Of a DNA stretch of 64,000 bases, positions 1 to 64,000 are shown in pieces. A model generated the notes under the pieces. It did no database searches, had not been told where the DNA came from, and was given only the letters and a program-made list of their open reading frames with translations. The stretch is from Betaproteobacteria bacterium (lineage in GTDB: Bacteria > Pseudomonadota > Gammaproteobacteria > Burkholderiales > Rhodocyclaceae), in NCBI GenBank assembly GCA_009777245.1, contig WRMF01000010.1:1-64000 (forward strand), written 5' to 3'. A program made the translations under genes and the position numbers. The first letter of the stretch is position 1; every line of letters begins with the position of its first letter.

Positions 1-99
1 CAGGATGATGTAAAGAGCCGAGGCGGCAAGGACAGAGATCAGGATGACCCCTATCAGGGTTTGTTGCGCCAGAGGAAAGCGTTGTATTTTGGTCAACAT
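1..99 (-). CDS. N-terminal fragment of a membrane protein (runs off window)
   Basis: Only the first 33 codons are in the window, read leftward from an ATG at 99-97. They encode a short basic head (MLTKIQRFPLAQQ) followed by an uninterrupted hydrophobic stretch, which is a signal anchor or first transmembrane helix. A G-rich stretch upstream could serve as a weak ribosome binding site. A cytoplasmic head then a helix is common in chemoreceptors, sensor kinases and diguanylate cyclases, but nothing diagnostic of a family is visible. It was too short for the ORF track. Confidence 0.5.
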   Translation of the reverse strand, partial: MLTKIQRFPLAQQTLIGVILISVLAASALYIIL

Positions 100-729
100 T
101 TTGATACCCCATCAAGGCGACTGTCAGAGGTCTTGCTCCCATATCGTTTGTTTACCGGAGCAATCGTTACGGGAACTACTTTGAGAAAGCGGAAAACGCG
201 AAGGTAAACGCCAAAAGCCGCGCCAAACTCGGGTTTGGGCGGATTGACCGGACGATAGCTTGTGTGTGTGGTGTGTGTGCAAGAAACAGGCCAGCGCCAG
301 TCTTGGCAAAGACTTTCCTGACGATATTTCCTGCCAGTATCGCGTTCATTTGCATTTACCTGTTACGGGTTACAGCTCACACATCAATGCTTCGACAGTA
401 ACCCAAATACCAATCAAGCGCAAGCGTTATGGTAAAGATTGCGCCTTAAAAAACCCCAGTCTGATAATTATGGACGCGCTGATTTATTCAGAAAACCAAG
501 CCACCGACCAACCGAACTCATTGTTTTGTAAGGGGTAGTTTTTTGACAAGGTGAATAAATCAGCGTTTCCTTATAGTCGCGTAGAAAACGCCATAAATAC
601 AACAGCAGAAACGGCATGATTAATGCTTCTATTATTTTAAGCCTAAAGAATCGGCAGTTTTTTCCGATAGTACACTTGCAGGGCGGAGCTTCAATCCGAT
701 TCCCGCCTGTTTTGACGAAGGAGAGCATC
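100..729. other. Intergenic region, no convincing gene
   Basis: This lies between the leftward partial gene and DUF3567. The ORFs called here (124-309, 260-538, 468-770) have no recognisable composition or family and overlap each other, so I treat them as chance. A short TG-rich microsatellite sits near 258-280. The stretch near 570-620 loosely resembles ends of the MITE family found elsewhere in the window. No clear promoter was identified. Confidence 0.5.
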
Positions 730-966
730 ATGAACGTCGTATATGACAGTCCGCAATACTCGGTCTTCACCTATCCGCAGCAGGAAGGGTTTGAACTGTT
801 GGACAAGGACGCCATGCGTATGCTGTTCCTGCAAGGGCCTTTTGCCAGCCACTTCCGCTCCGCGATCAACGGCATCCCGGAAAACGAGCGCACGATAGAA
901 ACCATTGACGCCTTTCTTGAGAACTACTGCATGGACGGCGCGGCGCAACCCATAGTGATACATTGA
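730..966 (+). CDS. DUF3567 family protein
   Basis: A 78-residue protein. The start at 730 is chosen over the ORF-track start at 616 because GAAGGAGAGCATC immediately precedes it and the family begins close to this methionine. The layout matches DUF3567: an N-terminal strand region (MNVVYDSPQYSVF), a central 'GFELLDKDAMRMLFLQG' segment, a helical middle, and a C-terminal 'QPIVIH' close to the family ending. Its function is unknown. I know the family mainly from betaproteobacteria, so it is useful for placing the organism. It is convergent with pepN, with only 8 bp between the stops. Confidence 0.85.
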   Translation: MNVVYDSPQYSVFTYPQQEGFELLDKDAMRMLFLQGPFASHFRSAINGIPENERTIETIDAFLENYCMDGAAQPIVIH

Positions 967-974
967 GCGGATAG

Positions 975-3608
975 CTACGCCCGCCCCAGCATTCTGGCGA
1001 GGACTTCGTAGACATCCGCCGACAAGTCAGGCGATAGGGCGTTTTCCAACGCAATGCGCGCGTGTTCCCGCCGGATTGGGTCAAACTTTTTCCAATGGTC
1101 AAAAGCGCGGGCAATGCGAGCCGCCAACTGGGGATTTTGCCCATCCAGCGCGAGAATTTCCGCGATCATGAAGCGATAGCCCGCGCCGCAGGCAGAGTGA
1201 AAATGAGGCAGATTCGCGCCGAAAGTACGAAAGAGGGCGTAAATTTTGTTGGGGTTGTTTCGCTCAAAAGCCGGATGCAGGGTCAGATTCCTGACCACGG
1301 CAAGCGTATCAGGGCGGCGGCCTGACGCCTGCGCCGCCAGCCATTTGTCCAGAGCCAGCGGCTCATGCTGCCAGTATTCGTAAAATACCGCCAGCGCCTC
1401 TTCCCGTTCCGGGCAAACTTCAGTCTTGACATAAGCCAGGGCGGCAAGGGCGGCAAAACAATCAGTCATGTTGTCCGCCTCCCGATATTGCCGGAGGGCA
1501 AGTTGCCGGTAGTCGGGTTTCTCCAGTTCCAGGAGATAGGCAAGACAGATATTCCGCAAGGCTCGCCGCCCGGCTTCAGCCGCCGTGAATTGATAGCTCC
1601 CGCCGGGTTTAAGGTCATGATAAAGCGCCAGCAACTCCGCTTCCAGATGTTCTGCCAGCGCGTAACGCAGGCTATCTCGCGTAGTACGGAGCGCATCCGG
1701 GTCAATTTCTCCTTCCCGCGCCAACATTTCAGCGAGCACGATCTCAGCGGGCAAGGTCATGATTTCCGCCACGAAAGCATTGCTCCGCTCATGCCGCCGT
1801 TCCAGTAATGTCTTCAGTATCTTCGCAAAATCAGCGGATTCGTCCGCGCCGCAAATGCGTTTCTCCCGTATCGCCGCCAGAATCAGGTCGCAGGCAAGCC
1901 GCTGGCCAGCGTTCCAGGCGGCGAACGGATCGCTCTCGTATGCTGCCAGCAAGCCAAGCTCATTGGGCGTGTAGGCATAATCCAGTATCACCGGCGCGGA
2001 AAAATCACGCAACAGGGAAGGGACAGGCTTTTTGTCTATTGCGTCAAAGGTAAATTCCTGTTTTGCCTGATCAACGATCAGGGCGCGCGCCGAGCCGGGT
2101 CTTTCCACGCCCGTGTCGTCAAACAGCGCGACATTTAGCGGCAGCAGACAGGGGGGCGCATTCCCTTGTATTTCCACAGCTTTCGGGTTGGTCTGCTCGA
2201 CTGCAAGCGTATAGCGGCGCGTTTGCGGGTCAAACTTTTCCCGCACGGAAAGGCGCGGCGTGCCGGGCGTCGAATACCAATTCAGGAAAGCGCCCATGAG
2301 ATTAAAGCCGGAGACATCCGCCATTGCCGCCACAAAATCCTCGCAGGTTGCGGCTCCTCCGTCGTGCCTGGAAAGATATTCGGCAAGTCCGGCGCGAAAG
2401 TTATCCCTGCCAATCAGGGTTTCTATCATCCGCACGACTTCCGCGCCTTTTTCATACACTGTCGCCGTATAAAAATTGTTGATTTCCATATAGGAATCAG
2501 GGCGCACCGGATGCGCCATCGGCCCTGCGTCCTCCGGAAACTGCGCGGCGAACAAGCCTCTGACCTCACGGATACGGGCAATCCTGGAATCATGCGTATC
2601 CGCGCCGAATTTCTGGTCTCGAAATACGGTCAGTCCTTCCTTCAACGACAACTGAAACCAATCCCGGCAAGTCACCCTGTTGCCGGTCCAGTTGTGGAAG
2701 TATTCATGCGCCACAACCCGGTCAATCCCTTCAAAATCCTGGTCTGTCGCAACTTCAGGTTTTGCCAGCACGTATTTTGCGTTGAAGATGTTGAGTCCCT
2801 TGTTTTCCATGGCTCCCATGTTGAAATCGCTTACCGCGACAATCATGTAACGATCAAGATCGCATTCCAGACCAAATCGCTCCTCGTCCCAGCGCATCGC
2901 CTTCCTTAACGCAAGCATGGCATGTCCGCACTGGTCGAGACGCCCCGGCTCCACGTAGATGGCAAGGTCTACCTTGCAACCGCCTGCGGTCATGAAACTA
3001 TCCTCCAGGACATCCAGCCGGGCGGCGACCAGCGCGAACAGGTAACAGGGTTTTCTGAACGGATCGCGCCAGACGGCGTAATGGCGGCCTTCTCCCTCCT
3101 CGCCGCTCTCAATCAGATTGCCGTTGGACAGGAGCACAGGAAAAGCCTGTTTGTCGGCGCGGATCGTCACCATAAAGCGGGTCATCACATCAGGCCGGTC
3201 GGGAAACCAGGTAATCCGCCGGAAGCCTTCGGCTTCGCATTGGGTGAAATAGCCGTTTTGCGAACGATACAGGCCGGAGAGACTGGTATTTTTGTCGGGA
3301 TGAACCTTGACCAATGTGTTCAGGGTAAACCGGCCTGGCAATCCAGAGAGTTCGCGGCCTTTTGCCGTTTCCGCAAAGTTTGTTGCGCCACCCTCAACAG
3401 TAAAGCGAAGCGTCTCCAATGATTCGCCGTGAATCAGCATCCGCCCGCCTTCTCCTTCATGGGCGGGATTTGCCTGAAAGATGATTTTTGCCGCGACGAA
3501 TGCGACGATCTCCCCTTCTTCCTCCCGAAAATCCACATCCAGCGTGATGGATTCGGCAAGATAGGCAGGCGGCGCGTAGTCCTTGCGGTAAATGGTTGCA
3601 GCAGTCAT
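975..3608 (-). CDS. pepN: Aminopeptidase N (M1 family zinc metallopeptidase)
   Basis: An 877-residue cytosolic aminopeptidase that removes N-terminal residues from peptides; E. coli PepN has 870. The exopeptidase motif GAMEN is near residue 263. The zinc site HEYFHNWTGNR is near 297, with the third ligand Glu in the downstream 'LKEGLT'. These positions agree with E. coli PepN. The ORF track begins at 3695, but those extra codons run into a MITE, and the family start 'MTAATIYRKDYAPP' corresponds to the ATG at 3608. A ribosome binding site is weak there (GAGAACCTCTGT). The MITE lies 32 bp upstream of this start, so it may have displaced or supplied the promoter. The C-terminal M1 helical region is intact. 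Confidence 0.95.
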   Translation of the reverse strand: MTAATIYRKDYAPPAYLAESITLDVDFREEEGEIVAFVAAKIIFQANPAHEGEGGRMLIHGESLETLRFTVEGGATNFAETAKGRELSGLPGRFTLNTLVKVHPDKNTSLSGLYRSQNGYFTQCEAEGFRRITWFPDRPDVMTRFMVTIRADKQAFPVLLSNGNLIESGEEGEGRHYAVWRDPFRKPCYLFALVAARLDVLEDSFMTAGGCKVDLAIYVEPGRLDQCGHAMLALRKAMRWDEERFGLECDLDRYMIVAVSDFNMGAMENKGLNIFNAKYVLAKPEVATDQDFEGIDRVVAHEYFHNWTGNRVTCRDWFQLSLKEGLTVFRDQKFGADTHDSRIARIREVRGLFAAQFPEDAGPMAHPVRPDSYMEINNFYTATVYEKGAEVVRMIETLIGRDNFRAGLAEYLSRHDGGAATCEDFVAAMADVSGFNLMGAFLNWYSTPGTPRLSVREKFDPQTRRYTLAVEQTNPKAVEIQGNAPPCLLPLNVALFDDTGVERPGSARALIVDQAKQEFTFDAIDKKPVPSLLRDFSAPVILDYAYTPNELGLLAAYESDPFAAWNAGQRLACDLILAAIREKRICGADESADFAKILKTLLERRHERSNAFVAEIMTLPAEIVLAEMLAREGEIDPDALRTTRDSLRYALAEHLEAELLALYHDLKPGGSYQFTAAEAGRRALRNICLAYLLELEKPDYRQLALRQYREADNMTDCFAALAALAYVKTEVCPEREEALAVFYEYWQHEPLALDKWLAAQASGRRPDTLAVVRNLTLHPAFERNNPNKIYALFRTFGANLPHFHSACGAGYRFMIAEILALDGQNPQLAARIARAFDHWKKFDPIRREHARIALENALSPDLSADVYEVLARMLGRA

Positions 3609-3640
3609 ACAGAGGTTCTCGTAATTAAAAAACCATGCGC

Positions 3641-3792
3641 TATAGCGGTTTCGATTCAAGCGAGCACGCTTTTTCTCCAAGGATAAAGCCGTCACGGTTA
3701 GCGCTTCTCCCTGAGCCTTCTCTTATTCACAGCGCAACCAAAGGCAGGGAGAGGGTTCGTAAAATATACTCGCTTTAGTCGAAACCGCTATA
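3641..3792. repeat. MITE-like element with 24-bp terminal inverted repeats
   Basis: TATAGCGGTTTCGATTCAAG at 3641 is mirrored by the complement of CTCGCTTTAGTCGAAACCGC ending at 3792. The two 24-bp ends differ at two positions. The 152-bp unit has no ORF of its own. TATA termini suggest insertion at TA, as for IS630/Tc1-type elements, but no longer target duplication is obvious. It lies just upstream of pepN. Related ends occur near 23745 and 34953. Confidence 0.7.
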
Positions 3793-3824
3793 TTTTGTAC
3801 GCAATGAGCCATTGACTGGCGCGA

Positions 3825-5057
3825 TCACGCCTTGATTCGCGCCATGGCTGCCTTGACGGCGCTCACCAGTCGTTCGAAGCTTTGCATGCTGGCTCTCGCA
3901 TCTTCCGACGCCGCACTACTCTCGTTGATCTCATGAACGATGTTTTCCATATGTTGATATATGTCCTCGACCACCTCTTTCATATCTTTCACAGCATTCC
4001 GCATATGGTCGCTCATCGCGCCTACGATGCCAGTTGATTGGGAATCGCTCTCCGCAAGCCTACGTATTTCTTCCGCCACCATCGCAAACCTGTGGTCATG
4101 CTCGTTGGCGCGAGTTGCTTCAATAGCCGCTTTCAGCGCCATCAGGTTCGTTTGATCCGCAATCTGGTGCGTCGTGGCGACCAGCGCTTCGAAAGCCATG
4201 ATTGACTTTTCTATTTGCGCGTAGACATGATTGAACGAATTTTGCATATCTTCTGTCAACTGATTGAAGGAGGCCACGATTATCCCCATCTCGTTGTCAC
4301 TCTGGTAATCAACCCTCGCACTCAAGTCGCGTTCCTGTTTTATCTTGGACATCGCATCAACTAACTGATTAATCGGCACAAAGACTACCTCCAGCAACCT
4401 GAGGAACAGCAAGGTAATTATCACAATGGCTGCGAATGACGTGACGGCCTGGAACGCGAGCGCCTTGTTTTGGGAAGCGATGGATGCGCGTAACAATGAC
4501 GTAGTAAAATTCTGGTTAATTTCCACCAGCTTTGTGACGTTATCCCGGATAACGCCGGTGCTGCCGCGCCCTGCCTCGATGGAGGCGGACATATCCCTGT
4601 ACATAACTGCGAGATTCTCCGGCGTTGGGTTGGCAAGCGCACGCTCCACCATATCGCTCTTGCCAGACAGCAACGGGTACCATGTATTCCAGTGCTGCCT
4701 GGTTTCATCCCAGATTCTCTGCGCTTCGGGGTTGCGTGTCATAACGTCATACGTCGCAAAAGCTTTTTCCGCGTTTTGGTTCGCTGTACGTTTCAAAGGA
4801 AGAATACGACGCAGCTCTGAAATCTGCTCGTCTTGCGCTAGTGCCTCCTTGGAGATAATTTCGTAGTATCGCAACACCATTTGGTTGACATTGCTCTCAA
4901 GGTTGGTGAGCGCCAGCACTTTCGGAAGCCTTTCTTCTCCAACCTCCTCCATGTTATTAGTTGTGATTTCCATATTGACGAGACCAATTAGTGAAATTGC
5001 CAACAGGGAAACCCATGACGTAGCCAGCGCCATGAGAAACAGATATTTAATTTTCAT
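3825..5057 (-). CDS. Short methyl-accepting chemotaxis-like protein
   Basis: A 410-residue inner-membrane protein. An N-terminal helix (about 5-28) is followed by a periplasmic four-helix-bundle-like sensor, a second helix (about 205-225) and a HAMP-like linker. The chemoreceptor hairpin tip 'IADQTNLMALKAAIEAT' is at about 295-312 and continues as 'FAMVAEEIRRLAE'. Normal receptors have a long N-terminal cytoplasmic helix before the tip. Here the tip follows the HAMP-like linker after only about 35 residues, and the tip itself is altered (Lys for Asn in 'ALNAAIEA', 'NEHDHRF' for 'GEQGRGF'). The track starts at a GTG (5075) without a ribosome binding site; I prefer the ATG at 5057, which has AGTGGA upstream. 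The family is clear, but ability to signal to CheA is doubtful. Confidence 0.75.
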   Translation of the reverse strand: MKIKYLFLMALATSWVSLLAISLIGLVNMEITTNNMEEVGEERLPKVLALTNLESNVNQMVLRYYEIISKEALAQDEQISELRRILPLKRTANQNAEKAFATYDVMTRNPEAQRIWDETRQHWNTWYPLLSGKSDMVERALANPTPENLAVMYRDMSASIEAGRGSTGVIRDNVTKLVEINQNFTTSLLRASIASQNKALAFQAVTSFAAIVIITLLFLRLLEVVFVPINQLVDAMSKIKQERDLSARVDYQSDNEMGIIVASFNQLTEDMQNSFNHVYAQIEKSIMAFEALVATTHQIADQTNLMALKAAIEATRANEHDHRFAMVAEEIRRLAESDSQSTGIVGAMSDHMRNAVKDMKEVVEDIYQHMENIVHEINESSAASEDARASMQSFERLVSAVKAAMARIKA

Positions 5058-5519
5058 GGCATTATCCACTTTCACAAAATAGTTTTAAAAGGCGCAAAAA
5101 ACGATGTCGGGAAATTTTGACCGGGCGAGATAACGGAAAAGACGACGACGCAAAAGCGGGCGCGGCGGAAAAGGAAGGCAAAGGTTTACCGGCAGGAAAA
5201 CGATTATCGCAATGTAATATGCCGATTACATAGCGGGTGGTGCGGGTAACTCTTTGATTACAAAAGATTTTTTGCGCAACATTGTCTCTGCCTCCAATAA
5301 TAATCCGGTAGAAATCACCGGACGCCCGTCTCCCTGCCTTCGCGGAAGTGACGGGCTAGCGCCTGCGCGGAATGTTACCATCTAGTCGCCATTTTATCAA
5401 AGTGGATTGTTGTATACCTTCCGCACATAAAAATTTTGGGGACAACCAATAAAAAAACAACATTCTTCATAAAATGGACGCAATGCTGTCAACAGTCAAT
5501 TGTATTTACCCCAAATGAT
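5058..5519. other. Intergenic region, no gene seen
   Basis: Upstream region of the chemoreceptor-like gene. It is AT-rich in the second half and contains no ORF with protein-like composition. It presumably carries that gene's leftward promoter, but no consensus pair stands out. The right boundary grades into the repeat-rich 3' flank of PilY1 copy A. Confidence 0.4.
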
Positions 5520-5593
5520 CGAACCGACGCTTAACGGGGAGCACGACAGGTTGATCAGAGGGGGCGCTTTGCTCCCACGCCCAATCAATCGTC

Positions 5594-5613
5594 ATTCCCG
5601 CGAAGGCGGGAAT
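5594..5613. repeat. dRS3-like 20-bp inverted repeat
   Basis: ATTCCCGCGAAGGCGGGAAT fits the neisserial dRS3 consensus ATTCCC-N8-GGGAAT. A second copy in reverse orientation lies at 5703-5722, so the pair brackets about 90 bp. Confidence 0.75.
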
Positions 5614-5702
5614 CCAGACAAGCCTTTCCGTTCCTCCGGCGTTTCCTTATGGGAATGCCGCTCCTGCCTTGGCAACTTGTCTTTGCTGCCACGCCGTACT
5701 GG

Positions 5703-5722
5703 ATTCCCGCCTTCGCGGGAAT
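5703..5722. repeat. dRS3-like 20-bp inverted repeat
   Basis: ATTCCCGCCTTCGCGGGAAT, the partner of the repeat at 5594 in inverted arrangement. The same pair recurs behind pilY1-B at 33429 and 33538. Confidence 0.75.
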
Positions 5723-5871
5723 GACTGTTGGGTTGTAGCCTGTGCGAAAGAACGTTTGCATCTGACAGTCGCGCTATTTACAGAAAGCACTATAGATGGC
5801 GCTTCTTTTCGCTGCTGAACGAATGTCCTTTTATTTGCACGAGCTACTATATAGGCCTTGACCAAGGCGGC

Positions 5872-5903
5872 AAAAAAACCGGGGCAGGTATTTCCTGCCC
5901 CGG
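5872..5903 (-). terminator. Rho-independent terminator of pilY1-A
   Basis: Read leftward: a 10-bp GC-rich stem (CCGGGGCAGG / CCTGCCCCGG) with a 5-nt loop, followed by seven T. It lies 31 bp past the pilY1-A stop. An identical structure follows pilY1-B. Confidence 0.9.
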
Positions 5904-5933
5904 CGTTCGCGTCCAGTCGCGTCAAGCGACGGC

Positions 5934-8900
5934 TTACCGCATCTGCCGCCAGGACAGGCGTCCGGCGCGACCGCTTGGGACAGTTCGTCCCGCAATATTG
6001 CTCAGGCGTTCATGTCTGCCGGAACCGTAGCGCGCTCCGTCAACCCTGTTGTAGGCAATCATGCTGGCGCCTTGGCTTCCTGAAGCTCCTGCGCTTTCCC
6101 TGATAAGAGACACGACGTACTTGCTGTCCCGACCTTCCTCGCCGCCGGATAACGCATTGTCGCGCCAGATATTGGATTCATTCTCGATTCTCCTGAATTG
6201 CGAGACCTTGATCCAGGTTCCTTGTTCGTAATTGAACTCGACGACTCCGCCCGCCACGTTGGAGCTACAGGCTTCGCCGCTAGGCAGGGTAACCGGCATG
6301 AAGAACTCTCTGGTTTGTGGAACAACCACCGTTCCCTGCGCGCGCGCCAGCGCAACCCCCATAGGATGGTCGGTCGTGCCAGTCAGGTCAATCACGTATC
6401 CGGCTTGGCTGGTATAGTCCACATTGGGGTTTCTGCTATCGCTCTTGTCCAGTTTCCATGCCTCCATAGCGCTCCAGTCTCCTTCATGCTCCTGGAAGTT
6501 ATCCTCGTCCGGGGAGTTCTCATCATACACCCGCACCTGCATCTCGCTGCGGCGGACAGGAAAGCCGCCGCTATTAACGGCTCTCCCGTTTGTGTCCAGA
6601 CGCACGCCGTAGATGGATTGCGTCTGCGTGTTTGTGACATCGCCATCTTCAAAGTACTTGCCCGTGCCCACGACGAGCTGATACCCCTGATCGCAATCTC
6701 TCATACTGCCGACGCACATTATGATGGGCGGCGCGGAGATGGATTGCGGGTTGTCGTCCGAATCCCGAGCCTCCAGCAACTTTTCCACACTATTATCGCG
6801 CAGATCGAATCTCCACAGATTTCCTTGCGCGTCCCCGGCGTAGGCGAGATCCATCAGGCCATTGCCATCCAAATCCAGAAGATAGGGAGATCCCAGGCCA
6901 TTACGATCACCGCCGCCCTGCACCGGGATGAAATCGAAACCGCTATAACCGGGGTTATTGCCTTGACCCCGCTCCAGCGGGACGATGAAGAGTCCGGCGC
7001 GCCCGGTTTCGCTGTTGTAGCCGTTGCCGAAGACTGCGGCAAAGCGGTGCCCGGAGCTTCCCGGCACCGCCACGATAACCGGGTCTATGTCTACCGGAGC
7101 GCCAAGGTCAGGATGGGTGAATTCCCAGAGCACATCGTTCGGCCCAATGGTGCTTGTTCCCACGTCTTCCACAACCAGCGCAAAGACCGCGCCGCGCTGT
7201 CCTGCGTATTGGTCAGAGGTCTTGCCGCGCCCGGTGGAGCCTACCAATACCGATTTCCATCCTCCATCCAGCCAGATGTCGCTCACCCACGGCGTTCCAT
7301 CCACATAGTACTGGTGCGCGTACCCCGGTTCGGTGAGCCGAACCAGTTGGTCCAGCAGAGCGCCCGGCACGTAAGCGAATAGCTCGCTTCCGGGTAGCAG
7401 TCCGGTTTGCGTATTGACATTCCCGCCCGCAAATGCGTGGAGCATACCGGCGTTAGCGGCCATGAAAACCAATTCCTGCCGCCCGTTGAGAGCGAAGTCG
7501 CGCATGCGATCCCGATACGCTCTAACCCGCGCCGCAGCGAGAAAAGAAGTCTCTGCGGGCGTGCAGGCTTCCGTTCTGGTAGAGGCGACGCCTCCCGGCT
7601 GGGGAACGAAGAGTCCGGCATTATCGCACTCATACCCGCCGTAGCCGTAGTCATTGTGCCTGTAATTGCCCAAAACGTAGGGCATGGGATTCACACTGTC
7701 GCCCAGCAAGGATCCCCTGTCGCGAAATGATCCGCCATTGGCAGCTTCCTTGTCCTGAATGCCTTTCACGTAATCGGCAACGTCATTGGGAACGGGGTTG
7801 TTGCCGCCGCCCGAGACGCTTTCAAAGGTAGCGCCCCGCCCGCCAGACCAGGTAATCACCCGTCGGCTGTTTGCGCCGCCCGGCGACCCTAACTGAGCGG
7901 TCAATCTTTCCGAGGCGCTCCACACGTTGCCTGCCAGCGGCATGCCGTAGTACCTCCTGCTTATGCAAAATCCGCGATCATACAACGCCTGTCCTATGCT
8001 CGCCTCGGAACAAACACTGTGGGCTGTCAGATCCCCCGTCCAGTCATCGGGACTGTAGCCGGAGATGTAGGCCAGGTCATTCTCTGAAACAGCCGAACTT
8101 TTGTTGCCTGCGCCTGCAAAGCTGCTCCGGCCATCCGTGCCGCCCATGGCGGAGAGCATCTCCCGCAAGGCGTCGGCAAATTCTTGCGCGTTCGTCGTGT
8201 CGAAAAAGTCGCCGCGCCCGGTAAGCCCTGCGTGGAACAGCTCGTCAACCTTGGTATTGTCGTTTGCGGACGCAGTCCAATGCCACGCTATCGGGGAGCC
8301 TGTCCATTCCCCTGTGGACCGATTCCAAACATTGGGGTTGGCAAGGTAAGATTTCAGCTCCGTGGCGGAAAGAGTGCCCTGCACGCCAAAACCGAGGGTG
8401 AAAGTCTGCATGTGCTGCCACCACGCCTCATTTTTTTTGTAGGTCGGCACCGGTTGCGACTTCCTCGCAAGATCGTTAAGCATGTCGGGGCCGGGCTTCA
8501 GGTCGTTCTTCCAGTAATACATGGCCCAGTCCCCCAAGAGGCCGCGCCATGTGGTGGCAAAAGGAGTTTGTGGCGTGTAACTCTGAAAGCCATCTATACC
8601 GGGGCCGGGCGTGCAGTCATGCGCTCCAACCTGACCGGCGGAACAACCGCTATTGGGAACCAGCTGATCGTAACCGTCTGTCATCAGGATCGTAAAGGAA
8701 CGGCGGCAAGTGGACATGTTTGCATTACCGCTCCCCGGATCGGTGGTTCTCATGGGGGGATAATCCATCCACGGACGATCAGTCCTGTAATACTCGCCCG
8801 CCGCTACCAGGGCAGATTTAAGAGGCGTATTGCTGGGAGCAGGCAGACCCAGCACCCAATCATAAAACCGCTTGACAAACCGTGTGTCCTGGCCGCCTGG

Positions 8901-10745
8901 ATATCCTTCCGGATTGTCCAGGAAAGGCAGCACCCCGATTCCGCCTCTTGGCGTGGTGCTGCCTGTCGCCGGGCGACCGGGTCCTAAATCAACAGGGGTA
9001 GCGCCTGGCGCAAAATTCAAGAAGAATCCTTGGCCAGTATTCCCAACAACTTCATCATTGCCGATTGTGCTGACGAAACGTCCATGCCCCATACTGGGCG
9101 AGTTGATGGTGTCGTAGCCCAGGCGGATGACCAGACTGCTCATTTCGGCGCTGGGCTTGGTGGTGTCGTCCCTGTCTACCAGAAACGCGAAAGCCTCGGT
9201 CATTCCCACCTTTGCCGCCATGTTGCGGCTCCTGTGGTAGGAATACCAGTTCATGAAGTTGCGGATCTCCTCCCCGACCGTGCGCGGCCTTGGCCCTCCC
9301 TCTATTTCCACCAGTTCGCCGTCATCGCCGACATAGTGCGTTACCAGATGCAGCCGGGACTGCTCAGGGCCGTACAGATTCGTGCAAACAACCCCGCCCC
9401 ACTCGTTTGTCTCCGGCCTGCAATTTGCGGTAGCCATGTCTTGAGCGGTGCCGGTTGTTCTTGTCGCCTGCCTGTTATTCCCGCGATACTCGAAGTAAGC
9501 AACCAATCTGTCAGGAGTGTCTACACTGGCATCGTAGTACCCCTTGCCGGTCGAATCCCCGATCACGTGCCGTCCCGCATTGCAGGTGAGGTGTTGAGGC
9601 ATGGTAGCCGCACTGGTAGCCGCCGCGCTGCTGGGATAGGGCATCCAGGCCAGCGGCGTCCCGGCAGTAGTGCTTCCAAAAGTGCTTGAGCCATCCGTCC
9701 GGAAGTTGTAGCCTCCCGTGCGAATACACCAGGGGCGGCCATTGGGCGAATTGTGCAAGGAGACGTTGGCATAAGCTGTTGCGATATTGCTTAAGATACC
9801 AGCAGTGCTGGTTACGCCAGCGCTCCGATATGTAAGCCGACATTGTCCATTCGGATTGTCTACGCCCGTTCCGGGCGCCTCTGCTCTGCCGTGATAATCC
9901 CTTGACTCCTCCACATCGGGAAACACCGCCGGACAGGCGCGGGAATACACAATAGACCGATTAGCGGCGGCAGTGCGGTTAGCATACGAAGCGTCGCCGT
10001 GGTTTCTGAAGTGATCGCCGGCAGTTACTGCCCGGAAAGCCCAGTACTCGTAGTTTTCCGGGTTATCTTCTGGTCTTCCGTTGGGGGCGCTGTAATTCGG
10101 GTTGTCCCGCATGGAGTGAAACCCGGGCACATAATCATAGTAGATGGCGGCGCCAAGTAAATTGGGGGTCGCATTGTCGTCGGCGACAAAAGGCACAGTA
10201 GGCGCTGACGTGATGCCGACGCCAGCAGTCGCAAAGTTTTCCACCGCAGTGCTGGGCGCCGTATTAGGCATTATCATAGTGTTAATGGGAACATTACTGC
10301 TCCTTGACGGATACCCGCTTCGGCGAACGCTGGGGAATGCAGACAAGGTATCGCTGTTCGGCATGCGTCTCAGTTGCCCGTTCCTCCACTCTATGGGCGG
10401 CTGGTAGATCACCTTCGGGTTGTAGTAAACCGTGTTCCAAGCCACAGAGTACATGTTATACGAGGTCAGAGAGCTGGTAAACGTACCCGTCGACAATGTG
10501 ATGCCGCTGGGTATGCTGGTGTACGACGAGACGGCGGAATCCGGCATGTTTACCCGCAACATCGAACTGGAATCGTCATGGATGTAGACGAGGTTGGGCG
10601 CGACCAGAGTGCCCGCAGTAAGCGGGCGCTGGGCGATTTCGAAATCGGGCGTGGCCTGCGGCAGCGCAAGGCCGGGGAACAGGGCTACTGCCAGCCCAAG
10701 AATCGTCTTTTGCGGCAAAGACATACGGCGGAAAAAGCGGTTCAT
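5934..10745 (-). CDS. PilY1/PilC-family type IV pilus tip protein, copy A
   Basis: A 1603-residue exported protein. The start at 10745 has an excellent ribosome binding site (GAAGGAGTTGTC) and is preferred over the track start 21 bp upstream. A signal peptide occupies about 1-31. A von Willebrand A-like N-terminal half starts with the MIDAS-type 'DDSSSM' at 57-62 and contains 'FTILMTDGYD'. The C-terminal half is the PilY1 beta-propeller, with a calcium-loop sequence 'DLDGNGLMD' followed by 'AGDAQGNLWRFDL' near residue 1288. PilY1/PilC proteins sit at the tip of type IV pili and act in adhesion, pilus extension and surface sensing. No minor pilin genes (pilVWX, pilE) flank it; the gene is a stand-alone unit with its own leader and terminator. 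Its ends are nearly identical to copy B while the interior diverges. Confidence 0.9.
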   Translation of the reverse strand: MNRFFRRMSLPQKTILGLAVALFPGLALPQATPDFEIAQRPLTAGTLVAPNLVYIHDDSSSMLRVNMPDSAVSSYTSIPSGITLSTGTFTSSLTSYNMYSVAWNTVYYNPKVIYQPPIEWRNGQLRRMPNSDTLSAFPSVRRSGYPSRSSNVPINTMIMPNTAPSTAVENFATAGVGITSAPTVPFVADDNATPNLLGAAIYYDYVPGFHSMRDNPNYSAPNGRPEDNPENYEYWAFRAVTAGDHFRNHGDASYANRTAAANRSIVYSRACPAVFPDVEESRDYHGRAEAPGTGVDNPNGQCRLTYRSAGVTSTAGILSNIATAYANVSLHNSPNGRPWCIRTGGYNFRTDGSSTFGSTTAGTPLAWMPYPSSAAATSAATMPQHLTCNAGRHVIGDSTGKGYYDASVDTPDRLVAYFEYRGNNRQATRTTGTAQDMATANCRPETNEWGGVVCTNLYGPEQSRLHLVTHYVGDDGELVEIEGGPRPRTVGEEIRNFMNWYSYHRSRNMAAKVGMTEAFAFLVDRDDTTKPSAEMSSLVIRLGYDTINSPSMGHGRFVSTIGNDEVVGNTGQGFFLNFAPGATPVDLGPGRPATGSTTPRGGIGVLPFLDNPEGYPGGQDTRFVKRFYDWVLGLPAPSNTPLKSALVAAGEYYRTDRPWMDYPPMRTTDPGSGNANMSTCRRSFTILMTDGYDQLVPNSGCSAGQVGAHDCTPGPGIDGFQSYTPQTPFATTWRGLLGDWAMYYWKNDLKPGPDMLNDLARKSQPVPTYKKNEAWWQHMQTFTLGFGVQGTLSATELKSYLANPNVWNRSTGEWTGSPIAWHWTASANDNTKVDELFHAGLTGRGDFFDTTNAQEFADALREMLSAMGGTDGRSSFAGAGNKSSAVSENDLAYISGYSPDDWTGDLTAHSVCSEASIGQALYDRGFCISRRYYGMPLAGNVWSASERLTAQLGSPGGANSRRVITWSGGRGATFESVSGGGNNPVPNDVADYVKGIQDKEAANGGSFRDRGSLLGDSVNPMPYVLGNYRHNDYGYGGYECDNAGLFVPQPGGVASTRTEACTPAETSFLAAARVRAYRDRMRDFALNGRQELVFMAANAGMLHAFAGGNVNTQTGLLPGSELFAYVPGALLDQLVRLTEPGYAHQYYVDGTPWVSDIWLDGGWKSVLVGSTGRGKTSDQYAGQRGAVFALVVEDVGTSTIGPNDVLWEFTHPDLGAPVDIDPVIVAVPGSSGHRFAAVFGNGYNSETGRAGLFIVPLERGQGNNPGYSGFDFIPVQGGGDRNGLGSPYLLDLDGNGLMDLAYAGDAQGNLWRFDLRDNSVEKLLEARDSDDNPQSISAPPIIMCVGSMRDCDQGYQLVVGTGKYFEDGDVTNTQTQSIYGVRLDTNGRAVNSGGFPVRRSEMQVRVYDENSPDEDNFQEHEGDWSAMEAWKLDKSDSRNPNVDYTSQAGYVIDLTGTTDHPMGVALARAQGTVVVPQTREFFMPVTLPSGEACSSNVAGGVVEFNYEQGTWIKVSQFRRIENESNIWRDNALSGGEEGRDSKYVVSLIRESAGASGSQGASMIAYNRVDGARYGSGRHERLSNIAGRTVPSGRAGRLSWRQMR

Positions 10746-11245
10746 GACAACTCCTTCATGCGCCATTTAACATGGCTTTCGTTACAAATCGCCCGCATAC
10801 GAACAGGCATATTGCATTGTAGGTATCATGAATCTGTTTTTGTTCGATTATCAGACGAGCGGTAGTTTTTGGATGGTGAACGGTTACCTGATCAGACGAA
10901 CGGTTGTTTTTGGATGATGAGCGGTTAATCAAATTGTAAAAATTTGGCAGATACAGCACGATAACTACATATGCCTTTGTAAACAAAGGGAAAACCATTT
11001 CAGGCCATTGAAATCTACATCCGGCAAACCCTAGCCATGCGCAAAGTCAGAAAAATCATATATTATCAAATACTTACACAGGTAACGCGAAAACCATGCA
11101 CACGTCTTTGCAACAAAATTTGAATACTTGGTCTGCATACGTATAGACAAAACACATTCCATGCCCTGCAAGTACGCTGTTTCTTGCGACAAAATTCTCA
11201 ACCATTCAATATATGACCGCGCGTTACCGGAATGTCAAACTCCTC
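10746..11245 (-). promoter_or_regulatory. Conserved leader/promoter region of pilY1-A
   Basis: About 500 bp upstream of pilY1-A align in inverted orientation with 27855-28312 upstream of pilY1-B. The ~100 bp nearest the start codon are almost identical. Copy A carries two tandem versions of a ~41-bp segment (around 10853-10935) where copy B has one. Each contains a box ACCGTTCGTC or ACCGCTCGTC on the minus strand (10895-10904 and 10854-10863). A small in-frame ORF ending 'KAMLNGA' just before the ribosome binding site is conserved in both loci but may be coincidental. Confidence 0.65.
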
Positions 11246-11578
11246 CCGCCCGGGTACGCTACCTGAAAAGAGGGCTTGGCGACAAGGCAACATTGGGGTT
11301 AGCCCCCTTTTTAAAGGGCATTGTCAACTGTGCATTGGTGAAAATGGCACGCCGAGGCTTTACCGACAGTAGTTTTGCCGCCGTTATAATACGCGATGTC
11401 TTTCTTCGGAATGCTCATAATGTCCAAATCCTACATTTCCACTCCTTCCGCGCTGGCGTGCGGCGCTCCCGGCGGCGCAAACCGCTTGCAGTCTGCGCTC
11501 ACGTTCATGCGGTAGCCTTTTACCCACACTACTATACAAACCTGATTAATCATCTGCTAGGATGCTGTTTTTTCCACG
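11246..11578. other. Intergenic region upstream of panB
   Basis: It holds a short dispersed repeat around 11283-11320 (CATTGGGGTTAGCCCCCTTT), related in inverted orientation to sequences near 20080 and 62430. A TATAAT hexamer lies at 11385-11390 with only weak -35 candidates; it could be a panB promoter with a ~190-bp leader. The ORF track entry 11128-11607 has no protein-like character. Confidence 0.4.
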
Positions 11579-13250
<1,672 letters not shown>

Positions 13251-13349
13251 TTGTCGACTCTCAAAAGACAGTTGTAACAATCTATGATTTGACAGCGGGC
13301 GATTTGTCGCTACAATTCCCGCTCCTTACCACTTGCGATGGAATCAGCC

Positions 13350-13745
13350 ATGCAAAGAATCATGCTCAAATCCAAGCTCCACAGGGTTGCCACGACCCAT
13401 GCCGAGCTACATTATGAGGGTTCCTGCGCGATTGACGAGAACCTCCTGGAAGCCGCCGATATCCGGGAATACGAGCAAATTGACATCTGGAACATCAACA
13501 ATGGCGAACGCTTCACCACCTACGCCATTCGCGGCGAGCGCGGCTCCGGCACTATTTCGGTCAATGGCTCAGCAGCCCGCAAGGCATCCCCCGGCGATCT
13601 CCTGATTATCGCCAGCTTTGTCCACATGGACGATGCCGAGGCAGCGACTCATTCGCCCAAATTGGTCTACGTGGACGCGGAAAACCGCATTGCCCGCATC
13701 GGCCACAAGATTCCGATTCAGGCCGCAGAGCAAAAAGCGGCATAA
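13350..13745 (+). CDS. panD: Aspartate 1-decarboxylase
   Basis: A 131-residue pyruvoyl enzyme that makes beta-alanine from aspartate for PanC. The autocleavage site 'HYEGSCAID' places Gly24-Ser25 exactly as in E. coli when the ATG at 13350 is used; the track start at 13338 would add four residues. Active-site residues around 'KLHRV' and the central '[10 protein letters not shown]' are present. It lies 99 bp after panC, so it may share the operon or have its own promoter. With panB and panC the window encodes all of the pantothenate branch except ketopantoate reductase (panE or ilvC). Confidence 0.95.
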
Positions 13746-13782
13746 GCGCGTTTTCCGCCACATCGCGCCAAAGCCCGCCCAA

Positions 13783-13800
13783 AAAGCCCGATCGGGCTTT
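13783..13800 (+). terminator. Possible terminator after panD
   Basis: AAAAGCCCGATCGGGCTTT forms a perfect short palindrome 38 bp past the panD stop. The T-tract is weak, so efficiency is uncertain. Confidence 0.5.
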
Positions 13801-13828
13801 GGTCATTTGTCTTGCTAACTTTTCCGCT

Positions 13829-14289
13829 TGTAGCTATTTCCGCAAACAACGAGACTACAAGGGTGCTAACCTCAATGCTGCAAACGCATCTCCTCTCCCA
13901 CAAGTGGGAGAGGGGAGAAAGGCGTTTGCGGTAGCTTCAATGTTGGGGTTCGCTACGCTTGCACCAACCTACCGCGCTGGAATACGAGAGGGCATATGGT
14001 CATTTCCGCAATTTTTGGAACAGGCCGTAGGGGCAGACCTGCGTGTCTGCCCAAATGCGGGCGAACACACAGGTTCGCCCCTACTCGCTCTCCCATTATC
14101 CCGACATTAGTTTTGTAGGTTGGTGTGAGCAACGCAAACCCCAACATAACAGCAGGATTTATAAGGCGTGGCGCAAACCTCAACATGCGGCAATTGTTTT
14201 TCCCCTCTCTCACTCGCGGCGTAGCCACGAGCGGGAGAAGGGGGCAAAGCGCGCCCACCAAAGTCTCTTTATTTACGGAAATTTATATA
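13829..14289. repeat. Composite MITE/intergenic repeat between panD and fliW
   Basis: The left end (GTAGCTATTTCCGCAAACAA..GAGAC) and right end (GTCTCTTTATTTACGGAAAT..TATA) are inverted copies of the dispersed MITE terminus. The interior contains 'CTCTCCCACAAGTGGGAGAG' and a GTAGGGGCAGACCTGCGTGT ... CGCCCCTAC block that recurs near 62480-62560. No coding sequence is credible here. Confidence 0.6.
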
Positions 14290-14409
14290 ACTTTTCCGCT
14301 TGCGGAGATTGCCGGATGCTCGTGGATAAAAAAATTCCATTTTTTATTTCCGCATGTAGTAGTATGCGAAGTGCCCTTTTCATTTAACCCTCATTTTCAG
14401 GAGCGCAAA

Positions 14410-14853
14410 ATGAAGTTCGATACCCATCTTTTTGGCGAAGTAGAAGTCAACCCTGAGCAAATCATTGAGTTTCCTCAAGGGCTTATCAGCTTTGAAAGCA
14501 ACAAGCGTTTTATGCTGATCCACGAGGCCGAGCCTGGTGAAAACCCGGTGAGCTACACCTTGCAGTCTTTGGATGACAGGACTCTGGCTCTCCAGATCAT
14601 TGATCCGGCTGCGCTTGGTCTTGTCTATGAGCTGGAGCTTTCCGACGCGGAAGCGCAACTCATCAAGCTGGACAAGCCGGAAGACGCCGCCGTGCTGTTT
14701 GTTATCTTCAAGCAGGACGACGGCTCGACGCCCAACCTTGGCGCAAATCTTCGCGCGCCCCTGGTGCTGAATGCCGAAAAGCGCCTGGGTCTGCAAAAAC
14801 TGATGATCACCAAGCCTAACGCCCCGCTTTCCAATTTGAGCAACGCCGCTTGA
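14410..14853 (+). CDS. fliW: Flagellar assembly factor FliW
   Basis: 147 residues. FliW binds flagellin and CsrA, linking cytoplasmic flagellin level to CsrA control of flagellin mRNA. The family features are clear: 'FGEVEVNPEQIIEFPQGL' at the N-terminus, a central 'YTLQSLDD', and 'NLRAPLVLNAEKRLGLQ' at the C-terminus. The ATG at 14410 is preceded by AGGAGCG; the track start at 14125 lies in repeat DNA. It stands alone, with neither csrA nor flagellin in the window. A strong hairpin follows. Confidence 0.92.
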   Translation: MKFDTHLFGEVEVNPEQIIEFPQGLISFESNKRFMLIHEAEPGENPVSYTLQSLDDRTLALQIIDPAALGLVYELELSDAEAQLIKLDKPEDAAVLFVIFKQDDGSTPNLGANLRAPLVLNAEKRLGLQKLMITKPNAPLSNLSNAA

Positions 14854-14869
14854 CGCTTCTTCGATACTT

Positions 14870-14898
14870 CCGCGCCTTCTGTACAACAGAAGGCGCGG
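14870..14898 (+). terminator. Strong hairpin after fliW
   Basis: A 13-bp perfect stem, CCGCGCCTTCTGT / ACAGAAGGCGCGG, with a 3-nt loop 17 bp past the fliW stop. There is no long T-tract, so it may be an mRNA-stabilising or weak intrinsic terminator. Confidence 0.65.
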
Positions 14899-15088
14899 AT
14901 TTCTGCATCATTCTGCATCATTCATCGGCGCGTTTGCCACACATGTCCCCGCATTCGCGGGGATTGTTTTATGGGGATGAAGGGGACGGAAATCCCCCCG
15001 ACCACACGATCAAGCGAAAAACGCCGCAAGCCGGTAAACTTGCGACTTTTGCCGGTAGACTTCCTGTCTTTTCGCTACGTTCCATTTC

Positions 15089-17044
15089 ATGAGCTACACC
15101 GCCGAATCCATAGCCGTTCTAAAAGGGCTGGAGCCTGTGCGGCATCGTCCGGGGATGTATACCCGTACTGACTGCCCGCTGCATATCATCCAGGAAATCA
15201 TTGATAACGCCGCTGACGAGGCTCTGGCGGGCTTTTGCCGACATATCCTCGTCACCCTGCACCTTGACCATTCGGTCACGGTTCTTGACGATGGGCGCGG
15301 AATTCCGGTGGAAATCCATCCGGTAGAAGGTCTGCCCACGGTGGAAGTGGTGTTTACGCACCTGCACGCCGGCGGTAAATTCAACAAGAATGAAAGCGAT
15401 TCAGCCTACCGTTTTTCCGGCGGTCTGCACGGGGTTGGAGTTTCCGCGACCAATGCCTTGTCTACCCGGATGGAAGTGGAAGTAGCCCGCAATGGCCTAC
15501 GCTATCGAATCGCCTTTGCAGACGGACAGGTAATCGAGCCTTTGCAGCAGGTTGGCGAGGCCGCCGCAAAAAAGCGCGGAACCCGCGTTCGCGCCTGGCC
15601 TGACCCTCGTTTTTTCGATAGTCCGGTTATTCCCTTATCCGATCTTGAGCGAATCTTGAGGAGCAAGGCCGTGCTCCTGCCCGGCCTTAAGGTTTCTCTG
15701 GTCGTCGAGGCGGACGAGAGCCGGAATCGCGCCTGGCTCTATGAAGCCGGGATGCGGCAATATCTTGCCGCGCAACTGGAGAATGACCCGATAGCCCCGA
15801 TTTTTACCGCTGAAAATTACGTGCCGCCCGACGATGATAGCTTTCCGGCGGCTTCCGGCGCGGCATGGGCGATTTGCTGGACTGCCGAAGGCTTTTGCAC
15901 ACGCGAATCTTACGTAAACCTGATTCCCACTTCGGCGGGGGGCACGCATGAAGCGGGGCTGCGGCAAGCGGCGCTGGATGCCGTCAAGAGCTTTTCCGAA
16001 CACCACGCCCTTCTGCCCAAGGGCGTCAAACTGGCGGCGGAAGACGTGTTTAGCCACCTTAATTTCATCCTTTCCGTCCGTATGCTTGATCCTTCCTTTC
16101 AGGGACAAACCAAGGAGCGGCTGAATTCCCGCGACGCCCTTCCCCTCGTTGTTCGCATGTTGCGCGATCCGCTTGAGCTTTGGTTGAACGAGCACCCGGA
16201 AGAAGCCAGAAAAATCGCCGAGCTTGCGGTTCGCGCCGCCCAGGCCAGAAATCGCGCCGCCCAGAAAGTAGAGAAGAAAAAGCAGTCCGGGATCGCCATC
16301 CTGCCGGGAAAACTCTCCGACTGCCAATCCGAGGACACCTTGAGGAACGAACTTTTTTTGGTGGAAGGCGATTCTGCCGGAGGTTCCGCCAAATCCGGGC
16401 GCGACAAGGAAATCCAGGCCATTCTGCCCCTGCGCGGCAAGGTGTTGAACACTTGGGAGATTGACGCAGGCAGTCTTTTTGCCAACCGCGAAGTGCACGA
16501 CATTGCCGTTGCCTTGAGCATTGATCCGCACAAACCGGATGCCGCTGACGGCGTACTGGACAATTTGCGTTACGGCAAGGTGATTATCATGACCGATGCC
16601 GATGTGGACGGCTCGCACATAAGGGTTTTACTCGCTACGCTTTTCTATCGGCATTTTCCCAAGCTGGTCGAAAAAGGGCATCTCTATTTTGCCCAGCCGC
16701 CGCTTTATCGTCTGGATGTGCCGGGTCAAGGCAAGCAGCGTCCGCCGCGCAAAATCTACGCGCTTGATGAACGGGAGCGGGATGCCGCGCTGGACAAATT
16801 GAAACTTGAAAAAATAAAGCCGGAGAGCGTTGCTATTTCCCGCTTCAAGGGTCTGGGCGAGATGAACCCGGAACAACTTTGGGAAACCACGATGTGTCCT
16901 GATACCCGCCGCCTGCTGCGAGTTCGCCTGCCGGAGCCAAAAGACGCAACCCCGGTCATGAACATGCTGATGGGCAAGAACGAAGCGGCGGGACGCCGCG
17001 CCTGGATGGAAACAAACGGCGCGTTGGTAGGGGCGGAAGGTTAG
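15089..17044 (+). CDS. parE: DNA topoisomerase IV subunit B
   Basis: 651 residues. This is the ATPase subunit of the type IIA topoisomerase that decatenates daughter chromosomes. The GHKL ATP site is present ('EIIDNAADEALAG', 'DDGRGIPVE', 'GGLHGVGVSATNAL'), as is the Toprim region ('LVEGDSAGGSAKSGRD', 'MTDADVDGSHI'). Length and the opening 'SIAVLKGLEPVRHRPGMYT' favour ParE over GyrB. Its usual partner parC is not in the window; the next gene is an ABC binding protein 74 bp downstream. Confidence 0.94.
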   Translation: MSYTAESIAVLKGLEPVRHRPGMYTRTDCPLHIIQEIIDNAADEALAGFCRHILVTLHLDHSVTVLDDGRGIPVEIHPVEGLPTVEVVFTHLHAGGKFNKNESDSAYRFSGGLHGVGVSATNALSTRMEVEVARNGLRYRIAFADGQVIEPLQQVGEAAAKKRGTRVRAWPDPRFFDSPVIPLSDLERILRSKAVLLPGLKVSLVVEADESRNRAWLYEAGMRQYLAAQLENDPIAPIFTAENYVPPDDDSFPAASGAAWAICWTAEGFCTRESYVNLIPTSAGGTHEAGLRQAALDAVKSFSEHHALLPKGVKLAAEDVFSHLNFILSVRMLDPSFQGQTKERLNSRDALPLVVRMLRDPLELWLNEHPEEARKIAELAVRAAQARNRAAQKVEKKKQSGIAILPGKLSDCQSEDTLRNELFLVEGDSAGGSAKSGRDKEIQAILPLRGKVLNTWEIDAGSLFANREVHDIAVALSIDPHKPDAADGVLDNLRYGKVIIMTDADVDGSHIRVLLATLFYRHFPKLVEKGHLYFAQPPLYRLDVPGQGKQRPPRKIYALDERERDAALDKLKLEKIKPESVAISRFKGLGEMNPEQLWETTMCPDTRRLLRVRLPEPKDATPVMNMLMGKNEAAGRRAWMETNGALVGAEG

Positions 17045-17118
17045 GGCGGCATAATGAGGGCGGGTCGTATACAATTTTGCCCTGACCAGCTAACCTGAAA
17101 AATAGCTCAATAATTTCC

Positions 17119-19287
17119 ATGCCGTCCAGATTTTTTATCCTCCTGCCCGCAGTTTTCCTGCTTTCCGCTTGCGGGGATACGCCCTTGAACGATCCTTATC
17201 CGCTTGCCGAAGCTGGGGATAACATTCTCTACACCGCGTTTACCGAGCGCCCCCGTCGACTTGATCCGGCTCAATCCTATACCGAAGATGAATACACTTT
17301 CATAACCCAGATTTATGAGCCGCCCCTGCAATACCATTATCTGAAGCGGCCTTACATCCTGATTCCGGCAACAGTGGAAAAAGTGCCGGAGCCGGAATAC
17401 TTCGACGCTCGCGGACGCCGCTTGTCGGCAAGCGCCAGGGATGTAGCCGGAAGCGTCTATGAATTGCGCGTAAAGCCCGGTCGTTACTTTCAGCCGCATC
17501 CGGCTTTCGCGCTTGATGAAGCGGGAGAGTCTCTCTATCTGGGTCTGACCAGAAAAGATTTGGCGGACAAGTACGGCATTCCCGATTTTCCCATTAGCGA
17601 CTTGCAGGAAAATTCAAAAGAGCTGACCGCCGCCGACTACATCTACCAGATCAAGCGTCTGGCGCATCCGCGCCTGCATTCGCCCATTTTCGGCATGATG
17701 GCGGAGAAAATCGTCGGACTGAAAGAGCTGGGCGAACAGCTTTCCGCCGCCAATCTGGAAAGGCCGGGGGAATGGCTTGATCTCGATGAATTTACGCTAT
17801 CCGGCGTTGAAGAGGTGGATCGCTACACGTTTCGCATTCATCTGATTGGGCGTTATCCTCAATTCGTTTATTGGTTATCCATGCCATTTTTTTCTCCCTT
17901 GCCGCGTGAGGTAGACCGCTTTTTCGGGCAGTCCGGCATGGCGGAAAAAAACCTGACTCTCGATTGGTGGCCGGTGGGAAGCGGACCATACATGCTGACG
18001 GAAAACGATCCCAACCGACGCATGGTCCTGGAGCGGAATCCGAACTTTCGGGGAGAAACCTATCCTTGCGAAGGCGAAGCGGAGGATCAGGAAAACGGTT
18101 TGCTTGCCGATTGCGGGCAACCGCTGCCCTTGATCGAGCGCGCGGTTTTCACCAGGGAAAAGGAATCCATCCCTTACTGGAGCAAGTTTCTGCAAGGCTA
18201 TTACGATGCTTCTGGCATCGCTTCCGATAATTTCGATCAGGCGGTCAAAATCCAGATCAGCGGCGAATCCAACTTGAGCGAGGATATGCAGGAGAAGGGA
18301 ATCCGGCTTTTGACTTCCGTTCGTCCCTCGGTTTTTTATCTCGGCTTCAACATGCTGGATTCCGTTGTGGGCGGGAGAAGCGAGGAGGCTGCCAAGCTGC
18401 GCCGCGCTATTTCCATTGCGATTGATCAGGAAGAATTCATTTCCATCTTCATGAATGGACGGGGCTTGCCCGCCATGCACCCGGTGCCGCCGGGCATTTT
18501 CGGATTTGAGGAAGGCAAGGCGGGCATCAATCCTTATGTCTATGATTGGGACGAAGAACTTGGCAAGGCGCGGCGAAAGAACGAGGCGGAAGCGAGGCGT
18601 CTGCTGGCTGAAGCGGGCTGGCCGAACGGGCGTCATCACAAGACCGGAGAGCCTTTGGTGCTTTATCTCGACACGACGGCAGGCGGCATGGGCGAAAAAA
18701 CCCGGCTTGACTGGTTTGTGCGCCAATTCGGGAAAATCGGGGCGCAGCTTGTGGTGCGCGCCACCGACTTCAACCGCCTGCAAGACCGGCTTGCAAAGGG
18801 CACGACGCAGCTTTATTTTCTCGGCTGGAATGCCGATTACCCCGACCCGGAAAACTTTTTTTTCCTGCTCTCCAGTCAGGAAGGCAAGGCGCAGCATGGC
18901 GGGGTGAACTCTTCCAATTATGCCAATCCGGAGTTTGACCGTTTGTTCGAGCGGATGAAACTAATGGACAACACGCCGGAGAGGCTGGCTCTGATCCGGC
19001 AAATGAACCTTATCCTGCAACATGACGCGCCCTGGGTGTTCTCGTTTTACCCGAAGACCTACATGCTGACCCATGCCTGGCTTTACAACAGGAAGCCTAG
19101 CAGCATTGCCAACAACGGCCTCAAATACCAACGTCTGGACATTGATCTTCGCGCAGATTCGCGCCATGCCTGGAATACGCCGGATTATCGGCCCCTGATT
19201 CTGATTGTTTTGCTCCTGGCCTGCCTTGTCTGGCCTGCTATCCGTCTTTACCGGAAGCGGGAGAGAAAAACAGCATGGCGAGGATAA
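17119..19287 (+). CDS. ABC transporter substrate-binding lipoprotein, family 5 (peptide/OppA type)
   Basis: 722 residues. A lipobox 'FLLSACGD' puts the acylated Cys at 18. The body matches the SBP_bac_5 fold used for oligopeptides ('RRLDPAQSYTEDEY', 'AADYIYQIKRL', 'VGSGPYMLTENDPNRRMVLE', 'GWNADYPDPENFFFLL'). Unusually, the C-terminus adds a hydrophobic helix (about 694-712) and a basic tail, so the protein may be anchored at both ends. Permease and ATPase genes would normally follow; here the next gene is on the other strand and overlapping permease sequence is not seen. Substrate cannot be assigned. Confidence 0.85.
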   Translation: MPSRFFILLPAVFLLSACGDTPLNDPYPLAEAGDNILYTAFTERPRRLDPAQSYTEDEYTFITQIYEPPLQYHYLKRPYILIPATVEKVPEPEYFDARGRRLSASARDVAGSVYELRVKPGRYFQPHPAFALDEAGESLYLGLTRKDLADKYGIPDFPISDLQENSKELTAADYIYQIKRLAHPRLHSPIFGMMAEKIVGLKELGEQLSAANLERPGEWLDLDEFTLSGVEEVDRYTFRIHLIGRYPQFVYWLSMPFFSPLPREVDRFFGQSGMAEKNLTLDWWPVGSGPYMLTENDPNRRMVLERNPNFRGETYPCEGEAEDQENGLLADCGQPLPLIERAVFTREKESIPYWSKFLQGYYDASGIASDNFDQAVKIQISGESNLSEDMQEKGIRLLTSVRPSVFYLGFNMLDSVVGGRSEEAAKLRRAISIAIDQEEFISIFMNGRGLPAMHPVPPGIFGFEEGKAGINPYVYDWDEELGKARRKNEAEARRLLAEAGWPNGRHHKTGEPLVLYLDTTAGGMGEKTRLDWFVRQFGKIGAQLVVRATDFNRLQDRLAKGTTQLYFLGWNADYPDPENFFFLLSSQEGKAQHGGVNSSNYANPEFDRLFERMKLMDNTPERLALIRQMNLILQHDAPWVFSFYPKTYMLTHAWLYNRKPSSIANNGLKYQRLDIDLRADSRHAWNTPDYRPLILIVLLLACLVWPAIRLYRKRERKTAWRG

Positions 19288-19309
19288 TTCCGCGCATGGG
19301 CGACCTTGC

Positions 19310-19897
19310 TCACGCCATGCCTGCCAGGAGACCTATGCCGAACAGGGAAATTGCGCCGCCAACGGCTCGAGCGTAAAAGACGCGCTGCCGGTTCAGGAAG
19401 AATCCCAGCCAGATTCCGGCAAAATGGATCATGGCAGTGCCTGCCGCCATGCCTGACAGCGCGGCGGCAGGATGCGCCGAAGCGAGTTCAGCGCCATGCG
19501 CCGCGCCGTGAAAGAGCGCAAACAGACCTATGACAATGGAGCCTATCGCTATCGGCAAGCGCGCGCGCATGGCAAGCAAAAGACCGATAACCAGAAGCGA
19601 GGCCGCAATCATCGGCTCCATTGCCGGGATGGCAAAGCCCGCAAAGCCCGTCAGCAACGCGCCTGCCAGCAACAGACTGACGAAGGCAAGCGGAGCTATC
19701 CATACGCGGCGTGTCGTCATCGCGCTCCAGATGCCTACTGCCAGCATTGCCGCCAGATGATCCGCGCCCAGAAACGGGTGCAGGAAGCCCGCCAGAAATC
19801 CTGGCTCGCCAGAATGCCCGGCATGGGCGAAGGCTGCGGAAGAGGCCAGCGCAAAGACTGTCACAAGAAATGGTTTTAACATGCGTCGAGCAAACAT
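19310..19897 (-). CDS. HupE/UreJ family metal permease
   Basis: 195 residues with a signal peptide ending near 'AFAHAGHSGE' and six or so hydrophobic helices. The family signature 'HPFLGADHLAAMLAVG' and a second His-rich helix ('FHGAAHGAE') are present. HupE/UreJ proteins import nickel or cobalt, often beside hydrogenase or urease genes, but none occur here. The ATG at 19897 is chosen because GGAGAATTTC precedes it; the track start at 20008 lies upstream, inside the MITE. It is convergent with the binding-protein gene, with the stops 22 bp apart. Confidence 0.85.
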   Translation of the reverse strand: MFARRMLKPFLVTVFALASSAAFAHAGHSGEPGFLAGFLHPFLGADHLAAMLAVGIWSAMTTRRVWIAPLAFVSLLLAGALLTGFAGFAIPAMEPMIAASLLVIGLLLAMRARLPIAIGSIVIGLFALFHGAAHGAELASAHPAAALSGMAAGTAMIHFAGIWLGFFLNRQRVFYARAVGGAISLFGIGLLAGMA

Positions 19898-19972
19898 GAA
19901 ATTCTCCGGTTTGGGGTAAAAGCTCATTCTACGCGCCTTTTGCCTCAATATGCCCATTTCCTGACAATGGGT

Positions 19973-20204
19973 TATAGCGCTTTCCGCAAATAATGCGGCT
20001 ATACACATTCGATGCCCCTTTATCTACGAGAGCTACTATATCCGGCAAACCCCCGGCGCTAACGCGCCACCCCCTTTGGGAAAGGGGGCTAACCCCAATG
20101 CTGCCGCCAAGCCCCCTTTTTAAAGGGGGTGCCCGCAAGGGCGGGGGTTTGCAGGGGGCAAAGCGCGCTCCCTGACCGTCTCGTTATTTACAGAAATCAC
20201 TATA
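19973..20204. repeat. MITE upstream of hupE-like gene
   Basis: TATAGCGCTTTCCGCAAATA at the left and GTCTCGTTATTTACAGAAAT..CACTATA at the right are inverted ends of the dispersed family (232 bp). The interior includes the CCCTTTTTAAAGGGGG and AACCCCAATG motifs seen at 11290 and 62430. Confidence 0.7.
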
Positions 20205-20343
20205 TTCAAGGAAAGTGATATATCCACACGCCGGACAAGCGCGGAAGCATCGTATTCAGTCGGCGCAGGATTGGAGTTGTAGTCATGGATGGCGGACGGC
20301 GACAGGCTTTCGGAAAAAAATGGGCTATCCGGAAAATTACCGG

Positions 20344-20349
20344 TATAAT
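20344..20349 (+). promoter_or_regulatory. Candidate -10 box of the tRNA-Gln promoter
   Basis: A perfect TATAAT 39 bp before the first tRNA base. No good -35 is present at 17 bp; stable-RNA promoters with weak -35 boxes are known. Confidence 0.5.
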
Positions 20350-20388
20350 TCGCACCTCTTCGTATGGCGCAAGCCAGCGACGGGTTGC

Positions 20389-20465
20389 TGGGGAGTAGCC
20401 AAGTTGGTCAAGGCATCGGATTTTGATTCCGACATTCGAAGGTTCGAATCCTTCTTCCCCAGCCA
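20389..20465 (+). tRNA. tRNA-Gln (anticodon TTG)
   Basis: The cloverleaf can be folded by eye. The acceptor TGGGGAG pairs with CTTCCCC and is followed by the G discriminator position and encoded CCA. The anticodon stem TCGGA/TCCGA holds the loop TTTTGAT with anticodon TTG at 20423-20425. The T-arm contains GGTTCGAATCC. Its position just ahead of prs matches other betaproteobacteria. Confidence 0.95.
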
Positions 20466-20468
20466 TAA

Positions 20469-20590
20469 ATTGAGTCGCCTTTGCCTGAAGGCAAGGGATT
20501 CCTCGGTACAATTCAGGGGAGCCTTCGGCTCCCGGTGCGTCTCGCTCGACTCCGCCATTTATGGCATAGCCAGGCGAGACCCGTATTCAT
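20469..20590 (-). mobile_element. Double-hairpin IS200/IS605-like miniature element (diverged copy)
   Basis: On the minus strand this aligns with the elements at 42938 and 56778. It has the left palindrome around GCCATAAATGGC, 'GAGCGAGAC', a 'GGGAGCCGAAGGCTCCC' hairpin, 'CGAGGAATCCC', and a right hairpin CCTTGCCTTCAGGCAAAGG followed by 'GACTCAA'. It sits between tRNA-Gln and prs and so becomes part of the prs leader. It has no ORF. Confidence 0.6.
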
Positions 20591-20627
20591 TCGGGGGGCT
20601 ACAGCCTGCCCGATTTCGGGATTCGCC

Positions 20628-21578
20628 ATGTCTTACAACAATCTGACGATTTTTAGCGGCAATGCCAACAAGGAGTTGGCAGCCAATGTCGCGGCAGGAT
20701 TGAATATCCAGGTGGGGCACGCGCTCGTGGGGCGTTTCTCGGACGGCGAAGTCAACGTGGAGATTCATGAGCATGTGCGCGGACACGACGTGTATGTGCT
20801 TCAATCAACATGCGCGCCTTCCAATGATAACCTGATGGAGATTCTCCTCCTGGCTGACGCCTTGAAACGTTCGTCCGCAGGCCGGATCACCGCCGCTATT
20901 CCCTACTTCGGCTATGCTCGCCAGGATCGTCGTCCGCGTTCCTCGCGCGTTTCCATCGCCGCGAAACTGGTGGCCAACGTGCTGATGTGTTCCGGCATTG
21001 ACCGGGTGTTGACCATGGATCTCCATGCCGAACAGATTCAGGGCTTTTTCAATGTTCCGGTGGATAACATTTACGCCCTGCCCATCTTCCTTGAGGACGT
21101 TCAGAAGCAACGGCATGACAACCCGATTGCCGTTTCGCCCGACCACGGCGGCGTAGTGCGCGCGCGTTCGCTTGCCAAGCGGCTGGAATGCGATATGGCG
21201 ATCATTGACAAGCGCCGCCCCAGGGCGAATGTCGCCGAAATCATGAACATCATCGGCGATGTCAGGGATCGCACCTGCGTAATCATGGACGACATAGTTG
21301 ATACGGCGGGCACGCTCTGCAACGCGGCAACCGTCCTGAAAGCGGAGGGCGCGAAAAAAGTCGTCGCTTACTGCACTCATCCGGTGCTTTCCGGCGGCGC
21401 GGTGGAGCGGATCATCTCTTCCGATCTGGATGAGCTTGTGGTGACGGACACCATCCAGCTTTACCCTGAAGCCGCCAATTGTCCGCGCATTCGTCAGCTT
21501 TCCGTCGCGCCGATTCTTGCGGAGACTATCCGCCGGATAAGTTGCGACGATTCTGTTTCTTCCCTGTTCATCGAATAG
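20628..21578 (+). CDS. prs: Ribose-phosphate pyrophosphokinase
   Basis: 316 residues. It makes PRPP from ribose-5-phosphate and ATP for purine, pyrimidine, His, Trp and NAD synthesis, and so supplies the GuaB/GuaA, TrpC and QueF-related pathways also found here. '[11 protein letters not shown]', the ATP-site '[10 protein letters not shown]', '[13 protein letters not shown]' and the PRPP loop '[12 protein letters not shown]' are intact. The ATG at 20628 is the family start; the longer track ORF runs into the miniature element. rplY follows after 48 bp. Confidence 0.96.
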
Positions 21579-21626
21579 GGTTTTCAACCACGGCCTGGTC
21601 GCGGGTCGTTTTTTTCTGGAGCTATC

Positions 21627-22199
21627 ATGCAATTTGTTCTCAATGCCCAAAAACGCGAAACGCAGGGATCGAGTGCGAGCCGCCGCCTGCGTCGCAGCGG
21701 CAAAACCCCTGCCATTATCTACGGAGCCGGACAAGCGCCGGAAGTGATCGAACTCGATCACAACCAGCTTTATCTTGCGATGCGCAAGAAAGCCTTTCAT
21801 TCTTCCCTGCTGACCATCGAAATGGAAGGCAAAAAGGAGCAGGTATTGCTGCGCGATTATCAGATGCACCCCCACCGTTCCCAAGTGCTGCACGTTGATT
21901 TTCAGCGTATTGACGCTGACAAGAAGCTGCACCAGAAAGTGCCGCTCCACTTCATCAACCAGAGTATTGCCCCCGGCGTCAAACTGGAAGGCGGTCAGAT
22001 TTCGCACATCATTACCGAGCTTGAAATCTCCTGCCTGCCGCATGACTTGCCTGAGTTTATCGAAGTTGATTTGCAAGGGCTTTCTGTCGGCGCTTCCCTG
22101 CATGTCTCGGAGCTTTCCCTGCCCAAGGGCGTGGCCGCGCTGACTCATGGCATTGACCAGACGGTCGTTACCTGTACTGCCAAACGCGGCGGGGAATAA
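21627..22199 (+). CDS. rplY: 50S ribosomal protein bL25, long (Ctc/TL5) form
   Basis: 190 residues, so the two-domain form. The N-terminal 5S rRNA-binding domain ('RETQGSSASRRLRRSGKTP', 'AIIYGAG', 'HVDFQRI') is followed by the C-terminal beta domain ('GVKLEGGQISHIITELEI'). GGAGCTATC precedes the start. The prs-rplY-pth order is a common proteobacterial cluster. Confidence 0.95.
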   Translation: MQFVLNAQKRETQGSSASRRLRRSGKTPAIIYGAGQAPEVIELDHNQLYLAMRKKAFHSSLLTIEMEGKKEQVLLRDYQMHPHRSQVLHVDFQRIDADKKLHQKVPLHFINQSIAPGVKLEGGQISHIITELEISCLPHDLPEFIEVDLQGLSVGASLHVSELSLPKGVAALTHGIDQTVVTCTAKRGGE

Positions 22200-22363
22200 G
22201 GCGCGGCATCGGCTCAAAAGTTCCTGCGGATTTAGGCTGGGGCGAGCTTGCCGCTAACCCCGACATCATGCCCCGGTAAAAAACCGCAGACAACCCGATT
22301 GTCATTCACGCGCAGGCGGGAATCCAGACTCGCCTTGATACCCAAAAATCATGGATTTATATC

Positions 22364-22942
22364 ATGAGCCATGCTCCCAGACTGATTGTCGGTTTGGGTA
22401 ATCCGGGCGCGGAATACGAAGCCACCCGCCACAATGCGGGGTTTCGTTTTCTCGACCGCCTTGCCCAGAAGCTCGGCATTGTCTTTGCGCCGCAGGGGCG
22501 TTTTTATGGCGCGCTTGCCCGTCAGGGCGAGCTTTGGCTTTTGCAACCCATGACCTTTATGAATCGTTCCGGCCAAGCGGTCGGCGCTTTTGTCAACTTT
22601 TATAAAATCGCGCCGCAGGCCATTCTGGTTGTGCATGACGACCTTGATCTTCAGCCGGGCGGAATCCGCGTTAAAAAAGGCGGCGGCAATGGCGGGCATA
22701 ATGGGTTGAAAGACATTCAGGCGGCGCTTGCCACCCCGGATTTCTGGCGATTGCGTTTGGGTATCGGACATCCGCGCCAACGGAATCTTAGGCAACCTGT
22801 TTCCGATTTTGTCCTTGCCCGTCCCCGCGCCGAGGAAGGAAGCGCGATGGAACAGGCTTGTGATCGTTGCCTTGACGCCTGGCCTTTGCTTGCCGTCGGC
22901 GAGTACGAAAAAGCGCAACGCCTGCTGCATCCTGATGTTTGA
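22364..22942 (+). CDS. pth: Peptidyl-tRNA hydrolase
   Basis: 192 residues. It releases tRNA from peptidyl-tRNA dropped by ribosomes. '[21 protein letters not shown]' contains the catalytic His and conserved Asn; '[12 protein letters not shown]' and 'LVVHDDLDL' carry the other active-site residues, and '[13 protein letters not shown]' the substrate loop. Two partial GC-rich palindromes, including a degenerate dRS3-like sequence near 22302, lie in the 164-bp gap after rplY. Confidence 0.96.
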
Positions 22943-22957
22943 ATATATACCGCAGCC

Positions 22958-23746
22958 ATGACTGACATTTTGCAGAAAATTCTGACAACCAAGGCAGAAG
23001 AAGTAGCTGCCGCGAAAAGCCGACTGCCGCTCGCGGAAATTGCGGCTCGCGCCAAAGACATGCCTCCTTCCCGTGACTTTACCGGCGCGATCGGAAGCAG
23101 GGTAGTCAGGCGAGAAGCCGCTGTGATTGCGGAAATCAAGAAGGCAAGCCCCTCTAAAGGCGTTATTCGTCCTGACTTTCATCCTGCCGACATTGCCGCT
23201 TCCTATGCCGCTCATGGGGCGGCTTGTCTTTCCGTGTTGACCGATGTCGCTTTTTTTCAGGGCGCGCTTCAATACCTGCAATCGGCTCGTGCCGCCTGCG
23301 ATTTACCTTTGCTGCGTAAGGATTTTATTGTTGATCCTTACCAGATTTTTGAGGCGCGTGTTTATGGCGCGGATGCCATTTTGCTGATTGTCGCTGCTCT
23401 TTCGGACAGCGCGATGCAGGATTTTGCCGCGCTTGCCGAGGAGCTTGACATGGCGGTTTTGGTCGAGTCGCATGATGCGGCGGAGTTGGAGCGCGCGTTG
23501 ACGCTGGATACGCCCTTGATCGGCATCAACAATCGCAACCTGCGGGATTTTACGGTGTCGCTTGATAACACCTTGAATTTGCTGGATAAGATCCAGGATG
23601 ATCGAATCGTTATCACGGAGTCCGGCATTTTTACGCCGTCGGATGTAAGAAAGATGCAGGATGCGGGGGTATATGCCTTTCTGGTAGGCGAGGCGCTTAT
23701 GCGGGCGCAAAACCCCGGCTGCGCGTTGGCGGAGTTGTTTGGCTAG
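22958..23746 (+). CDS. trpC: Indole-3-glycerol phosphate synthase
   Basis: 262 residues of TIM-barrel enzyme for the fourth tryptophan step. Catalytic motifs are intact: '[12 protein letters not shown]', '[12 protein letters not shown]', '[13 protein letters not shown]', '[10 protein letters not shown]' and 'VITESGIF'. It is 15 bp after pth and not beside trpD, trpG or trpE, so the trp genes are dispersed in this genome, or the rest of the cluster lies elsewhere. Confidence 0.95.
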
Positions 23747-24035
23747 AACGGTTCAAGCGAACGTATTTTACGCGCACTCCCCCGCATGTCACTTGACCGT
23801 CGCTAACGGAAAGCATTATATATTTGACTACTCAGCAGCATTCAAGCGGCTGTGGTGAAAGGGGGCTTTGGAAAACATCCGCCGTGCCTTGTCGAGAGCG
23901 CCGTTACCGGGGCGCCGGACGCCAGTCCGGCATCCGATATTTCAGCCGCGCTGGGAAGGAAAGCTCCCGGCGGCAATACACCAAAAATTACGTAGGCAGT
24001 CAAAGATATAATTCTCTTTTTTGCCATACGACACC
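23747..24035. other. Intergenic region with MITE remnant
   Basis: The first ~75 bp (ending GACCGTCGCTAACGGAAAGC..ATTATA near 23820) resemble decayed ends of the MITE families. The rest shows no gene. Confidence 0.4.
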
Positions 24036-24064
24036 TTGCCAGGCGCGAGAATGATTGCTATAAT
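24036..24064 (+). promoter_or_regulatory. Sigma-70 promoter of rpsF operon
   Basis: TTGCCA (24036-24041), a 17-bp spacer, then TATAAT (24059-24064). It lies 67 bp before the rpsF start and fits the consensus very well for a ribosomal-protein operon. Confidence 0.75.
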
Positions 24065-24131
24065 AGTCGGTTCTTTCAACCCTTGCCCTACCGCAATGCA
24101 TGACGGGGGGCTTTATCCATAAGGAGAGTTC

Positions 24132-24647
24132 ATGCGTCATTACGAAATCGTTTTTATCGTGCACCCTGACCAAAGCGAACAGGTGCCCGCCATGGTGGAA
24201 CGCTATCGCAACATCGTCACCAGCCAAAACGGCAAGGTTCACCGGCTTGAAGACTGGGGGCGGCGGCAACTGGCCTACCCAATCCAGAAAATCCACAAGG
24301 CGCACTACGTGCTGATGAACATTGAGTGCGACAACGAAACTCTGGCTGAATTGGAACACGGCTTCAAATTCAACGATGCCGTTTTGCGTAGCCTTACCGT
24401 GAAGATGAAACACGCCGTTACCGGCTCTTCGCCGATGATGAAGGAGGAAAAATCTCGTTCGCTCATCGTCGGCGCAAGTAACGGCGAGACGGCGGAAGCC
24501 CAAACAGCGGCGATTCAGGAAGCTCCGGCAGAAATTCAGGCAGCAACCCGGTCAAATCCGGCAGAAACCCCGGCGGCTTCGGAAGCCTCGGCAACGGCGG
24601 CGACTGCTGCTGCTGAAGCCACGGAAGAAGCTCCCGTTGCCTCGTAA
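24132..24647 (+). CDS. rpsF: 30S ribosomal protein bS6 with long C-terminal tail
   Basis: 171 residues. The first ~100 match bS6 ('[18 protein letters not shown]', '[12 protein letters not shown]', 'AHYVLMNIE'). A further ~65 residues form an Ala/Glu/Pro/Thr-rich tail, which is probably disordered. E. coli S6 carries a short Glu-rich tail that is extended post-translationally by RimK; this one is longer and less acidic. AAGGAGAGTTC precedes the start. First gene of rpsF-priB-rpsR-rplI. Confidence 0.93.
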
Positions 24648-24671
24648 GCGGTTTTTCGGCTTATTCGCAAG

Positions 24672-24983
24672 GTGAATAACCAGCTTAGGATTACCGGATG
24701 TCTGATTGCCAGAGAAGCCCTGCGCTATACACCTGCTGGCATTCCGGTCTTTACCGGCATTCTGGAACACCAATCCGAACAGGAAGAAGATGGCGGCACA
24801 AGACATGTTGAATGCGAAGTTCCTCTTCTTGCCCTGGGCGAACCGGCAAAATGGCTCGCTGCCGCAACGGTCGGCATTGAAATGTCGCTGACCGGATTCA
24901 TCGCCGCGAAAAGCAAACACCGCAAAACCCTCGTATTTCACGTGCAAACCATTGAATTTTTGGAAGGAAAGAAAAATGCCTAG
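24672..24983 (+). CDS. priB: Primosomal replication protein N
   Basis: 103 residues, an OB-fold single-strand DNA-binding protein of the replication-restart primosome. The N-terminus '[25 protein letters not shown]' is typical. Translation appears to start at GTG (24672), with only a weak purine stretch upstream. Its 3' end overlaps the rpsR start by 8 bp, so translation is coupled. Position between rpsF and rpsR is the classic beta/gamma arrangement. Confidence 0.9.
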
Positions 24984-25251
24984 ATTCTTCAAGAAAAAAG
25001 ACGACGACAAGAAAAAACGTCACAGTAACGGTCTTTTCAAGCGTCGCAGGTTCTGTCGCTTCACGGCGGAAAAAGTCGAGCAAATTGACTACAAGGATGT
25101 CGAAGTGCTGAAGGAGTATATTCAGGAAAACTCCAAGATCATGCCCGCCCGCCTTACCGGCACCAAGGCAGGCTATCAGCGCCAGCTCTCCGTCGCGATC
25201 AAGCGCGCCCGTTTTCTGGCTTTGCTGCCCTATACCGACAACCACAAATAA
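24976..25251 (+). CDS. rpsR: 30S ribosomal protein bS18
   Basis: 91 residues with a basic, Lys-rich N-terminus and the family core ('[19 protein letters not shown]', '[25 protein letters not shown]'). The start at 24976 overlaps priB; AAGGAAAGAAAA precedes it. The track start at 24952 would add eight residues inside priB. Confidence 0.96.
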
Positions 25252-25260
25252 GGAATTGCC

Positions 25261-25707
25261 ATGCAAATCATTCTGCTCGAAAAAGTCACCAATCTTGGCA
25301 ACCTGGGCGATGTGGTCAAAGTCAAGGACGGCTATGCCCGTAACTATCTGATCCCGCAGAAAAAAGCCCGTCGCGCGACAGCCGCCGCGCTGGAAGAGTT
25401 CGCCCAACGTCGCGCCGAGCTGGAAAGAGCACAGGCCGAAAAGTTGACTGCCGCTCAGGCGCTTGCGGAAAAACTAAACGGCTTCGCGCTCGTTATCATC
25501 CGCAAGTCGGCAATGGACGGACGCCTGTTCGGTTCCGTAACCAATCACGACATTGCCCGCGCGTTGCAGGAAAACAGCTTTACCGTGGATAAAGGGAATA
25601 TTCGTATGCCCGAAGGCCCCCTGAAAACCACCGGCGAATTTTCTCTGGAAGTCGCGCTCCACACTGATGTGCTGGCAACCATCAGCGTGACGGTAGGCGG
25701 CGAATAA
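25261..25707 (+). CDS. rplI: 50S ribosomal protein bL9
   Basis: 148 residues. '[19 protein letters not shown]' and '[13 protein letters not shown]' form the rRNA-binding N domain, joined by a long helix to the C domain ('[13 protein letters not shown]'). It lies 9 bp after rpsR and is closed by a strong terminator. dnaB, which follows rplI in many relatives, is absent here. Confidence 0.96.
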
Positions 25708-25731
25708 AAACGTCATCCGGCTTATTGAACC

Positions 25732-25763
25732 AAACCCCCGCTCATGAAGCGGGGTTTTTTTAT
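25732..25763 (+). terminator. Rho-independent terminator of the rpsF-rplI operon
   Basis: An AACCCCCGCTCATGAAGCGGGG hairpin followed by seven T, 25 bp past the rplI stop. Confidence 0.92.
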
Positions 25764-25789
25764 GGGTGGGTTATGTTATTTTCCGCAAA

Positions 25790-25957
25790 TATAGTTCTTT
25801 CCACAAATAACGAGACGGTCGAGGAGTGCGCTTTACTCCCTTCTCCCGCTTGTGGCATCAAAACGAGTGGGAGAGGGGATACGTTTGCGGCATTTCAGGC
25901 ATCATCTCCTGGATTTTCATGCCCCTACCTGTCTCTTTATCAAAAGGAATGGCTATA
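25790..25957. repeat. MITE, 168 bp
   Basis: Left end TATAGTTCTTTCCACAAATA..CGAGACGGTC; right end a degenerate inverted copy (CCTGTCTCTTTATCAAAAGG..GGCTATA). The interior has the GCGCTTTACTCCC and GGGAGAGGGG motifs shared by other members. Confidence 0.6.
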
Positions 25958-26030
25958 TAACCCTGGTTTCGCCGCTGTAGGGGTTAAAAATTTTTAACTC
26001 CTACGCCGCGCAAGTCAATCTCTATGCCGC

Positions 26031-26053
26031 TATAGCGCTTTTCGCAAATAACG
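26031..26053. repeat. Truncated MITE end abutting tonB-like gene
   Basis: TATAGCGCTTTTCGCAAATA, a single MITE terminus directly beside the tonB-like stop codon. No partner end was found. Confidence 0.5.
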
Positions 26054-26674
26054 TCAGGGTATTTTCCTCAACCTGAAACGCACCGGCAGATTGACGGATT
26101 CCAGACCGTAGGCTTCCAGGCTTTGCAGGGAACGAACCGCCCTCAACGCGGCAGCGTCAAGCAACGGGTGGCCGCTGCTTTCTTCCAGACGGGCGGCGAT
26201 GACTTCGCCATCTTCGTCAAAAAATATCCGCACCAGAACATCGCCTTCCAGTCTTTGCTCGATTGCTTCGACGGGATAGAAGTCTCCCGCCTGATCCATA
26301 GCGGCAAGTTGTTGACTGGCGGCGGCGGCAAGGCGGGCAAGCGGCCTATCCGGTTCAGGCGGCGGAAGCGGTGGCGGCGGGGCGGGGCGGGGCGGCGGTT
26401 GTTTGAGACGCAGGTTTTGCGCGAAGTCGGCTTCAGCGGGCAGGTCTGGCTCAACGGATTCAACAGGCAAAGGCATTATATCCAGACGGGCGCGTATTGG
26501 CGGGGACACATGCGCCGATCTTTCAGGAGGCAGGAAAATCAGGACGGATGCCGGAGCGATCACATGGAGCGCCAGGGAAAGCAGAAGCGAGACGGCAAAG
26601 GCAAAAGTGATACGCCCGGTCTGGCAAGAAGCGCGGCAAAGAGATAAAGAGGCTGCGAAACCGGACGAGTTCAT
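26054..26674 (-). CDS. TonB-family energy transducer
   Basis: 206 residues. A cytoplasmic head of about 20 residues precedes one transmembrane helix (about 22-47). A proline-rich periplasmic spacer ('RPAPPPPLPPPEPDRP') follows, then a TonB C-terminal domain ('YPVEAIEQRLEGDVLVRIFF' and 'SGHPLLDAAALRAVRSL'). TonB passes proton-motive energy from ExbB/ExbD to outer-membrane receptors; neither exbB/exbD nor a receptor is nearby. It is divergent from the ankyrin gene with 51 bp between start codons, so they may share a control region. Confidence 0.85.
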   Translation of the reverse strand: MNSSGFAASLSLCRASCQTGRITFAFAVSLLLSLALHVIAPASVLIFLPPERSAHVSPPIRARLDIMPLPVESVEPDLPAEADFAQNLRLKQPPPRPAPPPPLPPPEPDRPLARLAAAASQQLAAMDQAGDFYPVEAIEQRLEGDVLVRIFFDEDGEVIAARLEESSGHPLLDAAALRAVRSLQSLEAYGLESVNLPVRFRLRKIP

Positions 26675-26725
26675 GCGAAAATTCGCCTTAAGTAAAAATT
26701 TCGTCGCAATGCGCGGAGAAAGTTT

Positions 26726-27778
26726 ATGCGGTTCAATTGGATTTTATTGGCAATCTGGTTCGTTTTTCAGGCAAGTTACGCCGCCGACGATGCGTCGGCA
26801 GTCGGCGAGGGCGGCTTCTGGCAAAAACTCGGCTTGACATCAAAGGTAGATTCTACCTTACCGGAGCCTGCCCGTTTCGGCGTGGAGATGGAACTTGGCA
26901 ATCTGGCGCAGGCCAAAGCCTGGCTGGAAAACGGTCTGCCGCCGGATTTCATGGCGGATCGCATAGGCAGCGGTTTGATGATCGGCGCATGGGAAGGCAA
27001 TCTGCCGATGATGGCGCTATTTCATAGCTTCGGCGCGAATGTCAATCTGGAAAACGAGGCGGGCGAACAGGCGTTGCTGCTGGCGGTCTGGAAGGGGCAT
27101 AGCGCGGCGGTCGAATGGCTGCTGCGACATGGCGCGTCCCTGAATCGCCCGGCGGGCAAATGGTCGGCCTTGCATTACGCGGCCTTTTCCGGGCAAAATG
27201 AATTAGCCGCCGATTTGCTGGAGAAAGGCGCGAATATTGATGCGCGCAGTCCGAATGGCTCAACGCCCCTGATGATGGCGATTTATGACGGAAATGCGAC
27301 TATCGCGCGAGCCTTGTTGGAGGCGGGCGCAAACACACGCTTGACAAATGAATGGGGAGACGGCGCGATGGAATGGGCAATGCGCTATAACCAGACGGCA
27401 ATAGCGCGGCGGATTAATCCTGAAGGCTTTGCCCTGCTTGCCAGACAGCCCAGGGAAAACTGGGGGAAGGATATGCGTTCGGAAGCCGCGCCGACCGAGC
27501 TGGACAAGCTGCTGCAAGCGCGCAGGCATTTGATTGTCAAAGGCATTTCGCCTGATGCGATAGACCGCAACATTGCCGCCCTGCGCGCCCGCTATGCGCG
27601 GCAGGCGCCGGAGGCGCGAGAGAATGCGCCGCCCAGGGTTTCCGCGCTGGAAATCAGCGCCGACCCTGACGACCCCAAACGGCAGGATGCCCGTGTCACG
27701 AACGAGCCTCGCCCCGCCTCGCCTTCGTACCGCCTGCCCCGGCAGAATCCGAACAAGGTTCCCGCGCGCAGACCGTGA
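26726..27778 (+). CDS. Exported ankyrin-repeat protein
   Basis: 350 residues. A signal peptide (about 1-19, ending 'ASYAAD') predicts a periplasmic location. Four or five ankyrin repeats span about 50-220 ('GEQALLLAVWKGHSAAVEWL', 'WSALHYAAFSGQNELAADLL', 'GSTPLMMAIYDGNATIARAL'). The C-terminal ~110 residues are Pro/Arg-rich and probably disordered. Ankyrin repeats mediate protein binding; the partner is unknown. GCGGAGAAAG precedes the start. It lies between the tonB-like gene and the pilY1-B leader. Confidence 0.85.
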   Translation: MRFNWILLAIWFVFQASYAADDASAVGEGGFWQKLGLTSKVDSTLPEPARFGVEMELGNLAQAKAWLENGLPPDFMADRIGSGLMIGAWEGNLPMMALFHSFGANVNLENEAGEQALLLAVWKGHSAAVEWLLRHGASLNRPAGKWSALHYAAFSGQNELAADLLEKGANIDARSPNGSTPLMMAIYDGNATIARALLEAGANTRLTNEWGDGAMEWAMRYNQTAIARRINPEGFALLARQPRENWGKDMRSEAAPTELDKLLQARRHLIVKGISPDAIDRNIAALRARYARQAPEARENAPPRVSALEISADPDDPKRQDARVTNEPRPASPSYRLPRQNPNKVPARRP

Positions 27779-27854
27779 CAGACCTGTTGCAACCGAGAGA
27801 TGGCTACTGATACGCCTTGGGCGCTCCAATTCTGTCATGGTTATGCCGCGCCGT

Positions 27855-28312
27855 TTCTTGACATTCCGGTAACGGGCGGTCATATAGCGCATGGTTGGGA
27901 ATTTTGTCGCAAGAAATGGCGTATTTGCAGGGCATAGGGTGTGTTTTGCCTGCGCGTATGCTGTCCAAGTATACGGATCTGTTGCAAGGACAGGCGCGCG
28001 GGTTTTCGTTTTCTACCTATAAGTATTTGATAATACAGGGGTTTTTCTGATTTTGCGTGCGGCGCGGTTTTGTTGGACTGGGGTTTTCCATGTGTCTGAA
28101 ATGGTTTTTCCTTTGTTTACAAGGACATATGTGGTTATCGTGCTGTATCTGCCAAATTTTTACGATTCAGGTAACCGCTTATCATCCAAAAACTACCGTT
28201 CGTCTGATAATCGAACAAAAACAGATTCATGATACCTACAATGTAGTGTGCCTGTTCGTATGCGGGCGATTTGTAACGAAAGCCATGTTAAATGGCGCAT
28301 GAAGGAGTTGTC
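27855..28312 (+). promoter_or_regulatory. Conserved leader/promoter region of pilY1-B
   Basis: It aligns with the pilY1-A leader in inverted orientation from 'TTGACATTCCGGTAACG' at the far end to the start codon. It has one copy of the ~41-bp segment that is doubled in A, with a box ACCGTTCGTC at 28195-28204, 109 bp before the ATG. No coding sequence is credible except a short conserved frame ending just before the ribosome binding site. Confidence 0.65.
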
Positions 28313-31300
28313 ATGAACCGCTTTTTCCGCCGTATGTCTTTGCCGCAAAAGACGATTCTTGGGCTGGCAGTAGCCCTGTTCCCCGGCCTTGCGCTGCCGC
28401 AGGCCACGCCCGATTTCGAAATCGCCCAACGCCCGATAACAGCGGGGGTAGTTGTCGCGCCCAACCTCGTCTACATTCATGACGACTCCAGTTCGATGTC
28501 TTGGACGTTCATGCCGGATGCTTCCACGGGTTCGCATGGCTCCATCATCACGGTGAACACGAGCCTTACGTTTGGAAACTCCCAAGCCTCGCATAACATG
28601 TATTCCTCGACCTGGAACACGGTTTTCTACGATCCGCAGATGATCTACCAGCCGCCCTTGATGTGGCGGGATCATAAGATTGTTCGCATGCCGAACAGCG
28701 ATACCCTGTCTACCTTCCCGCAAGTTCGCAGAAACGGGTATCCCACGCGGTCTTATTCTTCGACAACACTTGCTCAGAATCAGACGACTGCCGCGCTTGC
28801 CGCTCTTAATATAGGGAACACCACAAACGATACCTTGAACGTAGGCATACAGTCAGTGCAAGACACCTTTACGTCCGGCAACATCGGTTCTGGCACTTTG
28901 GAGCCTGATAATCAATTGCGCTCTGCCATCTACTATGCCTATGTGCCCGGGTTCCATTCCATGCGAGATAACCCGGATTTCGATCCCGCAACGCTGGAAT
29001 CAGATCAGCGAAACTACGAGCACTGGGCTTTCCGGCAAGCGACTGCCGGCGCGTTCTTCAGAACCAATAACAGCAATGCGACTCTTTTGAACCGCACTGC
29101 CGACCCTAACCGGAGAATCGTGGTATCCCGCGCCTGTCCGCAGGTGTTTTCCGATGTGCCGGAGTCAAGGGAATATTATGGCCATGCGCATGGAACCTGC
29201 CGGGTCACGTACCGGAGCGAGGGCGTTACCAGCACTACCGGCGCGGTCAGCAATTTTACCGCAAGTCTGCCCTCGACCAATTCGTACCATGGTCGCCCCT
29301 GGTGCATCCGCTCGAACGGTTTCAACTACCGGACGGATGGCAACAACAACTTTGGCTGCGCTAGCACGTCCGTAGGCCAGGCAACATCCATGACAGGAGC
29401 GGTATCGTGTAGTAGTCATGGCAGTATGACCCCGCTGGCCTGGCAGCCTTATGGCAATGATGCCGCCGCCACCACGACGGGGACATCCTCGAACGTTCCT
29501 TTGCACCTCACCTGCCATGCAGGAAGGCATGTGATCGGGGACTCGACCGGCAAGGGGTATTACAACTCTGCTGTAGACCTTGATGACAACTATGTCTCTT
29601 ACTTCGAGTATTCAGGGCAAATCACGGGAGCGACTTCAGCCACGGGTAGTCCTGTCACCGATGCTGCGGCAAATTGCAATGCGGCTACGGGCAACCCCGG
29701 CGTTTGCAGAAACCTGTACGGCCCCGAGCAGTCCCCGCTGTATCTGGTTACGCACTATATCGGCGATGACGGCGAATTGATTGAATTGGATCAGCCTACT
29801 CGGCGCACGGTCAGGCAGGAAATCCGCAACTTCATGAACTGGTACTCCTACTACCGGAACCGCAACATGGCGGCAAAGGTGGGCATGGCCGAGGCTTTCG
29901 CTTTTCTGGTAGACCGGGAAGACACCACCAAGCCCAGCGCCGCCATGAACAATCTGGTAATCCGCCTGGGTTACGACACCATCAACTCATCCAGTATGGG
30001 ACAAGTGGCTCTCGCGAATGCGGATACCGGAAACGAGCAGACTATGACCAACACGTTTGTCAATTTCAGACCGGGGACGAATCCCAGCACCAGAATGGGG
30101 CCGCATCTCTCCAACAGGGGCGGAATCGGGGTGGTGCCTTTCCTCGATTTTCCGGCTGGCGCGCAAAATCCTGACGGAACGCCCAGCCCTTACAGCGAGC
30201 AACAGTTTGTCAAGCGCTTTTACGATTGGGTGCTTGGCATGCCCGCCCCCGCCAATACGCAGCTGACCACTTCCATGATAGCGGCGGGCGAGTACTACAG
30301 GACTGATCGTCCGTGGATGGATTATCCCCCTGTGAGAACTACCGACGCGGGTAGCGGCAATGCAAACACGTCCACCTGCCGCCGCTCGTTCACGATTCTT
30401 ATGACGGACGGCTACAATTCGCAGCAGAACCGTTCAGGCTGCACGTCCGGCGCGGTCGGCGCGCATAGCTGCACGCCCGGCGCGGAAGTCCAGTGGCGTG
30501 ACGGCACAGTGCGCCCGACCTACACGCCAAGGGCGCCTTTTAACACCAACATGAGCGGCACCTTGGGGGATTGGGCCTTGTACTACTGGAAGACCGACTT
30601 GAGACCCGGCATGACTGACGAAATTGTGCCGACGTCGCGCCATCCGATCTACAGAAAAAACGAGGCGTTCTGGCAGCACATGCAGACTTTCACCCTTGGT
30701 TTTGGCGTGCAGGGCACTCTTTCCGCCACAGAATTGAAATCTCACCTTGCCAATCCCAATGTTTGGGATCCGGATACAGGCGCATGGAGCGGCTCCCCGA
30801 TAGCGTGGAATTTTACGACGACCGGCCAACCCAACAAGGTTGACGAGTTGTTCCACGCCGGCATCGCCGGGCGCGGCGACTTTTTCGACACGACGAACGC
30901 CAGGGAGTTCGCAGACGCCTTGCGGGAGATGCTGATGTCCATGACCGGCGAAGGAGGCGGCTCCAAGAACTTCGCAGGCTCGGGCGGGCAGGGGGCGGAA
31001 GAATGGTATGTGAACGTCACTACCAATTACGAACCCGAAAACTGGACCGGCGAGGTTTATGCTCATGGTGTGTGCTCTCCGCCGTTCATCGGTTGGGAAC
31101 TGGTCGAAGGCCCCGGCAGCACCTCAAGGTGCTCCAGCAAGCTCTACGGCGCGCCGCTGAAGCAGCCGGTATGGTCAGCCTCGGAGAGGTTGAACGATCA
31201 GTATTTTTACCTGAACAACAGCAGCTGGAACGCTCGCAAGGTGTATACCTGGGGCAACGACTCCGGCGAGTCGTTTCACCAAAGCCACATCCCTGCTTCC

Positions 31301-33217
31301 TCCTTGGGTACGAATCCCTTCAACAATGTTAATCAGCACCAGAAAGCCGTGTACGACTATTTGCTGGGCGACCGGCAAAATGAAGTCAGGAGGGGCGGGA
31401 TGTTCCGCGACCGGGATTCATTGCTGGCCGACATCATCAATCCCATGCCCTACCTTCTGGGCTACTACCAGCACAATGACTACGGCTACGGCTCGCTGGA
31501 GTGCGATTCGGGCGGCAACCTGATTCAGTTGCCGGCGGGCATCGTAAGCGACAGAACCGCCGCCTGCGAACCCGAGGAGGCGACTTTCCTCACGGCTGCG
31601 GAAATCAACAGTTATCGGCAGCGCGTCATCGGCTTCAGGGATAACGGCAGACAGGCGGTTGTTTTTGCGGCCGCGAACGGCGGCATGCTGCATGCCTTTG
31701 TCGGCGGGTTGGAACCTACGGGAAATGGTCTGCAGCCCGGAGAAGAGTTGTTCGCCTATGTGCCGGCGTCGCTGCGTAGCCAACTGGTACGGCTCACCGA
31801 GCCGGGATACGCGCACCAGTATTACGTGGATGGAGCGCCGTGGGTGGGCGATATCCTCCTGAACGGCAACTGGACCTCGGTATTGGTAGGCTCCACCGGG
31901 CGCGGCAAGACCTCGGATGACCGCATCCAGCGCGGCAGCTTCTTCGCGCTGAATGTGGAGAATCCGGAAAACTTCAATCAAGGCCACGTGCTCTGGGAAT
32001 TCACCCATGACGATCTCGGCGCTCCGGTGGATATAGACCCTGTTATCGTCGCAGTACCCCAGGGCGGAAACAACCGCAACTTTGCGGCGGTCTTCGGCAA
32101 CGGTTACAACAGCGCGAACGGGCGCGCCGGACTCTTCGTCGTCCCGCTGGATCAGGGCGGTCATAACCGCGCCCTGTTCTACCCTGTTCCCGAGAACGGT
32201 CTTCCCAATGGTTTAGGCTCTCCCTACCTTCTGGATCTCACCAGCAATGGCATGATGGATCTTGCCTATGCCGGGGATGCGCAAGGAAACATGTGGAAGT
32301 TCGACCTGAGAACCGGCGGCGTGGAGCTGTTGCTTGCGGCCAGGGACGATAGAGGCGTTCCGCAACCCATCGTCGCGCCGCCCAGCGTTGTTTGCGTTGA
32401 GCATGCGCGCGCCGGCAACAGGACAGACTGCCTGGATGGGTACCAGCTTGTCGCGGGTACCGGCAAGTACTTTGAGGATACGGATTTCACCAGTCCGCAG
32501 ACGCAGTCCATCTACGGCGTGCGCCTGAACCGGGCCGGCGGGGCGATAAACCCGACAGGAGGCGTGGCGACCGGCTACGTTGCCCACCGCGACAACATGC
32601 AGGTACGGGTGTATGACGGCAATCATCCTAGAGATGACGATTTCTATCGGGAGACCACAACAGACCTGACATTCACCGCGCAGGCATGGAAGCTGGATCA
32701 GGGTACGGACATTGACAAAAACCCCGATGTGGATTACCCCAATCAAACCGGGTACGTGATTGACCTGACCGGCACGCAGAGCAATCCCATGGGAATTGCG
32801 CTGATGCGCGCGCAAGGCACGGTGCTTGTCCCCAGGACAAGGGATTTCCTGATGCCCATCACCTTGCCGTCCAGCGAGACCTGCACCGGCGACCAGGGCG
32901 GCGGATTCGCCGAGTTCAACTACGAGCAAGGCACCTGGATCAGAAGCTCGATGTTCAGGAGAATCGAGCATGGATCCAATATCTGGATTCATCAGGGCGC
33001 CGCCGGATCCGAGGTCAATCGGGACAGCAAGTACGTTCTTGGCACTGTCATGGAAGTCAGGCCAGACGGCTCAAGGGGGCTTGTGTTCAACACGGTGGGC
33101 GGCGCGCGTTATGGCTCCGGCAGACATGAGCGTCAGCAGGTGGTCAATATACCTGACCCTCACCAGATTTTTACTCCCACCCGCGCCGGACGCCAGTCCT
33201 GGCGGCAGATTCGGTAA
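28313..33217 (+). CDS. PilY1/PilC-family type IV pilus tip protein, copy B
   Basis: 1634 residues. Signal peptide and the first ~41 residues are identical to copy A, as is most of the DNA there; GAAGGAGTTGTC sets the start at 28313. A MIDAS-like 'DDSSSM' and 'FTILMTDGYN' mark the von Willebrand A-like half. The PilY1 propeller contains 'YAGDAQGNMWKFDL'. The calcium-loop equivalent reads 'DLTSNGMMD', with Thr where copy A has the second Asp, so calcium binding may be weaker. Some blocks are near-identical to A ('NFMNWYSY', 'TFTLGFGVQGTLSATELKS', 'AHQYYVDG') while intervening stretches diverge with indels. It stands alone with its own terminator. Confidence 0.9.
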   Translation: MNRFFRRMSLPQKTILGLAVALFPGLALPQATPDFEIAQRPITAGVVVAPNLVYIHDDSSSMSWTFMPDASTGSHGSIITVNTSLTFGNSQASHNMYSSTWNTVFYDPQMIYQPPLMWRDHKIVRMPNSDTLSTFPQVRRNGYPTRSYSSTTLAQNQTTAALAALNIGNTTNDTLNVGIQSVQDTFTSGNIGSGTLEPDNQLRSAIYYAYVPGFHSMRDNPDFDPATLESDQRNYEHWAFRQATAGAFFRTNNSNATLLNRTADPNRRIVVSRACPQVFSDVPESREYYGHAHGTCRVTYRSEGVTSTTGAVSNFTASLPSTNSYHGRPWCIRSNGFNYRTDGNNNFGCASTSVGQATSMTGAVSCSSHGSMTPLAWQPYGNDAAATTTGTSSNVPLHLTCHAGRHVIGDSTGKGYYNSAVDLDDNYVSYFEYSGQITGATSATGSPVTDAAANCNAATGNPGVCRNLYGPEQSPLYLVTHYIGDDGELIELDQPTRRTVRQEIRNFMNWYSYYRNRNMAAKVGMAEAFAFLVDREDTTKPSAAMNNLVIRLGYDTINSSSMGQVALANADTGNEQTMTNTFVNFRPGTNPSTRMGPHLSNRGGIGVVPFLDFPAGAQNPDGTPSPYSEQQFVKRFYDWVLGMPAPANTQLTTSMIAAGEYYRTDRPWMDYPPVRTTDAGSGNANTSTCRRSFTILMTDGYNSQQNRSGCTSGAVGAHSCTPGAEVQWRDGTVRPTYTPRAPFNTNMSGTLGDWALYYWKTDLRPGMTDEIVPTSRHPIYRKNEAFWQHMQTFTLGFGVQGTLSATELKSHLANPNVWDPDTGAWSGSPIAWNFTTTGQPNKVDELFHAGIAGRGDFFDTTNAREFADALREMLMSMTGEGGGSKNFAGSGGQGAEEWYVNVTTNYEPENWTGEVYAHGVCSPPFIGWELVEGPGSTSRCSSKLYGAPLKQPVWSASERLNDQYFYLNNSSWNARKVYTWGNDSGESFHQSHIPASSLGTNPFNNVNQHQKAVYDYLLGDRQNEVRRGGMFRDRDSLLADIINPMPYLLGYYQHNDYGYGSLECDSGGNLIQLPAGIVSDRTAACEPEEATFLTAAEINSYRQRVIGFRDNGRQAVVFAAANGGMLHAFVGGLEPTGNGLQPGEELFAYVPASLRSQLVRLTEPGYAHQYYVDGAPWVGDILLNGNWTSVLVGSTGRGKTSDDRIQRGSFFALNVENPENFNQGHVLWEFTHDDLGAPVDIDPVIVAVPQGGNNRNFAAVFGNGYNSANGRAGLFVVPLDQGGHNRALFYPVPENGLPNGLGSPYLLDLTSNGMMDLAYAGDAQGNMWKFDLRTGGVELLLAARDDRGVPQPIVAPPSVVCVEHARAGNRTDCLDGYQLVAGTGKYFEDTDFTSPQTQSIYGVRLNRAGGAINPTGGVATGYVAHRDNMQVRVYDGNHPRDDDFYRETTTDLTFTAQAWKLDQGTDIDKNPDVDYPNQTGYVIDLTGTQSNPMGIALMRAQGTVLVPRTRDFLMPITLPSSETCTGDQGGGFAEFNYEQGTWIRSSMFRRIEHGSNIWIHQGAAGSEVNRDSKYVLGTVMEVRPDGSRGLVFNTVGGARYGSGRHERQQVVNIPDPHQIFTPTRAGRQSWRQIR

Positions 33218-33247
33218 GCCGTCGCTTGACGCGACTGGACGCGAACG

Positions 33248-33279
33248 CCGGGGCAGGAAATACCTGCCCCGGTTTTTTT
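33248..33279 (+). terminator. Rho-independent terminator of pilY1-B
   Basis: Stem CCGGGGCAGG/CCTGCCCCGG, 5-nt loop, seven T, 31 bp past the stop; identical to the pilY1-A terminator. Confidence 0.92.
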
Positions 33280-33428
33280 GCCGCCTTGGTCAAGACCTAT
33301 ATAGTAGCTCGTGCAAATAAAAGGACATTCGTTCAGCAGCGAAAAGAAGCGCCATCTATAGTGCTTTTTGCAAATAACGCGACTGTCAAATGCAGCCGAT
33401 CTTGCGCACAGGCTATAACCCAACAGTC

Positions 33429-33448
33429 ATTCCCGCGAAGGCGGGAAT
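33429..33448. repeat. dRS3-like 20-bp inverted repeat
   Basis: ATTCCCGCGAAGGCGGGAAT, paired with an inverted copy at 33538. Confidence 0.75.
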
Positions 33449-33537
33449 CCAGTACGGCGTGGCAGCAAAGACAAGTTGCCAAGGCAGGAGCGGCATTCCC
33501 ATAAGGAAACGCCGGTGGAACGGAAAGGCTTGTCTGG

Positions 33538-33557
33538 ATTCCCGCCTTCGCGGGAAT
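33538..33557. repeat. dRS3-like 20-bp inverted repeat
   Basis: ATTCCCGCCTTCGCGGGAAT, partner of the repeat at 33429. Confidence 0.75.
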
Positions 33558-33700
33558 GACGATTGATTGAGCGCGGGAGCAAAGCGCTCTCCTTAGCAGT
33601 CGCGCTATTTACAAAAAGCGTTATATTTATCAGGGAGATCGACACAAGATTGCCAAATTGCTGCATTATTTAACTTCTTTTGTTTTCATCCAAGGCGATT

Positions 33701-34954
33701 ATGTCGGGGCTTTCTTTTGTGATTTTGCGGCAGTTGGCGCTAGCCGGCATTCTGGGCTGCCTTCTGGTCGGCGTCGGGTTCAATTTGATTGAGGAGCGCG
33801 GGATAAATGATTTCCTCCTGGCGCTCACTACGCCGCAGTCGGAAGACCTGGTCGACGCGAACGCCGGAGAACAGGATATTTACAAGATTATGCTGGAGGC
33901 GGTGCACAGGCGCAGCGTCATCGCGCAGGTTTTCGACAATGAATGGAATCCGCGAGGAGAAACAGCAGACCCGCGCCATGACTCCCTGCGCCCCATGCTG
34001 GAAGGCAGGACGCAAACTTTCCCGCGCGACGCGGGGCGGCATAAACACATTATTCGCATCGGCGAGGCTATAGTCGTCCAGATTCAGATTCCGGTTTTCG
34101 ACGCAGATGAGGCGCAGGCGGGCTTCCTGAGCGGAGCTTTTGTCGTACCCGGGCGAATCAGCGAACAACTGCAGCAACATTTCCGTTATGCCATGCTGGC
34201 GGTTGTGGCAGCAGTATTGCTGACGGCGGTTTTGCTCTATCCGATGATTCTTGCGTTAAACCGCCAGGTGTTGCAGACTTCGCACCAAATCATGCGCGGC
34301 AATCTGGAAATGGCGGTGACGTTAGGCACGGCGATTGCCAAGCGCGATTCCGACACGGGCAGCCACAATTACCGCGTCTGTTTTTACGCCCTGCGATTGG
34401 GCGAAGCGGTAAAACTCAATGCTGCGGATATACGCCGCCTTATCATCGGCTCGTTTTTTCACGATATCGGCAAAATCGGCATCAGCGATACGATATTGCT
34501 GAAACCGGGAAAACTTGACGACGAGGAGTTCGCGGCGATCAAACAACATGTTTCGCTCGGCCTGGAAATTACCCGTTCCTCGGAATGGCTGCGCTCCGGC
34601 AGCGATGTCATCGAATTCCATCATGAAAAGTTTAACGGCAGCGGCTATTTGAAGCAGTTGCGCGGCGAGGAAATTCCGCTTCTGGCGCGGATTTTTGCCA
34701 TCGTCGACGTATTTGACGCGCTGGCCTCAAGGCGTCCATACAAGGAAGCGATGTCGAGCGAGGAAGCTATCGCTCTGGTGCGGGAAGGCGCGGGCAGCCA
34801 TTTCGACCCGCGTCTGGTTGATATTTTCGCAGGCATGGCGACGCGTCTGCATACTGAGGTCGCCAATCTTGGCGAAAAGCAGTTGGGCAATATGCTGTTG
34901 CAGAAAATTTCATACTACTTCCTGATGCCGGACAAAGTGCCGCTGATGCCTTAG
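33701..34954 (+). CDS. Membrane HD-GYP domain phosphodiesterase-like protein
   Basis: 417 residues. A transmembrane helix (about 3-27), a periplasmic sensor of about 135 residues and a second helix (about 165-190) precede a cytoplasmic HD-GYP domain. 'FFHDIGKIGIS' supplies the HD pair near 253, and 'EFHHEKFNGSGYLKQL' near 308-320 is the GYP region. The hallmark GYP reads GYL here. HD-GYP proteins hydrolyse cyclic di-GMP or cGAMP; with the altered motif, activity or partner binding may differ. The ATG at 33701 (AAGGCG upstream) is preferred over a TTG at 33680. It is the first gene after pilY1-B; PilY1 and c-di-GMP are linked in Pseudomonas surface sensing. Confidence 0.85.
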   Translation: MSGLSFVILRQLALAGILGCLLVGVGFNLIEERGINDFLLALTTPQSEDLVDANAGEQDIYKIMLEAVHRRSVIAQVFDNEWNPRGETADPRHDSLRPMLEGRTQTFPRDAGRHKHIIRIGEAIVVQIQIPVFDADEAQAGFLSGAFVVPGRISEQLQQHFRYAMLAVVAAVLLTAVLLYPMILALNRQVLQTSHQIMRGNLEMAVTLGTAIAKRDSDTGSHNYRVCFYALRLGEAVKLNAADIRRLIIGSFFHDIGKIGISDTILLKPGKLDDEEFAAIKQHVSLGLEITRSSEWLRSGSDVIEFHHEKFNGSGYLKQLRGEEIPLLARIFAIVDVFDALASRRPYKEAMSSEEAIALVREGAGSHFDPRLVDIFAGMATRLHTEVANLGEKQLGNMLLQKISYYFLMPDKVPLMP

Positions 34955-35128
34955 AGCGGTTTTGATTTTAAGCGCAACACATTTTCGCTTCTTCTCTGCC
35001 CGCTCGTCATTCCGGCGAAGGTGGGAATACAGCACATAGCCAAAAGCCAGGTTCGGCATCCAAAACTACTCGGGACGGTGACGACATTTCCATGCAGAAA
35101 CGACGCAGGAACGGAAGTGCATTTCTGG

Positions 35129-35148
35129 ATTCCCGCCTTCGCGGGAAT
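35129..35148. repeat. dRS3-like 20-bp inverted repeat
   Basis: ATTCCCGCCTTCGCGGGAAT, with a degenerate partner about 100 bp to the left (ATTCCGGCGAAGGTGGGAAT). Confidence 0.7.
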
Positions 35149-35214
35149 GACAGATAAGTTACTGCCTGTGCATGAATGACCAGGTCGCATACGCTGGAAC
35201 CCGGAATGTGTCCA

Positions 35215-35375
35215 TTTACAGCACTTTCCTTTAATAAAGCGTCAGTCAAATGATGTGCGGGAGAGGCAGAATACCCGCATCCTCTCTCCCGCTTGCGGGA
35301 GAGGGTGGCCGTAGGCCGGGAGAGGGGAGTAAAGCGCACTCCCCGACCGTCTCGTTATTTGCGGAAAATACTATA
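35215..35375. repeat. MITE upstream of the second HD-GYP gene
   Basis: Right end GACCGTCTCGTTATTTGCGG..AATACTATA is a good family terminus; the left end (CAGCACTTTCCTTTAATAAA) is degenerate. Interior GGGAGAGGGT repeats match other members. Confidence 0.6.
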
Positions 35376-35461
35376 AACCAAAGCCGTTCCGGCGATGCGC
35401 TGCCAATTTTTTCAGAATGCGTCTATGATAAGAATCGGGTCATTGCCTTTATAATGGACAC

Positions 35462-36664
35462 ATGCTGAAAAGAATCAATGTTTCCCACGTCAAGATCGGG
35501 ATGTATATCCATGAATTCTGCGGTTCATGGATCACGCATCCGTTCTGGCGCACCCAGTTTCTCCTGTCCAATCCTGAAGACCTGCGCCGCATCCGGGAAA
35601 GCTCGTTGCGGGAACTCTGGATTGACACGGAGCGCGGGCTGGATGTCGACTCGGGCAAGGCCAACGAGGAAGCCGCAAAAAGCATTCCGCCCCCGCCCAC
35701 CTCTGTACGACCGGAGCACAAACCGGCCACGATGCGCGCCGAGATCGAGCGCGCCGCGAAAATCTGCTCCAAGGCGCGGGAGTCCATTACCTCCATGTTT
35801 CAGGAAGCCCGCATGGGACACGCCATTGAACCGGAACAGGCAATACCGCTGGTCAACGAAATTTCAGATTCCGTCATGCGCAATACGGACGCGCTCCTTA
35901 GCCTCGCCCGGCTGAAAACCGCCGACAACTACACTTACATGCACTCCGTCGCCGTTTGCGCCCTGATGATCGCGCTGGCGCGGCAAATGCAATTTTCCGA
36001 AGAAGATGTGCGTAATGCCGGATTGGGCGGGATGATTCATGATATAGGCAAAATGAAGATTCCGCTGGATATACTGAACAAAAACGGCAAGCTAACCGAC
36101 GAAGAATTCACACTCATGAAGCGCCATCCCGGCATGGGCTATGACATCCTGAAAGAAAGCGCCTCGATTCCCGATAGTGTTCTGGAAGTTTGTCACGCCC
36201 ACCATGAAAAATTGGACGGAAGCGGCTACCCGCGCAGTTTGCAAGGCGACACGATCAGCCTTTTCGCCCGCATGGGCGCAATCTGCGACGTTTATGACGC
36301 CATTACCTCGCACCGCCCCTACAAGGAAGGCTGGGATCCGGCAGAATCCCTGCACAAAATGTCGAGTTGGAAAGGCCACCTCGACATGTACCTGTTTCGC
36401 GCCTTCGTGAAAAGCCTGGGCATCTACCCTGTCGGCTCACTGGTTCGGCTAAATTCAGGGCGAATCGGCGTTGTAATCGAGCAGAACGAATCGCTGCTCG
36501 CTCCCAAAATCAAGGTCTTTTTCTCGACGCGCAGTAACTGCCGCATCGCGCCGGAAATCGTAAACCTCGCCCGCGCGGGCTGCCCGGAAAATATCATTGC
36601 CCGCGAAGAACCGGAAAACTGGAATTTCACCGACCTGGAAGACCTCTGGGCCATTCCTGCGTAA
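35462..36664 (+). CDS. HD-GYP phosphodiesterase with DUF3391 N-terminus
   Basis: 400 residues, soluble. The N-terminal DUF3391 region starts 'RINVSHVKIGMYIHE', followed by 'LRELWIDTERGLDVD'. The HD-GYP domain is canonical, with 'GMIHDIGKMKIP' near 191 and 'HAHHEKLDGSGYPRSL' near 246-258, so cyclic di-GMP hydrolysis is likely. No obvious Shine-Dalgarno is seen before the ATG ('TTTATAATGGACACATG'). A TATAAT at 35449 lies unusually close to the start, so translation may be leaderless or nearly so. It is convergent with guaA, with 32 bp between the stops. Confidence 0.9.
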   Translation: MLKRINVSHVKIGMYIHEFCGSWITHPFWRTQFLLSNPEDLRRIRESSLRELWIDTERGLDVDSGKANEEAAKSIPPPPTSVRPEHKPATMRAEIERAAKICSKARESITSMFQEARMGHAIEPEQAIPLVNEISDSVMRNTDALLSLARLKTADNYTYMHSVAVCALMIALARQMQFSEEDVRNAGLGGMIHDIGKMKIPLDILNKNGKLTDEEFTLMKRHPGMGYDILKESASIPDSVLEVCHAHHEKLDGSGYPRSLQGDTISLFARMGAICDVYDAITSHRPYKEGWDPAESLHKMSSWKGHLDMYLFRAFVKSLGIYPVGSLVRLNSGRIGVVIEQNESLLAPKIKVFFSTRSNCRIAPEIVNLARAGCPENIIAREEPENWNFTDLEDLWAIPA

Positions 36665-36696
36665 AGCTTGGCGCTCGCCATGCTCCAGCAAGGCGC

Positions 36697-38337
36697 TCAT
36701 TCCCATTCGATAGTCGCCGGGGGTTTGCCGGAAATATCAAAGACCACCCGGTTGATGCCATGCGTCTCGTTGATTATGCGGTTGGATACCCGCGCCAGCA
36801 GCTCGTAAGGCAGACGCGCCCAGTGCGCGGTCATGAAATCAGAGGTGACAACGGCGCGTAACGCTACAACATGTTCATAGGTGCGCCCATCCCCCATAAC
36901 GCCTACGCTCTTGACCGGCAGGAAAACCGCGAATGCCTGACTGGTCAGTTCATACCAGCTTTTGCCGATGCCCGCTTCTTCGCATAGCCCGACTGCGACA
37001 TCCGAGGCCTCTGCCCTGGTTTGACGCAATTCATCAATGAAAATAGCGTCCGCCTGTCGCAAAAGCTCTGCGTATTCAGCCTTTACTTCGCCCAGAATCC
37101 GCACTCCAAGGCCGGGGCCGGGGAAAGGGTGGCGATAGACTATTTCCCTGGGCAAGCCAAGCGCCACGCCCAATTCGCGCACCTCGTCCTTGAAAAGCTC
37201 TTTCAAGGGTTCCAGGAGTTTCAAACGCATCTCTTCCGGCAGACCTCCCACGTTATGATGGCTTTTGATGGTGTGCGCCCCCTTTTTGTATTTACCCGCC
37301 GACTCGATTATGTCGGGATAAATCGTGCCTTGGGCAAGCCATTTCGCGGCTGGGAGTTTTTTCGCCTCGCGCTGGAAAACCTCAATGAATTCCTTGCCGA
37401 TGATTTTCCGCTTCTGCTCCGGGTCGTCAATTCCGGCGAGCTTCTCCATGAAGTCAGCCATTGCGTTTACGCGAATGACACTGACCCCAAGATGACGGGC
37501 AAACATGTCCATCACCATGTCTCCCTCGTTCAGGCGCAAAAGGCCGTGATCAACAAACACGCAGGTCAACTGAGCGCCAATCGCGCGATGAATCAGGGCT
37601 GCCGTGACCGAGGAATCCACCCCGCCGGAAAGCCCAAGAACGACCTCTTCCTCGCCGACCTGCTCCCTAATGGAAGCGACGGCTTCGCTGATATAGTTCG
37701 CCATCACCCAATCAGCATTGCAACCGCAAATCTGACGCGCGAAACGCGCCAGAATCGCGCTTCCCTGCAAGGTATGGGTAACTTCCGGATGAAACTGAAG
37801 GCCATAGAAACGGCGGGATTCGTCCGCCATCCCCGCGATTGGACACGCGGATGTGGCGGCAATCGCGGCAAACCCCGGCGGCAGGACAGTCACCGCGTCC
37901 CCATGACTCATCCAGACCTGCAAAACCTGTTCGTCATCGGCAGAGCCGGAGAGCCTGTCCAGAAGCGCATTCCCCGTTGTCACTCGCGCTTCCGCGTAGC
38001 CGAATTCCCGCGTCTTGCCGGATGCCTCTGCCGTTATCACTTGTCCGCCCAGTTGTGTCGCCATGATCTGCATTCCATAGCAAATGCCAAGCACAGGCAC
38101 ACCCAATTCAAATACGGCGGACGGCGCGGATGGCGCGTCAGCCTCGGTTACTGTGCCGGGGCCGCCAGAGAGGATGACGCCCTTCGCGCCATAATCGCGG
38201 ATAAACGCTTCGGAAACATCATAAGGGTGAATCTCGCAAAACACCTTTGCTTCCCGCACCCGGCGGGCGATTAGCTGGGTGACTTGCGAACCGAAGTCAA
38301 GAATGAGAATTTTTTGATGGTTCATGGCGGATTTCAT
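36697..38337 (-). CDS. guaA: GMP synthase (glutamine-hydrolysing)
   Basis: 546 residues. It aminates XMP to GMP. The class I amidotransferase domain has the nucleophile in 'LGICYGMQ' and the His/Glu pair in 'LQFHPEVTH'. The ATP-pyrophosphatase domain has '[15 protein letters not shown]'. The C-terminal dimerisation domain ends '[12 protein letters not shown]'. The first ATG (38337) overlaps the upstream HNH stop as ATGA. A second ATG at 38325 (MNHQKILIL) is closer to the usual family start, so translation may begin at either. It is last in the guaB-methylase-HNH-guaA operon. Confidence 0.95.
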
Positions 38338-39047
38338 AGTGTGCGCGCCAAAATTTTCTTGACAAAGTCAGGCAAACTTTCCTTTTGCTCGTCTGCTTTT
38401 TTGCTTAGAGAATCGTAGCGCTCGGTTTCAACGCCTTGCCAAATCAGGTCAAACCGTCTGATCTGGCGCATGGCAACATGCTGATAACATTCAGGAAATG
38501 ACCAATAACAGGTTCTGCATATATCCGATGACTTGGTATGCCGCCAGTTTTCACAATGCTCACACGACCATGATTTGGCACGATTCGCCGACGCGCATAA
38601 CAACATAAAATCCTCAGTATGGAATTTGCCGGTATCGCCGGAAATTTCGTAGGGGATACGGTGATCAATTTGCAATTCAGCTTTATCCATTGTTTCCAAG
38701 TATATAAAACAACGAGATCCATGCGCCGCTACCAGTTCGTCACGAATTTTCTTCGATAATCCGGTGCGCCCATCCATGCGGCGTAACATAGTCTTTCCCG
38801 GGTCGCCAAATCGGTATGCGGCAATTTTTCGCCCGTCTGAACCTGTCACACGAAAAGTTTCCAACGGTATGCCTGTTTCCCGCACATCACGGACAGCCCT
38901 TGGCGGATGGTTATAGCCATAAAGGTTTTTCAGATCATCCGTAGTTACCTGCCCGTGCTTAAGAATATGATCAATTACGGCCCTGGGACGTTTTGCCCGC
39001 ACAGACGCGCACAGCGCAAGCAGCTCCCTGGAATATTTCGGAATCAT
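38334..39047 (-). CDS. HNH endonuclease, probable restriction enzyme of a type II system
   Basis: 237 residues. The N-terminal ~85 resemble a winged-helix-like DNA-binding region with no name I can assign. The C-terminal half carries a beta-beta-alpha metal nuclease: '[14 protein letters not shown]' near 127-140, then '[12 protein letters not shown]'. Two CxxC pairs ('CEHCENW', 'CRTCYW') probably hold a structural zinc. The start at 39047 is 8 bp after the methylase stop; the longer track ORF overlaps the methylase. Its stop overlaps the guaA start (ATGA). Pairing with an adjacent adenine methylase is the main reason to call it a restriction enzyme; a homing or other HNH nuclease is the alternative. 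Confidence 0.8.
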
Positions 39048-39054
39048 GTCCAAC

Positions 39055-39966
39055 TCACGCAAACAAGGCATCTTGCCTGCTGGCAGCGCGGACAGCGCGA
39101 CGCGGCGCGACAGCAATCTGCAATTCGTCCGCAAGCCGACGGGAAAGGTAAAGCGATTCTACCGTGACATCCTGCCGTCCCAGCAAGGTCGCTTGCGACG
39201 AGCGTCCGGCCTCAAGCTCAACGCACGTCAAGTCCAAAGCATCAGGCAAAGGCTTGCCATATGATCGGATTCCCGAACGACCATCATAACTGACCAGAAA
39301 ACGGACGTTAAGGTCATTCAGGCGCTCAAGCGCAAAGACAAATTCATCAAAATCAATCCCGCTACAGTAACGCGAATCACGCTCGCCGCAAACGCCTTGA
39401 TAAGGCGGATCCATGTATACAACATCATCATATCCGCAGCGCGCCAAAACATCCCGGTAGTGACCTGCCGATACCTGCGCGCGTCCGTATAACAGCGCGG
39501 AAACAGACAACAGGTTACGGCGCAATGTGTCAGGATGCGTGCCCAGGCGTCGTTTGTCAGGGCTTTGGTTGAAAAGACCATCAGCATTGTAACGCACCGA
39601 TCCTTTGACACAACGCGCCAGCAAATACAAAAGCAGCAACGGGTCATTGGAACGGTTAAATTCTTCACGCGCGCAGTAATACCGAGTGATGGACTTTTCC
39701 AGATTATCAATCCACAGCGATTTGTAGAAATCAGCGACCGTTTCTGGCGCATGAATGATTCTGTCCATGAGTTGGGATAGCGGAGCGTTACAGTCATTCA
39801 GCCAGAATTGCTTTCCATGCCCAAGCGCGGCGCAAGCAATGGAGAGAGCGGCAGAACCGGAAAACGGCTCAACCATCCGCGCCATTCCAGCAGGCAAATA
39901 TTCAATAATAGTAGCCGCCAAGGCGCGTTTGCTGCCTTGATATTGGAATGGTTGCGGAATTTTCAT
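39055..39966 (-). CDS. D12-class DNA adenine N6-methyltransferase (Dam-like)
   Basis: 303 residues. The SAM-binding motif I is 'MVEPFSGSAALS', the family start 'PQPFQYQGSKRALA' is present, and the catalytic motif is 'VVYMDPPYQG'. D12/alpha-class enzymes include Dam and the methylases of DpnII/MboI-type systems, so GATC is one possible site, but the target cannot be read from sequence. It starts 3 bp after the guaB stop with GGAG inside the guaB 3' end. The HNH gene follows immediately, which suggests a restriction-modification pair rather than housekeeping Dam. Confidence 0.88.
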   Translation of the reverse strand: MKIPQPFQYQGSKRALAATIIEYLPAGMARMVEPFSGSAALSIACAALGHGKQFWLNDCNAPLSQLMDRIIHAPETVADFYKSLWIDNLEKSITRYYCAREEFNRSNDPLLLLYLLARCVKGSVRYNADGLFNQSPDKRRLGTHPDTLRRNLLSVSALLYGRAQVSAGHYRDVLARCGYDDVVYMDPPYQGVCGERDSRYCSGIDFDEFVFALERLNDLNVRFLVSYDGRSGIRSYGKPLPDALDLTCVELEAGRSSQATLLGRQDVTVESLYLSRRLADELQIAVAPRRAVRAASRQDALFA

Positions 39967-39969
39967 CTG

Positions 39970-41468
<1,499 letters not shown>

Positions 41469-41523
41469 TCCTTATCGGCGTACCTTCGCCCTTTGGCGAG
41501 TTTTTTTGATGAGGTGAAACATC

Positions 41524-42006
41524 ATGCAAAAATTATTTACCATCGCTCTTTTGGTCGGCATTGCCGTCGCTATGCCTGTCAGCGCCCAGGTTTACAAGTG
41601 GAAGGATGCGCAGGGACGCACCATCATTTCCGACACGCCCCGCCCCGGCGGCGGCAAGGATGACCTGGTCGTTCGCGGCGCGCAGAGGGATCACTTGCAG
41701 GAGGAATCCGACCAGCCCGGTCAGGCCGCGACACCCGGACAATCTGTAGCCGACCAGGAGCTTGAGTTACGCAAACGGCAGCAGGAAAGGCAGGATGCCG
41801 CCGCTACGACTGAAGCTGACAAACAAGCCGCAGCGAAGCTGGCGAATGATTGCAGGCGAGCGCAAAATTACCTGAGATCGCTAGAATCCGGCAGGCGTAT
41901 CGGCGTATCGGACGAGAGCGGGGCGGTTATTCCCATGGAAGACGACGCGCGGCAAAAAGCCATCGAAGATACGCAGGCATATCTCCGGCAATCGTGTAGC
42001 GGTTAA
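41524..42006 (+). CDS. DUF4124 domain protein, exported
   Basis: 160 residues. A signal peptide ends at 'MPVSAQ' and is followed directly by the DUF4124 motif 'VYKWKDAQGRTIISDTPRP'. The rest is a Gln/Arg/Ala-rich coiled-coil-like stretch and a C-terminal region with two Cys. DUF4124 proteins are common in the beta/gammaproteobacterial envelope; their function is unknown. GATGAGGTGAAACATC precedes the start. It is divergent from guaB. Confidence 0.88.
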   Translation: MQKLFTIALLVGIAVAMPVSAQVYKWKDAQGRTIISDTPRPGGGKDDLVVRGAQRDHLQEESDQPGQAATPGQSVADQELELRKRQQERQDAAATTEADKQAAAKLANDCRRAQNYLRSLESGRRIGVSDESGAVIPMEDDARQKAIEDTQAYLRQSCSG

Positions 42007-42016
42007 GCGACAGCGA

Positions 42017-42050
42017 GGCTTTGCCGCTTGCGGCAAAGCCGATTCTTCTT
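42017..42050 (+). terminator. Terminator-like hairpin after DUF4124
   Basis: GGCTTTGCCG CTTG CGGCAAAGCC, a perfect 10-bp stem 10 bp past the stop, followed by GATTCTTCTT (imperfect T-tract). Confidence 0.7.
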
Positions 42051-42105
42051 ACCTCTTGCTGGCAAGCCGCCAAGGTGACAACCAATCTCACGGTTGGGAC
42101 GGATA

Positions 42106-42795
42106 ATGGCGCAGAAACCGGATTCTCACCGTATGCGGCGAACTCCCCGCCAGCAACGTTCCCGCCATGCGGTCGAAACGATCATTGAAGCGACGGCGCG
42201 ATTGTTGGAAAGTGGCGGTATAGAGACGCTTACGACCGCGCGCATTGCCGAGCAGGCCGGTTATGGGATCGGCACTCTTTACGAGTATTTTCCGAACAAA
42301 AACGCCATTATCATAACAACGGCGCAGAGGGAGTTGGACAAGGTAATCAGGGCGATTCAAAAATCGCTGGCACAGGCGAACGCAGAGGATACGACTACCG
42401 TTATTCAAAAGGTTATACGCGCTTTGATTCGAGGTTTTGGCGGGCGGCAGCGACTGCGTGGCGCGCTATTGACGACCATGATCGTGCAGGGGCGTTTTTC
42501 GGAACTCACCGCCCCGATTGAAATGATCATCGAGTTTCTTCGCCAGTCAGACAGAGGGATTGATGAAGATAATTTGTCCAGATTAAACCCCGAACAACTC
42601 TATGTGCTCACGCGGGCAGTTACCGGCGCCATACGCGCCTGGTCAATGGAGGGCGGTTCCGGCATAAGCCCGGAGGCGCTGGAAGTTGAGCTTGTCCGTT
42701 TGGCGCAAAGCTACATCAACAGTGCCATTTCCGGCGAAGACAAAGCGCCCGCGCTCGACAGCTTCGAGGCGTTGCCCACCCGAAAATCCGAGTAA
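42106..42795 (+). CDS. TetR-family transcriptional regulator
   Basis: 229 residues. The N-terminal helix-turn-helix ('TTARIAEQAGYGIGTLYEYF' near 46-65) has the typical TetR Y-x-Y-F ending. The C-terminal ~150 residues are helical ligand/dimer domain. The ATG at 42106 follows GGGACGG; the track start at 42094 adds four residues. There is no adjacent divergent target. The IS605-like miniature element and the dehydrogenase gene lie downstream in the same direction, so the dehydrogenase is one candidate target. Confidence 0.88.
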   Translation: MAQKPDSHRMRRTPRQQRSRHAVETIIEATARLLESGGIETLTTARIAEQAGYGIGTLYEYFPNKNAIIITTAQRELDKVIRAIQKSLAQANAEDTTTVIQKVIRALIRGFGGRQRLRGALLTTMIVQGRFSELTAPIEMIIEFLRQSDRGIDEDNLSRLNPEQLYVLTRAVTGAIRAWSMEGGSGISPEALEVELVRLAQSYINSAISGEDKAPALDSFEALPTRKSE

Positions 42796-42937
42796 TTTTC
42801 GGAAAAATTTTGTTATTTTATGCGTCATATCAGGGGAATATAAGAAAAATCAATGGGATAGAAAAAGGTTTTGTCGACGACGGCTCGGCTTTGAATCCGA
42901 CTTGTGCGACGCAAGGTTTCGCCATATCTTGATTATG

Positions 42938-43062
42938 TGAACACGCGTCGAGCGCAATCCTCGCCATTTATGGCGAGGTGAGCGAGACAGTTGTTTTGTG
43001 GAGCCGAGGGCTTCTCTAACCTGTGTCGAGGAATCCCCGGCCTTCAGGCCGGGGTGACTCAA
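42938..43062 (+). mobile_element. Double-hairpin IS200/IS605-like miniature element (best copy)
   Basis: The ~125-bp unit begins GTGAACACGCGTCGAGCGCAA. It carries a perfect left palindrome CCTCGCCATTTATGGCGAGG (42959-42978), then GAGCGAGACAGTTGTTTTG, then 'CGAGGAAT' and a perfect right palindrome CCCCGGCCTTCAGGCCGGGG (43035-43054), ending GTGACTCAA. Terminal subpalindromes without inverted repeats are the hallmark of IS200/IS605 elements, and the right hairpin resembles ends of TnpB-carrying elements. There is no tnpA or tnpB. Other copies lie at 20469, 54356 and 56778, with a fragment at 62329. Confidence 0.65.
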
Positions 43063-43105
43063 AGCACAACTACGAAACATTTTGATTTTTATGGAGGAAC
43101 AAGTC

Positions 43106-43981
43106 ATGAAGAAGCATGTAATCGCGTTTATCGGGCTTGGCAAAATGGGAGCCGCAATGGCGGCGAACATTCAGAGGGCTGGCTATCCGCTTGTGGTTTG
43201 GAATCGCTCTGCAAATAAAGCGGCTTCGCTGATTGCGCTTGGGGCGCAACTGGCCGAATCTCCGGAAGCCGCCGCTGCCGAGGCAGATTTTGTTATTTCG
43301 AGTTTGGCTGACGACAACTCGGTACGCGCCGTTGTGTCGGGAGAAGGCGGCCTTTTGTCGGGAATGCGTCCGGGGAGCGTCCATATCGGGACAAGCACCA
43401 TCTCCCCAAATCTCGCCGATGAATTGGGAGCGATGCACACAGCGGCAGGCTGCCACTACATCGCGGGGCCGGTTATCGGGCGTGTGCCAGCCGCTGAAGC
43501 CGCTGAGTTGATGACGCTTCTGGCAGGCAATCCTGATCGGATCAACGCTGCCCGGTCTCTCGTCGCAACCTATGCGCCGCAGATTGTTGTTGTGGGCGAA
43601 CAGCCTGGTCAAGCCTCGACAGCCAAGCTCATTGCCAACTTTCTCGGCGCATCGGGCATGGATCTGATAGGTCAGACCATAGCCTGGGCTGAAAGATCGC
43701 AAATACCATTCAAGCTCGTGTCTATGATGCTGGACAGTTTTTTTGCCCATCCTGCCACACGGGACTATGTGGCAAAGATTGGCGATCGCGATTTCGACAA
43801 TGTGGGTTTTACGGTTTCTGGCGGCCTCAAAGACGTGAATCTGATGATCAAGTCTGCCGATGAAGTGAAACTTAAGCTCTCAAGCGCCGAGGCTCTGCGC
43901 GCCAAACTTGAATCAGCCACCGCAAACGGCTGGCAAGATAAAGACTGGAGTTGCTTCACCGATGTTGATCGATCCCGGTAG
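43106..43981 (+). CDS. NAD(P)-dependent beta-hydroxyacid dehydrogenase (3-hydroxyisobutyrate dehydrogenase family)
   Basis: 291 residues. Rossmann 'IAFIGLGKMGAAMAANI' at the N-terminus, the substrate-binding 'GPVIGRVPAAEA' region, and the catalytic Lys in 'STAKLIANFL'. The family covers 3-hydroxyisobutyrate, tartronate semialdehyde, GLYR/succinic semialdehyde and related substrates; the sequence does not pick one. The ATG at 43106 has a near-perfect GGAGGAAC. The miniature element ends 43 bp upstream, so transcription probably starts in or before it. Confidence 0.88.
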   Translation: MKKHVIAFIGLGKMGAAMAANIQRAGYPLVVWNRSANKAASLIALGAQLAESPEAAAAEADFVISSLADDNSVRAVVSGEGGLLSGMRPGSVHIGTSTISPNLADELGAMHTAAGCHYIAGPVIGRVPAAEAAELMTLLAGNPDRINAARSLVATYAPQIVVVGEQPGQASTAKLIANFLGASGMDLIGQTIAWAERSQIPFKLVSMMLDSFFAHPATRDYVAKIGDRDFDNVGFTVSGGLKDVNLMIKSADEVKLKLSSAEALRAKLESATANGWQDKDWSCFTDVDRSR

Positions 43982-44009
43982 ACCGGGGTAAGCCAAGCGA
44001 ATCCCAACA

Positions 44010-44220
44010 TATAGCGGTTGTAGAGAGGAGCTATATAGAGACTATCAGGTGCTCGGCGTAGAAGCAGCTTTGAGGCTAGCTCCCTTTGGCTTCGCCGCGA
44101 GTGGCATCAAAGCGAGTGACCGTCCTCTCCCGCTTGCGGACGTAGGGGTTAAAAATTTTTAACCCCTACAGCGGCGTGGTTAGCCCCTTTACAATCGTGT
44201 TATTTGCGGAAATCGCTATA
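44010..44220. repeat. MITE downstream of the dehydrogenase gene
   Basis: Left end TATAGCGGTTGTAGAGAGGA (degenerate), right end CGTGTTATTTGCGGAAATCG..CTATA (good); 211 bp. Includes GTAGGGGTTAAAAATTTTTA, which also occurs near 25977. Confidence 0.6.
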
Positions 44221-44258
44221 AATAGAAAATGCTATAGCTGTGGATCAGGGAGACGGTT

Positions 44259-46031
44259 TCACGCTGCGCCTTGCGCTTGCAGCCAGTATTCCAGGGCGGC
44301 GAGATGCCAGAGGGTGTTGCCTGCCAGGGGAGTGAAGTGACCAAGCGGCTCGGCAAGCAAGCGGTCGACGTAAACACGATCATACAAGCCGCGCTGACGG
44401 CAGGCGGCGCTATTCAATACCTCGCGGACAAAATCGAGAAAACCGCCGCGCAGATATTTAAGGGCAGGCGTGGGAAAATAGCCTTTGGGACGGTCTACGA
44501 TTTCAGCAGGCAACAGGGCGCGGGCAAGCTGTTTCAGCGGGTATTTCCCGCCGTCTTCAAGGCGCAGGGCGGGCGAGGCGCGCATTGCGGCTTCCACCAG
44601 AGTCTTGTCAAGAAAAGGGACACGCGCTTCCAGGCCGTGCGCCATCGTCATGTTATCCATCCTTTTTACCGGGTCGTCCACAATCAGCGTGGCGGCATCC
44701 AGGCGTAACACCCTATCCAGAAAAGTATCCGCGCCGGGTTCGGCAAGGCGTCTGGCGATGAATTCCGTAACCTGATCCTCGCTTGTCAGGGCGCGTCGTT
44801 CCGGGGCGAGAATCGCCAGAAATCCGGCATGATCGCGATCAAAATAATGGCGTTTGAAACGCTCGACAAACGGCAGCGCTTCATCTTCCGCCGCCATTTT
44901 AGGATACCAGTAATAGCCGCCGAATATCTCGTCCGCGCCTTGCCCGGAAAGCACGACCCCTTTTCCGACCTCGCGGGACAAGAGCCAGAACGCCACGTTA
45001 TCCTGGCTGAACATTGGTTCAGACATGGCGGAAATAGCCTCAGGCAGGGCTTTTAGCATCTCCTCGTCATTTATCCGATAGCGGTGGTGTCGGGTGGCGA
45101 AGTGTCCGGCAATGAGATCGGAATAATAAAATTCGTTGCCTGCTTCTTCCGGCTGGTCGGCAAAGCCAATGGAAAAAGTCGCAATGTCGCTACCACCCTG
45201 CTCGGCCAGCAGGGCAATTATCAGGCTGGAATCCAGACCACCGGAGAGAAGTATGCCTGTCGGAGCGGCGAGGCGATGGCTTGCTACTGCGGCGCGAAGC
45301 GCGGTATGAAGTTCAGCCAGAATTGCCGCCTCATCAGGTTCAGGAACGGGACGGCTTGCGGAAAGCTGCCAGTAACATGTTACAAGCGGATTTCCTTCAT
45401 TCCCGATTTCCAGAAAACAGGCTGACGGCAACTTGCGAATATGCCGGAAGATTGTCCAGGGCGCGGGAACCGAGCCATGCAGAGTGAATTGGAATTGCAG
45501 GGCGGTATGGTCTATTTCATCGGAAATGCCGCCGCCCGCCCTGATCGCCGGTAAAGTAGAAGCAAAGCGAATTCGTTTGGCATCCAGAGTGTAATACAGG
45601 GGTTTGAGGCCGAAGCGGTCACGGGCGAGAAAGAGGTTGTTCCGGTTCTCATCCCGAATGGCGAAGGCGAACGCGCCGTCCAATCGTTCAAGGCAGGCAT
45701 GTCCCCATGCGTGATAAGCCTTGAGGATGACTTCGGCGTCAGTCTCGGAAGAGAAGCTATAGCCCATCCCGACGAGTTCCCTGTGTAATGCCTGATAGTT
45801 GTAGATCGCGCCGTCGAATACGAGGGTCAATGCCCCGTCTTGCATCGGCTGCGCGGCATGTTGGGAACGGCAAGCGACCGCCAGATGGCGGTACCCGAAC
45901 AAGAACGCGCCTTCTCCGGCGTAGCCTGCCTCGTCCGGTCCGCGCGGCTTCATGGCGTCCGTCATTCGTTCAATGTCGGAGTGATCCGGCTTCAAGCCGT
46001 CAAAACGAAATTCGCCGCAAATGCCGCTCAT
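44259..46031 (-). CDS. Asparagine-synthase-family amidotransferase, NAGGN type
   Basis: 590 residues. The N-terminal class II glutaminase domain reads 'MSGICGEFRFDG'; the C-terminal synthetase domain has the ATP loop 'GILLSGGLDSSL'. Sequence around 'FDGAIYNYQALHRELVGMGY', 'HAWGHACLERLDGAFAFAI' and 'GSVPAPWTIFRHIRKLPSA' is closer to N-acetylglutaminylglutamine amidotransferases (osmoprotectant synthesis) than to ordinary AsnB. The catalytic nucleophile of this class is Cys2 (MCGI); here codon 2 is AGC, Ser. The glutaminase may therefore be inactive or ammonia-dependent. The start overlaps the thrC stop (ATGA). The N-acetyltransferase partner expected for NAGGN synthesis is not in the window. 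Confidence 0.85.
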   Translation of the reverse strand: MSGICGEFRFDGLKPDHSDIERMTDAMKPRGPDEAGYAGEGAFLFGYRHLAVACRSQHAAQPMQDGALTLVFDGAIYNYQALHRELVGMGYSFSSETDAEVILKAYHAWGHACLERLDGAFAFAIRDENRNNLFLARDRFGLKPLYYTLDAKRIRFASTLPAIRAGGGISDEIDHTALQFQFTLHGSVPAPWTIFRHIRKLPSACFLEIGNEGNPLVTCYWQLSASRPVPEPDEAAILAELHTALRAAVASHRLAAPTGILLSGGLDSSLIIALLAEQGGSDIATFSIGFADQPEEAGNEFYYSDLIAGHFATRHHRYRINDEEMLKALPEAISAMSEPMFSQDNVAFWLLSREVGKGVVLSGQGADEIFGGYYWYPKMAAEDEALPFVERFKRHYFDRDHAGFLAILAPERRALTSEDQVTEFIARRLAEPGADTFLDRVLRLDAATLIVDDPVKRMDNMTMAHGLEARVPFLDKTLVEAAMRASPALRLEDGGKYPLKQLARALLPAEIVDRPKGYFPTPALKYLRGGFLDFVREVLNSAACRQRGLYDRVYVDRLLAEPLGHFTPLAGNTLWHLAALEYWLQAQGAA

Positions 46032-47512
46032 GCAAAATCCGTGGGGAGCATGTGGATTGAAGTCATGGCGGGCTGATTGTCGACAGCGGCGATAAAAGCC
46101 TTGATCGCTTCGGTATCCGCAGCCATCAAGGTTACTTTCTGCGGAAGAGCTTCCAGGCCGACAAGCTCGGCAGGGCGGGAAGGCGCACGTCCCAGGGCTT
46201 CTTCCAGCGTGGCGGAGAATTTTGCGGCCTGGGCGGTTTCCAGAACTATTACCGGCTCATCAATGCCTTCTCCCGCTACTTCCAGCGCCACTTTCAGGCC
46301 GTCGGCGGTGTGCGGGTCGATGATTATACCATAACACTCATGCGCCATTTTGATGGCGGCAATCCGGTCGCTGTGAAGGCTTTTGCCGGAAACAAAAGCA
46401 AAATCGGATACGCCGGAAAAGCAGGGAGAATCGGAGAGATCAAAGGCTTCTCCGGCCTCGATTTGTTTCCAGAGGCCGCGCACCGCCTCTGCGTCGCGTC
46501 CGGTCAAGTCGAAGATGAAACGCTCAAAATTGGACGCTTTAGAGATGTCCATCGAGGGGCTGGAAGTGACGAAGGTTTCCGCCGCGCTGCGCGGACGGTA
46601 ACAGCCGGTCTTGAAAAATTCATCCAGAACATCGTTTTCGTTGGTGGCGAGGATGAGCCGACTTATAGGCAGACCCATCCGGCGGGCGATATGACCGGCG
46701 CAGATATTGCCGAAATTGCCGGAAGGCACGGAGAAGGAAACCTTTTGTCCATCATGTCTGGTGGCGGCGAAATACCCCTTGAAGTAATAGACGATTTGCG
46801 CCAATACCCGCGCCCAGTTGATGGAATTGACCGCGCCGATCTTGTGCTTTGCCTTGAACGCAGCATCGTTCGAGACTGCTTTTACCATGTCCTGCGCGTC
46901 GTCGAACATGCCGTTGATGGCAATGTTAAATATGTTGGCATCCTGCAATGAATACATCTGCGCCCGCTGGAAGCCGCTCATCTTGCCTTCAGGGGAGAGC
47001 ATGAATACGGTAATCCGCTGTTTGCCGCGCATGGCGTATTCGGCGGCGGAGCCGGTATCGCCGGATGTTGCGCCCAGAATGTTGAGCGAGTCGTCGCGTT
47101 TTTCCAGCGCGTATTCAAAGAGATTGCCGAGCAATTGCATCGCCATGTCCTTGAACGCAAGCGTAGGCCCGTTGGAGAGTTCAAGCAGCCCCAGTTTTTC
47201 CGGAACCAGCCAGATTAGCGGGGTAATCTCCTTTCTTTGCTCCGACCGACGGGCAAAGCGATAAACATCGGCGGTGTAGGTCTTGTCCGCCAACGCTTTC
47301 AGGTCGGCGGGCGGAATGTCGTCAATATATTTCGAGAGAATGGCAAAGGCAAGCTCGGCGTAGGAGAGTCCGCGCCAGCGGGCGAGTTCTTCCGGGCTGA
47401 CTTTTGGGTAGGATTCCGGCAGGTAAAGACCGCCGTCCGGGGCAAGCCCTGCCAGCAGAATGTCGCAAAATGAAAGCGCGGGAGCGCGTCCGCGAGTCGA
47501 GATATAGCGCAT
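46028..47512 (-). CDS. thrC: Threonine synthase
   Basis: 494 residues, the long proteobacterial/fungal-type enzyme. This PLP enzyme converts O-phosphohomoserine to threonine. The start 'MRYISTRGRAPALSF' is the family N-terminus; the track adds 29 residues. The PLP lysine is in 'SNGPTLAFKDMAMQ', and the phosphate-binding loop is 'GATSGDTGSAA'. The usual neighbour hom is absent; a decayed IS5 transposase lies directly upstream. Its TGA overlaps the ATG of the amidotransferase, so translation is likely coupled. Confidence 0.95.
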   Translation of the reverse strand: MRYISTRGRAPALSFCDILLAGLAPDGGLYLPESYPKVSPEELARWRGLSYAELAFAILSKYIDDIPPADLKALADKTYTADVYRFARRSEQRKEITPLIWLVPEKLGLLELSNGPTLAFKDMAMQLLGNLFEYALEKRDDSLNILGATSGDTGSAAEYAMRGKQRITVFMLSPEGKMSGFQRAQMYSLQDANIFNIAINGMFDDAQDMVKAVSNDAAFKAKHKIGAVNSINWARVLAQIVYYFKGYFAATRHDGQKVSFSVPSGNFGNICAGHIARRMGLPISRLILATNENDVLDEFFKTGCYRPRSAAETFVTSSPSMDISKASNFERFIFDLTGRDAEAVRGLWKQIEAGEAFDLSDSPCFSGVSDFAFVSGKSLHSDRIAAIKMAHECYGIIIDPHTADGLKVALEVAGEGIDEPVIVLETAQAAKFSATLEEALGRAPSRPAELVGLEALPQKVTLMAADTEAIKAFIAAVDNQPAMTSIHMLPTDFA

Positions 47513-47779
47513 GGCGGCAAACGGAAAAATATAAATTATACCTTCGATCTCCGGCGCGTATCGAGAGCCGACGAACGCTCTTGCAAAGCCTTGGGGCAAG
47601 TAGCGAGTGATCGTGTATCATCGCGCCTTGGCTCGGAATGTCGTTATTTCCGGCATACAGGTTGTGCCGACGGTAAGTAAAACTGCCATGGGAGGGCGTG
47701 ATCCTGGCTTCACGCATCGCCCACACATAATCAGACTTGCGCCGCCTACATGACCTAATCCATGCCCAAACCCCCAGCA

Positions 47780-47947
47780 GTACAAGAGGTTGTGTTCAAT
47801 ATGCCGCGTCAGTTGCCGCTCGGAGCGAATCGTAAAGAGCGCCTGCAAAAGGCTTGCCAGCAACAGCCGTTCAGGAGGAATCCAAGGACTACCGATGCGC
47901 GAATACAGCGCATTGCTCCTTGCTATCATGACGGAAACTCTTTGCAA
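47780..47947 (-). pseudogene. IS5-family transposase remnant
   Basis: The translated segment 'NALYSRIGSPWIPPERLLLA' and 'IRSERQLTRHIEHNLLYCW' matches the N-terminal region of IS5-type transposases ('..ALYSRxGRPSIPPE..', '..SIRSERQLMEQLDYNLLFRW..'). The frame then degenerates within ~20 codons and the catalytic DDE region is not present. No terminal inverted repeats were found. It lies in the ~530-bp gap between thrC and the alcohol dehydrogenase gene; the rest of that gap holds nothing recognisable. Confidence 0.65.
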
Positions 47948-48045
47948 CTCTTCCAGTCTGGCGCGCTACGATGCCGAGAGGAACAGGAGGAGTCCATTCC
48001 ATTAGCCCGCAACCATCTGATTCCTGATGTTGGGTTCGATGCGCT

Positions 48046-49095
48046 TCAAGCCGACAGGGTCGCGCTGTCAATCACGAAGCGGTACTTGACATCGCTTTTT
48101 AGCATCCGCTCGTATGCGGTGTTGATTTGGTCGGCGCGGATAAGTTCAATATCGGCGACGATGCCGCGCTCGGCGCAGAAATCAAGCATTTCCTGTGTTT
48201 CGGGAATGCCGCCGATCAGTGAACCGGCAATAGCCCGACGCTTGAAAATGAGGTTGAAAACTCCGGGCGAAGGGTGCGGCGTGGGCGGCGCGCCCACCAA
48301 TGTCAGCGTGCCGTCACGTTTCAACAAAACCAGGAAAGCGTCAAGATCGTGCGGCGCGGCAACGGTATCAAGGATGAGGTCGAAGCTCTTGGCATGCGCC
48401 GCCATCTCTGCTGCGTTGCGTGATACGACCACTTCAGCCGCGCCCAGCGCCCTTGCCGCTTCGCGCTTGGAATCGGACGTGGTGAACGCGACGACATGCG
48501 CCCCCATCGCATGAGCCAGTTTGATGCCCATATGACCCAGACCGCCGATGCCGACCACGCCGACCTTCTTCCCCGGCCCGGTTTTCCAGTGCCGCAACGG
48601 CGAGTAGGTGGTAATGCCCGCGCACAGTAACGGAGCCACGGCGGCAAGCTGTTCCGCCGGGTGGCGGATACGCAGCACATACCGCTCATCCACTACGATT
48701 TTTTGCGAGTAGCCGCCAAGTGTCCAACCCGGTTCGTCCGGCGTCGGGCCGTTGTAGGTTCCAACCAGGCCGTCGCAGTAGTTTTCCAGCCCGTCCTCGC
48801 ATTCCGAACAGCGTTTGCAGCTATCTACGATGCAGCCGATTCCGACCAGATCGCCCGCCTTGAAATCCGACACCTCCGCGCCAACGGCTGAAACGCGCCC
48901 GACAATCTCATGGCCGGGAACGCACGGAAAACGAGTACCCGCCCATTCAGCGCGAACTTGATGCAGATCGGAGTGGCAGATGCCGCAGTACGCAATATCA
49001 ATCTGTACATCGCGCGCGCCCGGCGCGCGGCGGGTGATGCGTAACGGCTCCAGGGGCTTGTCGCCCGCATGGGCGCCATAAGCATTTACGAGCAT
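48046..49095 (-). CDS. Zinc-dependent NAD(P) alcohol dehydrogenase (YahK/CAD type)
   Basis: 349 residues, the same length as E. coli YahK. Catalytic zinc ligands are in 'YCGICHSDLHQV' and 'GHEIVGRV'; structural zinc cysteines in 'CKRCSECEDGLENYC'; the coenzyme loop is 'GVVGIGGLGHMGIKLAHAMG'. Such enzymes reduce a broad range of aldehydes, usually with NADPH. The ATG at 49095 has AAAGGAGAG upstream; the longer track ORF lacks this. Confidence 0.92.
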   Translation of the reverse strand: MLVNAYGAHAGDKPLEPLRITRRAPGARDVQIDIAYCGICHSDLHQVRAEWAGTRFPCVPGHEIVGRVSAVGAEVSDFKAGDLVGIGCIVDSCKRCSECEDGLENYCDGLVGTYNGPTPDEPGWTLGGYSQKIVVDERYVLRIRHPAEQLAAVAPLLCAGITTYSPLRHWKTGPGKKVGVVGIGGLGHMGIKLAHAMGAHVVAFTTSDSKREAARALGAAEVVVSRNAAEMAAHAKSFDLILDTVAAPHDLDAFLVLLKRDGTLTLVGAPPTPHPSPGVFNLIFKRRAIAGSLIGGIPETQEMLDFCAERGIVADIELIRADQINTAYERMLKSDVKYRFVIDSATLSA

Positions 49096-49203
49096 CGGAG
49101 TCTCTCCTTTCAACGGCAAGGCAAACCATATGGAAATCAGCAAATATCCTATGCGTTTAAGTCTACCACGTTTTTCGCGGAAGCATAGCCTATGATGAAG
49201 CTA

Positions 49204-49366
49204 TATAGCGCTCTCCGTTAATCAGGCGACGGCCAAGCGATGTGCGAGAGAGGCAAAGTGCCCGTATCCCCTATCCCCCGACCCTTCTCCCATAAATGGG
49301 AGAGGGGAGGCATCCCCGCCCTTGACGGGCGGGGGTTTGGCGGCTTTATTTGCAGGAGATGCTATA
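49204..49366. repeat. MITE between the alcohol dehydrogenase and PGM-like genes
   Basis: Left end TATAGCGCTCTCCGTTAATC, right end GGCTTTATTTGCAGGAGATG..CTATA; 163 bp. The interior has the CTCCCATAAATGGGAG and GCCCTTGACGGGCGGGGG hairpins typical of the family. It ends 7 bp from the PGM-like stop and may act as its terminator. Confidence 0.6.
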
Positions 49367-49373
49367 AACGACG

Positions 49374-50186
49374 CTATAAACCACTCGGGTTCAGTGTCCG
49401 CCGAGAGATTGGCTTCATATTTGCGTCCAGGGTGTAGACAACAGGAATGGTGTTGGGAATGTCCATCTTTTTCAGCGTAGCCTCTTCCAGCGAGTCATCA
49501 ATGCTCTTGGAAAGAGAGCGAAGCGCGTTGCTATGCCCGACGACCATGATGGTCTTGCCGGATTTGAGTTCCGGAATCAACACATTCTGCCAGTATGCCC
49601 TGATGCGCTCAAGCGTGTCTTTCATGCTTTCGGCTTGGGGAACATTGGGAATGCCGCTGTATCGGGGATCGCTTGCCGGGTTCTTCGGATCATCGTTTGC
49701 CATCAGGGGCGGGCGCATATCAAAGCTGGCTTCCCAGTTTTTCATATGTTCTTCGCCCCATTGGGCTACTTGCTCATCGCGGGTTTTGCCCTCGAACGCG
49801 CCCTGGTTGGTTTCATTCAGTCGCCAGTTGGTATGTACAGGAACCCACATCATGTCCATGCCCTCAAGAGCCAGCCAGGATGTTTTGATAGCTCTGGCAA
49901 GGTACGAGGTGTGGATTGCGTCAATTGAAATTCCTTCCTTTTTCAGCAATTCGCCTACTGCAAGGCCAGCGGCGACTCCTTTGTCAGTCAAATGCGTATC
50001 TCCCCAGCCGGAAGTGCGCCTTTGCGTGTTCATTACGCTCTCGCCATGACGCAGCAGTATCACCTGGTAGGTTCTGTCGCCATGAGCCGCCTTTGTCGCA
50101 GGCTGTTGTCTGTCAGACGCAGACTCGGCAAATGCCTGCGTATATGGCAACAACATCAAAGCCAACATCAATATCAAATTTTTCAT
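49374..50186 (-). CDS. Exported phosphoglycerate-mutase-like histidine phosphatase
   Basis: 270 residues. The first ~20 (MKNLILMLALMLLPYTQAFA) are a signal peptide, and AAGGAGA sets the start. The rest aligns along the whole length of 2,3-bisphosphoglycerate-dependent PGM (GpmA): 'LLRHGESVMNT' with the phospho-His, 'SGWGDTHLTDKG', and 'VVGHSNALRSL' with the second His. But the GpmA segment 'NERHYGALQG' is 'NETNQGAFEG', losing Arg/His/Tyr, and the Arg-Arg pair before 'PP' in GpmA is Glu-Ala. Glycolytic mutase activity in the cytosol is therefore unlikely; a periplasmic phosphatase is a reasonable guess. Databases may well label it gpmA. Confidence 0.85.
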   Translation of the reverse strand: MKNLILMLALMLLPYTQAFAESASDRQQPATKAAHGDRTYQVILLRHGESVMNTQRRTSGWGDTHLTDKGVAAGLAVGELLKKEGISIDAIHTSYLARAIKTSWLALEGMDMMWVPVHTNWRLNETNQGAFEGKTRDEQVAQWGEEHMKNWEASFDMRPPLMANDDPKNPASDPRYSGIPNVPQAESMKDTLERIRAYWQNVLIPELKSGKTIMVVGHSNALRSLSKSIDDSLEEATLKKMDIPNTIPVVYTLDANMKPISRRTLNPSGL

Positions 50187-50476
50187 GCTCTTTTCTCCTT
50201 GTTCCAAAAGTTGGTTAAGTGAGGCGAGAAGGGATTTGAGGCCGCAAGCTCTGGATTTACCCAAATCTCAGCGGCTATTTAAGCAAGTTTTGTTTGACAA
50301 TTTGGTGACATTCGACGCGAGAAACGGGACGTAATCGCAAAATTGGACGTTTTGCGGTTTTTTACAATAGTGGCGGAATAATGCTCATGCAGGCAGTAGC
50401 GGACTTACGAGCCTCGATGTCTCATTTTTGTCCTGTCTTCCCTTATACTTCCGCCTTTCGTTTTTCTGGCGGTCTT

Positions 50477-52948
50477 ATGGGTGAAGTAGCCGAGCTTACC
50501 GTTTCCGATTGCTATCACTGCGGACTTTCGATTCCCGACGGGGTGGATTTTCCCGTCGTGATCGGAGGGAAGGAGCAGGCGATGTGCTGCGCCGGATGTC
50601 AGGCGGTGGCGGAGGCGATTGTCGCCAACGGGCTTACCGACTACTACACAAGCCGCAGCGCCATGCCGGAATCGCCGCGCGAGGCCATTCCGGCGGCTCT
50701 TGCCGATCTTGCCTTGTTTGACCATGCGGATTTTCAGAAAAACTTTGTTCGCGCGGCGGGGGAACATGAAAATGAAGCCTCGCTGATGCTGGAAGGCATT
50801 ACCTGCGCGGCGTGCGTCTGGCTGAACGAGCGCCATATCGGACAACTTCCAGGCATTACGGCAGTCGCGGTCAATTACGCGACCCGCCGCACCCGCGTGC
50901 GTTGGGATACGCGGAAAATCAAGCTCTCCGACATTCTCGCCGCGATTGCCGCAATCGGCTATCGCGCCCATCCTTACGACGCATCCCGCTACGAGGAACT
51001 GGCCGAAAAAGAACGGCGCGATGCGTTGTGGCGAGTATGGGTGGCCGGTTTCGGGATGATGCAGGTAATGATGTACGCAATTCCCGCCTACCTGGCAGGC
51101 GGCGACGGCGTTGAGCAATGGATCGAAAACGTGAACCGCTGGGCGAGCTTCGCGTTGACCCTACCGGTCGTGTTTTATTCCGCCGCGCCTTTCTTTCGGA
51201 ACGCATGGCGGGATATGAAGTTTCGGCGAATCAGCATGGATGTGCCAGTCGCGCTGGGGGTGGGTTTATCTTTTGCCGCTTCTGTCTGGGCGATGTATAC
51301 GAAAAGCGGGGATGTATATTTCGATTCGGTTACGATGTTCGTGTTTTTCCTGCTGTGCGGACGCTATCTGGAAATGACGGCGCGCCAGAAGGCGGTTAGC
51401 GTGACCGAGGCGCTGGCAAAGCTCTTGCCCGCGTTTTGCCAGAAATTGATGGATTTTCCCGCCAGCCGCGAGACCGAGCATACCATTGTGAGCGATTTGC
51501 GCCTGAATGACGCTGTGCTTGTGCGTCCGGGCGAATCCATCCCTTGCGACGGCTGGGTTCTGGAAGGAGAGAGCAACGCCAATGAATCGCTGCTTACCGG
51601 AGAGAGCCGCCCGGTTCGGAAAAAAGCCGGGGATCGCGTGACGGGCGGGGCGGTGAATATTGATAATCCGTTGGTTGTAAAAGTGGGCGCGGTAGGCGAG
51701 CAAACCCGGATTTCCGCCATAATTCACCTGATGGAGCGCGCCGCTGCGGAAAAGCCGCGCATTGTGGCGCTGGCCGATCAGACGGCGCAGTGGTTTACGG
51801 GCATTCTGCTCCTGATTGCGATAGGGGTCGCTACAGGCTGGTATTTCGTTGATCCGGATCGCGCTTTGTGGGTTGTTGTTTCCGTGCTGGTGGTCACTTG
51901 TCCCTGCGCGTTGGCGCTGGCGACGCCGGTTGCTCTGACCGTCGCTTCCGGCGCGTCGGCCAGGGACGGACTTTTGGTCACGCGCGGACACGCGCTGGAA
52001 ACCCTGGCTCGCGCCACCCATTTTGTATTCGACAAGACCGGAACCTTGACCGCCGGACAAATGCGTCTTCTGGAGACCGTGCCGATAAGAAGCGGTTGGA
52101 GCATTGAGAAAGCCATCCGGTTTGCCGTCGCGCTTGAACATGCGTCCTCGCATCCGTTGGCGGAGGCGTTCCGGCTGGCTGCCGGAAAGGAAGCGGGAGA
52201 TTCGTTCGCGGACAAGGCAAGGGCTTTACGAGGCGGTCTGGAAGGTGAAATCCAGGGGCGAACCTATCGCATCGGGCGCGCTGATTCCGCGTTGGAGCTT
52301 TCCGGCAAGGAGGCGGATTGGCCGGAAGGTTGGCTGGAATCCGGCGACACCCTGCTGATGCTGGCGGATGATGAAGGAATCATTGCCTGCTTTAGAGTGG
52401 GCGACGAGCTTCGTTCCGGCGCGGCGGAGCTTGTCGGCATGTTGCACACCGCCGGTTGCCGGATGATTCTCATGTCGGGCGACGCGGAGTCGGTCGTTGA
52501 GCGCATAGCCGCCACTCTGGGTCTTGATGAGGCAGAGAGCGGCATGACGCCGGAGGAGAAGCAAAAGGCGGTGCGCCGTCTTCAGGAGGGAGGCGCGGTG
52601 GTTGCGATGGTAGGCGACGGGGTAAATGACGCGCCGGTGCTTGCGCAGGCGGAGGTCTCGGTTGCAATGGGTTCCGGCGCGGAACTGGCGCGAACCCAGG
52701 CCGATTTGATTCTGCTGTCGGACAATCTCGCCAATCTTGCGCGAGGCATACATCGCAGTCGGCTTACCCGTTCCATAATCCGGCAAAACCTGATGTGGGC
52801 ATTGCTCTATAATGTTTGCGCCTTGCCGATGGCAATCTCCGGACTGGTTGAGCCTTGGGAGGCGGCTATCGGCATGTCCGCCAGTTCGCTCATAGTGGTG
52901 CTCAATGCCTTGCGTATCCAGAAAACCGGCAGGCATGGCGGAGCCTGA
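50477..52948 (+). CDS. ccoI: Copper-transporting P-type ATPase for cbb3 oxidase assembly (CcoI/FixI)
   Basis: 823 residues from the ATG at 50477; the track begins 32 codons earlier with sequence unlike the family. The N-terminal Cys cluster ('CYHCGL', 'MCCAGCQ') is typical of CcoI. The heavy-metal-associated domain has 'GITCAACVW' near 108. Eight membrane helices include the metal site 'TCPCALALATP' near 474. The phosphorylation site is 'FDKTGTLT' near 518 and the hinge 'GDGVNDAP' near 712. It exports or delivers copper for the cbb3-type cytochrome c oxidase made under low oxygen. ccoS follows; ccoNOQP and ccoG are not in the window. Confidence 0.93.
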   Translation: MGEVAELTVSDCYHCGLSIPDGVDFPVVIGGKEQAMCCAGCQAVAEAIVANGLTDYYTSRSAMPESPREAIPAALADLALFDHADFQKNFVRAAGEHENEASLMLEGITCAACVWLNERHIGQLPGITAVAVNYATRRTRVRWDTRKIKLSDILAAIAAIGYRAHPYDASRYEELAEKERRDALWRVWVAGFGMMQVMMYAIPAYLAGGDGVEQWIENVNRWASFALTLPVVFYSAAPFFRNAWRDMKFRRISMDVPVALGVGLSFAASVWAMYTKSGDVYFDSVTMFVFFLLCGRYLEMTARQKAVSVTEALAKLLPAFCQKLMDFPASRETEHTIVSDLRLNDAVLVRPGESIPCDGWVLEGESNANESLLTGESRPVRKKAGDRVTGGAVNIDNPLVVKVGAVGEQTRISAIIHLMERAAAEKPRIVALADQTAQWFTGILLLIAIGVATGWYFVDPDRALWVVVSVLVVTCPCALALATPVALTVASGASARDGLLVTRGHALETLARATHFVFDKTGTLTAGQMRLLETVPIRSGWSIEKAIRFAVALEHASSHPLAEAFRLAAGKEAGDSFADKARALRGGLEGEIQGRTYRIGRADSALELSGKEADWPEGWLESGDTLLMLADDEGIIACFRVGDELRSGAAELVGMLHTAGCRMILMSGDAESVVERIAATLGLDEAESGMTPEEKQKAVRRLQEGGAVVAMVGDGVNDAPVLAQAEVSVAMGSGAELARTQADLILLSDNLANLARGIHRSRLTRSIIRQNLMWALLYNVCALPMAISGLVEPWEAAIGMSASSLIVVLNALRIQKTGRHGGA

Positions 52949-52998
52949 CCCTGCGTTCCGGCGGGAAGCGGTTATTTACAAACATTTGAAAGCGCGTC

Positions 52999-53178
52999 AT
53001 GGAAACTCTCTACCTGCTCATCCCCTTTTCGGTTCTGCTTGTTTTTGTCATTGCGTATATTTTCTGGCGCTCTCTTGTCGGCGGGCAGTTCGACGATCTC
53101 GAAGGGCCGGGATTTCGCATTCTGATGGATGATGATAATCCCGGGAAACAACAGGAAGAAAACGGGAAGGCGGAGTGA
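52999..53178 (+). CDS. ccoS: Cytochrome oxidase maturation protein, cbb3-type (CcoS/FixS)
   Basis: 59 residues, too short for the ORF track. One N-terminal transmembrane helix ('METLYLLIPFSVLLVFVIAY') is followed by the CcoS signature 'GGQFDDLEGPGFRIL' and an acidic/polar tail. CcoS is needed for cofactor insertion into cbb3 oxidase. It starts 50 bp after ccoI; its stop precedes the next gene by 1 bp. Confidence 0.9.
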   Translation: METLYLLIPFSVLLVFVIAYIFWRSLVGGQFDDLEGPGFRILMDDDNPGKQQEENGKAE

Positions 53179-53179
53179 A

Positions 53180-54319
53180 ATGACGAAAATTCTGTATCGG
53201 GCTACCTCTTCCAAGGGCGTGTCGGAAGCGGATTATGTAGAGGCCGAAACAGAAAAGGAGGCGGTGGCAAAGCTGAAGGCGGAAGGGTATGCCGATATTA
53301 TGCTGTATGAATCTGCGTTGACAGCGAGGCTACTTGCCCAGGAGCGTGAAATTCACGATTCTGTCGATGCAGCCGCCAGGAAATTTGCGGCTGCCAGCGA
53401 AATCGCAATACTCGAAAATCCATGCTGGAAAACTCTTATCAAGATGTCCTGTGGCGCTATAAGAGCGTGTTTGCTGATTATCGCCGTATGTGTCGCGGGC
53501 GCCGTGTGGCTTAAAGACTGGTGGCCGCTTGTTGTCGCAATTATGCCGTTGGCGCAATGCGGGTGGCTCTTCTTTAGGCTCCGCGAAGTGATGTGGTTTA
53601 CGCGCTTTAACAAGGCATTCGCGGTAGGTGATTGGGATGCCGTGCAGCGTATCGGCAAATGTTTGCCTAAAACCAGAACGCTGCAAAGAGTGCCGGGCTT
53701 CTCGCTTTATGTCGCATTAAGCCTTGCCCAGGCCGAAATTGCGGAAGCCGGATCAGCCGCCTTGGAACGGTTGCCGGATGTTTTGCAGCGGTTGGAAGAG
53801 TGGCGCGACAAGAGTCCGGCTCCCGGCTCTTACGAAGTGCTGCTGGCGGCGGTTTACTGTGCAGTCGGTGACTATCCTACTTACATTAAACTCATCCGTC
53901 AGGTGGGCGAGGCGCAACGAAGCAACCCTGTATTTCTTGTCGAATGGGCGTTTGCCGAGGCGCGCTTGGGCGATACCGCGATTGCCGCGTGTTTGCTTGC
54001 GGAGATTGATCAGGAAACGCTGTGTTGGGATGCACAGATGCTTTACCCATATATTGCGGGCATGATTGCGCTGCGCGAGAACCGCAACGAGGAGGCGCTT
54101 GTCCACCTGCAAGCCGCTGTCAGTGGTTATCTTTTGCGCGGTAAAAACCCGTACAACTGGCCGATGTTTGCCTGTTGCGCCGGTGCTTGCGCCGTAGCGT
54201 TGGCTCGCGCCGGACAGAACGAGGCGGCGAAAGATCTCGTCCGGCAAGTCTGGCCGATGTTGAGCGTACACGGCGCTCAGCCTTTGCTGACGATGATTGA
54301 ACGCGAAGTGATGAATTGA
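53180..54319 (+). CDS. Hypothetical membrane protein with TPR-like C-terminal domain
   Basis: 379 residues. The first ~42 ('ILYRATSSKGVSEADYVEAE..') look like the small N-terminal domain of GspF/PilC platform proteins ('YRA..G....G..EA.....A...L...G'), though this is only a resemblance. Two adjacent helices (about 108-150) form a membrane hairpin, then ~220 residues of helical repeats resembling TPRs ('FLVEWAFAEARLGDTAIAAC', 'LRENRNEEALVHLQAAV'). The start is fixed by GGCGGAG overlapping the ccoS end, so the three genes form an operon. A role in oxidase assembly is possible only by context. Confidence 0.7.
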   Translation: MTKILYRATSSKGVSEADYVEAETEKEAVAKLKAEGYADIMLYESALTARLLAQEREIHDSVDAAARKFAAASEIAILENPCWKTLIKMSCGAIRACLLIIAVCVAGAVWLKDWWPLVVAIMPLAQCGWLFFRLREVMWFTRFNKAFAVGDWDAVQRIGKCLPKTRTLQRVPGFSLYVALSLAQAEIAEAGSAALERLPDVLQRLEEWRDKSPAPGSYEVLLAAVYCAVGDYPTYIKLIRQVGEAQRSNPVFLVEWAFAEARLGDTAIAACLLAEIDQETLCWDAQMLYPYIAGMIALRENRNEEALVHLQAAVSGYLLRGKNPYNWPMFACCAGACAVALARAGQNEAAKDLVRQVWPMLSVHGAQPLLTMIEREVMN

Positions 54320-54355
54320 ACTCGCGTAACTTAAGGTTAGGCTCTTCGATATGTT

Positions 54356-54480
54356 TGTGAGTTGCCACAACCTGAAGGTTGGGGCTTCCTCGCCACAGAT
54401 GAGGGGAGCCTCAATGCTCCACAAAACAACTGTCTCGCTCACCCCGCCATAAATGGAGAGGCTTCTTCGAGACACGTGGT
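54356..54480 (-). mobile_element. Double-hairpin IS200/IS605-like miniature element (diverged copy)
   Basis: On the minus strand: CACGTGTCTCGAAGAAGCCT, left palindrome around CCATTTATGG, 'GTGAGCGAGACAGTTGTTTTG' region shared with the 42938 copy, 'CGAGGAAGCC' and right hairpin CCCCAACCTTCAGGTTGTGG ending ACTCA. Sits just past the TPR-like gene. Confidence 0.6.
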
Positions 54481-54539
54481 CAAACGAGTAATTATGACTT
54501 TGGCGCTCATGCCCATTTTATATGCGTGTTTGAGCTAAT

Positions 54540-54640
54540 GGTACTTGCCGCAAATAACGCTACTATCAGAGGGGGCGTTTTGCTCCTCCTCCCGCTTGTG
54601 GCTGCGCCGCTTGCGGGAGAGAGGTCGGGGGATAGGGTTC
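54540..54640. repeat. Partial MITE
   Basis: One terminus (TACTTGCCGCAAATAACGCT..ACTATCAGAG) followed by GGGGGCGTTTTGCTCC and CTTGCGGGAGAGAGG interior motifs. It ends against the glycine-zipper gene stop, with no second terminus. Confidence 0.5.
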
Positions 54641-54649
54641 TGAATCTCC

Positions 54650-55708
54650 CTAGCGCATTAGCTGGTCGGCGATCAATCCGCCTGCTACTGCGCCACCGAT
54701 CGTTGCGGCAGTCTTGCCGCTACCGCTTCCGAACTGGTGTCCGATCAAGCCTCCCAGAGCCGTTCCGATGACCAGCGCGGCAATGCGGTCGGCCTCCGTG
54801 CGTTCATCGTACTCTTCCGGCTCCACTTCTTCCGGTGTCGGGTGGGGAGCAGCGGGAGCGTAGTAGGGCGCGTAAGGCACATAAACCGGATAGCTTACCG
54901 GGTAGTAAGCCGCCGAATAATAGGCAAACGGGTAGAAGAGCGGAATTCCAAAGTAGAAATAGAAGGAAGACCTGTAGCGATGATGATGGTGCGGCGGGTA
55001 GTACGGCGCATAGCGATACGGCGCGTAGCGGTATGTCGTATGGTAGTACGACTGGCGGTACGGCGCGTGGTAAACAGGCGTATGGCGCACAACCGGAGCA
55101 GGACGAGCGGTGGGCGCAGGACGGGCAGTAGGCGCAGGACGGGCAGTAGGTGCAGGACGGGCAGTGGGTGCAGGACGGGGCGCAGGACGGGCAGTGGGCG
55201 CGGGACGGGCAGTGGACGTGGAACGAGCGTTAGACCCGGCACGAGTATTGGACGCGCGAGCTATAGGCGCAAGATTAGCGGCAGGGAGAGCAGCGGGCGT
55301 AGAGCGAGCGGCAGGCGTAGCAGCAGCGGGACGGGTGACAGAAGCCGACGCGGCAGGTGTAGAGCGAACGGTAGGAGTAGCAGCAGCGGCAGGACGGGTA
55401 GCAGGAGCTGACGCGGCAGGGCGGGCGCTAGGCGCAGCAGAACGAGTAGCGGAAGCCGAAGCGGCAGGTGTAGAGCGAACGGCAGGAGCAGCAGCAGCGG
55501 CAGAACGAGCAGACGACGCAGCAGGACGGGCAGCAGGCCGACTGGCGGGAGCCGATGCGGCTGATGTAGAGCGAGCGGCAGCCGACGAATTTTGCTGCTG
55601 GAAATAGCGAGGCGCGGACGACTGGGACTGATTACGGGGCGACGCGGCCATTACGCTTGTGCTGGCGAAGGCGGCAGCAAAGAGGGCGAGCAGAAATGGG
55701 TAGCGCAT
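54650..55708 (-). CDS. Exported low-complexity protein with C-terminal glycine zipper
   Basis: 352 residues. The signal peptide is 'MRYPFLLALFAAAFASTSVMA', with GGAGACTGTC before the ATG at 55708. Residues about 40-175 are Ala/Ser/Pro/Arg-rich with recurring 'RSTPAASAS' blocks. About 165-205 is a tandem 'TARPAP' array, then a Tyr/His/Pro-rich hydrophobic segment (about 210-285). The last ~45 residues are a glycine-zipper pair ('LVIGTALGGLIGHQFG', 'IGGAVAGGLIADQ') typical of outer-membrane-associated Rick_17kDa-like lipoproteins, but there is no lipobox. Function is unknown; the composition suggests a surface or envelope structural role. Confidence 0.75.
   Translation of the reverse strand: MRYPFLLALFAAAFASTSVMAASPRNQSQSSAPRYFQQQNSSAAARSTSAASAPASRPAARPAASSARSAAAAAPAVRSTPAASASATRSAAPSARPAASAPATRPAAAATPTVRSTPAASASVTRPAAATPAARSTPAALPAANLAPIARASNTRAGSNARSTSTARPAPTARPAPRPAPTARPAPTARPAPTARPAPTARPAPVVRHTPVYHAPYRQSYYHTTYRYAPYRYAPYYPPHHHHRYRSSFYFYFGIPLFYPFAYYSAAYYPVSYPVYVPYAPYYAPAAPHPTPEEVEPEEYDERTEADRIAALVIGTALGGLIGHQFGSGSGKTAATIGGAVAGGLIADQLMR
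55096..55215. repeat. 18-bp minisatellite encoding TARPAP repeats
   Basis: About six tandem copies of GCGCAGGACGGGCAGTAG and close variants, one shortened to 12 bp. The unit is a multiple of three, so copy-number change would alter protein length without a frameshift. Confidence 0.8.
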
Positions 55709-55868
55709 GACAGTCTCCATGAAAAAAGCGTGTTCAAAAAACTCTTATATCTACTTTATACGCCTTTTTGAGCAAAATACTTGTGAGAGTTGGTAAAAGA
55801 TTTGTAAAAATTTGCTTCAGGGGCGTTTTCGGTTTAAGTTGATGTTCGTCCCCACTGCAGGATTCGCC

Positions 55869-56282
55869 ATGACAGACCAGTACGCCCTTGAGACCTTTCC
55901 CAATCCGAAGCCGGAGCGGGATTTTCACATTCACATGCAGATTCCGGAGTTTACCTGCCTCTGCCCCAAAACCGGACAGCCGGACTTTGCCGCCCTGATG
56001 CTGGATTACATTCCGGATCGCCTTTGCGTGGAGCTGAAGAGCCTGAAGCTCTACATCTGGTCATATCGCAATCAGGGCGCGTTCCATGAGGCTGTGACCA
56101 ACCGGATTCTGGACGATTTGGTTTCGGCGGTCTCGCCCCGCTTCATGCGCCTGACCGCAAAGTTCTATGTGCGCGGCGGCATATTCACCAATGTGGAAGC
56201 CGAATATCGGCAGGAAAACTGGCAACCTCCGCCACGAGTAGATTTGGCAACCTTTGCGAGTGACAGCAACACGCGGGATTGA
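55869..56282 (+). CDS. queF: NADPH-dependent 7-cyano-7-deazaguanine reductase (QueF, short type)
   Basis: 137 residues, the unimodular type. It reduces preQ0 to preQ1 in queuosine biosynthesis. The thioimide-forming Cys is in '[12 protein letters not shown]', the family motif '[17 protein letters not shown]' and the active-site '[12 protein letters not shown]' are present. The ATG at 55869 matches the family start. No preQ1 riboswitch was recognised upstream. A guanine deaminase-like gene starts 3 bp after its stop, so the two are co-transcribed. Confidence 0.94.
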
Positions 56283-56285
56283 AGC

Positions 56286-56780
56286 ATGGCGGAAATAACG
56301 GATACTGACCGGCGCCTCTTGCGGCGAGCGATTGAGCTGGCGGCAGAAAACAGCAGGGAAGACCTGGAAAATCCTGAAGGCGGGCCGTTTGGCGCAGTCA
56401 TTGCGCGGGATGGGGAGATACTTGCCGAAGGCAGGAATCGGGCGCTGGCAACTCATGATCCTGTCGCGCACGCTGAAATTGAGGCGATTCGCGCGGCTTG
56501 CCAAAAGATACGCAATTTTCATCTGACTAATGCCACCCTTTACGCTTCTTCCGAGCCTTGCCCGATGTGCCTTGCCGCTGCCTATTGGGCGCGGATTACC
56601 CGTATTGTCTACGCCAACTCCCGCGCCGAGGCCGATTTCATCGGCTTTTGCGACGCGGATATTTATCGGGAATTGTCGCTTCCCGAAAAAGAACGCCGCA
56701 TTGTCATGATCCATCTTCCCCTGCCGGATGCTTCCCTTCCGCTCGATCTATGGAAGCGGCTGGGGCGGGCAATGTACTGA
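56286..56780 (+). CDS. guaD: Guanine deaminase-like CMP/dCMP-type zinc deaminase
   Basis: 164 residues. Zinc and proton-shuttle residues are in 'VAHAEIEAI' and 'SSEPCPMCLAA'. The overall pattern, including 'GGPFGAVIARDG' and 'AAYWARITRIVYA', follows Bacillus-type guanine deaminase more than tRNA adenosine deaminase TadA. It would turn guanine into xanthine. It is coupled to queF (3-bp gap). Its stop codon TGA is also the first bases of a miniature element, which forms the transcript's 3' end. Confidence 0.82.
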   Translation: MAEITDTDRRLLRRAIELAAENSREDLENPEGGPFGAVIARDGEILAEGRNRALATHDPVAHAEIEAIRAACQKIRNFHLTNATLYASSEPCPMCLAAAYWARITRIVYANSRAEADFIGFCDADIYRELSLPEKERRIVMIHLPLPDASLPLDLWKRLGRAMY

Positions 56781-56899
56781 ACACGCATCAAGCGCAATCC
56801 TCGAAATGAATGGCGTGGTGAGCGAGTTTGTTTTATGGAGTCGAAGGCTCCCCTCTTATGTGTCGAGGAATCCCCGGCCTTCAGGCCGGGGTGACTCAA
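56778..56899 (+). mobile_element. Double-hairpin IS200/IS605-like miniature element
   Basis: Starts TGAACACGCATCAAGCGCAA and ends with the perfect hairpin CCCCGGCCTTCAGGCCGGGG (56872-56891) plus GTGACTCAA. The left palindrome is degraded (CCTCGAAATGAATGGCGTGG). It abuts the guaD stop; its right hairpin may serve as terminator. Confidence 0.65.
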
Positions 56900-56945
56900 C
56901 CGAAATCGCTTTAACTGCGTTTGCGCCTGCCGTTTTGCGCCGTTG

Positions 56946-59900
56946 TCATCGCGCCGATGTTCCCACGCCGTCCGTCACCGTCAACATGCCTTCACCGCTG
57001 GTCAAGCCATAAACATCAGGGCGGTACATGTCCTCGGCGTAGAGAGGCGGGATGACGAACCTGCCCGGCGTGACGACGCGGGCGCGATAAAACAGGCTTA
57101 TCCTGCCTTGCAGGCGGGCGGCGACGACAAAGCGATCATCCCGAAACTCAACATGCTGAATACGCTGGTCGCGCATCGCATAAGCCGGATTGACGTTATC
57201 AATCATGACGCTTGCCAGACCCTCGCCTTGGGCAATGTTGAGGTTCTCAATCTCAAGACCCGCCGGAATGCGGTCAATGACCATGCCGTTGTTGATCCAG
57301 CTACGCGGCTCGACATTTATACGCGCGATTACCGATTCGCCCACGCGCAGGGAAAGGGAGCGGTTGCCAAGCGGTCTTCCGTCGGCATCGAACCAATGGC
57401 GGCTCAAGACGATAACATCGTCGCGGGCGGGCGGCATCCGCGCCGGATTGCCGCTAAGGCTAAGATGCAAGTGGAGCGGTTCATTGTGCGTGTTCCTGAT
57501 GTGGATGCCGCCTTGCAGCTCCGCTGTCGTAAGCGACCGGATCAGGCTGCCGACGCCCTTTAGCGTCTCCGCCCTGCCCCTGCCATCTGTGATTTCCGCC
57601 GTCCATTCGGCTCCGCCCTCACGTGAGCCAAGGAAATTACGACCGAGCAGGAACAGCGCGAGCTTCTCCTGAGTGCTGGTGTAGAGGGAGAGGGTCGTGT
57701 TCAATTCAGCGTTGGCGATTGCGACCAGATTGTCCTGCCCCTCAACCTTCACCTTATGGCGATCGAGCAGGACATAAGACAACGCCGCGTCGCGCAGCGG
57801 GCTACCATAGTCGCCCCACCAGTAGCCAGAATCACGCCCCTTTCTGACGCCTTCCTGGAAAGCCGTCCGGGCGCGGGTTTCATCGCCCATAAGTTTCAGA
57901 GCCAGACCGAGATGAATCAAGGCCAAGCCGGAATGCGCCTGGTCGCGTACCTCGAACATCTGACGCAGGGTAGATAACGGAGCCTTGGCCTCGCGCGCCA
58001 GCACATAAGCGCCGTAAGCAAGCACTCCAAAACGGCCTGCGCCAGCGTAGCGATAATCCTGCCAGCCACTCTCGTTGTAAGCGACCTTGCCCTTTGGCAG
58101 ACCGGCTACGCCTTCCTGCAAGTATTTGAGCAGAAATTCCTGGGTCTTCTGCTGCATTGTTTCCGGCACAGCAAAGCCCTGTTCGCGCGCGTCAAGCAGG
58201 AAATTACCAACGTAGGCCGAGAGCCAGTACTGGTATTCGGAGACATTTCCCCACATGCTGAAGCCGCCGTTCGGAGCCTGCATCGCGCCCAGTCTGGCAA
58301 TGGATTTTTCCAGCATGTTAGCCCGCTCATCACGACTGTAGGGCTTGAGGCCAAACAACCTGGCTCCGTCCTCGTCAATCAGGACATGGGGATAAGAGGT
58401 GCTGGTCGTCTGCTCGGCGCAGCCGTAGGGATATTGAAGCAAACCCTGAATGGCGCTACGCACGTCAATCGGAGCCTTGTCGGAAATCATCACATGGGAT
58501 TGCGCGCTGCTGTAGATAAAGCCGCTCAAAGCGGGCTCCCGGATATTGAGCGTTTCGCCCGGCGCGACCGTCAGCATTCTGACTAACTGCTTTTGCGGCG
58601 TCGCGGCCTGGACTTGCAGGCCAAAGCTGCGCTCCAGCTTGAGGCCGGAGCTACTGGCAACGTTTACCCGAACCTCGGTCAGACCGAAGGCTTGACCGGC
58701 TTCAATCTGAAAGCGCAGGGTTCGTTTTTCGTCCGCCTTCAATACCAGTTCCCGCCCGGCGTTGTTGATCTTCAGACCGTCGTCGTTCTCGACGCGGACT
58801 TTAAGCGTTTGCGCGACGCCGGTCATGTCATGCAGGTCAAGCGCGATAGTGGCCTGATCGCCTACGGTAAGGAAGCGCGGCGTCAACAATTCCGCCACCA
58901 GCGGCGCGGCGACCACGGTTTCAGTCTCGGCATTGCCGAAGCGATCAGCGGCGGCGGCAACCGCCATCAGACGCAGAGCGCCGTTGAAATCAGGAACATC
59001 AAGGGCGATTTCGGCCTCGCCTTTGGCGTCAAGCTGAACCGGGCCTGAAAACAGATCGACCAGAAGAACCTTCCTGGGCAGGCTCTTGGTCGCTTGCGGC
59101 GCGGAGTCGCCGCCAAACCTCAGCCTGCCCTTGCGACCGGACATCTTCTCGATCAGGCGGCCATAAACATCGTACTGGTCAACCCCGTAGCGCAACCGTC
59201 CGAAGAAATGGGTGAAAGGATCGGGCGTCGCAAAGCGGGTGATGTTGAGGATGCCGACATCAACGGCGGAGAGCGTGACGATTGCCGTTTGATTGCCCAG
59301 ATCGGGAACCTTGACCTTCACCTTGAGGGGAGTCTCAGGCAGCATCTTCTGCGGAGCTTCAAGGCTGACCGCCAGCTTGCGATCAGCGCGCTCAAGCGGC
59401 AGATGCGTGAGACCAAGCGCCCGCGCGGGAGTCACCTTCTCGCCGGAACTTCCCGGTCGCAGCACAATCACCGAAACATATAGATCATGACGCTGCCAGT
59501 CTTTATCCACCGGAATTTCGACGGTCGCGCCGTCGAGCGGAACCGGGATTCGCTTCACCCACAGGGTACGGTCGGCCTCGACGGTGATCAGCGCCTCGCC
59601 GGCGTGCGGCGGGCTGATAGTCAGTTTGGCAGTATCGCCGTCGCGGTAGGCCGGTTTGTCGAATTTCAGAGCTACCCGGTCGGGACGAACGCCCTGGCTT
59701 TCGTCGCCTCTGGCGCTCCAGCCCGCGTAGAAGCGGAATTTGGCTGTCTGCTGGGTTTCGGGGTCAAGAATTTCCAGGCGATAGCGCCCGTAATTGACCG
59801 GCATCCCCACCTTGCCGCGTCCGTCTTCGGGAATGCTGACGCTGGCAGTGCCTACCAGTTCGTCGGTTTCGGTAAAGCCAGAGTGCCAGCCGCGCTGGTC

Positions 59901-62126
59901 ATCGAAACGCCAGTAATAGTCGCGGTTTTCGCGGAACAGGCGCACCGGCAGGTCATCGCCCGCGCTCAATTTGCCGTCGGCATCGGCGCGCACGACCTCG
60001 AACTGGGCAATGCTGCCTTCACGCGCATAATCGCCGGTAAACAGGGGGCGAATGCCGACCAGAGCGGGCGCAGGCCAGATTACCCGTTCAAAATTACGCA
60101 CCACCGGCCTGCCGCCGCTTTCGAGCAGGCTCAACGTGGCGCGCGCGGTGGTGGGCGATCGCTTGCCGCTGGCAGGCTCCAGATTGATGTTCAGGGTCAA
60201 TTCCCCGTTTTCGTCAAGATTGGCCGACCCAAGCTCGACTCTATGGCGCTGGCTGTCTTCGTTGGAGTCTCCGAATTCAAAGCCGGGCAGTTGCCTTGCC
60301 AGCGGGTTCTTCTGCCGCTCGAAGACGGCAACGCCAAGCAATTCGTTTCCGGCTGCCGGAGCGCCGTAGAGATAGCTACCCTTGACGTTGATCCGCAAGG
60401 TTTCATCGGGCGAAACGACAGCCTGCGGACTATCCAGATCGAGCTTCATTCGTTCCGGCAGAAATTCCTCAACGCCGAAACGGAAACTGGCGGTAGCCAG
60501 CTTGTCAGCCGGATCGGAGCGCAGTTCCAGTCGCCATGAGCCAGTCGGAGCGTCGACCGGCAATTCGATACGCTGCCGGTAATAACCGGGCATCCTGGTA
60601 TCGGGTTGCCAGCTTGCGGTGAACTGGTTCTTGCCGTCCGAGCGTTTGAGAACGGCCTGGATTGGTTGAGCCGGAACCGGACGCCCGTCGGCGTCACGCG
60701 CCAGCACCGAAAGCTCGAAACTCTCGCCGGGCCGGTAAAGATCGCGCCCTGCATAGGGGAACAGGCGCACCGTCTGTCCGGGCAGGCCGGTTATCTCGTA
60801 TTCGGAAAGATCGAGCGCCGGTTCCTTCAATGTAATCATGGACAGTTGCCGACCGTGACGGGCGACGACGACCTTGGCCGCCGCCGGTCGTTCGGCGAAG
60901 TTGGCGCGTCCGTCGCCGTCGGTTTTACCGCTGGCGACGACTCTGGCGTTCTCGTCAAGCCAGGTCACCTCGACGCCTGATACCGCCTTGCCGCCGGTAA
61001 GCGAGCTTACCCAGACATCAGCGCCCTTGGCGAACAGGCGGGCGGATAGCCCCAGGTCGCTTACGTAGAAGTAGGTAACCTGATATTCATAGCGGAAGCG
61101 GTTGGGCTGGCTCATCACCGCGATGTAAATGCCTGGATCAGACAGTTCCTTGATGTCTTCCACCGGCAGGAAAGTGACATTGCGCTTGTTGGCCTGCTGC
61201 TCGGTCAGGAAGCGACCGGCGAAAACGCTTTCGGTCAGTTTGTGCAGATTATCCAGCGTCCAGTTGTTGATCGCGCCCTTGAGATCGGTGGCGCGCCAGT
61301 CGTAATGATAACCTTCGTCATCATCGGCCTCACGCTGGACGCGCGGGCCGCTGATTACCCGGTCGAGAAAGCGCGGTAATTGATCGGGCTTTACACGCAG
61401 GAATTGAACATCAACTTCAGGCACATTGACGGTGACAACCGGCAGGCCGCCGTTCTGCCGGGTCGGCAATACCATGCCGCGGCTGGCGAAGTAATAGGTC
61501 GGCGCGACGACGGGAGTGACAACCGCATAGCGGCTTTCCTCGCTGCTTTCCTCGCTCAGCGTTTTACCGGCGGCTGATGGCAGACCGGCGGCGACGCGGA
61601 CGACGTAGCGGGTGTGCGGCTTGATGTGCGGGAAGTACAGCAGTCGCGGATTATCGCCTACGACCCATGCGCCCTTGACCAGTACGCCGCCGTCAATGGC
61701 GGTGTCTTCGGGGGCGCTGCTGGCCTGCGGCACGGTGTTGTCGGAGCGACCGCTGTAGTAGTCCTCGTCCTCATCGTCCGCTTGGCTGCGCGGCCTGGGA
61801 TCATTGGGGCGAGCGGGCATCTCGAAGACCTGGATCAGATCGTCGTAAGTCCTGCCTCTATCCAGAGGATGCGTAAAACTCAAGGCCAGAGCAGGCGAGC
61901 CGTCAAATTCACGGTTGCCGAAATCGGCAATCTGGAAAGGCCCGACTGCGCTTCCGATGTCATCCGGCTGGATAACCCGAAAAGACGGGGCGGCGCTTAC
62001 GGTCGCGTCGTCCTGCTGTAATGATCTGGCGATATAAAGACCCGATGCCGCAACAATGGCGACGGCGGCGACGATGAACAGCAACATGACTGTTCCAAAA
62101 CCCTGACGTGAAAACGAGCGCGACAT
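56946..62126 (-). CDS. Bacterial alpha-2-macroglobulin family protein
   Basis: 1726 residues. These are protease-trapping proteins of the periplasm, homologous to complement C3. The N-terminus has one hydrophobic helix ('VMLLFIVAAVAIVAASGLYIA') as a membrane anchor and no lipobox, unlike E. coli YfhM. A string of macroglobulin beta-domains follows. A bait-like region and an A2M domain are recognisable ('LVDLFSGPVQLDAKGEAEIA'). The thioester motif 'YPYGCAEQTTS' near 1235 is intact, so covalent capture should work. GAGGAGAAGTC fixes the start. Such genes are usually paired with the peptidoglycan synthase pbpC; here no pbpC is in the window on either side. Confidence 0.92.
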   Translation of the reverse strand: MSRSFSRQGFGTVMLLFIVAAVAIVAASGLYIARSLQQDDATVSAAPSFRVIQPDDIGSAVGPFQIADFGNREFDGSPALALSFTHPLDRGRTYDDLIQVFEMPARPNDPRPRSQADDEDEDYYSGRSDNTVPQASSAPEDTAIDGGVLVKGAWVVGDNPRLLYFPHIKPHTRYVVRVAAGLPSAAGKTLSEESSEESRYAVVTPVVAPTYYFASRGMVLPTRQNGGLPVVTVNVPEVDVQFLRVKPDQLPRFLDRVISGPRVQREADDDEGYHYDWRATDLKGAINNWTLDNLHKLTESVFAGRFLTEQQANKRNVTFLPVEDIKELSDPGIYIAVMSQPNRFRYEYQVTYFYVSDLGLSARLFAKGADVWVSSLTGGKAVSGVEVTWLDENARVVASGKTDGDGRANFAERPAAAKVVVARHGRQLSMITLKEPALDLSEYEITGLPGQTVRLFPYAGRDLYRPGESFELSVLARDADGRPVPAQPIQAVLKRSDGKNQFTASWQPDTRMPGYYRQRIELPVDAPTGSWRLELRSDPADKLATASFRFGVEEFLPERMKLDLDSPQAVVSPDETLRINVKGSYLYGAPAAGNELLGVAVFERQKNPLARQLPGFEFGDSNEDSQRHRVELGSANLDENGELTLNINLEPASGKRSPTTARATLSLLESGGRPVVRNFERVIWPAPALVGIRPLFTGDYAREGSIAQFEVVRADADGKLSAGDDLPVRLFRENRDYYWRFDDQRGWHSGFTETDELVGTASVSIPEDGRGKVGMPVNYGRYRLEILDPETQQTAKFRFYAGWSARGDESQGVRPDRVALKFDKPAYRDGDTAKLTISPPHAGEALITVEADRTLWVKRIPVPLDGATVEIPVDKDWQRHDLYVSVIVLRPGSSGEKVTPARALGLTHLPLERADRKLAVSLEAPQKMLPETPLKVKVKVPDLGNQTAIVTLSAVDVGILNITRFATPDPFTHFFGRLRYGVDQYDVYGRLIEKMSGRKGRLRFGGDSAPQATKSLPRKVLLVDLFSGPVQLDAKGEAEIALDVPDFNGALRLMAVAAAADRFGNAETETVVAAPLVAELLTPRFLTVGDQATIALDLHDMTGVAQTLKVRVENDDGLKINNAGRELVLKADEKRTLRFQIEAGQAFGLTEVRVNVASSSGLKLERSFGLQVQAATPQKQLVRMLTVAPGETLNIREPALSGFIYSSAQSHVMISDKAPIDVRSAIQGLLQYPYGCAEQTTSTSYPHVLIDEDGARLFGLKPYSRDERANMLEKSIARLGAMQAPNGGFSMWGNVSEYQYWLSAYVGNFLLDAREQGFAVPETMQQKTQEFLLKYLQEGVAGLPKGKVAYNESGWQDYRYAGAGRFGVLAYGAYVLAREAKAPLSTLRQMFEVRDQAHSGLALIHLGLALKLMGDETRARTAFQEGVRKGRDSGYWWGDYGSPLRDAALSYVLLDRHKVKVEGQDNLVAIANAELNTTLSLYTSTQEKLALFLLGRNFLGSREGGAEWTAEITDGRGRAETLKGVGSLIRSLTTAELQGGIHIRNTHNEPLHLHLSLSGNPARMPPARDDVIVLSRHWFDADGRPLGNRSLSLRVGESVIARINVEPRSWINNGMVIDRIPAGLEIENLNIAQGEGLASVMIDNVNPAYAMRDQRIQHVEFRDDRFVVAARLQGRISLFYRARVVTPGRFVIPPLYAEDMYRPDVYGLTSGEGMLTVTDGVGTSAR

Positions 62127-62819
62127 TGACTTCTCCTCAAGGCGGACGCCGACGGGCGGCGGGCAAAAAAGTGAAACGCGGATTATCACACAGATGTGGC
62201 TGTCCTGTGATGTTTCATCAAGTCAGAGGAGTGAGCCTGCGAACCAGGCAGGACGGGGTTTTCCGCCCACAGAAGCAGACGAAAACGCGAAACTTTCTTG
62301 TGCCTTTTGCCGATGGATTTCCCTGATCGTGAACACGTATCGAGCGCAATCCTGGAGCGTTTTTGATTTAATCCTGTACAGCAGATATAGATTTTTGCTG
62401 GATTCCCGCCTACGCGCCACACCCTTTTATAAAGGGGGCTAACCCCAATGCCGCATTACCGCCCAACGCCGCGTCGTCGCCGTAGGGGCAGACCCATGTG
62501 TCTGCCCATAGCGCGAACACGCCCCAACATCGGGCGAACACGCAGGTTAGCCCCTACAACACCCCTTGTCCGCTTGCGGGCTTGCAAGCCCCCGTCCCTA
62601 CGGGGGAACTCCTTTGGCTTCGCCGCGAGAGTAAATGACCGTTTGTCGTGTCAAACCAACCGTTTGTCAGTTTTTTCAAGGGAAAACAGTTTTGTGGACT
62701 AGCATTATCTATAACTTAAGTTATATTACTTAAGTTATAGTACTTTAGTTATAGTCGGCCTGCTGTGGTCGTCTATGGCTTTGTTGAACACAGGCGCTTC
62801 GGCGCATGGAGGAATTGTC
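62127..62819. other. Intergenic region rich in repeats, upstream of pilY1-C
   Basis: No gene. It contains a fragment of the double-hairpin element (62329-62356, GTGAACACGTATCGAGCGCA), a half dRS3-like sequence near 62398, an AAAGGGGGCTAACCCCAATG block near 62433 and a GTAGGGGCAGACCCATGTGT ... AGCCCCTAC block at 62481-62560. The pilY1-C control region follows. Confidence 0.6.
62638..62755 (+). promoter_or_regulatory. Candidate control region of pilY1-C
   Basis: Two boxes ACCGTTTGTC (62638-62647, 62659-62668) match those ahead of pilY1-A and -B. They are followed by three tandem 14-bp units ACTTAAGTTATATT / ACTTAAGTTATAGT / ACTTTAGTTATAGT (62714-62755). The first two units overlap a perfect 16-bp palindrome TATAACTTAAGTTATA (62710-62725). 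TATAGT-type -10 sequences occur within the array. Confidence 0.55.
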
Positions 62820-64000
62820 ATGAACTATCTTTTTTCCCATAGAGGAGCTTCCCGCAGAAAGCTGATCCTCTCACTGGCAGTCGCTCTTTTCCCCGGTCTG
62901 GCGTTATCCGAGTTTGATATTGCCCAGCGTCCGCTGGTGGCGGACAAGCCGATGGATCCAAATCTTGTGTATATCCACGACGATTCCGGGTCCATGGCGG
63001 ATTCGTTTCTGCCGGATGGCGCGATCAGCGGCGGCGTCATGCGCGCTACGCCTTTTCTGAACGGGGCTTACTACAACCCCGATATCACCTACCAGCCGCC
63101 CGTCCGCCATGACGGAACCCGTCTTGTGCGTTTGAGGAACAGCGACCGGATCACCGATTTTCCCCGCGTCTGCGGAAATGGTTATGCGGAGGCAGTCGCA
63201 AAAGGCGGCGCATGTTCAAGCACAGCCAACTTGACCAGCACGGCGACCAGCACAGCGGTCATTCAGGGAACCGGAGCGGCTCCCACCGGCATGGCTGCTT
63301 ACTGGGACTACGTGCCGGGCTACAATTCCATGCGGGATAACGTAAATTACGACCCGGACGCAAAGCCGGAAGACAGTATGCACAACTATGAATACTGGTC
63401 TTTTCGCGCTCTGCCGACCGGCAATAACGCCCTCTTTCGGCAAAACCGGGCTAACTCTGGCTATTACGCCCGCAGCCAGGCGGCAAACCAGACACTGGTC
63501 AGGAACCGCGCCTGTCCCACGATTTTCCGGGAAATCGCGGACGGCAGGGAATACTATGCCGGTCTGCCAAGCTCCAGCGGCGCATACTCCGGAACGTTGC
63601 AAAACCCGGTCTTTCAGTTGGCCGGACAAGGCCCCATCCGCAAGGGATTCGCAGGCTTTGAAGCGGCGAATGGCATCGCGCACGCGCACTGCCGCGACAG
63701 TTATCGGGTCTTTGATGTGGACGAAGCGATGGTCGGGCAGGGTTATGGCGGCACAACCGCATATCATACCGGAACTCCCTTGCCTGCCGGAGCCGCCTTC
63801 AACCTGGCGCATCCGCGAAGCAGGTTCTGCACGAATACCAGTCGCTATGCCTCCATCAGCAATTATGTTTTGCGACCCTGGGAGGAGTTTTCCACTGCCA
63901 CAACCGGCACAGGGAGCGCCGTTACCTGTTACGCGGGCAGGCATGCGATTGGCGACACCACCGGACACGGTTTCTGGAGCGCGACCAAAGACCTGCCGGA
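62820..64000 (+). CDS. PilY1/PilC-family protein, copy C (5' part, runs off window)
   Basis: The frame is open from the ATG at 62820 to the window end, 393 codons, and is missing from the ORF track because it has no stop. GGAGGAATTGTC precedes the start, close to the A/B sequence. The signal peptide shares 'LAVALFPGLAL' with A and B, followed by 'EFDIAQRPL' and 'NLVYIHDDSGSM' with a textbook MIDAS start (DxSGS). Family landmarks continue: 'YNPDITYQPPV', 'YVPGYNSMRDN', 'NYEYWSFRA', 'NRACPTIFREI', 'AGRHAIGDTTG'. It is clearly paralogous but much more distant than A and B are from each other. Confidence 0.88.
   Translation, partial: MNYLFSHRGASRRKLILSLAVALFPGLALSEFDIAQRPLVADKPMDPNLVYIHDDSGSMADSFLPDGAISGGVMRATPFLNGAYYNPDITYQPPVRHDGTRLVRLRNSDRITDFPRVCGNGYAEAVAKGGACSSTANLTSTATSTAVIQGTGAAPTGMAAYWDYVPGYNSMRDNVNYDPDAKPEDSMHNYEYWSFRALPTGNNALFRQNRANSGYYARSQAANQTLVRNRACPTIFREIADGREYYAGLPSSSGAYSGTLQNPVFQLAGQGPIRKGFAGFEAANGIAHAHCRDSYRVFDVDEAMVGQGYGGTTAYHTGTPLPAGAAFNLAHPRSRFCTNTSRYASISNYVLRPWEEFSTATTGTGSAVTCYAGRHAIGDTTGHGFWSATKDLP

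Follow-up and report, generated by a model that had tools for sequence, protein, structure and literature searches.

The window analysed here, a stretch of 64,000 nucleotides, comprises positions 1-64000 of contig C10 (83,478 b) and contains pilY1 copies A and B and the 5' part of copy C (Table 1). Exactly three PF05567 genes are present in the genome, a MAG of 2.15 Mb in 43 contigs whose 93% completeness means that another pilY1 gene or minor-pilin operon may have been missed; all three lie on contig C10 inside 62 kb, distant from the contig ends. PF05567, the PilY1 propeller, matched every copy far above the cut-off (1.1e-31 in A, 5.3e-30 in B and 2.1e-35 in C), and copy C matched the P. aeruginosa PilY1 structure 3hx6 at 1.6e-46. 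A preceding sequence-only reading had proposed three giant pilY1 genes, with the reservation that copy C might be a truncated pseudogene or, at full length, lack the propeller. All three genes are real, intact and provided with propellers. Copy C starts with an ATG at 62820, immediately preceded by an SD-like GGAGG, and its frame, open to the window edge, is free of internal stops and finishes on the contig at 67661 (1613 aa). The C-terminus ...RAGRQSWRQLR is common to the three proteins, and a hydrophobic leader, MIDAS-like DDSGS/DDSSS and TDG motifs are visible in the N-terminal sequence. The propeller calcium loop (D-x-D/N-x-D/N-G-x-x-D) reads DLDGNGLMD in A and DTDRNGAAD in C, and is degenerate in B (DLTSNGMMD). 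The proteins are larger than that of P. aeruginosa (~1600 vs. ~1160 aa).

Table 1. Coordinates of the pilY1 copies and of their upstream elements on contig C10.
Feature	Position	Strand	Details
pilY1 copy A	5934..10745	-	1603 aa from ATG 10745-10743; 1610 aa from in-frame upstream ATG; propeller ~6573-7487
pilY1 copy B	28313..33217	+	1634 aa; propeller ~31631-32323
pilY1 copy C	62820..67661 on contig (5' part 62820..64000 in window)	+	1613 aa; propeller contig 66123-66740
AlgR-type half-sites, copy A	10854..10925	-	Four, steps 21, 20, 21 bp; two tandem pairs
Tandem AlgR-type box, copy B	28174..28204	+	
Tandem AlgR-type box, copy C	62638..62668	+	ACCGTTTGTC-N11-ACCGTTTGTC
AT-rich palindromic iteron, copy C	62710..62753	+	ACTTAAGTTATA-like, three copies, between box and start codon
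A/B identical leader	28250..28429 (-63 to +116 of B); A counterpart ~10629-10808 (-)	+	180 bp, 100% identical

A 1747-aa ORF at 56946-62189 (-), directly before and divergent from copy C, does not encode a PilY1 but a bacterial alpha-2-macroglobulin. Dispersed repeats of 100-400 bp, 84-97% identical, were observed on contig C10 (81199-81603/83074-83478, window 469-575/contig 79996-80102 and window 42938-43062/56778-56899).

No minor pilins were found close to any of the three pilY1 copies. The genome has a single PilX_N gene, located on contig C8 in the only minor-pilin operon found, which is ordered FimU-like (GspH), PilV, PilW, PilX and PilE/ComP-like. PilX is directly followed by PilE, leaving no space for pilY1 between them, and the earlier proposal that no pilY1 gene lies inside a minor-pilin operon holds for the whole assembly. 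Six T2SSE ATPase genes, including PilB/PilT-type genes, are present, making a type IV pilus machine likely. Other prepilin-like genes also occur in the genome. The absence of adjoining minor pilins does not affect membership of the PilY1 family, since linkage is usual but not obligatory and solitary pilY1 genes exist elsewhere (PMC13190605). The three copies are best regarded as true pilus-tip proteins of the PilY1 (PilC) type, whose genes left the minor-pilin operon and multiplied.

Each of the three pilY1 copies is preceded by ACCGYTYRYC units repeated in tandem and in the same orientation every 20-21 bp. There are two such half-sites at B and at C; the four at A result from a tandem duplication of ~41 bp relative to B. 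The same tandem pair stands at -94 of fimU on contig C8. A search of the 2.15 Mb genome with ACCGYTYRYC-N10-12-ACCGYTYRYC gave 6 matches, solely at the A, B, C and fimU promoters, and the reversed-control pattern gave 0 matches in the same sequence; since A, B and C are where the pattern was originally spotted, independent statistics come only from fimU and the relatives. The sequence-only reading had assigned each copy its own control region. Such a region is present at every copy, but the three are not independent of one another, as they have the AlgR-type tandem box of fimU.

The boxes agree with the AlgR sites published for P. aeruginosa (CCGTTCGTC, CCGTTTGTC and CCGTTCATC; PMC4064291), being CCGTTCGTC-like, and share the layout of LytTR regulators, which consists of two direct repeats ~12 bp apart (PMC4064291). 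The boxes described here are regular 21-bp direct repeats, a spacing that according to a review of AlgR the P. aeruginosa sites need not keep (PMC4064291). A PWM was built solely from the published P. aeruginosa sites (PMC4064291). Of the 19 solo pilY1 genes in the genus, 15 have upstream tandem sites (p<=0.006 by dinucleotide shuffles), a convincing box being absent at the other 4, and tandem sites lie near -92 in 5 of 7 fimU operons split from pilY1 (p<=0.01); the G017 fimU gene also has a tandem site after start correction. When periods from 10 to 40 were scanned, the mean best score was 16.3 at 21 and 2-7 at all others, and the reverse-complement and reversed controls were flat. The 21-bp device is also found upstream of linked fimU-pilY1 operons in relatives.

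Copy C has a further element, a ACTTAAGTTATA-like iteron with 5 matches on both strands of the window vs. 0.03 expected, which was not found at A or B; it is possibly an extra operator. Directly 3' of copy B there are two consecutive HD-GYP type genes (33680-36664, +), the second also with DUF3391, and in G014 (L242) an HD-GYP2 homologue lies ~9 kb from a solo pilY1. The two genes beside B had raised the idea of control by a c-di-GMP riboswitch, which was dropped, as Rfam at the gathering threshold revealed no riboswitch or leader RNA and one tRNA only.

The genome encodes one LytTR-domain protein, a receiver-LytTR response regulator adjoining hemC, hemD and hemX, and one His_kinase-family (FimS-type) kinase, adjoining argH. 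A single LytTR gene is also the rule in the genus (20 of 21 genomes). The Pseudomonas order is argH-fimS-algR-hemC-hemD; both neighbourhoods resemble it, and differ from P. aeruginosa in that the argH-fimS (L202) and algR-hemCDX (L027) halves are on separate contigs. A Pseudomonas-like AlgZR locus thus seems to be split in two here. The regulator matched no curated AlgR model in NCBIfam or PDB searches, and the name AlgR rests on synteny, on its being the sole LytTR protein and on the sites. AlgR would bind the boxes at the four promoters.

Identity is ~62% between copies A and B and 42-43% between C and either of them, in agreement with the earlier description of C as a third, distant paralogue. 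A and B constitute an inverted duplication that spans also ~470 bp upstream and ~370 bp downstream. Their dN/dS ranges from 0.30 to 0.57 along the gene, indicating purifying selection on both; no positive selection between them was seen (dN/dS < 0.6). The 180-bp identical block, a result that requires the short-read assembly to have spanned an identical repeat, comprises the proximal promoter, the SD, the signal peptide and the first mature codons. It lies in a mosaic, within ~330 bp at ~97% identity flanked by sequence at roughly 70-75%. In G018, which has the closest orthologue, the leader shows no more than 77% identity across its 5' coding part and aligns poorly upstream. Because of this divergence, long-term constraint on the leader was rejected as the cause of the identity, which is best explained by local gene conversion; the identical block would be the conversion tract.

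The relationships among PilY1 proteins were analysed with a propeller tree of 49 proteins. Seventeen giant solo pilY1 genes from seven genomes (G000, G004, G007, G010, G014, G017 and G018; the tree leaves out one more G017 copy because of its short length) formed one clade with 100/100 support. A and B were sisters, and C grouped with two G007 copies with moderate support, by which C is a separate line, older than the recent A/B duplication. A fimU operon without pilY1 was found in each of the seven genomes. Together with the single clade, this indicates that pilY1 left the operon and multiplied lineage-wide. The local expansion of tip adhesins that had been suggested is therefore correct as an expansion, but not as a local one; only the A/B pair is recent. 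Solo genes of this kind are put at 2 to ~6 per genome; members of the clade range from one or two per genome up to at least four, and G014 reaches ~5-6 copies if C84 and a box at a contig end are included. G004 (C175), G010 (C3 and C25) and G014 (C84) also have more distantly related pilY1 genes near which no minor pilins were detected, indicating that the solo state arose more than once. Two of the G007 solo genes (C35:84001-100000, L165) are in direct tandem ~200 bp apart, and are sisters in the tree.

Other members of the genus retain fimU-pilV-W-X-pilY1-pilE, at times as several operons per genome. Among 80 named PilY1 loci, 69 have at least one minor pilin adjoining (a few of them only some minor pilins), and the 11 without minor pilins are all from four close relatives. 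Thirty-seven genes of contig C10 were sought beside the solo pilY1 genes of the relatives, in the stretches fetched, and none was found. A conserved solo pilY1 locus was rejected for lack of common neighbours, and the solo genes are dispersed, as none of the neighbours of A, B or C is near those of the relatives. The fimU operon adjoins dps in G000, G007, G017 and G018 (purL-dps in three of them) and guaB in G004 and G014. The close relatives are MAGs named Zoogloeaceae bacterium (Cf509_bin62, Mcx344_bin48, Rs511_bin19 and others) and Betaproteobacteria bacterium MS502-89. From the sample names of these relatives, they and the bacterium analysed are probably termite-gut bacteria. A termite-specific Rhodocyclaceae clade with significant termite cophylogeny has been reported (PMC10281810), and it may correspond to the genus analysed here.

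We consider it probable that AlgR drives one shared minor-pilin set together with alternative PilY1 tips. FimS would phosphorylate AlgR, and phosphorylated AlgR would bind the tandem boxes of 21-bp period at the four promoters, turning on the single FimU-PilV-W-X-E set along with every pilY1 gene. Each pilus would be primed on the common minor pilins with one PilY1, giving rise to pili with differing N-terminal adhesive heads, and the PilY1 tips would be in competition for this common priming complex. The number of boxes and the added operators (four half-sites at A, the AT iteron at C) would set the share of each tip. New pilY1 copies would arise by duplication of the whole unit, promoter and leader included, and the A/B leaders would be homogenised through gene conversion as the heads diverge. 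Alternative tips on one common minor-pilin set is the best mechanism that we infer from these data, and co-assembly with that set, differing ligands and competition between tips are its presumed parts.

The N-terminal halves were compared in 18 aligned solo proteins. The segment from the MIDAS-like motif to the EEIRNFxNWY helix varies by ~500 aa in length, and identity per 25 residues is 0.17-0.4 in this insert vs. 0.45-0.75 in the vWA-like core and propeller. Two G007 copies (L166 and L167) have no DxSxS, DDSGS being replaced by EQTGS/QQTGS, which suggests that these heads lost metal binding. Pfam assigned no family and no vWA match to the N-terminal halves of six copies. A low-confidence model of C residues 28-862 (pLDDT 59, pTM 0.68) gave only non-significant Foldseek matches to vWA, SpaC and integrin I-domains. 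The hypervariability fits variable adhesive heads on a common base, whose ligands would differ, and is compatible with the interchangeable specificities that the sequence-only reading had suggested. It also bears on the possibility that the copies are tips of equal function, retained through drift or for gene dosage, and that their N-terminal differences have no adhesive effect. The promoter device common to A, B and C, the recent origin of the A/B pair and its homogenised leader would suit such redundancy, but the pair would then be expected to be alike in the body too and not just in the leader, the insert is far more variable than the rest, and C and A/B have long been maintained as separate lines, making this explanation unlikely.

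Alternative tips on a common set have also to be compared with the situation in myxobacteria, where, as here, a genome has several PilY1 proteins (up to six), some of them solitary and on one contig, with variable N-termini (PMC13190605, PMC9109919, PMC7541494). In M. xanthus, unlike here, each of the three pilY1 genes is linked to minor pilins of its own, and their regulation by HsfBA is divergent; here there is one minor-pilin set alone, and its operator is common to all pilY1 copies. If each PilY1 served a separate type of pilus or stage of life and relied on different minor pilins or routes of secretion, the individual M. xanthus clusters (PMC13190605) would be a precedent, and the other prepilin-like genes and the six T2SSE ATPase genes could provide the components. 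The single PilX/PilV/PilW set, with a box common to it and to all three pilY1 genes, renders this improbable. Least probable is that the boxes are targets of a different regulator, or a repeat that merely travelled with the duplications, and imply no co-regulation: the A and B boxes were copied together and the genome has many dispersed repeats, but the C and fimU boxes lie within otherwise unrelated DNA, the device recurs at the relatives' fimU and linked fimU-pilY1 operons, the published AlgR sites that it matches played no part in the choice of genes, and only one LytTR protein is available.

The AlgR-driven shared set resembles the FimS(AlgZ)-AlgR system of P. aeruginosa, which likewise combines a propeller PilY1 with a fimU operon bearing two upstream AlgR-type sites. 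There FimS-AlgR activates fimU-pilVWXY1Y2E, and PilY1 and the minor pilins feed back on FimS-AlgR control (PMC8787478, PMC5979040). By contrast, pilY1 is not part of the operon here and exists as three copies, every one of them preceded by a box. Paralogous tips are also known from Neisseria and Kingella (PilC1/PilC2) and Xylella (PilY1.1-1.3), where they differ in adhesion or calcium behaviour (PMC13190605). In Neisseria, PilC1/PilC2 switching is by poly-G phase variation, of which no sign was seen here; a common LytTR box is present instead. The figure of one or two pilY1 genes per genome assumed in the sequence-only reading falls short of the known range: there are three in Xylella and in Myxococcus and six in some myxobacteria (up to six in Archangium), and solitary pilY1 genes have been described (PMC13190605). 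The idea of pilus tips accessorised with different modules has also been stated (PMC9109919). Solo pilY1, multicopy pilY1 and AlgR control of fimU are thus already known separately, and it is their combination that is new. Among the open-licence papers searched, we found no account of a lineage whose pilY1 genes have moved out of the operon and multiplied while retaining the operator of the operon on each copy.

PilY1 has usually been studied within the minor-pilin operon, which makes the adhesive head hard to separate from its assembly partners. In this genome they are naturally separated, with one minor-pilin set and several dispersed heads, and a regulon of four promoters is small enough for complete testing. 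Tentatively, PilY1 may be a plug-in tip in a lineage of termite-gut symbionts: one minor-pilin operon would serve from 2 to ~6 dispersed giant heads, each new copy bringing an AlgR operator along, with gene conversion keeping the leaders alike, and mixed or selectable tips might be available for gut surfaces or flagellate partners. The system would allow one to ask whether the minor pilins take any PilY1, what sets the mixture of tips in each cell, and whether the number and type of heads follow the termite host.
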